From: Clostridiales bacterium
GTDB taxonomy: Bacteria > Bacillota > Clostridia > Lachnospirales > Lachnospiraceae
Assembly (NCBI GenBank): GCA_020859995.1
Contig: JAJBVE010000064.1
Coordinates: 1-45,180 of the forward strand
Direction of reading: 5' to 3'
Length of the DNA: 45,180 nt
The notes below the pieces were generated by a model, which was not told where the DNA came from, made no database searches, and saw only the letters and a program-made list of their open reading frames with translations. The position numbers were made by a program, and so were the translations under genes. Below are positions 1-45,180 of this stretch, piece after piece. Each line of letters opens with the position of its first letter. Positions within the stretch are counted from its first letter, which is position 1.

Positions 1-3000
1 CACCCGGGAGTTCCTCCTCGGTGGTGACGTCAACCTTGCTGATCTTGACGGAGGTGATGGTGTTCGTAAACGCTGCCGTCTGGGTCTCGTCTTTGACGAT
101 GGTTCCTGTGGTGCCGGCTGCTGTCGTCACATAACCATCCTCTGTGTAAGAGGTCTCTGTTACTGTGTAGGTCGTACCTGCCGGGATGCCTGTTGCACTC
201 TTGCTCTCCCCGTGTTTCAGGATGAAGGTCGCCACGCCGTCTGTAAAGGTCATCTCTCCGAAGGTGCCATTCAGGGTCGTATCACTCAGCGTTACCGTGA
301 AGGTGAATTCCTTCTCGGTGTCAACTACGCTGCCCGCTACCGTCTTGGTCACGGTCAGGTCGCCGGTGTCAAGGGTGTTGGTCACGTTGCTGCCATCAAT
401 CGTGGTAGTGTAGCCAGCTACTGCTTCCTCGGTGATGGTGTAGGTGATTTCCTTGCCGCCCTTATATTTTGCGAGATTCGCGAAGCTGTACGTCCAGGTA
501 CCATCCTCCGCAGCTGTCACTGTCTGGCTGTCTACCTTTTCGCCATCCGCCAGCAGATTGATCGTAATGCTGGCCGGACGCTCGCCGCTGAGATTATCAT
601 TGTCGAACCAGGTCTTGGTACCGGTCACAACAACCGTCCCAGGAATGTGAGTGTTGGTGATCGTGAATCCTGCCGCAGCTGTTCCGGTTACTTCCGCTGT
701 ATAGCCTTCCGGTACATTTACTTCCTCTACCGTATAGGCGATTTCTTTGCCATCCGCGTACTTCGCGAGACCTGTAAATCCTGCCGTCCAGCTGTTGTCC
801 GCGTTCAGCGTCACCGTCTTGCCGGTATCCGCGCCATCTGCCAGCAGTTTTACAGTTACACTGTCCGCGCGGATGCCATCCTGATTGTCCGCGTCAGACC
901 AGACTTTAGTCACCTGAACACTCGTCTCTTCCGGTGTACGTGTATTCGTGATCACATATCCGGTCGTCGCGTCTCCCGTGATCGTGCTCGTATAACCAGT
1001 CACGCTCTCTTCCTGCACCGTGTAGATGTTTCTGGTTCCGTTTGTATACTCGTCAAGATCCGTGAAGCTAGCCGTCCAGCTATTCGTCTCTGAAAGCGTC
1101 ACAGTCTGATCCGTAGCTGTTCCGTTCTTCACAAGTGTCACAGTAATGCTCGCCGGGCGGATGCCGTCCTGGTTGTTGCTGTCATCCCAGGCCTTCGTCA
1201 CCGAAACGCTCGTCTTGCCAGGTGTATAACTGTTTGTCACGTCAAAGCCGGTCACCGTAGCCGTATAATCCGTCACCACGTCTTCGGTAATCGTATACTT
1301 GATCTCTGTGCCATTTGAATACTTGTCAAGGTTCTCAAACTTCCAGCTCCAGTTCTCATCCGCCGTCACCGTCTTGCTCTGTACTTCTATGCCATTCGCG
1401 TACAGGCGGATCGTGATGCTCTCCGGACGCTTGCCGTCCTGATTTTCACTATCATCCCAGGTCTTGCTTCCGCTGACCTCGGTTGTCTCCGGCGTATGCG
1501 TGTTCGTGATTGTGTAGCCAGTTGCAGCGTCTCCAGTGATCGAAACGGTATAACCGCTCGCCACATTCGACTCCTTTACTGTATATTCAATCGCTACGCC
1601 GCTTGCGTACTTCGCAAGATTCTCGAAGCTTGCTGTCCAGTTGTTGTCCGCATTCAACGTTACAGTCTTACCTGTGTCTGCATCATTCGCCAGCAGCTTT
1701 ACTATTACCTCAGTCGGGCGAATACCGTCCTGGTTGTCGGCATCGGACCAAACCTTGGTTACCTTGACTTCCGTTGTTTCTGGTATGTGGGTGTTCGTGA
1801 CAATATACCCATCAGCCGCTGTTCCAGTAATCTCTTCTGTATAGCCAGCCGGCACATCTACTTCCTCTACAGTATACTTAATCGCTACACCGCTCGCATA
1901 CTTCGCGAGATTCGTGAAGCCTGCTGCCCAGTTATTGGTTGCATTCAGCGTTACGGTTTTGCCTGTGTCTGCGCCATTTGCCAACAGCTTTACCGTCACC
2001 TCGGTTGGACGAATGCCATCCTGGTTGTTCGCGTCGGACCAGGCTTTTATTACCGAAATATCTACAGTAATCAGGTTATTCACGATCTTTACTTCCGTAC
2101 TTGTAGCATTCCGGCTTGGAGTAAAGTCTGCGCCGTTCCCTGTTACCATATATGAGCCATAGCTCGTGCCTACCGGCACGCCATTCTCTGTCTCATATAC
2201 ATAGTAGGTAGTCCCGATCGTCAGACCTGTGAAGCTTGTGCTTCCTGTACCGTCTGCTCCAATCGTGATCTTCTTTGTCTCTACTGCGGTCGCGTTCGCA
2301 GATGCGTCATACTCGCCCGCAAAGATGGATACCTCAAATTCCTTGCCTTCTGCAGTCGTGTCGGTCACACTGTTGTACTGCACTTCCTTGTTCACCGTGA
2401 TCGAACCCGTCTCAACCACGTTGTTCACGATCTCTACCGTTGTGCTCGTTGCATTCCGGCTCGGTGTAAAGTCTGACCCGCTTCCTGTTACTGTATAAGA
2501 GCCATAGCTCGTGCCTACCGGCACGCCATTCTCTGTCTCATATACATAGTAGGTAGTCCCGATCGTCAGACCTGTGAAGCTTGTGCTTCCTGTACCATCT
2601 GTTCCGATCGTGATCTTCTTTGTCTCTACTGCGGTCGCGTTCGCGGATACGTCATACTCGCCCGCAAAGATGGATACTTCAAATTCCTTGCCTTCTGCAG
2701 TCGTGTCGGTCACGCTGTTGTACTGCACTTCCTTCGTAACTTCCAGACTCCCCGTCTGTTTCACCTCATTTTCAATATCCACTTCCATCGGATATGCATA
2801 TTGTCCACTATTTATTGTTATTGTTTGAACTCTCACGCCAAGATCTTCCAGCGCATCTATCTGCGTACTGCTTGGTGCATCGCTTGTATCATAATAGAAC
2901 AATATATACACCGGATTGCTGGCCTGCAACACGTCAGGTGTTGTCGAGGAATCTTCCACGATTACATATAACGTATTGACTTCTATTGCCTCATAGAACG

Positions 3001-6000
3001 ACGCATAGCCATCAGACTGTGAAGTCGCATATTCTACGACATCATCTACGCTGTATGAAAGTGCGTTTGCAGAGAGCACACTATCCCAGGCAGTAGCCTT
3101 ATAAAGAGTAAAGCCTACTCCCGAAAGTGCTGCTGTCACATTGTCTACTACAGATGTCTTGTAAACAGACAAGTATGCAAAGCTTTGGCTTCCCCACGCT
3201 GTTGAACTACTATTCGTCACGACTGTACTCGTGGACGTACTTGTATATCCTTCCAGATATACGGTATTTTTCCAAGATACCGTCGTATCACTGCTTACTG
3301 GAACCACTTCCAAATAATAAGTAATTGTGTCACTGGTTAAAGCTGATGTATTTATATAAAATTTTATAGTATGAGTAGACTCATCCACAGTATAATACAC
3401 ATCCGCCGTCGTATTCTGTGTTATCGGAGTACTTCCATAATAAGCATTAAAGGTACTAGCATCATATTGCAGTCCTGATCCATATTCATCTACCAAAATA
3501 GCCGTTGTATATGTTGTATCAGAGGCAAGCAATTTTTCTATCATGGTTTTGAAACCACTAATCTTAAACTGTGCCAGTCCGTCCTTAACATATAAAGTGT
3601 TCCCGCCTGTATCATAACCTTGTCCAACAACTGATTTACTGAACGAACTTCCCGGCGTTAATTCTCCGCTGGCAGTTGCCGTAAATTCAAGGTCATCTCC
3701 AAGCACAATGGTTACTTTATTCGTATAGGTTGCTGTTCCAGCAAGCAGATATTCTGAATAATCAACAATCTTGGTCCGATAGACAAAACTTAAATCTTCT
3801 GTTCCGCCGCTTCCGTAATACGCTTTCAGCGCATCCAAAATGTTAATAGTTAAAACATTGCTTTCACTAACATCTATATGGTCATCTTCAATCCCTGTCG
3901 TCCATACGCCCGAATTTAATATATTATATGGATTTTCATTGCCTGCGGTAGTATAAAAGGCTTTGTAAGAAGATCCATCCCATACATATGTCAGCGTCAT
4001 ATTATCCGGTAGAATATCGACAAGTTCCGCACTATCTGGCCATTCCCATTCCTGACTTGCACTATTATAATAAAGCGCTTTTATTGTCTCTGCGCTGACT
4101 GTTACATACCAGCTGATAATGCCCTCATCATTAACTATCTGATATTTCCCCTTCTGTATTGCGCCCTGAACAAACCCCTGTGCAATCTCTGCCGTTGTAT
4201 ATACTGAGTACTGCCCGTGAGCCAATGTAGCCGTGTTTACTAAATTATAATAATGGCTCGAACCTGCTCCCTGTATTGTTGAATAATCAAAATACGTTAC
4301 ATACGTAATTGTAAATGTCAGGTCTTCAGATATTGTCCCAATATCCTTAAACGTCATTATAAACGCTCTGTAAATGGAATACTGATAATCAGTCGGCTCA
4401 ATAGAATAATCAAAATCGCTCAGGCTATACGTATTATTTCCCGTTGAGCCAGTTATTGTTACAGATTGAACAATAGATCCTGGAACACTATTGTAATTGG
4501 AGGTATCAACCCAATACCAGTCATGGTTCACAGCATTTCCTGAACTGCTCATCTGATCAGTAAGAGTTACTGTTGAATAATCCCCCGCTTTCAGTGTAAA
4601 GGTAACTGTCCACTCTACCTTTTTTACGGTGTCTTCGCCGTCAACATCAGTGATATCTCCGTATGTTTTTTCAACACTTAAGCCGGAATTACTTTCATTG
4701 GTAACTGTAATTCCCTCGGAGTCCTTGTCAACCGTATTTCCATCATCATCCTGCACTTTGGCCGTGTTTGTAACCGTTCGACTTTCTCCAGAATTTAATC
4801 CAGTTGTACTTACATCTGTTGTATATGTCATTGTAAGCTTTGTAATATTCGGATAGGTCGCAGCAATTACGCTGAAATCAATTTTAAAATCCTGTCCTGT
4901 ACTGTTTACAGTCAGGGCTTTCATCGTTTTCAATTCAGCCACAGTCAACGTTACAGATTCTTCTTTATTAGCATTTTCATCATAGTAATATATCGTGACT
5001 ACCGTACTGTCAAAAGAGTCATCCAAACTCAGGTTTGAATAGTTCCAGCTGTCGTCAAGAACATAATCATCAAGATATCCTTCCTGGCTCTCCACTGTAA
5101 TGGTCCAGGAGGCTGTGCCGGAGCCGTCACTATCTATGATGGTATCGTCTTCATTCAAAGTCTTCGTAACAACTGGCAGTTTTAATTCTATACTCTTTGT
5201 CCATGTATTGCTTTGCTGTGACTTATCAAGATCCCAGTTATCTGTATATTTTACTGTAGCACTATTTGAAAGAGTGTTGATTCCTGTAACACCTTTGCTG
5301 GTGTCAACCTTCATCGTGTAAGTAAACGTCAGATAATCATTTTCACTCAATGTATAAGCATCAGCTAACGTTGTTGTAAAAGACGAGCTGGACGTAGTAG
5401 TAGTGCTGCTCAATACAGTGCCTTTGCTGGTCGTAACAACTACGTTCATATCTTCAGTGCTTAACATTTTAAACGAGTCCGTCAGCGATGTAATTACATT
5501 ATCGCCATTTACAGACGTTACAGTCACAGTAAAGGTAACAGTGCCGTTTGTTTCATCATAATCAGTTTCTATTTTTTCAACTGTCAGGCTGCTCTGTGTG
5601 CCATACAATGTAATCTCATACTCATCGCCAGCAATTTGAATTGTCACTGTCTCTTTTCCATCAACATTGCTGGTATCCGCGTTTGCAGAGAACTCTATAT
5701 GTGCTGTAATATTGAACGCCGCAGTTCCAACCCCTGAAAAAATGAAATACAAACGATTAGTAGCTGTATCCAAATAGTAATATCCTAAACCATTTCCAAA
5801 TTCAGCAGCGTCATCAGCGCTCGTTGGAATACTTTGGGTATCAATATCTAAATATGTCTCCAGATTGCTGACATCTATATAATATACTGTCGAAGAACTT
5901 ACCTGGCTAAAATTCACGTCTACCGCAAAAGAATAAGATGAGTTTGAACTATCAGTGGTCACGGTTGTAGAAACGCTATTCAAATTTTTCGTTGTTCCTT

Positions 6001-7383
6001 CAACAACCGCTACCGGTTCTGCACTCTCTAAAGCCGCAGTGAAGATCGCTCCGACTGTAGAGAAACTATCCTGTGTAAATCCCATCGACGTTAAGTCACC
6101 ATTAGCGTTGACATTGACATAGTCAGTCACAACTTCGGCTTCGCCGCCATCTGTAACATGGACTACTTCCGAATTAACAATTTCACCTTCCAGTCCAAGA
6201 TCAACCGCCTTACGGAAAACCATGCTCACACTCACAGTACCATTTTCGGGCTCAATTTGCTCACCATCGCACACGAAATAGACATCGTACAAGACGTACG
6301 CTGTCTCGGTATTCGCTTCATTCAGCCCAAGCGTACTCCCAAGCTGACTCTCAATCTTTCTGACCGCTTCGTTGTACGCGTCGCTGCCTGGCTCGATGTA
6401 GTCTGCCTTCAGCTCCGCGTCCTGCGGCAGGTTCGCTGCTTCGGAAGCTGTCGCTGTGATCACGACGCGGTTGTCTGAATAAGTAAAGGAAGTCTTCGGA
6501 GCTTCGGTCTCTGTTTCAGTCTCCGTTTCGGTCTCCGTCTCTACCTCTGTTTCTGCCTCAGTCTCTGCTTCTGTTTCAATCTCAGTTTCCGCTTCGGCCG
6601 CTGCTTCTGTCTCGGCCTCGGTCTCTGCTTCCTCCGAAGTTTCAGCCTCGACTGTTTCTGTGACACCCTCGCTCTCGGATTCGGTGTCCGCAGAAGTCTC
6701 TGCCTCAGAGTCGGACAATGTTTCAACTTCGGTCGCCGCTTCTGCTTCGGTTGTATCTTCCGCTTCGCCTGCTTCCGCAGCTGTCTCTGTCTGAGCTTCG
6801 GATTCTGACGCGCTCTCGGACTCAACGGCTGCCTCTGTCGTTTCCGCGGTCGCTGTGTCTGACACCGCCTCCGTCACGTTCTCTGTCACGGCTTCGGTGG
6901 TATTGTTGTTTTCGTTCTGGGTATTGTCTGAAGGAGTTTCTTCTACATTAGAAGAGGTCTCCGATGATTCCTGTGCCGCATCGTCTCCGGATGCCGCGGT
7001 TGTGTCCGCTTCTGTGGCGGGTGCCGCGTCCGTTTCGGATGTGCTTTCTGCATTCGTGCCGGATCCGCTCTCCGCTTCCGCGGCGGCTGCGGTCTCCGCC
7101 TCCGTTTCAGTTACGGAGGATGCAGAAGTCTCGACCGCAGTGGTGTCTGCCGTCGTTTCCTCTGCCGATGCAGATGTGGCAGGCTCTGCTGCCTCTGTAT
7201 CAGATGTGTTGTCAGAATTGATTTCTGCCGCTTCTGTGACGTTCTCCGTCACGGCTGTCTCGGCGGCCAGTGTGGTGCCGTCGTCAGCGAGTGTGGTGAT
7301 CCCAGCCTGCTGGAATACCATAGCCATGGCTAAAACTATAGCCAGGAATCGCCCCCCCGAGTTGCTTTTCTTCCAATACGCAT
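1..7383 (-). CDS. Giant Cna-B repeat surface adhesin, 3' end outside window, frame broken near start
   Basis: One frame stays open from 7327 to the window edge, about 2,440 codons. In order it shows a signal-peptide core (FLAIVLAMAMVFQQAG), a Glu/Thr/Ala/Ser-rich stretch (about 6490-7300), several beta-rich segments resembling isopeptide-forming adhesin domains (about 2800-6480), a pair of near-identical 115-residue units (about 2080-2769), about six Cna-B-type repeats (about 440-2070; VTKVW opening, TVEE and TNTH closing motifs), and a pilin-isopeptide-like domain at the edge. It is presumably secreted and wall-anchored, but the anchor lies outside the window. The only well-placed start is ATG 7383, with AAAGGGG 9 nt upstream; that frame hits TAG after 15 codons. 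The signal-peptide frame is reached only if one base is gained, or two lost, between the ATG and the G7 run at 7352-7358. ATG 7327 lacks a ribosome site and would cut the signal peptide. Phase variation or an assembly error are both possible. Confidence 0.85.
440..2070 (-). repeat. About six Cna-B-type domain repeats, roughly 270-290 bp each
   Basis: Repeats follow with spacings near 273-291 bp and share a WSDADNQDGIR-like opening and an AYTVEEVNV-like close. Cna-B domains are rigid stalk modules with Lys-Asn isopeptide bonds; here the Lys of VTKVW, the Glu of TVEE and the Asn of TNTH are visible. They are more diverged from one another than the two 345-bp units. Confidence 0.75.
2080..2769 (-). 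repeat. Two tandem 345-bp near-identical units inside the adhesin gene
   Basis: The unit around 2080-2424 recurs at 2425-2769 with a 345-bp offset (115 codons) and only scattered substitutions. Each encodes a domain beginning near EVQYNSVTD and ending near TPSRNATST. Near identity at DNA level suggests recent duplication and makes unit loss or gain by recombination possible. Confidence 0.85.
7352..7358 (-). repeat. Homopolymer run of 7 G (coding strand) in adhesin signal-peptide region
   Basis: The plus strand has seven C; the gene reads seven G between ATG 7383 and the hydrophobic core. Eight or five G would join the start codon to the long frame. Such runs are known slippage sites in phase-variable surface genes. 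Confidence 0.7.
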
Positions 7384-7414
7384 AGCTTTCTTCCCCTTTC
7401 TCAAAAAGCTTTTT

Positions 7415-7476
7415 GCGGCAGCTCTGGCTTTATTTAAGCTGCCGCTTGCCACGCACTTCACGCAGGGACTCTGCGT
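7415..7476 (-). promoter_or_regulatory. Two stem-loops in the adhesin 5' leader
   Basis: Arms 7415-7423 and 7437-7445 (9 bp, 13-nt loop) form one hairpin. Arms 7460-7465 and 7471-7476 (6 bp, 5-nt loop) form a second. Both lie between the predicted promoter and the ribosome site. Neither is followed by a T run, so a regulatory or stabilising leader is likelier than a terminator. Confidence 0.45.
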
Positions 7477-7489
7477 GTAGTTTGTCATA

Positions 7490-7517
7490 ATCATAGTCCT
7501 TTTTTTAGATTTTGCAA
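7490..7517 (-). promoter_or_regulatory. Promoter of the giant adhesin gene
   Basis: On the minus strand TTGCAA (7512-7517) is separated by 16 bp from TATGAT (7490-7495), leaving a leader of about 100 nt before ATG 7383. Confidence 0.5.
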
Positions 7518-7947
7518 CAAAAATTTCACAAATTTTTCAATAAAAATGGGGATTGTGCCATTCCTTTTTGTCTAAACTTAACAATTTTCGTAGCTGTGGA
7601 AAGTTTTAGTAGAAATGTGGAAAGTTTCATGCCTTTATGAGGTGTTTATGCCTGTCTGTTTATGCAATTGCATTGTTTTTTATTCGAAGGCTGCATAAAA
7701 ATGCAGGCCAAATCAGCTTAACAAATTTCGTAATGTGAATAAGCAGAAGAGGTGTGTGTAAAAAATCAGGGGCAGGCAGTGCCTGGCCGATGCTGATTCC
7801 GCATCCGGCAAGCATGTGTCATGCCCCCTGCTCTTCGCCTTTGGCTTTTACTCACGATTTTTCCCGCCAGGCTTCGTTCCTGGCTTTCATGTCTGGCTTT
7901 CGCTTCATATTTTCACTTGTATGCCAGAGCGCCATGAATATCAATCG
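7518..7947. other. AT-rich intergenic stretch, no gene seen
   Basis: This spacer lies upstream of the adhesin promoter and downstream of the small Rpn-like gene. Short frames here lack ribosome sites or family resemblance. No clear terminator was found. Confidence 0.5.
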
Positions 7948-8310
7948 TCAGAAAACTTCCGCCAGCACTCGCTCAACCTCTTCCACCGAAGTCTCGCAGG
8001 CTTCGGCAATTTCCGCATTAGGTGCACCTTCTTTATGCATTTTAATTATACGAAGGATCCGATTGGCGCCTTGCTCTATTCCTTGCTCTATTCCCTTCGC
8101 TATTCCTTGCTCTATTCCTTTCGCTATTCCCTTCTCTATCCCAATCTCCATCCCTTTGGCCTCTCCCTCTTTTCGTGCATAGCTCATTGCAGCTTTATGA
8201 TCTCTGATTGCTTTCTCTCTGGCTTCATACTCCAGACGTTTCCGCTCGTCCGCACTCAATGCCATGAGAGTTTCCCAGGCTTCGCCAATATATTCATTTT
8301 TATTTGCCAT
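7948..8310 (-). CDS. Stand-alone C-terminal domain of an Rpn-family protein (RpnS-like)
   Basis: The 120-residue product begins MANKNEYIGEAWETL, passes through a charged helical part (residues 20-50), a run of GIEKGIAKGIEQ repeats (about 55-80) and a C-terminal helical end resembling a small DNA-binding helix pair (EIAEACETSVEEVE). This matches the segment that follows the nuclease domain in Rpn-family (PD-(D/E)XK, PDDEXK_2) proteins; the nuclease domain itself is absent. It is not an obvious dead fragment: GGAGG sits about 10 nt before the ATG and a good promoter lies upstream. In E. coli, C-terminal RpnS products neutralise the full-length RpnL toxin, so an antitoxin-like role is possible (inference). 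A decayed rpn gene that kept an internal start is the alternative. It is divergent from the nuclease-containing relative at 8594. Confidence 0.75.
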   Translation of the reverse strand: MANKNEYIGEAWETLMALSADERKRLEYEAREKAIRDHKAAMSYARKEGEAKGMEIGIEKGIAKGIEQGIAKGIEQGIEQGANRILRIIKMHKEGAPNAEIAEACETSVEEVERVLAEVF

Positions 8311-8336
8311 AGTCTGAAAATCCTCCGTTTTTCTTA

Positions 8337-8365
8337 ATTATAGCAATAAAACATAGGACCTGCAA
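8337..8365 (-). promoter_or_regulatory. Promoter of the small Rpn-like gene
   Basis: On the minus strand TTGCAG (8360-8365) is followed after 17 bp by TATAAT (8337-8342), about 26 bp from the ATG. The -10 box and spacing are ideal. Confidence 0.65.
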
Positions 8366-8508
8366 GCAGAATCTGCAATTTAATCATGTGTTTATATCTT
8401 TTTATAGTTTGCAATTTGTTTTTCAACTTTCCTTTTACATTATCGTTTTTCATTAAGTCTTTTTGTGTCATTATTCAATATTTCTATGTATCTATTGATA
8501 TTTCAATA

Positions 8509-8537
8509 TTGACGTATATTGTATAAAATGCTATACT
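8509..8537 (+). promoter_or_regulatory. Promoter of the Rpn-like nuclease gene
   Basis: TTGACG (8509-8514), a 17-bp spacer and TATACT (8532-8537), followed by a leader of about 50 nt and GGAGG at 8583-8587 before ATG 8594. Confidence 0.7.
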
Positions 8538-8593
8538 ATTATACGTTGATATTGTAAAATAAATCCAGATAGTATTAAAAACGGAGGATCGTA

Positions 8594-9757
8594 ATGCAAA
8601 ATAGCACGCTTTCTACATCATCCAGTTCGTATATAGCAAAACTCCAGAAGGAGCATGGACTGCCAGATAAAATCAAAACCGAAGCGCACCTATGGGACGA
8701 GATTTTAAAAAAAGAAATATTAGAACTTCCTTTTCTGATATTGCCACTGATTAGGGAAATACATGGAAAACAATATCCTGCTAATGTGTCTATTGAACCA
8801 GTAGGAACGGAGTATTCTGTAGAATGCCCGGTTACGAAACAGATCTCTTCTATCCGTTCCGATACAACCATAAAAATAGATCATTCAGATATTTTTCATT
8901 TTGAAAACCAACGACGATCGGATCCTATGATGATATTCCGAGTCTTTGAATATGGAAGTCAGCTGGCACTCACTGTAGCAGTAATGGGCTCTAAAGTACA
9001 GGCGGAGAATTCCTTCCTGCTAAAATTTCCTTATTCGGCTATTCTTCTGTTAGAAGGTGGCTTAAAGCAAAGTAATAACCTGACCTGCTCTTTGGAATTT
9101 CCAGGTATGAAGACACTTGAAGAATCTATGCTTAGTAAGACGGACGAGTCGAAATTTATTACGAGAGTCATTCATGCAAAATATTCTGTCGCGCTTATAA
9201 AGGTCCAGTCTTACGAAATACAGGATATCTATGATCGTCAACTTTACATTTTGATTCCTTTTATGCCAATCCGCTTTAGCAGGCTGGCGCAGGCAGGCAT
9301 AAATGGTACAGGCTGCAGCGATGTCTCCAAGGCAACGCAGGATCTGGTTGACGCAAAAATACAATTGACAAAGTTCTATCATGACATTATACTCATTTTA
9401 AACAAAGCAACAGAGGACGGTTTCCTTAGTGACTCAGATGTGAAAATTATTCTTATTTTGCTTAGAAAAGCCATGATACGTGTTTTTTACAAGAATTCAG
9501 ATTTATTATCGGAGGTGATAAACATGACAGCACCAGTACTCGAACTTGAATGGGAAACGATCGCAAGATTAGAAAAAGAAGTAGCCGAAATGGGTTCTGC
9601 CCTGGCCGAAAAAGATTCTGCCCTGGCTCAGAAAGATTCTGCCTTGGCTCAGAAAGATTCTGCCTTGGCTCAGAAAAATGCGGAAATTGAAAAATGGCGG
9701 GCCCTGGCTCTGGGCAAATCGCAGACTTCGAAGCGTCCAAAGCGCTGGCGCAGGTAA
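8594..9757 (+). CDS. Rpn-like PD-(D/E)XK family protein with C-terminal heptad repeats
   Basis: The product has 387 residues. Residues about 85-130 contain IKIDHSDIFHFENQ, with E104 and Q106 in the E-x-Q arrangement of the Rpn/PDDEXK_2 nuclease-transposase group, followed by an RVFEYGSQ helix. The middle (130-300) is compatible with this family's fold. Residues 311-387 form a distinct tail: a short start segment, then four SALAQKD-type heptads likely to form a coiled coil, and a basic end (SKRPKRWRR). A remarkable internal ribosome site lies just before Met311. The gene has its own promoter, and a terminator follows. Known Rpn proteins are DNA-cleaving toxins or phage-defence proteins whose internal C-terminal product is the antitoxin. 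The nuclease assignment is moderately secure; the toxin role is inference. Confidence 0.75.
   Translation: MQNSTLSTSSSSYIAKLQKEHGLPDKIKTEAHLWDEILKKEILELPFLILPLIREIHGKQYPANVSIEPVGTEYSVECPVTKQISSIRSDTTIKIDHSDIFHFENQRRSDPMMIFRVFEYGSQLALTVAVMGSKVQAENSFLLKFPYSAILLLEGGLKQSNNLTCSLEFPGMKTLEESMLSKTDESKFITRVIHAKYSVALIKVQSYEIQDIYDRQLYILIPFMPIRFSRLAQAGINGTGCSDVSKATQDLVDAKIQLTKFYHDIILILNKATEDGFLSDSDVKIILILLRKAMIRVFYKNSDLLSEVINMTAPVLELEWETIARLEKEVAEMGSALAEKDSALAQKDSALAQKDSALAQKNAEIEKWRALALGKSQTSKRPKRWRR
9511..9757 (+). promoter_or_regulatory. Intragenic ribosome site and start for a 77-residue C-terminal product
   Basis: GGAGGTGAT at 9511-9519 matches nine consecutive bases of the anti-Shine-Dalgarno sequence, and ATG 9524 follows in frame with the long gene at a 4-nt gap. 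It would yield a 77-residue protein beginning MTAPVLELEW and containing the heptad repeats. The site is stronger than the one serving the full-length start. Confidence 0.65.
9595..9678 (+). repeat. Four 21-bp tandem repeats coding for SALAQKD heptads
   Basis: Units at 9595, 9616, 9637 and 9658 differ at a few positions only. Each adds one heptad, so copy-number change would lengthen or shorten the coiled coil without shifting the frame. Confidence 0.85.
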
Positions 9758-9790
9758 GCTATGTTATATCCAGAAGCTCAGGAAGACTGA

Positions 9791-9830
9791 GGGCTGGCTC
9801 TCGATTATTTTTGACAGGAGCCAGCCCTTT
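9791..9830 (+). terminator. Terminator after the Rpn-like nuclease gene
   Basis: GGGCTGGCTC (9791-9800) pairs with GAGCCAGCCC (9818-9827), giving a 10-bp stem and 17-nt loop, followed by TTTT. Confidence 0.75.
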
Positions 9831-9831
9831 T

Positions 9832-9873
9832 ACTGTTTTCACTTTACTGTTTTCACTTTACTGTTTTCACTTT
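9832..9873. repeat. Three 14-bp tandem repeats between convergent genes
   Basis: The unit actgttttcacttt occurs three times without gaps at 9832, 9846 and 9860. It lies just beyond the terminator and next to the stop of the gene on the other strand. Confidence 0.85.
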
Positions 9874-9880
9874 ATTCATT

Positions 9881-12800
9881 TCACTTCGTGATCTTTACTG
9901 ATTTTTTGCTGCTCCATGCGGAGTAGTAGGTTGTGCCGTTTACTTTCTTATAAGTGCGGACGCGCACATAGTAGGTCTTATTTTTCGTCAGGCTGGAGAG
10001 AATCTTGCTGGCGGTTGACGCGCTGGAGACGGTCACCTTTTTGTTTCCGCTGGCGAAGGTTTTGCTCGTGGAGTACTGGATCTGGTAGCCGGTCACTTTT
10101 GTCTTCGTTTTCCATTTCACAGTCGCCTTTTTCGAGGAGGTGTTTTTCACGCTGGAAAGGGTCGTGCCGGTCAGGCGGACGGTGGTCGCCGCTGTGCCGG
10201 TTCCTTTTTTGCTTCCCGAGTAGGCCACCACTTTATAGTAATAGGTCGTGCCGTTGTTGCTTTTTACTTTTGTATCTGTGTAGCTCAGTGTCGTCGCGCC
10301 GGAGAGTTTCGCCAGCCTGGTGTAGCTTTTGGCGGAAGCGGTCTTGCGGTAGACGATGTAGCCGGATGCCCCGGTGACCTGCTTCCATTTGACCGTGATC
10401 CCGCTGGAAGTATTTGTCAGGCTGGAGATCTTGCAGGCAGCAAGCTCCATGGTCACGGTCGCGGATGCGGACATGGTCCCAAGCTTTGATTTGGCTGTGA
10501 CGGTCGCCGTGCCTGGTTTTTGAGCGGTTACCTTTCCGGAGGAAGTGACGGTGGCTTTGGAGCCGCAGCTCCAGGTAAAGGAGCTCGCTTTCACCTTCAC
10601 GCCGTTCAGATAGACGGTGAAGCTCCGGCTTTTGCCGACAGTCAGGGTCGTACTCGCAGAGGAGTACAGAGTAAGGGAGTTCGAAAAAGCGCCGGGCTCG
10701 AGCGCTACGGTCACGTTTTTCGTGGCATTATCCGGCTGTGTGACTTTCTCTGCGCTGTCGCAACCGAACAGCTGCACCCAGTACAGTGTACCGTTCTGGG
10801 AAAAGCATCCAATGCCGATGGACTCGTAGCTGCTGCCAAGAATGTTCGCTTTATGCCCGGAGGAATTCATCCAGGCTGTCATGACTGCGGACGCGGTGCT
10901 CTGGCCATAGGCGATATTTTCGCCGTAAGCTTTGTCTGAGACGGTAAAACAGGTCAGGCCGGATGGTCTGGTATGGCTGAAGCTGATGGCAGTCTCCGCC
11001 GCCCGTTTCATCGCGGCTTCCAGCAGGTCCGCGTCCATCGTCAGCTTGGAGAGGCCGGCCGCGGTCCTTTCTTTGTTTACAAGTTTTAATACTTCATAGG
11101 CCTGATCGTAATAATAGGTGCCGCTTAAGGTGACGGTTTCCATCGGATAATAGGAACCGTCCTCGATCCGCACCAGCCCGCTCGTTTTCACGGACAGTTT
11201 GCTGCAGGTGGTGAAAGCCGCGGCTTCTATTTCGGTCACACTGCTCGGAACGGTCAGGTTCTCAAGTGCCGTACACTCGTAAAACGCATAGCTTTTGATG
11301 GTTGTCAGACCGGTGGAAAGGGTTACTTTCGTCAGCGACGGGCAGCAGTAGAACAGGTAGGAGGGCAGTGTCGTTACTCCCGTTCCGATTTTTACCGTGG
11401 TCAGCGCGTCGCAGCCGGCAAATGTACAGGTGGACAGGGTTTCTACGCTGTCTCCGATCGTAACCTTCGTCAGCGCATCGCAGCCGTAAAATACGTAAGG
11501 CTCCACTGTTTTGACTCCGCCGCCAAGCGTGATGGAAGCAAGGGAGGTACAGTCACTAAACGCGTAGGAAGAAATCGTCTGGACTCCGCTTCCGAGCGTG
11601 ACGGACTTCAGAGACGTGCAGCAGTAAAATACATACTGCGGCAGTGATTTCACGCCGTTTCCTATCGTTACAGATTTCAGCTGTTCGCAGCCGCCGCAGA
11701 GTTCTCTTCCCAGGGTTGTCACAGAATCCGGAATGACCAGGGTAGTGATCGCGGTGCGTCCAATGGCGAATTCTCCCAGCTCCTGCAGACCGCTTCCGAG
11801 CGTGATCTGGCTGAATACATCGCAATAGGCAAACGCGAGATCTCCGATCGATGTCACCGCGTCCGGAATGCTGATGCCTGTCAGGGTCTCGCTGCCGTAA
11901 AACGCATATTCTCCAATGGTCAGAAGGCTTTCAGGCAGAGAAACCTCCGCCGCCTTGCAGTACGCGAAAGACCGGTCTCCTACATGAGTGATTCCTTCGG
12001 ATATCACGATCTTGTCCATTTCATACCCATACCAGGGAGCGTTATGATAAGTACTCGATGTATAGTCCGTCATCGCCCCGGACCCGGTCAGAGTCAGTAC
12101 GCCGTTTTCCAGGACCGCCGTAATGTTTCCGTCCTGCCAGGAAATGGCGGTATCGGTTTCTGCTTCTGTGTCCTCCTCCACAAGCATTGGCTCCGCCGCC
12201 TCCATTTCATCTATGGAAATCACGGCGATGCCGCTCTCTTCGTCTAAGAGGATCACGGTCTCCTCCGTCTCGAGAGTCACGGTTTCGGGTGTGTCCGCCG
12301 GTTCTTCTATCCCGGTTTCTGTATCCGCAGCTGTATCTGCGGTCGTATCTGTGGTCGTATCTACCGCAGTCTCATTCTCTGAATCACTGCCCGCAGCCGC
12401 TCCATTATCCTCTGACAAGCCGGTATCTGTCTCCGCAACTGTTTCTGCGGTCGTCCCAGCGCCAGTTTCGGTTCCGTTCTCCGTATCACTGCCCGCAGTC
12501 ACGTCAATGCCGGCAGATGTGTCAGCTTCCATTTCTGTGCCTGTCTCCGCGGCGGTCTCTGCTTCCGCTTCTGTACCTGTCTCCGCGGCGGCCTCCGAAG
12601 CTGTCTCATTTTCCGAATCAATGTCGGAGGTCGTGCCGGTATCTTCTGACGTGTCAGCATCTGTCTCCACGCTTACTTCCGGAGCCGTTTCATTTCCCAG
12701 GTCACTGTCGGAGGCCGCGCCGGTATCCCCTGACGTGCCAGCACTGGTTCCCGCAGTTGTCTCATCGGTTGTTCCATCGGCTGTCTCTGTCGTCTGAGTT

Positions 12801-13078
12801 TCCGTGTCTTTTGATGTCCCGGCGTCCGCTTTCTCAGAAGCAGCCTCATCGGTATCCTGCTCCGTCTCTTCAGACTGCCCCGACCCGGAGCTGTCCTGCA
12901 CTTCGATTCCGTCGATCTGCAAAGATCCCGCGGCATCAGAAGCAGAGCCTTCGGTTTCTGTGTCTTCTGACAGGTCTTCTTCTAAAATAACGTCATCTGC
13001 CGCAAAGGTTTGCGCGGCATACATGGGCTGCGACACCAGCATCAGTGCTGCCAGGGCAGCGGCTATCTTTCTTTTCAT
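9881..13078 (-). CDS. Secreted BspA-type leucine-rich repeat / CAP / Ig-like / FN3 surface protein
   Basis: The 1,065-residue product starts with a signal peptide (MKRKIAAALAALMLVSQ, cut near AQTFA). A Thr/Glu/Ala-rich acidic linker fills residues 30-310. BspA-like LRR_5 repeats of about 23 residues span about 340-630 (FYGCDALTKVTIGDSV pattern). A CAP/SCP domain follows at about 650-770 with the usual motifs SFSHTRP, YGENIAYG and SSGHKANIL, then a Big_2 bacterial Ig domain (about 795-875) and two fibronectin type III modules (880-1065). No LPxTG or choline-binding end is visible. BspA proteins bind host matrix or other bacteria, and bacterial CAP domains are of uncertain function. It has its own promoter and an RBS-like AAGGGGG about 12 nt before the ATG. 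Confidence 0.88.
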   Translation of the reverse strand: MKRKIAAALAALMLVSQPMYAAQTFAADDVILEEDLSEDTETEGSASDAAGSLQIDGIEVQDSSGSGQSEETEQDTDEAASEKADAGTSKDTETQTTETADGTTDETTAGTSAGTSGDTGAASDSDLGNETAPEVSVETDADTSEDTGTTSDIDSENETASEAAAETGTEAEAETAAETGTEMEADTSAGIDVTAGSDTENGTETGAGTTAETVAETDTGLSEDNGAAAGSDSENETAVDTTTDTTADTAADTETGIEEPADTPETVTLETEETVILLDEESGIAVISIDEMEAAEPMLVEEDTEAETDTAISWQDGNITAVLENGVLTLTGSGAMTDYTSSTYHNAPWYGYEMDKIVISEGITHVGDRSFAYCKAAEVSLPESLLTIGEYAFYGSETLTGISIPDAVTSIGDLAFAYCDVFSQITLGSGLQELGEFAIGRTAITTLVIPDSVTTLGRELCGGCEQLKSVTIGNGVKSLPQYVFYCCTSLKSVTLGSGVQTISSYAFSDCTSLASITLGGGVKTVEPYVFYGCDALTKVTIGDSVETLSTCTFAGCDALTTVKIGTGVTTLPSYLFYCCPSLTKVTLSTGLTTIKSYAFYECTALENLTVPSSVTEIEAAAFTTCSKLSVKTSGLVRIEDGSYYPMETVTLSGTYYYDQAYEVLKLVNKERTAAGLSKLTMDADLLEAAMKRAAETAISFSHTRPSGLTCFTVSDKAYGENIAYGQSTASAVMTAWMNSSGHKANILGSSYESIGIGCFSQNGTLYWVQLFGCDSAEKVTQPDNATKNVTVALEPGAFSNSLTLYSSASTTLTVGKSRSFTVYLNGVKVKASSFTWSCGSKATVTSSGKVTAQKPGTATVTAKSKLGTMSASATVTMELAACKISSLTNTSSGITVKWKQVTGASGYIVYRKTASAKSYTRLAKLSGATTLSYTDTKVKSNNGTTYYYKVVAYSGSKKGTGTAATTVRLTGTTLSSVKNTSSKKATVKWKTKTKVTGYQIQYSTSKTFASGNKKVTVSSASTASKILSSLTKNKTYYVRVRTYKKVNGTTYYSAWSSKKSVKITK

Positions 13079-13124
13079 AAAATCTTTATCCCCCTTTGGC
13101 GATTTTCCGGTTTTCTTATTTAGA

Positions 13125-13153
13125 GTATAACAGTTTGCCTCCTGTTAGGCAAG
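13125..13153 (-). promoter_or_regulatory. Promoter of the BspA/CAP gene with an overlapping dyad
   Basis: On the minus strand TTGCCT (13148-13153), 17 bp, TATACT (13125-13130). The sequence ttgcctcctgttaggcaa at 13136-13153 is a perfect 6-6-6 dyad covering the -35 box and half the spacer, which is a plausible repressor site. Confidence 0.65.
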
Positions 13154-13297
13154 GAAAAAAGTCTCATCGGCGCCGGGAAACAGCACCGCGCAATCGGATA
13201 ATCGGATAGGAGAGGCCGCGGAAAAAGCCTGAAAAACCGCGAGAATCATCAAAAAACTTATCGAAGCAGCAAAGGACTTTTGATTAAGACATAAACA

Positions 13298-14563
13298 TCA
13301 CTTACCAGATACCACTTCATACGAGATCCTTCCGGTTCCCTGGGTCCGGTTCATGGAGCTCATGACGCGGATCGAACCGTATCTGCGGCGAAAAACTTCC
13401 TGCTGCAGAAAATCCGCCATGTCAGAGACGATCTGGTCGATCGGTTCTCTTCCATTGTAGCGAAAATAAAAGGCCTGCCTTCCTGCGTCTACGCCTTGAA
13501 GAATATGGGCGCAAAGCTCTCTTTTGCTGTAAAAATCCAGATGGCTCTGTACAAAATAGTCCTCCGCTGCCGTGCGGCAGGCCGGCACGCCTGTAAAATG
13601 ACCATGGTCCCGGCGGATGCGCGCGTCTGAAAGGTTGTAGTAGTCATATTGGATTTCGTTTCTTTCCTTATTAGATGTGGTAATGTCCCAGGTCACGTCC
13701 AGATGGAAGGTCGTGCCATTGATTTTTACAATATTCCAGGCGTGAGGCTCTCCGTTTTCTATATCCGCGGCTTTCTCCGGCTGGTCGGCGCGGCCTTCCC
13801 TCGCCAGGTTTTGCCCCTCGCCGGGTTTTGCCCCTCGCCGGGTTTTGCCCCCAATCTTTGATTGTGGGGCGTGGTATGTCCCCAATCTTTGATTGTGGGG
13901 CGTGGTATGTCCCCAATCTCCGATTGTGGGGCGTGGTATGTCCCCAATCTCTGATTGTGGATGCGGGCATCCTCGCCCTTCGGGCGGAATATTCGTTTCA
14001 TTTGTGCTTCTGCCGCTTACAACGATGCATTTCATTCCAGCGGCGTTCAGCAACAGTTTCACGGCCTTGGCGATGCCCTCGCATACGGCCCTCTTTCTCG
14101 CGAATACGCCGGTGACGGAGTGGGCTGCCACGAGGCGGTTCACGTTTTCTGTGCAAAGAGCCTCTCTGTCATAGACTACATTTTCACAAAAGTAATCATG
14201 GACGCGCCGTACTTTGACGCTTTCCGGCGCATACTCAAGCCTGAGATCACGAACCAGCCTATTCACCGCGGCCTCTAATCTGGCATTATAGAGGGTCACC
14301 TGCTCCGGGCTGCAGAAGTATTGGGGAAGGAAGATCGTTTCTACTTTCGATATCCGCAGGTTGAGCGCGCTCTGATTAAAATAATAGAGGTGCGGACAGT
14401 CGTGGGTAATGGCGTGATAGACGCGATCGATCGTATCACTGTCCGCCGAAATGCCTGGCACCTGGATTTCCTTCTGAAGCTTTATAACGCCGTTATAAAG
14501 AGCCAGATAGAGGGTCTTTTCTGTCGGTGTCAGCTGCCGAAAGTAGTAGTAGTCATAGATCAT
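13298..14563 (-). CDS. Transglutaminase-like protein with a repeat-derived insert
   Basis: The 421-residue product carries the cysteine-protease-like transglutaminase triad: Cys161 in AVCEGIAKA, His274 in EPHAWN and Asp289 in HLDVTWD. The helical N-terminal region (1-150) and C-terminal region (300-421) match no function I can name. Between Cys and His, residues about 190-260 are an insert rich in His, Pro, Gly and Arg, encoded by 31-bp and 17-bp DNA repeats; the core resumes cleanly after it. It starts at ATG 14563 with GGGAGG 10 nt upstream. It is last in the kinase-VWA-PP2C cluster, 84 nt after the PP2C gene, with a hairpin between. There is no signal peptide, so it is probably cytoplasmic. 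A protease or peptide cross-linker role is inference. Confidence 0.75.
   Translation of the reverse strand: MIYDYYYFRQLTPTEKTLYLALYNGVIKLQKEIQVPGISADSDTIDRVYHAITHDCPHLYYFNQSALNLRISKVETIFLPQYFCSPEQVTLYNARLEAAVNRLVRDLRLEYAPESVKVRRVHDYFCENVVYDREALCTENVNRLVAAHSVTGVFARKRAVCEGIAKAVKLLLNAAGMKCIVVSGRSTNETNIPPEGRGCPHPQSEIGDIPRPTIGDWGHTTPHNQRLGTYHAPQSKIGGKTRRGAKPGEGQNLAREGRADQPEKAADIENGEPHAWNIVKINGTTFHLDVTWDITTSNKERNEIQYDYYNLSDARIRRDHGHFTGVPACRTAAEDYFVQSHLDFYSKRELCAHILQGVDAGRQAFYFRYNGREPIDQIVSDMADFLQQEVFRRRYGSIRVMSSMNRTQGTGRISYEVVSGK
13801..13851. repeat. Three 17-bp tandem repeats beside the 31-bp array
   Basis: Units tcgccgggttttgcccc (first copy with one change) begin at 13801, 13818 and 13835. Again the length is not a multiple of three but the reading frame stays open. 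Confidence 0.85.
13849..13970. repeat. Four 31-bp tandem repeats inside the transglutaminase gene
   Basis: Copies begin with ccccaatc at 13849, 13880, 13911 and 13942, exactly 31 bp apart with few changes. Each unit contains an imperfect inverted repeat (ccccaatc against gattgtgggg). As 31 is not divisible by three, successive copies are read in different frames, giving peptides such as PQSEIGDIPR, PTIGDWGHTT and PHNQRLGTYHA, with no stop in any of them. Confidence 0.9.
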
Positions 14564-14581
14564 TCCTGGTGGTCCTCCCTG

Positions 14582-14633
14582 GGTGTGAGCGTACGCGGAT
14601 CTTTCTCTCCTCCACCGCCTGTACGCTCACACC
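14582..14633 (-). promoter_or_regulatory. 13-bp perfect inverted repeat between PP2C and transglutaminase genes
   Basis: ggtgtgagcgtac (14582-14594) and its exact complement (14621-14633) enclose 26 nt. There is no T run on either side. A processing, stability or attenuation element, or a protein-binding dyad, fits better than a terminator. Confidence 0.6.
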
Positions 14634-14647
14634 TGCTCCGCGGCCCT

Positions 14648-15499
14648 TCAGGTAACCAGCGAAAATGCGTTCGGCGAAGGAGGGTTCTCCGCGCAGGCCG
14701 TTTCCGGGCAAAAGCAGGCCAGCGCCACTGTGATGTCATCGCCGCAGCCCAGCTCGCTGGTCTGGGCAAGCCATCCTTTCAGACTTGCCGCCACCGCGTC
14801 AAATCCGTATTCCAGGATCGTGTCGTAGTATTCGCGGCAGGTCTGCCCAAACGAGGCGTCGGATACATGGCTGTTAGAGAATCCATCCGTCGAAAGCAGA
14901 TAGAGAACGGGAGATGTTTCCTCCTCTTCGAACCGATGCAGGACCGTCACTGCTTTTTTCCAGGCATCCGCCGCGCAAAGGGAATTCGTCTGCGTGCCGA
15001 GGAATTTTTCCGCCTCGATGACGGGAGCCGCCCCCGCCGCGTCAATTTGGACGATGTCCCCGTCGCCGATCTGAAACGCGAATAAAAACTGCGGAGTCAG
15101 AAGCAGGCCAAGCAAAGTGGTGCCGTACAGGCGGCAGACCGCCTGCGCGCTCTCCTGATCCCTGCTTTCCGTGTGTATTTTGAGAATCCGCCTTTTCCAT
15201 TCTCTGTCAATTTCCTGCGCGATCTTTATCTCTCCCTCGCGGTTCAAGTACGCCATGAGCAGATCCGGATGTCCGGCAAAATTATCGAGCAGTTTCCCGA
15301 CCACGGAGCAAAAGACGCTGACCGCGACCCGCGCGCCGGTCCCGCTGAACGGGCAGGATTTGCTTCCGTGCCCGTCCGCGACCGCCAGAATGGTCGTCCC
15401 ATCCGGATATTCCATGTACATGTAGCCGTCCTGACAGGGCTGTCCGGAGCGTATGTGGGATGCTCCCTGTACTCTCCGGGCACAGGTTTTCCGAAGCAC
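14648..15499 (-). CDS. PP2C-family Ser/Thr protein phosphatase
   Basis: Metal-binding PP2C motifs are all present: CQDGY near the start, VADGHGS (Asp binding metal), YGTTLLGLL, IGDGDIV, STDGFSNS and GDDITVAL near the end. About 283 residues is a full PP2C_2 domain with no membrane or sensor part, so it is soluble. The frame extends to a GTG at 15508, but that codon touches the GGGAGG ribosome site; GTG 15499, three codons on, has 8-nt spacing and is preferred. The VWA stop is only a few bases upstream, implying co-transcription. It is expected to reverse phosphorylation by the kinase of this cluster. Confidence 0.88.
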   Translation of the reverse strand: MLRKTCARRVQGASHIRSGQPCQDGYMYMEYPDGTTILAVADGHGSKSCPFSGTGARVAVSVFCSVVGKLLDNFAGHPDLLMAYLNREGEIKIAQEIDREWKRRILKIHTESRDQESAQAVCRLYGTTLLGLLLTPQFLFAFQIGDGDIVQIDAAGAAPVIEAEKFLGTQTNSLCAADAWKKAVTVLHRFEEEETSPVLYLLSTDGFSNSHVSDASFGQTCREYYDTILEYGFDAVAASLKGWLAQTSELGCGDDITVALACFCPETACAENPPSPNAFSLVT

Positions 15500-15514
15500 A
15501 TCGATCACCTCCCT

Positions 15515-16312
15515 TTACCAGACATCCCCCGCGTCAATGTCCTCCGGAGCCGGAACAGGAGGTACGTTTATGGGAGTCTTCTGCTTCCCGACAGATCCCT
15601 GGCCACTGCCTGTGTCCGGGCGCTGAACGCTGCCTGTGCTGCTTCGGCCCATGACTGGATCCGGGAAATCCTCTTCTTCCTCGCGGGGCTTGCTGGGCGG
15701 AGCGGCCACCGTTTTCGGTACCTCGGTGGAAGCCCACTTAATCATATCGACAAGTACCGCCGCGTTATTCGCCTGCAATACCAGCTCCTTGTTGCCGGTA
15801 AACTCCGCAAGGACGTCGTCATTCGCGTCTTTGCCGATCGAGATGGCAATGCGGACTGCCTTCTTGCCCCATGGCATGGAAAGCAGCTTCTGAAGAGATT
15901 TTTTGTAATCATCTGTCGGCTGACCGTCCGAAAGCAGCACCAGCACCGGCGGCAGAGCACGATCGGACATCGGTGGTATCGTCAGCTGCTCGGAGAGCAA
16001 TTCAAAGGCTTTGCCCATATCCGTGAGGCCCTTCGCCTTCAGATCATCCCACGCAAAGTCTTCTACCGGAACCGCGTCAGTCGTCACCCAGGACGCGCCC
16101 GTCGCGAACTGCAGCGTGCGGATCAGCATCTGCGCATGAGGGTTTTCTGCCGCCACCTGCCGCATTTCCGGAAGCACGGACTGGATCGCGTAATTTACCG
16201 TGCCAATCTTTTCGCCGTCCATCGAGCCTGAACAGTCCACGGCCCAGATAAAATGTAACGGTCTGCTCGCGAGTTCTCCACCTGGTCTTCTTAAATTTAA
16301 AATTTCCGGCAT
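15515..16312 (-). CDS. VWA-domain protein, TerY-like
   Basis: The 265-residue product has a complete MIDAS metal site: D26-C-S28-G-S30 in AVDCSGSMDG, a TDMGKAF segment and LSDGQPTDD. The VWA domain covers about residues 18-200. The C-terminal tail (200-265) is Pro/Glu/Gly-rich and probably disordered. There is no signal peptide or membrane helix. GAGGA lies 7 nt before the ATG. In TerY-P modules a small VWA protein of this type is encoded with a PP2C phosphatase and a Ser/Thr kinase, as here; the VWA part is thought to be a scaffold or target. Confidence 0.88.
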   Translation of the reverse strand: MPEILNLRRPGGELASRPLHFIWAVDCSGSMDGEKIGTVNYAIQSVLPEMRQVAAENPHAQMLIRTLQFATGASWVTTDAVPVEDFAWDDLKAKGLTDMGKAFELLSEQLTIPPMSDRALPPVLVLLSDGQPTDDYKKSLQKLLSMPWGKKAVRIAISIGKDANDDVLAEFTGNKELVLQANNAAVLVDMIKWASTEVPKTVAAPPSKPREEEEDFPDPVMGRSSTGSVQRPDTGSGQGSVGKQKTPINVPPVPAPEDIDAGDVW

Positions 16313-16354
16313 ATTCTTTCCTCCTCATTCTTGATTATCTGCCTGTTTCGAGGG

Positions 16355-16459
16355 GCCGGACATCCGGCGGATGTCCGGCGGCACATCCTCAAAACGTTTT
16401 TTAATTCCTGTAGTCATGGTATCATCGGCACTTCGCTCCCCGCAGGGGGGGGAAGTGCC
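16355..16459 (-). promoter_or_regulatory. Two hairpins in the kinase-VWA gap
   Basis: Arms ggcacttc (16427-16434) and gaagtgcc (16452-16459, overlapping the kinase stop) enclose a G8 run. Nearer the VWA gene gccggacat (16355-16363) pairs with atgtccggc (16371-16379) across 7 nt. Neither has a proper T run, so read-through into the VWA gene is likely. Confidence 0.45.
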
Positions 16460-18525
16460 TACCGGAATTCTCCCTCGCAGCTGCCAAAGGAAATCCTGGC
16501 GTTGCTCTGGACCCTGGCGTTTTTCCCAGGTGTTACGGAAGTCTGGCCCCCGTCCGGATTTTTGTAGACCCAGTTTGTCCCCGTTTCGTTGCGAAGTCCC
16601 AGTACATCTGGGATACGCGGGTTAGGCGCTACTGTTCCCACGACCGTATCCATATCGTAATCATTATGAATATGGTGCGACCTGAGTTTTGTCCCCTGGG
16701 TCATCAGAATCCTGTGACGGCCGACGAGCAGCTTCCGGGGCACACGCAAAGCGTGGGAACAATTCCAGCAGATGTGAGGGGTTTGGGCCCGCTCTTTTGC
16801 CTCATCATAAAAGTTTTCCGCGCCGCAATGCGGACAGATCATAATCCCGCTCATCAATTCCGAGATCGCGTCCATCCACTGCCGTTCTGTCACACGGCGG
16901 TTCGGCGACTTCAGGCCGACAGTAAACGCCTGTGTAAACAGGTTTTTCAGGTATTCCGGATACAGCCCCCAGTAAATAATCGCGTTGTCATGGATGCCGC
17001 GCACGGGTCGGTTGCGCCGGTCATCGGGATCAAAGATGAATACCGGGTCAGACCCATAGAGGCGCTCCATCGCCGGCAGATCCATACATTTGATATTCGC
17101 CTCCAGCCGTCCGTTGAGCGGATGGTTGATGAAAAACATGTAGAAAAGCAATACCGCGAGCGAATGCAGATCCGTGTTTCTGGAAGGATACGCCTTGCCA
17201 AGGACGATCTCCGGCGCCATGAATCCCGGCGTCCCCAGCACGCCGCTGTCATTCCAGCTATTGACAGAGACATTATCATTATCACAGATCAGAACTTCGC
17301 CGTTTTCCGGATCGAAAAACAGATTCCCAAAGGAAATATCCCGATAGCTATAACCTCTCGCGTGGAGTTTTTCATATCCCCGGGTGAGATTGTACGCTGC
17401 CCGGCAAAGCATGTAAAAGGACGGCTCCGCTTTCCGTTTCATCAGATCAATGATGCTTTTATAGTTCTGAGGGCGCAGTTTCATAATGTACCCGAAAGAT
17501 TTATCACCCGGAAGACTGATCATATCCCGCGGCCAGAGGAAGGAATCGTCCGGGCTACCTTTGCTCAGCAGATTCCTCAGAATCTTTTTCTGGATATCCG
17601 TCGCGCTTGACGGGAAATACCATTTTAACGCATAGGTTTCTTTTTCGCCTGAAACCTCGTAAACTTCTCCCTGGGATCCGGATCCGATGCATTTCTTTAC
17701 CGTATACCGGGTGCCATTTTCCGAAAATAATTCCGTTCCTGTCTTGAGCAATCCTTCCATCCTTTTCTCCTTTCTTGTGTCTCTTACTCCGGATCTGTTC
17801 GGCAAAGCATTTTGTGCAAGCCAATATTCATCCATGGCAGCTCTCAATTGCGAAGCTGTTTTCAAATAAGGCCCGCGGCTTCCCAGCAGCTTCTCCAGTT
17901 CCGGTGTTATCCCGTATTCCATTCGATATTCATCGATGATCTCGCAGGCATCCAGCGCCTGATATAATTTCGCCCAGTCTGTATTTGCGCCCTTGTAATG
18001 TCCAAATAACACAACCTTCGCTTCCAGGGATTTTTTTTCAAATTCCTTTTTCACCTCCTGGTAATCGGCAAGCGCCTCCAGACCTTTCCGCAGCTCCTCA
18101 TCGGAAAGGGGCGCTGAATCCTTTCTCAAGGAAAGCAGCAGCTTTCGGTCCCTCCGGCAGCGGCGCCTCAGGCGTCCCAGAAAAGAAGACGATTCTCTGG
18201 AAAATCGTTTGAGAAGCGCCTCCCCATTGAGACTCAGAAACTCCTCCTTCCATTCCTTCCGCAAAGCCTGCGCGTATGACTCCACACGGGCAGCGAGGTC
18301 TTCTGTCGTCTTCGCCAGCGCCCGCACCTCGGACAGCCCATATTTCGTGACCCAGGCAAGGCGGTAGTCGTAGGGAATCTGCAGAATCCGCTCAATCTGC
18401 TGATCCTGATCCAGCTCCCAAAACTCTGCGCGGACATCATTGAGCGTCCGCCCGCATCCGGCACTCCGCGCTTCCACATTTTCCAGCCTGCGGTCTTTTT
18501 CACTTTGTGCCACTGCTGCTCTCAC
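16459..18525 (-). CDS. Ser/Thr protein kinase with zinc ribbon and C-terminal beta domain
   Basis: The kinase domain is clear: glycine loop GSGSQGEVY, Lys in YALKWYF, catalytic loop YRDISFGNLFF, metal loop CDND in place of DFG, and APEIV. A zinc ribbon follows (CPHCG and CWNC pairs), then a tail with LGLRN, TPGKN and SFGS spacing like a degenerate FHA fold. The N-terminal third is helical and charged, with FGHYKGANTDW resembling a helical segment of DUF4011-type SF1 helicases (recollection, not searched). The frame opens at ATG 18675, but that codon lacks a ribosome site and lies upstream of the predicted promoter. GTG 18525, after GAGGGG, or GTG 18513 is more likely. With the VWA and PP2C genes it makes up the triad. 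Kinase assignment is sure; the start is not. Confidence 0.85.
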   Translation of the reverse strand: MRAAVAQSEKDRRLENVEARSAGCGRTLNDVRAEFWELDQDQQIERILQIPYDYRLAWVTKYGLSEVRALAKTTEDLAARVESYAQALRKEWKEEFLSLNGEALLKRFSRESSSFLGRLRRRCRRDRKLLLSLRKDSAPLSDEELRKGLEALADYQEVKKEFEKKSLEAKVVLFGHYKGANTDWAKLYQALDACEIIDEYRMEYGITPELEKLLGSRGPYLKTASQLRAAMDEYWLAQNALPNRSGVRDTRKEKRMEGLLKTGTELFSENGTRYTVKKCIGSGSQGEVYEVSGEKETYALKWYFPSSATDIQKKILRNLLSKGSPDDSFLWPRDMISLPGDKSFGYIMKLRPQNYKSIIDLMKRKAEPSFYMLCRAAYNLTRGYEKLHARGYSYRDISFGNLFFDPENGEVLICDNDNVSVNSWNDSGVLGTPGFMAPEIVLGKAYPSRNTDLHSLAVLLFYMFFINHPLNGRLEANIKCMDLPAMERLYGSDPVFIFDPDDRRNRPVRGIHDNAIIYWGLYPEYLKNLFTQAFTVGLKSPNRRVTERQWMDAISELMSGIMICPHCGAENFYDEAKERAQTPHICWNCSHALRVPRKLLVGRHRILMTQGTKLRSHHIHNDYDMDTVVGTVAPNPRIPDVLGLRNETGTNWVYKNPDGGQTSVTPGKNARVQSNARISFGSCEGEFR

Positions 18526-18580
18526 CGCCCCTCGTTTTTTCGTCCCGCGTTTTTGATCAGACGCATGTTTTATATTAAGT

Positions 18581-18609
18581 ATCCTAGCAGATGCCCCATC
18601 CAGAATCAG
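18581..18609 (-). promoter_or_regulatory. Possible promoter of the kinase cluster
   Basis: On the minus strand CTGATT (18604-18609), 17 bp, TAGGAT (18581-18586). It is a mediocre match, but its place just before the preferred GTG start supports it. Confidence 0.35.
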
Positions 18610-18699
18610 TGGGGGGAAATTTTTTAATCTCGCAAAAACAACGATCCACCGCGTACTCTTCAGCCCACGGCCCATCTCCGGTCAATGACACAAAGCTTC

Positions 18700-19479
18700 T
18701 CACTTTGCGCGGGTGATCCGATCCATCAGCTTGCAAAACACCACAGCCGCTCCCGTGCTTGCCGCTGTCGCCACAATTCCCGGTCCGACGACCGCGGACG
18801 GATTCACACTTCCATACTGCCCGCGGTACGCAATGACTGTAATGGGGATCAGCTGCAGGGACGAAATATTTAATATAAGGAAGGTACACATTTCATTGCT
18901 GGCAGTGCCGTGCGGAGCGAATGAAAGTACTCTGCGCTGCGCTTTATTCGGGGTCAGAGTCTGTACTCTCCGCTTCGCTCTGGTCGGCGCTGAATATCTC
19001 GGCTCCGTTCCGCCTGGAGATAAATGTCTCTGCTTCACTTCGGTCGGAAACGGACGCGCTTCCGCTGGATGCTCCGCACTGTCCGTGGAGCAATCGGCCG
19101 TCTCGCGGCGCTCCTCTTCCAGATTTTCCAGCGCTTCCATTGCTTTCAGTCCGTACACAGTCGCGGCATTGCCCAGACCAAGCATGTTGGCGGCAAAGGC
19201 AGCCGCGATGCGCTCGATGGCCGGATGATCCACCGGAATCTCCGGAAATAAAAAACGAATCACCGGTTTCATTTTTCCGGTCACCGAGCGTACAATTCCC
19301 GCGTCCTTCGCGATCTCCATCAGACCGCTCCAGAGCGCCATCGCGCCAAACATGGTTATACACAGAGAGACCCCTTCCTTTGCCGATGAAAGCACCGCGT
19401 CCGAGACCGCCTGCGCTTCCCCGGTCAGGATGCCATACGCAATCCCCACAAGCAGCATCATTCCCCAGATCACATTCAT
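18700..19479 (-). CDS. spmA: Spore maturation protein A with a 70-residue insert
   Basis: The 259-residue membrane protein has nucleoside-recognition/SpmA motifs: MNVIWGMMLLVGIAYG at the start, AANMLGLGNAATVYGLKAME, then EMCTFLILNISSLQLIPI and GPGIVATAAS. SpmA with SpmB serves spore core dehydration. Residues about 120-190, between GLKAME and the TASNEMC motif, are a foreign-looking hydrophilic insert; SpmA is normally near 195 residues. ATG 19479 is chosen over the longer frame at 19518 because GGAGG lies 9 nt upstream and the family starts there. No spmB follows; the kinase cluster comes directly after. A weak sporulation-type pair (GTATTCT ... CATAGAAA, 19540-19568) lies upstream. Confidence 0.82.
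   Translation of the reverse strand: MNVIWGMMLLVGIAYGILTGEAQAVSDAVLSSAKEGVSLCITMFGAMALWSGLMEIAKDAGIVRSVTGKMKPVIRFLFPEIPVDHPAIERIAAAFAANMLGLGNAATVYGLKAMEALENLEEERRETADCSTDSAEHPAEARPFPTEVKQRHLSPGGTEPRYSAPTRAKRRVQTLTPNKAQRRVLSFAPHGTASNEMCTFLILNISSLQLIPITVIAYRGQYGSVNPSAVVGPGIVATAASTGAAVVFCKLMDRITRAK
18928..19055. repeat. Degenerate repeats of about 31 bp in the spmA insert
   Basis: Four imperfect units of the type tactctccgcttcgct begin near 18928, 18964, 18995 and 19025 (spacings 36, 31, 30). Other frames through this stretch are also open. Similarity between copies is modest. Confidence 0.4.
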
Positions 19480-19740
19480 TTCCTTATTCCTCCCATGAAG
19501 TTCAAATTCGCTCAACATTTATCTACTCGCCTGATCCCTTTTCTATGATTCAAACAGCAAAAGAATACGATACCTGAGCAAACAGCCGTCCTCCGGCGCA
19601 GCCCGACGAGGAGTGTCTGTTTTTCCGTACATGGAAGCATGGTTACATTTCACACCCACGCCAACGCACTCGCTGCGGGACGCGAAGAGAACGCGTAACG
19701 CAAGAGATGAACTTTTCCATCTATATAAGGAAGAAAATCA

Positions 19741-19769
19741 TTGCGCCAGATAAAAATCAAGAGTACAAT
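19741..19769 (+). promoter_or_regulatory. Promoter of the uridine kinase gene
   Basis: TTGCGC (19741-19746), 17 bp, TACAAT (19764-19769), about 110 nt before ATG 19883. Confidence 0.55.
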
Positions 19770-19882
19770 CACAGTAAAATCCGTTACAAGTCACACCTAT
19801 AGAGCGGGAAGCACTGTAAATCTGATTAATATGTGGCTTGCGGCAAAAATCCTGCAAAGCAGAAAAAAGAGAGGAACGCACG

Positions 19883-20506
19883 ATGGACTGTATCATTATC
19901 GGAATCGCCGGGGGGACCGGCTCTGGGAAATCCACGTTTACCAACCGACTGAAAGAACGGTTTTCAGATGACATCGCGGTCATTTACCACGACAATTATT
20001 ATAAAAGACAGGACAATGTCCCCTTTGAGATACGAAAAATGGTGAATTATGACCACCCGGACGCGCTGGAGACCGACCTGATGGTGAAGCATCTGGAAAT
20101 GCTGAAAAACGGAGAGGCCGTTGACTGCCCGGTCTATGATTACAGTCAGCACAACCGCTCTGATCAGACTATACATATTGAGCCGCGCCGGATCATTGTG
20201 GCGGAGGGCATTCTGCTGCTCGCCGACCCCCGTCTGCGCGACCTGTGCGATATCAAGATTTTTGTAGAAGCGGACGCGGACGAGCGCATCCTGCGCCGGA
20301 TCGTGCGTGATGTGAAAGAGCGCGGGCGTGACCTGGACAACATCGTCCAGCAGTATCTCACCACGGTCAAGCCCATGCATTATATGTTTGTCGAACCGAC
20401 AAAAGCCACCGCTGATCTTGTGATCAACAGTGGCATGAATGATGTCGCGTTTGATATTGTGCAGACGAAAATCCGGCTGCTGCTGGAGGCCGGGGCGCAC
20501 GAGTGA
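19883..20506 (+). CDS. udk: Uridine kinase
   Basis: This soluble 207-residue enzyme phosphorylates uridine and cytidine to UMP and CMP in pyrimidine salvage. The P-loop GGTGSGKST lies at residues 9-17, followed by the family motifs YHDNYYK, NYDHPDA, PVYDYSQHNR and VEGILL-like VAEGILLL, and a C-terminal MHYMFVEPTK segment. The frame is open from 19838, but ATG 19883 is preferred: GAGG lies 8 nt upstream and the protein then begins MDCIIIGIAGG as in the family. It is monocistronic and convergent with thymidine kinase. Confidence 0.95.
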   Translation: MDCIIIGIAGGTGSGKSTFTNRLKERFSDDIAVIYHDNYYKRQDNVPFEIRKMVNYDHPDALETDLMVKHLEMLKNGEAVDCPVYDYSQHNRSDQTIHIEPRRIIVAEGILLLADPRLRDLCDIKIFVEADADERILRRIVRDVKERGRDLDNIVQQYLTTVKPMHYMFVEPTKATADLVINSGMNDVAFDIVQTKIRLLLEAGAHE

Positions 20507-20535
20507 AATACGCAATTCAGATCAATCAGTGACCC

Positions 20536-20571
20536 GCGCGTATAGCTGGTACGATTCAGCAGCATACGCGC
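20536..20571. terminator. Stem-loop between convergent udk and tdk
   Basis: gcgcgtat (20536-20543) pairs with atacgcgc (20564-20571), with a further gctg/cagc pair inside. There is no strong T run, so the terminator function is only probable. Confidence 0.4.
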
Positions 20572-20613
20572 ATGGCGGACGCAGTTCAGGCAGTGACTCC
20601 AGGCATTTTATTT

Positions 20614-21186
20614 TCAGGGCGCCGGCCTGAGCATTTTATTCCGATGGTGTTTCCGGCACAAGGCGGTATAGCTGTCGTTCGCGCCCAGCACGACCTGATC
20701 GCCCTCCGTGATCATTTCACCTTTCTCATTGAAACGGGCGTTGCATGTCGCCGCCTTGCCGCACCAGCAGACTGTCTTGATCTCCTCGATCACGTCCGCC
20801 CAGGCGAGCAGCCACATACTGCCGGGGAACAGGTTGCGCTGAAAATCGGTGCGCAGTCCGTAGCAGATGACCGGCACCGTCAGGTCGTCCACGATATGTA
20901 CCAGAAACTCCACCTGCTCCTTCGTGCAGAACTGCGCCTCATCCACGACCACGCAGTCATATTCTTTAATATCCTCCGAGGTCATCTGCACCAGGTCTTC
21001 CACAAAGGTGCAGTTCTTTCTTAAACCAATGCGCGAGGAAATAACGCCCTCCCCGTCCCGGTTATCCAGCCTGGGCTTCGCGAGCAGCGCGCGCTTTCCC
21101 CTCTCATAATAATTATAATCCACCATCAGCGCGTTGGCGGTTTTCGAGCTTCCCATCGCGCCGTAACGAAAATACAGCTTAGCCAT
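20614..21186 (-). CDS. tdk: Thymidine kinase (type II)
   Basis: The 190-residue enzyme makes dTMP from thymidine. Visible are the P-loop GAMGSSKT (9-16), the DEAQF Walker B motif (about 86-90), the lasso region and zinc-binding cysteines (CWCGKAATC and a C-terminal CRKHH). GGAGG lies 12 nt before the ATG, and the preceding gene ends 39 nt upstream, so it is the last gene of the minus-strand run from 24800. Having uridine and thymidine kinases back to back makes this a pyrimidine-salvage spot. Confidence 0.95.
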   Translation of the reverse strand: MAKLYFRYGAMGSSKTANALMVDYNYYERGKRALLAKPRLDNRDGEGVISSRIGLRKNCTFVEDLVQMTSEDIKEYDCVVVDEAQFCTKEQVEFLVHIVDDLTVPVICYGLRTDFQRNLFPGSMWLLAWADVIEEIKTVCWCGKAATCNARFNEKGEMITEGDQVVLGANDSYTALCRKHHRNKMLRPAP

Positions 21187-21225
21187 TTTCTCTTCCCGTC
21201 CTCCTTATAAAAAATCTTATATCCT

Positions 21226-21864
21226 TTACTGAATCCCATAAAATGACGTCATAATCTCCGCCTCGTCTTTCGCGTCGTAATCAAACACAAACCGCTCGTA
21301 CGCATTGATAACATGCGTATCGTGATATTTATCATAGCGCTTATGCTGACGGCCGTAGGACATGTGAACATGGCCGTGCAGGAAAAAACGCGGATTGTAT
21401 TTCTCAATCAGATCTATAAAGCTTTTGAAACCCTGATGGGGCAGGTCGCGCCCGTCATTAAGCTGATAAGCTGGCGCGTGCGTGACCAGAATATCGAAGC
21501 CGCGATGGCGGAAAAGCTTCCAGCGCAGTTTTTTCACCCGTTTGCGCATCTGTTTTTCTGTAAACTGATAATTGCCGGGACGGTAGCGCATGGAGCCGCC
21601 CAGTCCCAGAATGCGGACGCCCTCGAAGACAAAGATATCATCGTCGATGCAGGTGCAGCCTTCCGGCGGGACTTTGTCGTATTTCTCGTCATGGTTTCCG
21701 TGGACGTAAATGACCGGTGCGGAGGTAAAAGTCGCCAGGAATGACAGATAATGCGGATGCAGGTCGCCGCAGGATATAATCAGGTCAATGCCGTCCAGCT
21801 TACTCTTTTCAAAATGATCCCACAGATAGGCGGACTCTTCATCCGCGATTGCCAGTATCCGCAT
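21226..21864 (-). CDS. Calcineurin-like metallophosphoesterase
   Basis: The 212-residue soluble protein has the metallophosphoesterase motifs ISCGDLHPHY, VHGNHDEKY, LVTHAP and LHGHVHMSY. The opening MRILAIADEES departs from the usual D-x-H motif: the Asp is present but Glu replaces the His, which is typical of one subgroup. The substrate is unknown; nucleotide or phosphodiester cleavage is expected. It lies between the ParB/BMP gene (33-nt gap) and tdk (39-nt gap), so is probably co-transcribed with both. Confidence 0.85.
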   Translation of the reverse strand: MRILAIADEESAYLWDHFEKSKLDGIDLIISCGDLHPHYLSFLATFTSAPVIYVHGNHDEKYDKVPPEGCTCIDDDIFVFEGVRILGLGGSMRYRPGNYQFTEKQMRKRVKKLRWKLFRHRGFDILVTHAPAYQLNDGRDLPHQGFKSFIDLIEKYNPRFFLHGHVHMSYGRQHKRYDKYHDTHVINAYERFVFDYDAKDEAEIMTSFYGIQ

Positions 21865-21897
21865 GCTGCTTTTGTGTTCCTTTCCTCTGCTTTTTCT

Positions 21898-23805
21898 TTA
21901 TACCCCGCTCTTTTTCACGCCCTGCTGCGCGACCACAGGCTTAGCCTGGCCGGTCAGCTCGTATTCTTCGGGGATGGCGCCGACGACATTTTCCGCGAGC
22001 CAGTCCATCTTGACAATCTGCTCGGGGGTCAGGCTGTCGCCCCAATCTGCCTGCGTTTTCACGATGCCGGTCTGCGAGTAGAGGGTTCCGGAGAAGGGGT
22101 TAAACTCGCCCGCGCTGATGGTATTTTTCAGCAGATCGACCAGACGCTTGGTGCCGATCGGCAGGTTCTGCGAGCAGATGACGTCCACCACGCCCGAGGA
22201 CATGCCCCACCAGTAGTTGATCGCCTTGCCGGTGTCGTCGTCGTATTTCCAGGTGCCGTCCATAATCGTGCGGATCAGCTTTTCATAAAACCGTCCCCAG
22301 TGGCAGAGCGGCATCGCCAGGTTCTGCGGGCGGCCGTCCACCATGTGATAGATGCCAAAAAAGCGCGACGCCTCCTCCGGAATCACCATGTCCTTTCCGG
22401 AGATACAGGAAGGATTCAGCTTGCGGAGCCGGTCGGTGATGTCCACGTCCTTTTTGGAGGACCACTCCAGAAATACTTTCGCGCGGGGATTGATCATCTT
22501 GGCGCCCAGCGCAAAAGCGTTGATATTGGAAATTGTGCCAAAAAGCGGGTAATCCGCGATGTAGGCGAGCCGGTTGTTTTCTGCCATCGCGCCCGCGATG
22601 GCGCCCATCAGGAATTTCGCCTCGTGCATCCGTGTATAATAAGTACGGATGTATCGGTGCGAGGTGTTCAGCGAACAGTTGAGGATACGGACATCTGAAT
22701 TTGCAATTGCTGCCTTAACACTTGCGGGGGCAAATACAGGTGTAGTGGTAAAAATCAGGTTGCAGCCATCCGCGATCGCCTTATCCAGCGTCTCCTCAAT
22801 TGTTTCCGCCGTGACCTGGCTGTAGGCGACCGTGCTCACCTCATCTGAAAAGGTCTGCTCCAGATGCAGCCGCCCCAGCTCGTGCGAGTAGGTCCACGCG
22901 GAGGAACCCGGCGTCTTGTCATAAATAAAGGCTATCTTCAGCTTTGTCTTCCCAGTCGGCAGCAGAAGGGAGAGCAGCGGCTTTTTCTCCGGCGCCGGAT
23001 CCATCTTCAGCGCGACCGTATCTGCCTCCGTCAGCAGCTCGAATTCCTCCCAGGCCTGCGCGATGAGGGTCTTCATCTCATCGGTCGTGATATCGCTCAC
23101 CTTGTCATAGCCGTACAGCGTAACGAAAGTCAGAAACGCGTCCCCCGGCTTGATGGAAAGCTTACCGCCGCCCTTTGCCTGATACGCCGCGGTAAAACGC
23201 GTATAAACCGAGCTGAAATTCAGCCGGTCATCGTCATCCCAGGACTCATCCGCCGCCTTACCGACCGCCTCCTGCAGCTTCGCGTAGCTGCCCTTTTTCG
23301 AAAATTCTACGTAATTAATCCCGGAAAGCGCGTAAAAGTCAACAAACTCATAATAAATCACGGTCTCCAGATCGTCCGTGCGCTTCGGAAGGATGCGCGT
23401 GACCGTCCCCGGAATGGAGACTGCTTCATAATATTTCATCACGCTGACACGTTTATTGCCTTCCTCCACATAAAAACGATTCCGATATTCCCAGGCTTTG
23501 ATCGGGTCGTGGATGCCCTCCTCCACATGCGCCGTACTCAGGTTTGTCCATTTCTGCGCAAACTCGGAGCCGACGTCCAGAATCGGCATAAAATTGCCGG
23601 CAAACGAGCTGCCGCGCCCGCCGTACCGCGTCCCCACGATCTGGTCAATCGGGATCTGTACCAGCCCGAGAGACACCTGCGAGAGAGACTCCTGCGGCAG
23701 AATCTCATCGAGCACTGCCAGCGTCGGACGCTCCCCGCGCATCATACGCGCCTGATAATCCTTTTTTCCCAGCCGGACTGCTTTCTTATAATCTTCAAGA
23801 GCCAT
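21898..23805 (-). CDS. Cytosolic fusion of ParB-like domain and BMP/PnrA-type ligand-binding domain
   Basis: The 635-residue protein has no signal peptide. Residues about 30-150 resemble a ParB/sulfiredoxin-like fold (VQIPIDQIVGTR, then FYVEEGNKRVSVMKYYEA). From about 285 it is a BMP/PnrA periplasmic-binding fold (LKIAFIYDKTPGSSAWTYSH, ADGCNLIFTTTP, AYIADYPLFGTISNINAFALGA). Extracellular BMP proteins bind purine nucleosides for ABC import; here the domain would face the cytoplasm. ATG 23805 is preferred over the longer frame at 23856, with GGAGG 8 nt upstream. Neighbours are a glycosyltransferase upstream and phosphoesterase and tdk downstream. A nucleoside-responsive regulator or scaffold is an inference. 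Confidence 0.82.
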   Translation of the reverse strand: MALEDYKKAVRLGKKDYQARMMRGERPTLAVLDEILPQESLSQVSLGLVQIPIDQIVGTRYGGRGSSFAGNFMPILDVGSEFAQKWTNLSTAHVEEGIHDPIKAWEYRNRFYVEEGNKRVSVMKYYEAVSIPGTVTRILPKRTDDLETVIYYEFVDFYALSGINYVEFSKKGSYAKLQEAVGKAADESWDDDDRLNFSSVYTRFTAAYQAKGGGKLSIKPGDAFLTFVTLYGYDKVSDITTDEMKTLIAQAWEEFELLTEADTVALKMDPAPEKKPLLSLLLPTGKTKLKIAFIYDKTPGSSAWTYSHELGRLHLEQTFSDEVSTVAYSQVTAETIEETLDKAIADGCNLIFTTTPVFAPASVKAAIANSDVRILNCSLNTSHRYIRTYYTRMHEAKFLMGAIAGAMAENNRLAYIADYPLFGTISNINAFALGAKMINPRAKVFLEWSSKKDVDITDRLRKLNPSCISGKDMVIPEEASRFFGIYHMVDGRPQNLAMPLCHWGRFYEKLIRTIMDGTWKYDDDTGKAINYWWGMSSGVVDVICSQNLPIGTKRLVDLLKNTISAGEFNPFSGTLYSQTGIVKTQADWGDSLTPEQIVKMDWLAENVVGAIPEEYELTGQAKPVVAQQGVKKSGV

Positions 23806-23867
23806 ATTACAAACCTCCAACCATTTTTTGTGCCAATTTTCGGATAGCGCCTGCAAAAGCGCGCAAA

Positions 23868-24800
23868 CTAAGCCGTATGCGCCGCCCTTCTCTCAATCTT
23901 CCGCGCGATCAGATACCGCGGCCGCCCTTTCACTTCTTCGTAAATCTTACCTATATAATATCCGATAATCCCCAGGCTGATCATCACCAGGCTCCCGATG
24001 ATCAGGATCAGCAGAATCACAGTCGTAAATCCTTCCACCGCGCGCCCCATAAAATAGCGTACCAGCGTCTCAATCCCCAGAAGCACCGCCGCGACAAATA
24101 CCACAATTCCAGCCATGGTCACAAATTGAAGCGCGGCTGTCGAAAAGACCACAATATTTCTCACCGCGTACTGGATCAGCGACCAGGTAGACCACTTGGA
24201 CTCGCCTTCCGTGCGCTCCTGCACGTCAAACTCGACCGATGCGGTCTTAAAACCAATCCACGAGGACAGAGCGCGGAAAAAGACATTCCGCTCCGGCAGG
24301 GAAAGCAGCGCATCCGCCGCCCGGCGATCCAGCAGTTTAAAATCTGACGCCCGCGACATGTCGATCTTCACCGCCTTTGAAAGCATCTTATAAAAAAGTC
24401 CCGCGCTGGCCCTGTGCAGGGCACTCTCCTTCCCGCGCGTGCGCTTCACGCCCTCGATCACTTCATACCCCTGCTCCCAGAGCCGGTACATCTCCACCAG
24501 CGTTTCCGGCGGATGCTGCAGATCACAGTCCATCACCGCGCAGCAGTCCCCGGAAGCTTCGGCGAGCCCCGCGAGCATTGCGGACTCCTTGCCAAAATTC
24601 CGTGAAAAGCAGATGCCCGTCACATGCGGATTCTCCGCGGCCGCTTTGGTAATCTCTTCCCAGGTTGCGTCCTTCGACCCATCATTTACAAACACAATTT
24701 CATAATCAATTCGCTCCGCAGTCAGGATTTCATCAATCCTCGCGGAAGCCTTGCGGATCATTTTTTCCTCGTTATACGCGGGGAGAATCACTGAAAGCAT
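23868..24800 (-). CDS. Family 2 glycosyltransferase, GtrB/DPM1-like
   Basis: The 310-residue protein has a GT-A domain (VILPAYNEEKMI, FVNDGSKDATW, CFSRNFGKESA, MDCDLQHPPE, QERTEGESKWS) and two C-terminal membrane helices at about 225-250 and 265-290. This is the layout of enzymes that load a sugar onto polyprenyl phosphate at the inner face of the membrane, for later use by GT-C transferases. ATG 24800 follows GGAAGGAA. It heads the minus-strand run ending with tdk, and a conserved 31-bp promoter-like element lies 147 bp upstream. Confidence 0.9.
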   Translation of the reverse strand: MLSVILPAYNEEKMIRKASARIDEILTAERIDYEIVFVNDGSKDATWEEITKAAAENPHVTGICFSRNFGKESAMLAGLAEASGDCCAVMDCDLQHPPETLVEMYRLWEQGYEVIEGVKRTRGKESALHRASAGLFYKMLSKAVKIDMSRASDFKLLDRRAADALLSLPERNVFFRALSSWIGFKTASVEFDVQERTEGESKWSTWSLIQYAVRNIVVFSTAALQFVTMAGIVVFVAAVLLGIETLVRYFMGRAVEGFTTVILLILIIGSLVMISLGIIGYYIGKIYEEVKGRPRYLIARKIERRAAHTA

Positions 24801-24946
24801 TTCGCCGCACGTTCCTTCCTTATTGCATAATCAATATTTGTTATCAGACCATTAATAATCAGACAAGAGAAACTTGTCCTCTATCTGCCCAACGCATGTA
24901 TCCCATACAGATTCCAGGCGCAGGCACAACTGTTTTCTCCGGCTAC

Positions 24947-24977
24947 AGCTTACCACGAACCGCCAAATGGCGCAAGC
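24947..24977 (-). promoter_or_regulatory. Shared 31-bp promoter element, copy 1
   Basis: On the minus strand TTGCGC (24970-24975), 17 bp, then the extended -10 TGGTAAGCT ending at 24947. The core CGGTTCGTGGTAAGCT is also found at 33683 and (one change) 37227, with the same spacing. It faces the glycosyltransferase gene at 24800. Confidence 0.65.
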
Positions 24978-25051
24978 AGCAAATCAAACTGCTATAAGAT
25001 TTTCTGCCCTGCCCGATTTTTCCATCATTTTTATTTTTTCTATATTTTGCA

Positions 25052-25080
25052 TTGACTTTTGACGGATATTTCGTTATGAT
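25052..25080 (+). promoter_or_regulatory. Promoter of the opp operon
   Basis: TTGACT (25052-25057), 17 bp, TATGAT (25075-25080): near consensus. Confidence 0.7.
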
Positions 25081-25086
25081 GTGGAA

Positions 25087-25352
25087 AGATGTTTTTGTCT
25101 GTAGGACATTCGTTTTTTTCTCACAGACACCAACAGATGTTACAGGATGCGCCTCTTTTGAAACGTCATCCTGTACGTTCAAACGGTACAAGCGGAAAAA
25201 GGGACATATTACATAGACATATTTCGATCCTCAGGGTCAAGAATCGGAACACCGGTGTTCCATTCCTGGCCTTTTATCTCTTGTATCATATGTCTGTACT
25301 CGCCCAGCGAGTATGGACGCAGATTATTCAAAGAAAGAGGTGTATTGTTTCC
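25087..25352 (+). promoter_or_regulatory. Long structured 5' leader of oppB
   Basis: About 265 nt separate the promoter from ATG 25353. The leader holds acaggatg/catcctgt arms (about 25140-25175), a perfect 16-bp palindrome ggaacaccggtgttcc (25246-25261) and a tactcg/cgagta hairpin (25297-25313). It matches no riboswitch class I can name. The frame open through it lacks a ribosome site. Confidence 0.45.
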
Positions 25353-26300
25353 ATGGATTTATTCGTGTATACGCTGAAACGTATCGGAACCGCTCTTCTG
25401 ACACTTCTTCTGGTCGCGGCCATCACATTCTTTCTGATGAACGCCATTCCCGGAAGCCCGTTTATGACTGACAAATCTACACCGGAGCAGATCGCGCTGG
25501 CGAACGCCAAATACGGTCTGGACAAGCCCCTGGTCGTCCAGTTTGTCAATTATATTAAAAATCTCCTGCACGGCGACATGGGGACCTCGCTGAAGATGCA
25601 GCAGGATACCGCCGTGGCGAAGATCCTGTTCGGGCAGGGTAAATTCCGCCGCTCCATTCAGCTCGGAGTTTTCGCGCTGCTTACCTCCATTATTGTGGGC
25701 ATCCCGCTCGGCTGTCTGTGCGCCTATTACAGAGGGAAATGGATCGACAGCATCCTGCGCGTGGTTACTACAGTGGGGATCGCGATGCCGACCTTCGTCA
25801 TTGCGACGCTGATGCTTTTTACCTTCGGCGTCAACCTGAAAATTCTTCCCGTGCAGTCAGGAACTCTGGACTCGCCGATTTCTTATGTCATGCCCGTGAT
25901 CACGATGGCTCTGTATCCATCCTGCCATATCGCGAAGCTGACGAGGACGAGCATGCTTGACTCCATCAGTCAGGACTATATCCGAACCGCTCGCGCGAAG
26001 GGTTTGAAAACGAAAATGATCCTCTTCAAGCACGCATTAAGGAACTCTCTGATCCCGGTTATCACCTATCTGGGGCCGCTGACCGCCAGTATTATCACCG
26101 GATCTCTGGTGGTCGAGCAGATTTACAGCATTCCAGGCATCGGCAGCTATTTTGTATCCAGCATCCTGAACCGTGATTATCCGATCATCATGGGGACGAC
26201 GATTCTGCTGGCCGCGCTGATTGTATTTATGAACCTTGTGGTAGATATTGCGTATAAGATTGTAGACCCGCGCATTAATCTCACAAAGAAAGGAGATTAA
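25353..26300 (+). CDS. oppB: Peptide ABC transporter permease, OppB type
   Basis: The 315-residue permease has six predicted membrane helices, beginning MDLFVYTLKRIGTALLTLLL, and the cytoplasmic EAA loop RTARAKGLKTKMILFKHALR that contacts the ATPases. ATG 25353 is preferred; upstream in-frame sequence (from 25089) is hydrophilic and not family-like. It pairs with OppC to form the channel for oligopeptides delivered by the binding protein encoded last in this operon. OppC begins 3 nt after its stop. Dipeptide or nickel permeases share the fold, so the substrate is inferred. Confidence 0.93.
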   Translation: MDLFVYTLKRIGTALLTLLLVAAITFFLMNAIPGSPFMTDKSTPEQIALANAKYGLDKPLVVQFVNYIKNLLHGDMGTSLKMQQDTAVAKILFGQGKFRRSIQLGVFALLTSIIVGIPLGCLCAYYRGKWIDSILRVVTTVGIAMPTFVIATLMLFTFGVNLKILPVQSGTLDSPISYVMPVITMALYPSCHIAKLTRTSMLDSISQDYIRTARAKGLKTKMILFKHALRNSLIPVITYLGPLTASIITGSLVVEQIYSIPGIGSYFVSSILNRDYPIIMGTTILLAALIVFMNLVVDIAYKIVDPRINLTKKGD

Positions 26301-26303
26301 GCC

Positions 26304-27671
26304 ATGGACGGACATAAGACAGTACAGTTTTTTCAGCTGGATCCGGAGAGAGTTCCCGGATTCGACAGCTTTACATCAGAGGATTTTGAATCCGCCAGCG
26401 CGGAGGAAAAAAGCTCCATGGTACAGATGCACAAAAGTGTGTCTTACTGGCAGGACGCCTGGAGGCGTTTCCGCGCGAACCACGTTTCCATGGGAGCGCT
26501 GCTGGTGTTTGTGTTGATTTTGGTGTTTTCTTTTATCGGACCGTACCTGATCCCTTACAGCTATGAGGATCAGTACCGCAGCTCGCAGAAGCTCGGCCCG
26601 ATGGAATATTCTGAGGTGGAACAGATGGCGCGTGAGGTGCTCGCGAACGGCGCCGAAGGCATCTACGCGACATCTCTGAAATCCGGTTCTCTGACCGCGA
26701 TTTCCAAAGGAAGCTGGTATTTTACCGCGAACGGCACAACCTACGCCTTTACCTTTGAGTCCGGTGTGGAAAAGGCCACGCTGATCTATGATAAGGACGC
26801 GGAAAACCCGGTCTACATCGGCTATGACAGCGACTATGAGGGAGACGGCGTATACTCGGAAATCACCGTGGTCGAGACGACGGATACGCCGGCCGAGGAC
26901 GCGCAGGAGCTGACTCTTTCCAAGAGCGTTTTCCCGCATGTATTCGGTACGGATTCCCAGGGACGTGACCTGATGGCCCGCTGCATGTATGGCGCGCGTG
27001 TCTCCATCATCATCGGAGTGGTCGCCGCGCTGATCGTATTGTTCATCGGCGCATTGTATGGTTCTATTTCCGGATTTGCCGGAGGCCGGGTCGATTTCGT
27101 CATGATGCGCATTGTCGACCTGATCTACTCCGTTCCGGACGTACTGATCGTACTGCTTCTGCAGGTGGTGTTGAAGGATCCGCTCCAGAACTGGTTTGAT
27201 TCCTCCAGCTTTCCGCTTGTGAAGGCTTTGAGCACGCTGGGCGTCGGCATTGTGAGTATTTTCATTACCTTTGCCCTGCTTTACTGGGTCGGCATGGCCC
27301 GCGTCATCCGCGGACAGGTGCTCTCTCTGAAGGAGCAGGAGTACGTGACCGCAGCGACCGTGCTCGGTGCCTCCTCATCAAAGATCATCAGGCGGCATCT
27401 GCTGCCGAACTGTGTCGGCCAGCTGATTATTTCGACATGCTTACAGATTCCGTCCGCGATTTTCCTGGAATCCTTCCTGTCCTACCTGGGACTTGGCGTT
27501 TCGGCTCCGATGGCTTCTCTGGGTTCCCTTTGTTCGGACGCGCAGGATACGTTTCTGATGTATCCCTACCGCCTGCTCTGTCCCGCGCTGCTGCTGAGTC
27601 TGATCGTACTGAGTCTGAATCTGATCGGCGACGGCCTGCGCGACGCGCTGGATCCGCGGCTTAAGAGCTGA
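26304..27671 (+). CDS. oppC: Peptide ABC transporter permease, OppC type, with large external insert
   Basis: The 455-residue protein has a cytoplasmic N-terminal tail, a first membrane helix (about 68-90), then about 115 residues of hydrophilic, acidic sequence before the TDSQGRDLMARCMYGAR motif and the remaining helices. The EAA loop is EYVTAATVLGASSSKIIRRH. Ordinary OppC proteins are near 300 residues, so the loop after the first helix, expected outside the cell, is strongly enlarged. The start has a good ribosome site (AAAGGAG) inside the end of oppB. Confidence 0.93.
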   Translation: MDGHKTVQFFQLDPERVPGFDSFTSEDFESASAEEKSSMVQMHKSVSYWQDAWRRFRANHVSMGALLVFVLILVFSFIGPYLIPYSYEDQYRSSQKLGPMEYSEVEQMAREVLANGAEGIYATSLKSGSLTAISKGSWYFTANGTTYAFTFESGVEKATLIYDKDAENPVYIGYDSDYEGDGVYSEITVVETTDTPAEDAQELTLSKSVFPHVFGTDSQGRDLMARCMYGARVSIIIGVVAALIVLFIGALYGSISGFAGGRVDFVMMRIVDLIYSVPDVLIVLLLQVVLKDPLQNWFDSSSFPLVKALSTLGVGIVSIFITFALLYWVGMARVIRGQVLSLKEQEYVTAATVLGASSSKIIRRHLLPNCVGQLIISTCLQIPSAIFLESFLSYLGLGVSAPMASLGSLCSDAQDTFLMYPYRLLCPALLLSLIVLSLNLIGDGLRDALDPRLKS

Positions 27672-27690
27672 CCTTAAAAGGAGACAAACC

Positions 27691-28836
27691 ATGAGCGATA
27701 AAGTATTATTAGATGTAAAGGATTTAAAGGTTTCATTTTTTACACACGCGGGCGAGGTCAAGGCGGTGGACGGCATCTCCTATCAGATTCATGAAAATGA
27801 AGTGATGGGGATCGTGGGCGAGTCCGGCTCCGGAAAATCTGTGGAAGCTTATTCCATCATGGGACTTCTGCAGGCGCCCGGAAAGGTGATCGGCGGCAGC
27901 GTGACATTTGAGGGTGAGGACGTACTCGCGTACACGGATGAAGAGCGCCGTCAGTTCCGCGGGCAGCGGACAGGCATGATTTTCCAGAACCCGATGACCT
28001 GTCTGAATCCGGTCTATACCATCGGCAACCAGCTGATGGAGGCGCTGACCTGCCATGACAAGTCCATTTCCAAAGAGGAGGCCAGAAAGCGGGCGATTGA
28101 AATGCTCGAGCTGGTCGGCATTAATAACGCAGACAAGCGTGTGGATCAGTATCCGCATGAGTTTTCCGGCGGCATGCGTCAGAGGGCAATGATCGCCATG
28201 GCCATGATCTGCCGTCCAAAGCTGCTGATCGCGGACGAGCCGACCACAGCGCTCGATGTGACGATTCAGGCGCAGATCCTGGATCTGATGCGGGACCTGC
28301 AGAAAAAGACCGGCATGGCGATTATTTTCATCACACACAACCTGGGTGTGGTAGCAGAGATCTGTGACCGTGTCAGCGTCATGTACGCAGGACACATTCT
28401 GGAACAGGGAAAGGTGGACGACATCTTCTATCACCCCCTGCATCCTTATACCAAAGGGCTGATGCGTTCGATGCCCAATCTGGATGAAAAAGAGCGCACA
28501 CGCCTGATTCCAATCGAAGGCACACCGGTCGATCTGCTGGATCCGCCAAAGGGCTGCAGTTTTGGCCCGCGCTGTGAGCACTGCATGAAGGTCTGCCTGA
28601 CAAAGCAGCCGCCGCTGATGGAGATCGAAGAAGGACATCTGTCAGCCTGCTGGCTGCATGTAAAAGAATTAAAGGACGCGAAATCCATAAAGGGCGCACA
28701 GGTGTCCGCGAAGTTTGCGAAAGACACACAGGCGCCAGAGGAGTCCGCGAAATCCGCAAAGGATGCTAAAGCGTCAGCGAAATCCGCGAAAGATGTGCAG
28801 ACGTCCGCAAAATCCGTAAAGGAGGGAAAGGCATGA
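27691..28836 (+). CDS. oppD: Peptide ABC transporter ATPase, OppD type
   Basis: The 381-residue ATPase has Walker A GESGSGKS, signature FSGGMRQR, Walker B LLIADEPTTALD, and the C-terminal Oligo_HPY region with CSFGPRCEHCMKVC, which can hold an iron-sulfur or zinc site in this family. After about residue 325 comes a tail of repeats like SAKSAKDAKA, rich in Lys/Ala/Ser and absent from usual OppD. Its stop overlaps the start of oppF by four bases, typical of translational coupling. Confidence 0.94.
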   Translation: MSDKVLLDVKDLKVSFFTHAGEVKAVDGISYQIHENEVMGIVGESGSGKSVEAYSIMGLLQAPGKVIGGSVTFEGEDVLAYTDEERRQFRGQRTGMIFQNPMTCLNPVYTIGNQLMEALTCHDKSISKEEARKRAIEMLELVGINNADKRVDQYPHEFSGGMRQRAMIAMAMICRPKLLIADEPTTALDVTIQAQILDLMRDLQKKTGMAIIFITHNLGVVAEICDRVSVMYAGHILEQGKVDDIFYHPLHPYTKGLMRSMPNLDEKERTRLIPIEGTPVDLLDPPKGCSFGPRCEHCMKVCLTKQPPLMEIEEGHLSACWLHVKELKDAKSIKGAQVSAKFAKDTQAPEESAKSAKDAKASAKSAKDVQTSAKSVKEGKA

Positions 28837-29828
28837 GCGAAGGACCGAAAAAGCTGGTAGAGGTGGAAAGGCTTCGCAAGTACTTTCCGGTAAAGTCCGG
28901 CTTTATGAAAACCAATTACGTGCAGGCCGTCCAGGATGTGTCCCTGCACATCTTTGAGGGCGAAACGCTGGGACTCGTGGGAGAGTCCGGCTGCGGAAAG
29001 ACGACCTTCGGGCGGACGCTGCTCCGGCTCTACGAACCAACATCCGGCAAGATCATCTACGACGGAAAGACCATTTTTGATAAGGAAGCAGGCATCAGCG
29101 AGGACATGCTTCCCTACCGCCGGAAAATGCAGCTGATTTTCCAGGATCCCTCGGCATCCCTCGACCCGCGCATGACGGTCGGCGAGATTGTCGGTGAGGC
29201 ACTGGATATCCACAAGCTTTACCAGGGAAAGCAGGAGCGCCAGGACCGGATCAACGAGCTGCTGACAGAGGTAGGCCTGAATTCCGAGCATTCCAACCGT
29301 TTCCCGCATGAGTTTTCCGGCGGACAGCAGCAGCGCATCGGCATCGCCCGCGCCCTGGCCGTGGAGCCCGAGTTTATCGTCTGCGACGAGCCGATTTCCG
29401 CGCTGGACGTTTCCATCCAGTCTCAGGTCATCAATATGCTGGAGGATCTGCAGGAGCAGAAAAAGCTGACCTACCTGTTTATCGCACACGACCTTTCCGT
29501 GGTCCGCCACATTTCCAGCCGGATCGGCGTGATGTACCTCGGCTGCCTGGTCGAGCTGGCCGAAAGCTATGAGCTGTGCGCGCACCCGATTCACCCCTAC
29601 GCGCAGACGCTGCTCTCCGCGGTCCCGCTGACGGATCCTGAGAAAAACCGCAGCCGCAAACGCATCCTTCTGGAGGGCGACATCCCCAGCCCGCTGAATC
29701 CGCCGTCCGGCTGCCGTTTCCACACTCGCTGCCCGTACGCGACAGCAAAGTGTTCTGAGGCCATGCCGGAGCTGAAGGAATATTCGCCGGGGCATTATGC
29801 GGCCTGCCATATGCTGGAGGGGAAATAA
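28833..29828 (+). CDS. oppF: Peptide ABC transporter ATPase, OppF type
   Basis: The 331-residue partner ATPase has Walker A GESGCGKTT, signature FSGGQQQR, Walker B FIVCDEPISALD, and the C-terminal RFHTRCPYATAKC motif. It is ordinary in length. It starts within the oppD stop (ATGA overlap), and a 197-nt gap with its own promoter-like and hairpin elements follows before the binding-protein gene. Confidence 0.94.
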   Translation: MSEGPKKLVEVERLRKYFPVKSGFMKTNYVQAVQDVSLHIFEGETLGLVGESGCGKTTFGRTLLRLYEPTSGKIIYDGKTIFDKEAGISEDMLPYRRKMQLIFQDPSASLDPRMTVGEIVGEALDIHKLYQGKQERQDRINELLTEVGLNSEHSNRFPHEFSGGQQQRIGIARALAVEPEFIVCDEPISALDVSIQSQVINMLEDLQEQKKLTYLFIAHDLSVVRHISSRIGVMYLGCLVELAESYELCAHPIHPYAQTLLSAVPLTDPEKNRSRKRILLEGDIPSPLNPPSGCRFHTRCPYATAKCSEAMPELKEYSPGHYAACHMLEGK

Positions 29829-29874
29829 TCATCCTGGTGCTGAAAAGAAAGTATATGGAAATCACAGGTAATGA

Positions 29875-29971
29875 TTGCTTCTAAAAAATATATATGATAA
29901 GATGAAGCCCGCGCATATGAGTTTCGCTGCGCGAGCACAGACATATGATACAATCTGCCCGGTGTCCGGGC
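29875..29971 (+). promoter_or_regulatory. Internal promoter and stem-loops before the binding-protein gene
   Basis: TTGCTT (29875-29880), 17 bp, TAAGAT (29898-29903). Downstream are a cgcgca/tgcgcg dyad (29910-29933) and a gcccgg/ccgggc hairpin (29957-29971). They may allow extra expression of the binding protein relative to the transporter, which is usual in opp operons. Confidence 0.45.
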
Positions 29972-30025
29972 GGTTTGTAATAAATCAGAAACACCAAAAC
30001 ACTATTTTCAAAGGAGGTTTTTTCT

Positions 30026-31714
30026 ATGAAAAGAGGACTTGCAACCATCCTCGCCCTTGGCCTTGCGGTTACGACTGTAGGAGGGGCGACCACAGCGTTT
30101 GCTGAGGAGAGCGATGAATTTGTCATTACATCAGTCATCGCATCAGAGCCGGAGACTCTGGATCCGAATCTGGAAAGCTCAGTAGACGGCGCAACCTATT
30201 CCATGCACATGTTCGAGAACCTGATGAAGTATGAGCTTTCTGATGAGAACGCGACAGAGGACAATGACTCTGTAAAGCTTCTTGAGGTTACCTACGGACA
30301 GGCAGAGTCCTATGAGGTTTCCGATGATGGACTGACCTACACCTTCACGCTTCGCGACGACATCTACTGGAGTGACGGCGTAGCAGTTACGGCAGCGGAT
30401 TTTGAGTATTCCTGGAAGAGAATCGTTGATCCGTCCAACGCGGCTGACTACGGCTACATTCTGGACGGCGTTGTTCTGAACGCTTCCGCGATCCAGGCTG
30501 GCGAAGCTGAGCCGGATACCCTGGGCATTGAGGCCGTAGACGACACGACTCTCGTGATCACTCTGGAAGCAGAGTGCCCGTATTTCCTTGGCCTTTGCGC
30601 GTTCGCGGCACTGATGCCGATCCGTGAGGACATCATCGAAGAGTACGGCACAGAGTGGACCGATCCGGGCAACATGGTTTCCAACGGTGCTTACGTGCTG
30701 AGCGCATGGGAGCATGACAGCTACATCGAGATGGTTCAGAACGAGTATTACTATGACAACGCATCCGTAGGTCCGGACAGGCTGGTATGGCAGCTTCAGG
30801 ACAGTGAGAGCGCGATCCTGGCAGCTTATCAGGCAGATGAGATCGACTTCTCTTCTACCGTATCGACCGAGCAGCTGGAATCTCTGGTGGCTTCCGGCGA
30901 CTGCTACCTGCCGGATGAGATCGGTACCTACTATCTGTATCTGAATTGCGACAACATCCCTGACTGGAGAGTCCGCGCGGCGATCACCCTTGTCATTGAC
31001 CGAGACAACATCGTTGAGAACGTGACCCAGGGAGGACAGACTCCGGCAACTGGCCTTGTAGCTGCAGGTACTACCACCAGCGACGGCACCGAGTGGACCG
31101 AGTATGTCGGCGATGCAATGTTCAGCGCACTGGCTGAAATGTATCCGGATTATGACCTGACCACCTATTCAGGACGCTGCGAACTGGCAGTCGCACTGCT
31201 TGACGAAGCAGTAGCAGACGGCTATGATACCTCTACAACAATCGATTACGAGTACAATACTTCCGAAGCACATCAGGCAATCGCTGAGGCCGTACAGGCA
31301 GACGTAGCGGATGTTCTTGGTCTTAGCATCACTCTGAACAACTCTGAGTGGCAGACCTACACCAACAACCTTGGCGAGGGCAACTTCGGCATGGCTCGTC
31401 TGGGCTGGATCGCTGACTATGACGACGCAAGTACCTACATCGAACTGTTCACCAACGGCAACTCCTACAACTACAGCAACTGGGTAAATGACGAGTACAC
31501 CGATCTGGTTACCGAGTTCAAGGCCCTGAGCGGCGGCTCCGAGCGTGATGAGCTGATGAAAGAAGCCGAGTACATGCTCTTTGGCGAGGGCGGCTTCGCG
31601 GTTTGCCCGATCTATTTCTACACCGATCCGTATCTGCTCCATGATGGTATCGACAACATCGGCTACACGCCGCTTGGATACTTCATCATGACCTATGCGA
31701 CACAGGCGGAGTAA
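30026..31714 (+). CDS. oppA: Peptide-binding protein of the Opp transporter (SBP family 5), no lipobox
   Basis: The 562-residue protein has a signal peptide (MKRGLATILALGLAV... cut after TTAFA) and an SBP_bac_5 fold: SEPETLDPNLESS, YTFTLRDDIYWSDGVAVTAADFEYSWKR, RAAITLVIDRDNI and ARLGWIADYDDASTYI. It captures peptides outside the membrane for the OppBCDF channel. In Gram-positives such proteins are normally lipoproteins, but no Cys follows the hydrophobic core here; the cut site looks like signal peptidase I. The AAAGGAGG ribosome site is very strong. Codon use favours frequent codons, suggesting high expression. Confidence 0.93.
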   Translation: MKRGLATILALGLAVTTVGGATTAFAEESDEFVITSVIASEPETLDPNLESSVDGATYSMHMFENLMKYELSDENATEDNDSVKLLEVTYGQAESYEVSDDGLTYTFTLRDDIYWSDGVAVTAADFEYSWKRIVDPSNAADYGYILDGVVLNASAIQAGEAEPDTLGIEAVDDTTLVITLEAECPYFLGLCAFAALMPIREDIIEEYGTEWTDPGNMVSNGAYVLSAWEHDSYIEMVQNEYYYDNASVGPDRLVWQLQDSESAILAAYQADEIDFSSTVSTEQLESLVASGDCYLPDEIGTYYLYLNCDNIPDWRVRAAITLVIDRDNIVENVTQGGQTPATGLVAAGTTTSDGTEWTEYVGDAMFSALAEMYPDYDLTTYSGRCELAVALLDEAVADGYDTSTTIDYEYNTSEAHQAIAEAVQADVADVLGLSITLNNSEWQTYTNNLGEGNFGMARLGWIADYDDASTYIELFTNGNSYNYSNWVNDEYTDLVTEFKALSGGSERDELMKEAEYMLFGEGGFAVCPIYFYTDPYLLHDGIDNIGYTPLGYFIMTYATQAE

Positions 31715-31765
31715 AGATCCAGGTCAGCATAAGAATGCACAAAAACAGCGAAAGTAAAACATAAT

Positions 31766-31800
31766 AAGACCGGGGGAGCTTTTTCCCCCGGTCTTTTATT
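31766..31800 (+). terminator. Terminator of the opp operon
   Basis: aagaccggggga (31766-31777) pairs over 12 bp with 31784-31795, with a 6-nt loop and a T-rich end. Confidence 0.9.
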
Positions 31801-31854
31801 ACCCGGCTCAATACATACAGTACACATTTATCAATAACGTTTCAAAAAATGTTC

Positions 31855-33456
31855 TCACTTCCGGACCCGCTCAATCCTGCAGGAATGCTCCTTGCTGTCC
31901 TTATCATAATTCACGCCCACCAGCAGGATTTCACCTGAAAAACGTCTCAGGCAATCTGCATATTTATTCTTACGGATCTGATCAAGAGCGGTTTTTACAG
32001 ATTTGTCCCACTTTAACTCCACCACCATCGCCGGCAAAGCACAGTTTCTGTCCGGCACAAATACCAGGTCCGCGAATCCTTTACCTGCAGGCATTTCACG
32101 AACCACTGTATAGCTTTTCTTCGCCGAATAATAAGCCAGCGAAATCGCGCAGGACAGTGAATTTTCATCGTTGTATTGAAGAATAGATGCATTCTCCTGA
32201 TGAACCCTGGCAATCTGAGCCGCGACCGCCGCCTCATCTCCGGCAATCGTCAGCCGGAGCAGTTCATTTGAACCGCGAATTGCGTCCATCACATTTTCCC
32301 AGCCTCCGTCCTCAATACAGTTGATAAATTCCTGACGCACCTCGCTGTTTGGAATTACGCAATCCACAGCCCCTTCGTCAATTTCCGGAAATTTTTCTTT
32401 GGAAAACTCTCGCCGAGTCGTCAGATAACCCAGATGAATCAGCAGCGTCAGCACATCATCCGCACTCTCAAATGCAGCCATATCATTCTGATATTTCAGC
32501 GGATTGACAGAAACCGTCTCCCCCGCTATCAGACGCTCCGTTTTTTCCCGCAAACCATCGCGGTCCATTTGAATATAAACCTTCAGCGCCTCATATGTCT
32601 CCGTTTTCGCCCAGTAACTGTCAAATTCTCCTCTGAGAATCGCCTCGACGACAGATCGTGGATTATAAACAGAAACGCCGCTGACCAGATAGCCGTCATA
32701 CCACTTTTTCATCCTGTCATAAGAGACATCGTACTGTTCACAGAGCGCCTGCACCTCTGCTTCCGTGAACCCGGTAAACTCCTGAATCGGTCTCGCATTC
32801 ATCATCGAATACTCGTAAAACATGTTCAGGGCTGAATGCTGCCCATATTTTTTGATCGGCAAAATCCCGGTCATATACACAAGCGCCACATAGCTTTTGT
32901 CCTTCAGCAAATGGCGCAGATAGTCAAGATACTGCGTATGAGCAGCCTTATCGTCACGGTAAACGCGCATCACACAGTCCCACTCATCTATAATAAAAAT
33001 AAACGGAATCCCCGTCTGATCAAAAATCTCCTCCAGCGCAAAGCAAAAATCATCCGGGTCAAAATCCACCTCTCGGAACTCTCTGTTTATCTCACGGAAA
33101 AGCTTCTTTTCGATCAGCTCAATCATACCCTCGGCGGATCCCGCTTTTGTCAGGAAGTCCTGCATATTCAGCCGGATCACATTATAACGATTCAGATGCT
33201 TTTTAAAATCGGTGTCCTCCGCAATCTTAAGCCCCCTGAACAATTCTTCCGAATCGCAGCCCCGGCTGTAGTACGCGGCAAGCATATTTGCCGCCATCGA
33301 CTTGCCGAAACGTCTGGGGCGGCTGACACTGATATATAACTGCTCCGTCATTAAAACATTATTCGTAAATACGAGCAGTTCTGTCTTATCTACATAGATT
33401 TTTGAATTAATCGCTCTCTTAAAATCCATATTGCCCGGATTCAAATAAACTCCCAT
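31855..33456 (-). CDS. AAA-ATPase-like / PD-(D/E)XK nuclease-domain protein 1
   Basis: The 533-residue protein has an N-terminal AAA_ATPase-like domain: YVDKTELL, Walker A-like SRPRRFGKS and Walker B FIFIIDEWD. The middle carries the usual FTGFTEAEVQALCEQY and MKKWYDGY motifs. A C-terminal PD-(D/E)XK domain has GFADLVFVPD and VVELKWDK. These proteins are abundant in Lachnospiraceae and Bacteroides; their function is not established, and defence or mobile-element roles have been suggested. GGAGG lies 8 nt before ATG 33456. The shared 31-bp promoter element lies 227 bp upstream. Confidence 0.9.
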   Translation of the reverse strand: MGVYLNPGNMDFKRAINSKIYVDKTELLVFTNNVLMTEQLYISVSRPRRFGKSMAANMLAAYYSRGCDSEELFRGLKIAEDTDFKKHLNRYNVIRLNMQDFLTKAGSAEGMIELIEKKLFREINREFREVDFDPDDFCFALEEIFDQTGIPFIFIIDEWDCVMRVYRDDKAAHTQYLDYLRHLLKDKSYVALVYMTGILPIKKYGQHSALNMFYEYSMMNARPIQEFTGFTEAEVQALCEQYDVSYDRMKKWYDGYLVSGVSVYNPRSVVEAILRGEFDSYWAKTETYEALKVYIQMDRDGLREKTERLIAGETVSVNPLKYQNDMAAFESADDVLTLLIHLGYLTTRREFSKEKFPEIDEGAVDCVIPNSEVRQEFINCIEDGGWENVMDAIRGSNELLRLTIAGDEAAVAAQIARVHQENASILQYNDENSLSCAISLAYYSAKKSYTVVREMPAGKGFADLVFVPDRNCALPAMVVELKWDKSVKTALDQIRKNKYADCLRRFSGEILLVGVNYDKDSKEHSCRIERVRK

Positions 33457-33538
33457 AAGCTTCCTCCTTCCACTTTTGCTGCAGCCGCTCTCTCTTGCTG
33501 CTCCTGTTTCCGATTCTTATTTTTCAGCCGTATCTCTG

Positions 33539-33570
33539 ATCTTTTTATCTTTTTATCTTTTTATCTTTTT
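33539..33570. repeat. Four 8-bp tandem repeats in the leader of AAA protein 1
   Basis: The unit atcttttt occurs four times without interruption (33539, 33547, 33555, 33563), making a purine-rich (AAAAAGAT)4 run in the predicted minus-strand leader. A looser T-rich, roughly 15-bp pattern continues to about 33650. Confidence 0.8.
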
Positions 33571-33682
33571 CTTTAGTCTTTCTCTCTGGTCTTTTGCTTT
33601 AGCATTTTGCTTTAATACTTTACCTTAGTATTTCGCTTTCGTATTTTGTTGCTTATCATTATTCGCAACCTCTTATGCTCAA

Positions 33683-33713
33683 AGCTTACCACGAACCGGC
33701 GAGGGGTGCAAGA
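33683..33713 (-). promoter_or_regulatory. Shared 31-bp promoter element, copy 2
   Basis: On the minus strand TTGCAC (33706-33711), 17 bp, TGGTAAGCT ending at 33683; the 16-base core is identical to copy 1. It faces the AAA gene at 33456. Confidence 0.65.
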
Positions 33714-33729
33714 TATAAATGAATTCTGA

Positions 33730-33758
33730 TTGACCATCCTTTTTTCAGGATGTATAAT
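33730..33758 (+). promoter_or_regulatory. Promoter of the polytopic membrane protein gene
   Basis: TTGACC (33730-33735), 17 bp, TATAAT (33753-33758). The spacer contains a perfect catcct/aggatg 6-6-6 dyad (33735-33752). Confidence 0.75.
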
Positions 33759-33810
33759 GAAAGCCGCGCAACGGAAATCCCCTCGTGGGAAGCAGGAATG
33801 AAAGGATTAT

Positions 33811-35736
33811 ATGCAAAAATCGATACCCCTTAGACAGCAAATGAATAAAGCGCCGGATAAGCCTTCTGACACCGTCAGCGCTTTGGCGGGCAATGATTCC
33901 CGCCTGCTGGCGCCGCTTTTTGTGTTCATTATTGCGCTGCTGCCCCGGTTGTTTTTCAGTATGCAGATGTTCCCTGTGCGGACCATTTCCGATGAGACCG
34001 CAACGATATCTACCGGCGCGTTTTTTGCCGGTCTGGACTGGTCCGGCGTGGTTTCGTTGGCTGGATATTACGGCGGAGGCTTCTCTATTTTACTTGCTCC
34101 CATCTTCCGGCTGACGGACGACCCGATCATTATTTACCGGGCAGCTCTGGTTCTCGTCTCTGTCCTCCAGAGTCTGGCCGCGCCCATCAGTTATCACCTG
34201 ATGAAAAAATACTTTTTCGTGGAGAATCAGGTTTTTCTCCTGATCGCTTCCGTGGCCTGCTCTTTCATGGTAGTGACCAGAAGCAACATCATATACAACG
34301 AACATATGCTGATTCTGATCTCCTGGGTGACAGCATGGTTATTATGTATTCTTTATCATTGCGAAAATAATAAGAAAAAATTTGCTTACTCGCTGCTTTT
34401 GGCGGCGGTACTTTCCTACACGCTGACCGTACACATCCGCGCCGCAGTATTATGGATCGCGGTGGTGCTTCTTGTGCTGTGTTTTTTTATCCGCACACGT
34501 AAATGGCTGATTTCAAAGGCCGCTTTCGTGGCAGCCGGTGCCGCCGGATATTTTTTGAGCAGTCAATTCATCCATTACATCCAAAGCCATATCTGGCTTA
34601 TAAGCGAAGGGGAATCGATCCGAAATTCATCCATCAATATTTCCACCGGCGCGGATCTGACGGATCCTCTTGTATGGAAAACATGGCTGAATATTATTTT
34701 CGGACAGATCTATACGATCGGCATTTATTCAGGAGCAGTCCTTTTCGCGGCGATTGTGATATTTGTTCCTCTGATCTTTACTTTCTTTACATGCGGAAAT
34801 CATCAAACCTTCCGGAAAAAACAGCTGCCTGACTCATTGCTTTGCGAAAATCATGCCGAAGAAACGTCAGACAGCCAAAACGACCTCTTTTTCATTCTCT
34901 CGATCACATTTATGCTGAGCATTGCCGCGACCATTGCCGGGCAGTCCATCTCCTGGCTGTCTTCCGCCGTGTCCGCTGTGAAGGGAGATAGCACTTATGG
35001 TGTAAAAGCGTTCACGTACATCCGCTATTTTGGCCCTTATTGCGGACCTGTGTTTATGATTACTCTGATATATATCCAGTCACATTACCAGGAGCTAAAA
35101 TCCATTGCCATCCGAACCTTCCTTTTGTTCGCGCTGTTACAGACCTATTGGGTCGCCGCGATCGTGCCTTACCTGGAGAATACCACAGCCGCGGAAGAGA
35201 TTTTTGTTGGTTTTATCGGCGCCCTGCTGGACGGCAGCAAAGATATTTATTTATATTTAAAGCCATTCGGCATTTTATTTGCGATGTTTTCCATAGCATG
35301 CGTTTTATTTTATAAAAAGAAGAAAAGCACGGCGGTTCTTCTCATAAGTTTTTTCCTTTTGTGGGAATACGGTTCGCAGAGCGCTTCCTATGATCTTAAC
35401 ACTTCCCAGAAAAACTGGAACAAAGTGTCATCCAGCTACACGTTCATAAAAACCGCGCAAAGCCTGACCAGTCTGCCGGATGAAATCTATGTGGTTGACA
35501 CCTCATCCGCTACAGATCATAACACCTATTATCTGTATCAGTTTTATCTGAACCGATATACGGTCGTTGCCGGTTACCCTAGGGAAGACTGCGAGGAAGC
35601 GATTGTGTTCGCGAACAGTGCCGCCTGCAGCGAATTGCTGGACAGGGGGTATGTGATGTATCAGCTCGACGACAATGAATGGGTGTATGTCTCCGGGGAG
35701 AGACTTATTCATGCTCTTTTTTCCTTTTTCCCGTAA
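33811..35736 (+). CDS. Polytopic membrane protein, probable GT-C glycosyltransferase
   Basis: The 641-residue protein has about 11-13 membrane helices. The acidic loop after helix 1 reads FPVRTISDETATIST; Asp and Glu in the first external loop are typical of GT-C enzymes that move sugars from polyprenyl phosphate onto extracellular targets. A soluble C-terminal part (about 545-641) follows. There is no close family signature I can name, so flippase or other wall-polymer roles remain possible. It has its own promoter, and its 3' end overlaps the convergent glycosyltransferase gene by 32 bp. The GT2 gene at 24800 could supply a polyprenyl-sugar donor (inference). Confidence 0.7.
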   Translation: MQKSIPLRQQMNKAPDKPSDTVSALAGNDSRLLAPLFVFIIALLPRLFFSMQMFPVRTISDETATISTGAFFAGLDWSGVVSLAGYYGGGFSILLAPIFRLTDDPIIIYRAALVLVSVLQSLAAPISYHLMKKYFFVENQVFLLIASVACSFMVVTRSNIIYNEHMLILISWVTAWLLCILYHCENNKKKFAYSLLLAAVLSYTLTVHIRAAVLWIAVVLLVLCFFIRTRKWLISKAAFVAAGAAGYFLSSQFIHYIQSHIWLISEGESIRNSSINISTGADLTDPLVWKTWLNIIFGQIYTIGIYSGAVLFAAIVIFVPLIFTFFTCGNHQTFRKKQLPDSLLCENHAEETSDSQNDLFFILSITFMLSIAATIAGQSISWLSSAVSAVKGDSTYGVKAFTYIRYFGPYCGPVFMITLIYIQSHYQELKSIAIRTFLLFALLQTYWVAAIVPYLENTTAAEEIFVGFIGALLDGSKDIYLYLKPFGILFAMFSIACVLFYKKKKSTAVLLISFFLLWEYGSQSASYDLNTSQKNWNKVSSSYTFIKTAQSLTSLPDEIYVVDTSSATDHNTYYLYQFYLNRYTVVAGYPREDCEEAIVFANSAACSELLDRGYVMYQLDDNEWVYVSGERLIHALFSFFP

Positions 35737-37096
35737 AGCAGTCCCGCAATCTTCCGAGCAGCCTGCTTAATTTCAGCGCGATCCGCACAGATTTCAGCTG
35801 CAGCTGGCGTTTTTGCGACTGCGACAGAGCTTCCAGAGTCTTTGTCTTTTCCTCCAGTTTCGCGAGCTCCTTTTTCTGACGCGTCAGCTCACTCTCCTGG
35901 CGTTTTAGTTCCTCTTTCTGGCGCTTCAATTCGCCTTTTTGCGCTTTCATTTCACTTTCCCGGTCTTTAAGTTCGCTTTCCAGGGCCTTAATTTCACTTT
36001 TCTGTGCTTTTATCTCATTTTTCTGCGCCTTTATCTCGCTTTTCTGAGTCTTCAGTTCATTCTTTTGCCTGTTAAAATCATTATGCAGTACATTGTCATT
36101 CAGCAACAATGTCTGATACTGCCACAGCAAATAGTCTTCCGCGGGCAGCTGATACATATTTTTGTAGCGTTCGGCATGTCTTGGATTAAAAATATACTCC
36201 GCCTCAAGTCCATCCAGACCGACTGTCTGAAATCTGCTTTCCCGCAGAGAATCATAATAGTGCTGGTACTGCGCAAATGTATTGCAGTATCTCATAATGT
36301 AAATGTAAATATCCAGTACCTTATTGCGGAATCCCAGCAGGATCTCCGGATCATCAAGAATGCCTCCATGACGCTCCAGATTGATTTTCAGCTGTTCATA
36401 CGCTTCAAAAACAGAATCCGCGCTTTCCCCATAGGTGCTCATCAGACTGCCCGGCCGGTTCACACGATAGTAAATCAGCTTTTCTTTCACCAGTACAATC
36501 CGTTCGGCAAACGCGATTGCCGAATAAATAGCATAGACATCATTGATGTGCATAATCTCCTGGAAGCGTATCTTTTCTTTCAGCATCAGGTCTCTTAAGA
36601 TCAGCTTGTTCCACGGAACCGCGGACGTAAACCAGAAAATGCGCTGTTTATAACTTTTAATGTTGAAAACCTCTGTCTCCGGCAGCGGGGAGCGCAGATA
36701 AGAATGCGCCACCGTATTCCCGGTCTCAGACTCAAAATCGCAGGCGTCACAGACACAGATGTCTGCCTGCGTCTCTTCTGCTTTTTTCACCATTTTTTCA
36801 AGTGCGTCCAGCGCGAAATAATCATCACAGTCCCAGAAGGCAAGATATTTTCCTGAGGCGGCATCCAATCCCTTATTTCTGGCCGCTCCCGCTCCCTGAT
36901 TCGCCTGTTGAATAATCTGCATTCTGGGATCCGCGTTTTGATATTCCCGCAGAATCGCGAGAGAACCATCCGTCGACCCATCATCCACACAAATAATCTC
37001 AATATCTGTCAGCGTCTGGTTTATAATGCTGTCCAGGCACTCGCGCAAATGCTCTTCTCCGTTATAGACGGGAACAATCACTGATACTTTCAGCAC
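35705..37096 (-). CDS. Family 2 glycosyltransferase with long coiled-coil tail
   Basis: The 463-residue protein has an N-terminal GT-A domain (VSVIVPVYNGEEHL, CVDDGSTDGS, GAGAARNKGLD, WDCDDYF) of the kind that builds wall or capsule polysaccharide. Residues about 345-430 are an uninterrupted series of heptads of the KAQKSEI type, then a basic end. No membrane helix is seen. The start is GTG 37096 with AGGAGG 8 nt upstream. The shared promoter element lies 131 bp upstream. The coiled coil may measure chain length or tether partners, as in some polymer-length regulators (inference). Confidence 0.9.
   Translation of the reverse strand: MLKVSVIVPVYNGEEHLRECLDSIINQTLTDIEIICVDDGSTDGSLAILREYQNADPRMQIIQQANQGAGAARNKGLDAASGKYLAFWDCDDYFALDALEKMVKKAEETQADICVCDACDFESETGNTVAHSYLRSPLPETEVFNIKSYKQRIFWFTSAVPWNKLILRDLMLKEKIRFQEIMHINDVYAIYSAIAFAERIVLVKEKLIYYRVNRPGSLMSTYGESADSVFEAYEQLKINLERHGGILDDPEILLGFRNKVLDIYIYIMRYCNTFAQYQHYYDSLRESRFQTVGLDGLEAEYIFNPRHAERYKNMYQLPAEDYLLWQYQTLLLNDNVLHNDFNRQKNELKTQKSEIKAQKNEIKAQKSEIKALESELKDRESEMKAQKGELKRQKEELKRQESELTRQKKELAKLEEKTKTLEALSQSQKRQLQLKSVRIALKLSRLLGRLRDCFTGKRKKEHE
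35860..36075 (-). repeat. Degenerate 21-bp repeats coding for heptads in the glycosyltransferase tail
   Basis: About ten units with 21-bp period alternate Ser/Asn-Glu-hydrophobic-Lys patterns. Several neighbours are nearly identical at DNA level, the rest diverged. Confidence 0.7.
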
Positions 37097-37226
37097 AATA
37101 CTTTCCTCCTGATTTCACGCATAATTCGTAACTGTTCAGTACCTTCACAGTTAATACGTTTTCATACATACTTCGCAGCAAGTGCGAAATACTGTCCTGA
37201 ATAATTACCATAATTCTCAGTCTCAC

Positions 37227-37257
37227 AGCTTACCACAAACCGCCAGGGTCTGCAAAC
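37227..37257 (-). promoter_or_regulatory. Shared 31-bp promoter element, copy 3
   Basis: On the minus strand TTGCAG (37250-37255), 17 bp, TGGTAAGCT ending at 37227; the core has one change (CGGTTTGTGG). It faces the GT2 gene at 37096. Confidence 0.65.
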
Positions 37258-37319
37258 CATTCCATCCTTCTTATACCGCCAGAAACATGTGACTAGTATT
37301 TATGTCCGCTATTTCCTTT

Positions 37320-39053
37320 CTATGCGTCTGGATCATATTCTTCCTTTTCACAAACTACGCGGCACCGTTTTTTATAGCAGGCAATGCCATATTTATAAAT
37401 GGTGCGATATCCTTCCCGCTTCAGGCGGCTCGTGTAGTCCATTCGCTCAATCTGAGCCATCGCGTCCCTGCACCCGGCGGCCAGACGCGCGCCTTCCGCG
37501 TATTTAAACTCGATAATCATGCCGATATCTTCTCTTTCAATCTCGACCATAACATCGCAATAGCCATCTCCTGTGTCCGCGTTTGTCTGTGATTTCCAGC
37601 CGTCTTTATTCGCGAGAATCCCAATCATCAGACCATGGTAAAGGATTTCCTTTTTGTCCTTCTGTGTCGAGCTGTCACGTACAGCAATTGAATCATACAG
37701 ATAGGATATCAGCAATTCCTCCGTTTTTTCCGCATCGCCCGTCTTCAGTGCGTCGCAAAAATTTTCGAAGCGCTCACTGTTTTTCCGAACCAGGCTGTTA
37801 AAATATGCTGTAATCTGCCTGGTAAAAATATTACGGATTTCCCGGTTCGGTATCGTAAGCTCATAGAGATTCAAATCCACCTGCCTGCGCGAAGTCAGGT
37901 ATCCTGTCATAAACAGCATGCTCCAGATATTTTCAATGGTATCATAAAGCTGGTCATAAGTCAGATCCTCATGAATCTCCTTTATGACCGTTTCTCCCGC
38001 AACCAGTGCCTCAATCTCGCTCTTCGTCTGCCCATTTCCAGATTTTTCAATAAAACGGCGCACCGCGTCATTCCCGCTTGTGTTCGACCAGTAGTCCCTC
38101 GGAACAGCGTTGGGATTTCCAAGCGTTTCATAGCAATAGCTGATGACATCCCAGGGGCAATAAACATCAATGTTGCCAAAATGATAGCCATCGTACCATT
38201 CTTTTATAAGCCCGTACTTGTCCTCTATCTGATAATATTCCAGAAGTTCCTTCACTTCTCTGTCCGTAAATCCAAAATACTCATCAAACCGGACGTTTGT
38301 AATAGAAAGGATATTCAGATTATTAAGTCCGGTAAAAATACTCTCTTTCGCTATGCGCAGGCACCCGGTCATCACAGCGAAGTAAAGGTGTTCATTTGTT
38401 TTCAATGCCTGGTCAAACATACCGCGGATCAGGTCCACCATTTTCCTGTAATAATTCCGTGCCTCCGCCTTTGCCAGAGGAACGTCATATTCGTCTATCA
38501 AAATGATGACCTTTTTCCCATAGTGTTTCTGCAGCAGCATGGAAAGCGTTTTTAAGCTGCCCAGCAGCACCGTTTCCGACATCTTAAAGCTTCCGCTGTC
38601 CTCAGAATCGATCTCGATCAGCTGTCTGTACAGACTCTTTTCCCTTTCCGTGAGTCTGTCATCCTCCAGCAAAAACTGAAAACGCATCGCCTCATTGCCA
38701 ATCACTGTGCGCATGACTGAACTGGCCGTTTCATAATCAGCTCCCATAACACTTTTCAGGCTGACCGAAATAACAGGAAACTTTCCCATGTATTTTTCGC
38801 ACAGTTCCTTTTCTCTGGAAATCTCCAGTCCTTCAAAAATCGACTCATCGCAGCCTATCTCAAGAAAGGCCTTCAGCATGCTCATATTTAAAGACTTTCC
38901 AAAACGTCTGGGGCGTGTGAACAGGGTCACTTCTCCCCACTCATTCAGCAAATCGCGGATCATGGCTGTCTTATCCACGTAATAAAATCCTTCTTTCCGT
39001 ATTTTGGAAAAATCATCAATCCCCATCGGAAGCTTTTTTTTCTTTTCTATCAT
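37320..39053 (-). CDS. AAA-ATPase-like / PD-(D/E)XK nuclease-domain protein 2
   Basis: The 577-residue protein belongs to the same family as the product at 31855 but is clearly diverged. It opens KLPMGIDDFSKIRKEGFYYVDKT, with Walker A TRPRRFGKS, Walker B VIILIDEYD, EWYDGYHFG, and a C-terminal nuclease-like domain (GDGYCDVMVEIE, MIIEFKYAEG). The frame is open from 39098, but ATG 39053 is preferred: a weak AAGGG lies before it and the family motif begins soon after. A promoter lies at 39197-39225. The function is not established. Confidence 0.9.
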   Translation of the reverse strand: MIEKKKKLPMGIDDFSKIRKEGFYYVDKTAMIRDLLNEWGEVTLFTRPRRFGKSLNMSMLKAFLEIGCDESIFEGLEISREKELCEKYMGKFPVISVSLKSVMGADYETASSVMRTVIGNEAMRFQFLLEDDRLTEREKSLYRQLIEIDSEDSGSFKMSETVLLGSLKTLSMLLQKHYGKKVIILIDEYDVPLAKAEARNYYRKMVDLIRGMFDQALKTNEHLYFAVMTGCLRIAKESIFTGLNNLNILSITNVRFDEYFGFTDREVKELLEYYQIEDKYGLIKEWYDGYHFGNIDVYCPWDVISYCYETLGNPNAVPRDYWSNTSGNDAVRRFIEKSGNGQTKSEIEALVAGETVIKEIHEDLTYDQLYDTIENIWSMLFMTGYLTSRRQVDLNLYELTIPNREIRNIFTRQITAYFNSLVRKNSERFENFCDALKTGDAEKTEELLISYLYDSIAVRDSSTQKDKKEILYHGLMIGILANKDGWKSQTNADTGDGYCDVMVEIEREDIGMIIEFKYAEGARLAAGCRDAMAQIERMDYTSRLKREGYRTIYKYGIACYKKRCRVVCEKEEYDPDA

Positions 39054-39196
39054 ATTACACGCCCTTTCCGTTCTCTGCGCTGCCATCGTTGTATACACAG
39101 TTTTTGATATCGTCTCACTATACCTTCTTTACAGTCTCTGGAGCTCCAGGCTTCCTTATGCGGGCTCTATCTCACCTGGGTCGTAAAATTAAACAT

Positions 39197-39225
39197 ATTA
39201 TACTTGAGATACCTGTATTTCTCAA
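39197..39225 (-). promoter_or_regulatory. Promoter of AAA protein 2, with dyad
   Basis: On the minus strand TTGAGA (39220-39225), 17 bp, TATAAT (39197-39202). TTGAGA and TCTCAA form a 6-bp dyad with a 10-bp gap (39204-39225). Confidence 0.65.
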
Positions 39226-39302
39226 CTGGCATTTTACCAAAATAAACAGGGGTTGCCGCCTTCTTTATTTTGTGAAAAAAGTATGGAGCTTATGAAAACT
39301 TC

Positions 39303-39331
39303 TTGTTATCTATTTTTAAGTGTGCTATATA
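39303..39331 (+). promoter_or_regulatory. Likely promoter of the first sulfotransferase gene
   Basis: TTGTTA (39303-39308), 17 bp, TATATA (39326-39331). A TATAAT just downstream is an alternative -10. The leader is about 125 nt. Confidence 0.5.
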
Positions 39332-39462
39332 TTTTATAATGTATTTCTGTAATACTTTTTTAACATTTCGCTTTTTCAACGGAAGAATCGAGGTAACTGG
39401 AAAGAACAAAACAGTTACCATCAGGCAGTCTCAGACAGTTTTATTTCAGAAAGGAAAAAACA

Positions 39463-41517
39463 ATGAAAGAAAAGTTTTGTACTGTATGGTCAAAGTCTTT
39501 GGCTGCTGCGGCAGTGCTGGTGCTGGCAGCGGGTCTGATGATCTGCGCGGCACGGATAAACGCCGAAGCCGCAGAGACAGAACTGACTACGGAAGCAGTT
39601 GAAGACACCGAAGCCGCCGCAGACACCATCCTCCTTACGGAAACGGACATCTTCGCGGCGCAGAGCGCGATTGACGCGGCGCTGCTGCAGGAGGCAGCGG
39701 CCGGCTACTCCTTTGAATCGCCGCTGGTAGTGCTGGATCCTTACGGCAATTCCCCGCTGACGGCGGTGGCCATTTTCAGCACGGACGAGGAACTGGGCGG
39801 CACGATTACCGTGAAGGGTAAAAGCGAGGAAAATGACATCAGCGGCACCTTCGATGCGGCGACAAACCATATCGTCCCCATTTACGGCCTGTACAATGGC
39901 GATACCACCGAGGTCGTGCTGACGCTGGATGACGGAACGTCAGTCACACTGGAAGTTACCACCGAGGAAATTGACACAAGCGCCTGGGATATTGAGGCGG
40001 AGATGCTGGATTCCGAAGCGTATGATTATTCAACGATGACCCTGACGATGCAGTCCGGCGGCGTGCTTCTGATCATTGACAGCGCCGGGGACATCCGCTG
40101 GTATTTTAACAGCCTCGGGACGCAGGGCGTGCACCAGCTTTCCAACGGGCATCTGATGGCGCCCGCCTCCTACACCATCAGCGGCACTTATTACAAATCA
40201 GGGCTGGTGGAATTTGACTTAAGCGGCAAATACTACCGGGAATATGCGATCCCGGGCGGGGAGCATCACGATTTCCAGGAGCTTTCCAACGGGAATCTGC
40301 TGGTGGCTTCCAACAGCCCGGATTTAAGCAGTATTGAAGATTATATCGTCGAAATTGACCGGGAGACCGGCGAGGTCGTATGGGAGCTGGACATGAGGGA
40401 TATTCTGGGAGACACCGACGACGGTGCTTCCGCATCCATCCTGACGGACGGCGCGGAGGATAATGACTGGCTTCACAACAATTCGCTCTGGTATGATGAA
40501 GAAAATGACCTGCTGCTGGTTTCCGCCCGTCACAAGGACGCGATCATTGCGGTTCATAAAACGGAGAAAACGCTCGCCTGGATCCTCGGGGACCCGGATG
40601 GCTGGGAAAGCATTGATGAGAGCTATTTCTTTACACCGGTCGGGGATGATTTCGAATGGTTTTACGCGGAACACCAGGTAACCATGCTGGATAATGGTGA
40701 TATTATGCTGTTCGACAACGGCACCGCAAAGGTGAAGTACGATGACAATGACAACCGCGTGACGGGCAATGATGTCTACTCCCGCGCGGTGATTTACCGC
40801 ATCGATACGGAAGCTATGACCGTAGAACAGATTTTTGAATATGGAAAAGAACGCGGAGCCGAGTGGTATTCAGACTGGATCTCCGGTGTGATTTCCCTGG
40901 ACGGCACGCAGGACGCGCTGCAGGTCACGGCCGGGTCGAACCTCTACAGTGCCGAAGAGGACAGCTATGATTACGGTCCCATCTATCAGCTGGCATCCGG
41001 CTACACCAGCACAACCCATATTGACCGGCTGATTGACGGAGAGCTGGTCTTCGAACTGACCATCACCGGGGATACCTACCGCAGCCAGACCTACCGCTCA
41101 CTCGTACTTTCTGTCTATACGGAGGGCGCCACGCTGGATGTAACGCAGACCGGCGTGCTGCTCGGCAGTCTCGGAGAAAAAGCAACCGTGGAGCCGGAAG
41201 CAGACATTTCCCTTGAAGACGCGGAAACACTGCCGGACGGATGGACCTTCTCGCGTGACGCGACCAAGGTCACCTTAAGCGGCTCCTTTACCACAAAAAC
41301 CTCCGCGGATGATCTGGCAGACGGCTATCTGGTTCTCAAAAGTGCCGATGAGACAAAAGTTTACACCCTGACTCAGTCCACCACTGAAAGCGACGGCACC
41401 ACCACCGTGGCCGTAAAGGGCTGGGTATCTCCGGACGGTCTGGAGGGCAGCACCTGGGAAATCTTCCTGATGCTGGACGGCGTGACCTACGCGAGCGGAT
41501 ATTCGGTGGATTTCTAA
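39463..41517 (+). CDS. Secreted arylsulfate sulfotransferase 1
   Basis: The 684-residue protein begins with a signal peptide or N-terminal anchor (residues about 12-35), then a short acidic stretch, an Arylsulfotran_N-like domain (about 82-170; SPLVVLDPYGNSPLTAV) and the AssT beta-propeller. Active-site counterparts of E. coli AssT are present: His268/269 (GEHHDF), His338 (DWLHNNS), Arg356 (SARH) and His404 (AEHQ), the last being the sulfated residue. AssT moves sulfate from one phenol to another without PAPS. A C-terminal beta domain (about 575-684) follows. AAAGGA precedes the ATG by about 7 nt. No dsb-type partner is beside it. Confidence 0.9.
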   Translation: MKEKFCTVWSKSLAAAAVLVLAAGLMICAARINAEAAETELTTEAVEDTEAAADTILLTETDIFAAQSAIDAALLQEAAAGYSFESPLVVLDPYGNSPLTAVAIFSTDEELGGTITVKGKSEENDISGTFDAATNHIVPIYGLYNGDTTEVVLTLDDGTSVTLEVTTEEIDTSAWDIEAEMLDSEAYDYSTMTLTMQSGGVLLIIDSAGDIRWYFNSLGTQGVHQLSNGHLMAPASYTISGTYYKSGLVEFDLSGKYYREYAIPGGEHHDFQELSNGNLLVASNSPDLSSIEDYIVEIDRETGEVVWELDMRDILGDTDDGASASILTDGAEDNDWLHNNSLWYDEENDLLLVSARHKDAIIAVHKTEKTLAWILGDPDGWESIDESYFFTPVGDDFEWFYAEHQVTMLDNGDIMLFDNGTAKVKYDDNDNRVTGNDVYSRAVIYRIDTEAMTVEQIFEYGKERGAEWYSDWISGVISLDGTQDALQVTAGSNLYSAEEDSYDYGPIYQLASGYTSTTHIDRLIDGELVFELTITGDTYRSQTYRSLVLSVYTEGATLDVTQTGVLLGSLGEKATVEPEADISLEDAETLPDGWTFSRDATKVTLSGSFTTKTSADDLADGYLVLKSADETKVYTLTQSTTESDGTTTVAVKGWVSPDGLEGSTWEIFLMLDGVTYASGYSVDF

Positions 41518-41695
41518 GTAAGGTACGGACCTTGGACGGAGTATTCCCTCACCGTGCAGCGTCCTATGCACTGAACGCACGCTAATCGCAATGCAAGAAG
41601 TCATTTCCGCAGCAACGGTTATACTGACACGAAGTCATTGACAAGTATTCATCACATATGCCGCATGAAAGAACGGCTGCGGGACGGAGGTTCTT
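41518..41695 (+). other. Spacer between the two sulfotransferase genes
   Basis: There is no clear terminator. TTGACA at 41639-41644 has no good -10 at the right distance. ACGGAGG lies just before ATG 41696. Co-transcription with the first gene is likely but not shown. Confidence 0.4.
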
Positions 41696-44600
41696 ATGAA
41701 AAACAGAATATATTCATCACACATATCTCTTAGAAAAAACAACCTTTTTGCGAGCAGGCAATGGGGGCAGACTATTCCAGAGCTGAAATCCTTGTTCTTG
41801 AAATCCCTGTTCCTGACAGCCTTGCTTTTGACAGCGGCAGGCACTCTTGTCCTGCTGCCGGGAAATTCCGTTCATGCCGCGGAAACAGCAGAAGCTGAGG
41901 ATTCGGCAGATGCCGCGGAAACGGCGGCAGTCTATGAGGTAGCCGGCTGGCAGATTACTCTGGAGGACGTCTCCCGCTCCGCTTCTCTTTCCGCGGTCAG
42001 CGTGGAGCTCGGCTATACCAGCGTGGAAACCACCGACATTGAGCAGACAGCATCGGACGGATGCGAATACTGTATGCTGAAGCTTTCTTTTGTCAAAAAC
42101 GGCAGCATGGAGGCCATTGAGTGGGAAAAGCTGTTTCTGATTGACGGAGACGGAAACAGCTACACACGGATAGACGACAGCTTTATCACCGACTTCGGGA
42201 TGTCCCGCCTGCCCGGAACCGCCCTGAATTTTGGCAGCTATGAAGGCTGGATTTGTTTTGAAATCCCCGCTGAGGCCTCTGATCTGACGCTTGTTTATTC
42301 GTTTGAATCGGAGGAATTGTTGATTCCGGTAGGGACCATAGAAGAAGAAACAGACGAGGATTCGAATGAAAACGCTGACTCCTCAGGTGCAGACGAAGCC
42401 GCGGGCGAGGACCATACATCTGACGATGCAGATAGTATTACCGGCGAAGATACGTCCGACAACGCAGATAACGCCGATGATAAAGACGCATCCGACGGCA
42501 CAGAAAACATAAATGAAAGCGATGCAGCGAACAGCGGGGAATCAGCTGACACAGAGAGCTCTGCCGAGGCACAGACTCCCACTGAAACGGAGACTTCCAC
42601 CGAAACACAGGCCTCCTCTGAGACGGAAACTTCCGCCGAAACGCAGGCGGAAAGCACCGATCTGGCAGAATTACAGGCGCAGCTGGAGTCCGAAATAGCA
42701 GCAGCTTCTGAATCCTCAGCGACAGCGGGAGACGCTTCCGCAACGGATACAGCGGCAGCAGAGGCCGCGGCTTTAGCGCAGGCTGAAACCGAAACGGAGA
42801 CCGAAGCGCAGCTGGTCGCGACAGAAACTCTGTACGATGTGGACGGCCGCTCCTGGACTGTCGTCTCCTCCGAAGAAATCGCGATTGAAGCGGATCTGGA
42901 CACGGAGCTTTCCATGCCGGAACAGACGCAGGCGATCTCGGACGCGATTGTGGCAAATGTGGAAGAAAACGGCAGCACCTTTGAGGATCCGCTGCTGATC
43001 CAGAATCCTTATCAAAACGCGCCGCTCACCGCCGTGCTGGCCTTTGAAACCATCGAGGAATGCGCAGTGCGCGTGACCGTAAAGGGCAAAAGCGACGGCG
43101 GTATTGACATCACTGACACAATCGATGCCGCTACCCTTCATATCGTTCCAATCCTCGGGCTTTATGCCGCATATGACAATGAGGTCGTCGTCGAGCTTCT
43201 GGACGCGGACGAAACCGTCCTGGACACCCTGACACTCACCATCACGACCGAAAGCCTGCCTTCCGCCCTGGTTGGCGCGGTTTCCACTGAGAGCTATACT
43301 GCCAGCTCCGCTATGGGACTGATGCTGGTCTCCGGCCTGTCCTCCAAATACGCTTACGCATTCGATGAGACAGGCGAAATCCGCTGGTACAGTTCGACCG
43401 AATGGGAATACTACGGCGTCTTTCCTCTGGAAAACGGCCATTTCCTGATTGAGGCGGAAAATGTCCTCTATCCGAATGCCAGCATGCCGAATTCGCCGGA
43501 ATTCTGGGAAATGGACTATCTTGGGCGCGTATACAATGTCTATTACTTCCCGAATGGCGTCCATCACGACATCCAGGAAATGACCCCGGACGGCAACTTC
43601 CTGATCCTGACGAATTCCAACGACGGCTACGAGCAGAATATGATTCAGGAGATCGACCGCGAAACCGGCGAGGTCGTAAAATCACTCAATTTAAACGAAT
43701 TATTCGATGGGCTCTCCTACATCGACCGGGATGACTGGTGCCACACCAATACCGTCTCCTACGACGAAGAGACCGACACCATCCTCATCAGCTGCCGCAA
43801 TCTGCACTCCGTCATCCGCATTGACTGGTCTACAGACGAAATTCTCTGGATTCTGGCCGACCCCACCGTATGGGATGGCACCGGCTACGAGGATAAAGTG
43901 CTCACCGCCGCGGAAGAGTTCCAGTGGCACTACCAGCAGCACGCCGCCTATATTCTCGAAGAAGACCTGGACGGCAATCCCGACACCCTGGAAATCATTC
44001 TTTTCGATAACCACAGCGACGCCTACCGCTCCGTATCGACCTTTGACGACACCAATGCGTCCTATGTGAAAATCTATTCCGTGGATGAGGATACCATGAC
44101 TGTGACACAATTGAAAAATTACGAGACCACCTATTCCTCCATCACCTCCAATGCCTTTTATAACAGCGAGGCCGGACGGATATTTTCGGTCAATGCGAAC
44201 CGGCCGACTACTGAAGAATACCGCGGAAAGATATACGAAATCGACTACGAATCCGGAGAAATCCTGAATGTCTGGAACATCACGCGCAGATTTTACCGCG
44301 GGTATTCCATCACGCTGTCCATGAACGACTGCGCGGGCGCGTTTTCCTTATCTGATAATTATATCCGGGGAACCCTGCGCATGCCTGTGGAAATCGATGA
44401 CACGACCAAAACGGAAGATACCGCAAGAACCGATGACACCGTAGAAACAGAAGGCACCGCAAGAACCGATGACACCGTAGAAACAGAAGGCACCGCAGAA
44501 TCCGAAGATGCCGCAGAATCTGAAGATGCCGCAGAATCTGAAGCGACGGAGACCATCTCGGAAGACCTGGTGAGCGTCACCCTCTGCGGCAGCATCCTGT

Positions 44601-44824
44601 ATGTGCAGAGCCGCGACCATCTGTATACGCAGATCATCTTCAATGGAGAAACTCACACCTACGTATATGATATCTCAGACATCACCCCGGCCTCCAGCGA
44701 AGCCACTAACTACAACTACGAGCTGCCCATACCCCTCAGTGAAATGGCCGCCGACACCTACACGATCCAGATCATGTACGACAATCAGCTGTATGATATC
44801 GAAGGATCCTTTATGATTTCATAA
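41696..44824 (+). CDS. Secreted arylsulfate sulfotransferase 2 with extra N-terminal domain
   Basis: The 1,042-residue protein starts with a long signal region (hydrophobic core LFLTALLLTAAGTLVLL, cut near VHAAE). An Ig-like or DUF4352-like beta domain follows (about 78-200), then an acidic Ser/Thr/Glu linker (205-380), the Arylsulfotran_N-like domain (about 425-520; LLIQNPYQNAPLTAV) and the AssT propeller. Catalytic residues are kept: His623/624 (VHHDI), His683 (WCHTNT), Arg701 (SCRN), His749 (QQHAAY). The His-Arg and Arg-His spacings (18 and 48) equal those of protein 1. A low-complexity TARTDDTVETEG repeat separates it from a C-terminal beta domain. ACGGAGG precedes the ATG. Probably a paralogue with a different acceptor. 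Confidence 0.88.
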   Translation: MKNRIYSSHISLRKNNLFASRQWGQTIPELKSLFLKSLFLTALLLTAAGTLVLLPGNSVHAAETAEAEDSADAAETAAVYEVAGWQITLEDVSRSASLSAVSVELGYTSVETTDIEQTASDGCEYCMLKLSFVKNGSMEAIEWEKLFLIDGDGNSYTRIDDSFITDFGMSRLPGTALNFGSYEGWICFEIPAEASDLTLVYSFESEELLIPVGTIEEETDEDSNENADSSGADEAAGEDHTSDDADSITGEDTSDNADNADDKDASDGTENINESDAANSGESADTESSAEAQTPTETETSTETQASSETETSAETQAESTDLAELQAQLESEIAAASESSATAGDASATDTAAAEAAALAQAETETETEAQLVATETLYDVDGRSWTVVSSEEIAIEADLDTELSMPEQTQAISDAIVANVEENGSTFEDPLLIQNPYQNAPLTAVLAFETIEECAVRVTVKGKSDGGIDITDTIDAATLHIVPILGLYAAYDNEVVVELLDADETVLDTLTLTITTESLPSALVGAVSTESYTASSAMGLMLVSGLSSKYAYAFDETGEIRWYSSTEWEYYGVFPLENGHFLIEAENVLYPNASMPNSPEFWEMDYLGRVYNVYYFPNGVHHDIQEMTPDGNFLILTNSNDGYEQNMIQEIDRETGEVVKSLNLNELFDGLSYIDRDDWCHTNTVSYDEETDTILISCRNLHSVIRIDWSTDEILWILADPTVWDGTGYEDKVLTAAEEFQWHYQQHAAYILEEDLDGNPDTLEIILFDNHSDAYRSVSTFDDTNASYVKIYSVDEDTMTVTQLKNYETTYSSITSNAFYNSEAGRIFSVNANRPTTEEYRGKIYEIDYESGEILNVWNITRRFYRGYSITLSMNDCAGAFSLSDNYIRGTLRMPVEIDDTTKTEDTARTDDTVETEGTARTDDTVETEGTAESEDAAESEDAAESEATETISEDLVSVTLCGSILYVQSRDHLYTQIIFNGETHTYVYDISDITPASSEATNYNYELPIPLSEMAADTYTIQIMYDNQLYDIEGSFMIS
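44420..44491 (+). repeat. Two 36-bp tandem repeats in sulfotransferase 2
   Basis: Two copies (44420-44455 and 44456-44491) encode TARTDDTVETEG each. Shorter 18-bp SEDAAE units follow to about 44540. Confidence 0.9.
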
Positions 44825-44840
44825 GTCCAGGGTTCATCTA

Positions 44841-44892
44841 GGACGAATCCTCCGCTCCAGGTTCAGCACTATGAGTCCGGTACTATTCGTCC
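44841..44892. repeat. 8-bp inverted repeat after sulfotransferase 2
   Basis: ggacgaat (44841-44848) and attcgtcc (44885-44892) enclose 36 nt, directly before the large terminator hairpin. Confidence 0.5.
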
Positions 44893-44902
44893 TGCACTCC
44901 TA

Positions 44903-44966
44903 TGGCCAGAGTCAAAAGGAATCCCGCACTATCAGCGGGTTTCCTGCTGACTCTGGCCACTTTTCA
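44903..44966. terminator. Large bidirectional terminator hairpin
   Basis: tggccagagtca (44903-44914) pairs with 44948-44959, and an inner GC stem continues the hairpin. CTTTT follows on the plus strand. It separates sulfotransferase 2 from the convergent methyltransferase gene. Confidence 0.8.
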
Positions 44967-44984
44967 GCCGTTTTATGAAACACG

Positions 44985-45180
44985 TCATTTCTGCCCATTA
45001 TTTTCTAAGTTTAACAGCTCCCTTTTTCTATCAATCCCCCCTGCATAGCCAGTCAGGTTCCCCTTCGCGCCGACCACACGGTGGCAGGGAACAATAATCG
45101 AGACGGGATTGCGGCCGACCGCGCCTCCCCCAGCCTGTGCCGAAATCGTAGTTAGTCCGCGATGCCTCTCAAAACTTGCG
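44985..45180 (-). CDS. ogt: O6-alkylguanine-DNA alkyltransferase, 3' part only
   Basis: The 65 C-terminal codons inside the window read ...SAQAGGGAVGRNPVSIIVPCHRVVG... and end NNGQK. PCHRV holds the acceptor cysteine that takes the alkyl group from damaged guanine; the preceding Asn-Pro and GGAVG are family hallmarks. The N-terminal part and start lie beyond the window. Ogt and the C-terminal half of Ada cannot be told apart from this piece. Confidence 0.9.
   Translation of the reverse strand, partial: ASFERHRGLTTISAQAGGGAVGRNPVSIIVPCHRVVGAKGNLTGYAGGIDRKRELLNLENNGQK

Follow-up and report, generated by a model that had tools for sequence, protein, structure and literature searches.

The closest described systems to the locus reported here are the rpn genes of Escherichia coli. 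In a preprint by Zhong et al. (PMC10327210), internal starts are reported to yield small proteins in five E. coli genes and one Clostridioides difficile gene. These RpnL/RpnS pairs (E. coli RpnA-E and RpnP2, and the C. difficile rpn) comprise a long PD-(D/E)XK-type protein whose gene has an internal promoter and, near its 3' end, an in-frame internal start with a ribosome site. According to the same preprint, RpnA, RpnB and RpnP2 act as toxin and antitoxin, RpnS being the inhibitor. RpnS forms a three-helix HTH-like bundle with a variable number of four-residue repeats, the number differing between close relatives; stand-alone RpnS genes are reported, and second copies lie downstream of rpnC and rpnE (PMC10327210).

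The present analysis concerns a 45,180-nt stretch of Lachnospiraceae DNA (contig JAJBVE010000064.1), hereafter the window, in which a long frame of the same general design was found, with the following features.

8594 to 9757, plus strand: long open reading frame of 387 residues, Rpn-like with a C-terminal coiled coil (open-reading-frame list, homology and N-terminal domain fold)
8509 to 8537, plus strand: TTGACG-N17-TATACT, preceded at the -10 box by TG, as candidate promoter for the long gene (consensus match alone, 10/12)
8583 to 8587, plus strand: Shine-Dalgarno sequence GGAGG of the long frame (-9.5 kcal/mol)
8861 to 8911, plus strand: D90 and E104-N105-Q106 (codons 90 to 106), putative catalytic residues (invariance of D90 and E104)
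9365 to 9393, plus strand: embedded promoter TTGACA-N17-TATACT within the coding sequence (predicted +1, the A at 9400)
9511 to 9519, plus strand: internal Shine-Dalgarno sequence GGAGGTGAT (pattern search, pairing energy, homologue conservation)
9524 to 9757, plus strand: nested short frame of 77 residues encoding the coiled-coil tail, the proposed RpnS-like antitoxin
9584 to 9678, plus strand: 21-nt (7-residue) tandem repeats in the short frame, 4.4 copies (repeat search; copy differences among homologues)
9789 to 9829, plus strand: hairpin resembling an intrinsic terminator, with TTTT after it, where both transcripts probably end (-26 kcal/mol, z -5.3)
7948 to 8310, minus strand: stand-alone frame of 120 residues, divergent from the main gene, resembling the C-terminal tail of another Rpn type

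We consider it likely that this locus is a gene within a gene, in which a nuclease-type long protein is accompanied by a nested promoter and start that make its tail separately, and that the tail blocks the long protein.

Relatives were collected at several depths. The own genome (4.4 Mb in 239 contigs) contained four matching places, two of them partial; 15 of 47 genomes of the same genus matched at E <= 0.001; 24 loci, with titles naming Lachnospiraceae, Clostridiales or Roseburia, came from scanned GTDB contigs; and a family-wide profile search matched 73 of 397 genomes at E <= 1e-10. From part of the family matches (30 loci and 40 further regions), together with the earlier loci, three subfamilies were drawn, leaving aside the frame L121, whose site was unplaceable. 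Subfamily A, the window type (43 sites), mostly reads MTAP or MTEP after the start and mostly has coiled-coil tails. Subfamily B (55 sites) is MGGK-like, with four-residue repeats and an HTH-like end, and subfamily C (12 sites) has an MDES, MTDES or MVE-like site and a tail of either kind, A and C being 22% identical in a profile comparison. Subfamily B, a TIGR01784-like Lachnospiraceae group with GREEG/GIEQ-type repeats, shares with the window type a homologous N-terminal domain and a Met at about the same alignment place.

The preliminary description of this DNA had pointed to GGAGGTGAT followed by an in-frame ATG at codon 311, and both were located as described, the ATG at 9524-9526 with 8 bases (TGATAAAC) between it and the GGAGG of GGAGGTGAT. 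The heptad-rich C-terminal frame of 77 residues that it predicted was also found, with the 21-nt repeats inside it. Ribosome-site-plus-start patterns numbered 4 in the window, against 0.26 expected from shuffling. With an anti-Shine-Dalgarno sequence that we assumed, predicted pairing was -10.8 kcal/mol at the internal site and -9.5 kcal/mol at the long frame's own, so the internal site is the stronger, as had been claimed, but modestly. A pattern for the 16S 3' end, searched in the assembly, was absent. Among 209 internal in-frame ATGs of the 20 other window frames taken as genes, none was preceded by a site of -10 kcal/mol or better.

Conserved Glu-Val residues at the ribosome site, like the Leu-Thr/Ile-Ile residues further upstream, ease the formation of such motifs, and the full-length protein might accordingly be the only product, with the signals as a by-product of amino-acid conservation and codon bias. 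Conservation of the site beyond what its codons require, the check that the preliminary description had proposed, bears directly on this alternative. GGAGGT preceded the codon aligned with Met311 in 18/18 A homologues, against 2.1 expected upon amino-acid-preserving codon resampling; here and below, resampling assumed independence, and for related rows the expectations are too small by some factor. The 18-row set, a somewhat arbitrary cut, is the 21-row alignment minus L043, L049 and L056, removed as close to another row, although L056 is less than 85% identical to any row. The Glu codon within the site was GAG in 14/14 rows having Glu at that column, whereas 64.5% of Glu codons are GAA, and GAG and GAA were mixed at every one of 17 other Glu columns tested. 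The codon preceding this column ended in G in 18/18 rows regardless of the residue encoded, and in the LLEVVNHM type, where the Glu-Val pair lies one codon further upstream, the ribosome site shifts along with it. Met311 itself was replaced in 2/18 members, with TTG or GTG, both start codons, at that place; over the 43 A sites the start codons were ATG in 39, GTG in 2, TTG in 1 and TTA in 1, the last in a partial copy.

Pairing energies were compared across the subfamilies. Sites of -10 kcal/mol or better were found in 40 of 42 A rows against 5.8 expected (one of the 43 rows, with too short an upstream open frame, was left out) and in 9 of 12 C sites against 2.7. In B the figure was 9 of 55 against 5.4, little above the synonymous expectation. 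The C sites are encoded by other residues, for example Arg-Gly-Gly-Asp or Glu-Gly-Gly.

Codon choice also revealed a second signal, within codons 258 to 267. When 138 codon columns of A were ranked by excess codon uniformity, the top columns were L258, L269, I266, I265, T312, I100, S86, E307 and T259, and five of these were uniform as follows: L258 TTG in 17/18, L269 TTA in 15/18, I266 ATA in 17/17, I265 ATT in 13/13 and T259 ACA in 13/17. Read as DNA, A codons 258-267 spell TTGACA-N17-TATANT. In the window this embedded promoter matches the consensus at 11 of 12 positions, lies 130 nt upstream of the ATG and is the best promoter-like site in the 2-kb region scanned. It was present with at most three mismatches in 39/43 A sites, at a distance to the start of 130 nt in 35, 127 nt in three and 129 nt in one; a purine stood seven bases after the -10 box in all 39. 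The four A sites without it were L047b, L052b, L059 and L135. All 12 C sites carried TTGAAA-N17-TATAAT or TATACT at 130, 136 or 139 nt before the start; there the base seven after the -10 box was a pyrimidine in 11/12, with an A one base later in 11/12.

With amino acids kept, a promoter with at most one mismatch was present in 32/40 A rows against 0.76 expected (three of the 43 rows, again with too short an upstream open frame, were left out), in 9/12 C sites against 0.24 and, 60-190 nt upstream, in 0/55 B sites against 0.14. At up to two mismatches, the observed and expected numbers were 38 and 4.91 for A, 12 and 1.51 for C, and 4 and 1.06 for B. On these counts B is a good, though imperfectly clean, negative control for the promoter; L164, a B-type gene in the own genome but not among the 55, has TTGACC-N17-TATAAT 186 nt before its start. 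L157, a C-type partial copy in the own genome and likewise outside the counts, has TTGAAA-N17-TATACT 130 nt before a GTG (hand-counted). Both resampling results, the homologous N-terminal domain of B without the promoter, and the attainment of the same signals by C through other amino acids speak against a mere by-product, which thus appears strongly disfavoured and which we regard as scarcely credible. Preferred instead is a nested gene kept by selection on its own signals.

Recognition of the internal translation start in the preliminary description stood up well; its limitation to translation did not, since the embedded promoter at 9365-9393 had been overlooked and the site appears to be part of a full transcription unit. 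The promoter also sets the locus apart from E. coli rpnA. Here it is near-consensus, lies 127-139 nt upstream and shows conservation at synonymous sites. The best promoter-like sequence match that we found in E. coli rpnA, ATGACA-N17-TTTAAT at 87 nt upstream, is weaker. Relatives were also sought across the families of the class (matches in 12 of 391 genomes, 4 lying outside the window's family). For the five loci covering the region, the two best promoter matches per locus included none in the equivalent position, in a scan that began 300 nt into each frame. Two loci from another family of the class, L161 and L166, do contain TTGAAA-N17-TATAAT within the gene, but close to where the tail would be expected to begin instead of about 130 nt before it.

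Downstream, the hairpin at 9789-9829 is followed by a convergent gene; transcription of the tail frame is therefore the most likely role of the embedded promoter. The locus thus looks like a complete nested gene, with putative promoter, ribosome site, start, open frame and terminator. A promoter and ribosome site of this kind could in principle serve a gene further downstream, or a small RNA derived from the 3' portion of the gene, rather than a tail protein; in both cases RNA would be made from 9400 to about 9830, and at the 27 full-length A loci with sufficient sequence the first downstream frame lay on the same strand within 300 nt in 9 (by simple rules, with no background rate). By the same rules, however, 22 of the 27 had a terminator-like hairpin within 160 nt, the window's next gene is convergent, and ribosome site and start are conserved jointly with the promoter at a near-fixed distance. 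We accordingly give this alternative very little probability and retain the tail protein as the product of the nested gene.

The tail is predicted to be a single long helix, residues 319-374. The preliminary description had held it to be a different sequence from the E. coli tail, and this agrees with our finding of heptad (7-residue, 21-nt) repeats in one predicted long helix, unlike the three-helix bundle and four-residue repeats described for RpnS in PMC10327210. As in the E. coli genes described there, repeat number varies between close relatives. L043 and L044, separate records that are 97.4% identical, differ by exactly one 21-nt unit, and the window tail has two units more than L041 and L034. 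Four-residue repeats (KEHY, KEVT) replace the heptads in the tails of L058, L104, L124 and L129, of A and C type, and judged from these tails both repeat types are present within one subfamily.

In EcoR124I/II the number of short repeats sets specificity, as heptad number may do here; there the repeats determine the spacer length of a restriction enzyme, and there is no nested gene. These variable four-residue repeats are cited in PMC10327210.

Stand-alone copies of the nested unit were observed in the records, although metagenome assemblies may mis-join. The upstream open frame was shorter than 240 codons in 14/43 A sites. In five of these (L034, L039, L040, L041 and L133), homology starts at residues 245-257, shortly before the -35 box (codon 258), and the promoter is kept along with the ribosome site and the start; the break point is uncertain owing to a variable stretch before residue 252, and L041 lies near a contig end. 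The long frame of L034 is broken by a gap of one base that falls between promoter and start, and the short frame is intact. Homology in L135 begins at residue 266, promoter and start being lost; the decayed copy L047b keeps ribosome site and start and has no promoter; and L052b is an extra tail frame that starts at the end of the full-length gene L052, an arrangement comparable to the second copies behind rpnC and rpnE. Stand-alone tail genes are, as noted, also a feature of the E. coli systems.

Next to the main gene, the divergent frame at 7948-8310 gave a weak TIGR01784 match (E 8.7e-6) and has an HTH-like end, a ribosome site of its own (-9.5 kcal/mol) and 12-nt repeats encoding four-residue GIEQ/GIAK units; in PADLOC it matched PDLC01084, 'putative invertase', at E 1.1e-6. 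It is a possible solo antitoxin beside the nested one.

The long frame probably encodes a PD-(D/E)XK nuclease-type protein. D90 and E104 were unchanged in 21/21 full-length rows of the homologue alignment; the catalytic role of D90 and E104-N105-Q106 is one that we presume from the PD-(D/E)XK motifs. Against Pfam and NCBIfam at E <= 1, the window protein matched none of TIGR01784, PF12784 and PF04754 and gave weak coiled-coil matches alone; likewise, no Rpn model was among the families matched at E <= 0.1 by the 14 members of A1. When the window-type alignment A2 was compared with the subfamily alignment A3 by hhalign, however, the probability was 100 (E 5e-45), and 14/16 members of A3 matched TIGR01784 at E <= 0.01 (best 8.8e-10). 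Since the A2-A3 match, which is the comparison that was made, joins the window type to TIGR01784 by way of A3, the nuclease part appears homologous to Rpn-type proteins, and the long protein is, by this profile route, a distant Rpn relative overlooked by standard Rpn models. In this it differs from the RpnL proteins.

A PDB sequence search with profile A1 (E <= 1) returned three chains, none of them Rpn or nuclease, and Foldseek with the first full-length model gave zero matches at E <= 0.001. A slower structural alignment of that model matched chiefly the helical part, and the N-terminal domain was therefore modelled alone. PADLOC returned nothing for four long proteins; four pattern stretches in a viral collection included none confirmed as relatives; and Rfam, over window positions 1-10000, gave no family at threshold. 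A search of the own genome for PF12784 and PF04754 members showed two Rpn-type genes, L138 and L140, with ribosome-site-like stretches of -11.0 kcal/mol before in-frame internal ATGs at codons 298 and 261, respectively, counted from the open-frame start.

The Rpn homology also bears on the suggestion that this might be an independent version of an intragenic antitoxin, which is doubtful. Because the nuclease part is homologous to Rpn-type proteins and E. coli rpn genes likewise have an internal promoter and start (PMC10327210), inheritance or recurrence within the superfamily is a likelier origin of the nested arrangement than a separate invention.

In the mechanism that we propose, a long mRNA would be made from the promoter at 8509-8537 and a short mRNA, starting near 9400, from the sigma-A-type promoter in codons 258-267. 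The near-perfect ribosome site and the ATG at codon 311 would then give the 77-residue tail alone, presumably in excess of the long protein because of its own strong promoter. By analogy with E. coli RpnS, the tail would pair with the long protein through the shared coiled coil, forming mixed complexes in which the nuclease is held inactive, and heptad number would decide which long and short partners fit. The separate-expression half of this scheme appears well supported by the signals in the DNA. On the E. coli precedent, the short protein would bind its long counterpart and block it; we further infer that both are made, that the long protein is toxic as a nuclease and that the system serves defence. 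Antitoxin activity is shown for RpnL/RpnS in PMC10327210 and is proposed from sequence here.

An assembly role for the short protein would account equally well for the evidence of separate expression, and coiled coils lend themselves naturally to assembly. Cas11d, a small protein from an internal start in the defence gene cas10d of type I-D CRISPR systems, is such a case, being required by its Cascade. Cas11d is thus a needed subunit and not an inhibitor, unlike the tail as proposed here, and the proteins are unrelated. PMC10327210 cites Cas10d/Cas11d as such a case and describes E. coli RpnA, RpnB and RpnP2 as behaving as toxin and antitoxin, which speaks against an assembly role. Lone tail copies also suit an antitoxin better, yet other full-length copies may be their partners. 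On balance we consider a required structural or assembly subunit unlikely, and the tail as inhibitor of the long protein is retained.

The nested design itself is already known from E. coli. In the literature searched, from which subscription papers were largely absent, no description of the Lachnospiraceae form was found, and PMC10327210 alone, among the listings, dealt with Rpn nested genes. As far as that literature extends, the coiled-coil heptad tail, the nuclease group and the upkeep of promoter, start point, ribosome site and start codon through codon choice are new. A broader reading can be offered tentatively: the nested tail gene may be the older and more constrained element, kept in two nuclease subfamilies (TTGACA in A, TTGAAA in C), with promoter DNA shaping the Leu-Thr/Lys ... 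Ile-Ile helix, heptad number acting as a fast-changing lock and key, and loose tails serving as solo antitoxins against paralogues.

If the proposal is correct, intragenic antitoxins would reach beyond E. coli and one C. difficile gene and take in a large Lachnospiraceae nuclease group unnamed by curated models, with evolutionary evidence, independent of expression data, that hidden signals are under selection. As seven codon columns trace promoter, start point and ribosome site, similar scans could find nested genes from alignments alone. The findings also suggest that coiled coil and HTH-like bundle can replace one another as tails with the nested design retained, and heptad number becomes testable as a determinant of partner specificity. 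In practice, anyone expressing such a gene from a full-length construct should expect the tail to be produced too.

Some further features of the window were recorded. Directly past the terminator hairpin and ahead of the convergent gene's end, positions 9829-9886 hold four copies of a 14-bp tandem repeat, TTTACTGTTTTCAC. A large surface-type protein with LRR, CAP, Big_2 and fn3 parts occupies 9881-13078 and adjoins a gene run at 13298-18675 (minus strand) with transglutaminase-like, PP2C phosphatase, VWA and protein kinase domains. On the minus strand, 2102-6199 is covered by a very long open frame, with 1366 codons open across the stretch examined, and it may extend beyond that stretch.
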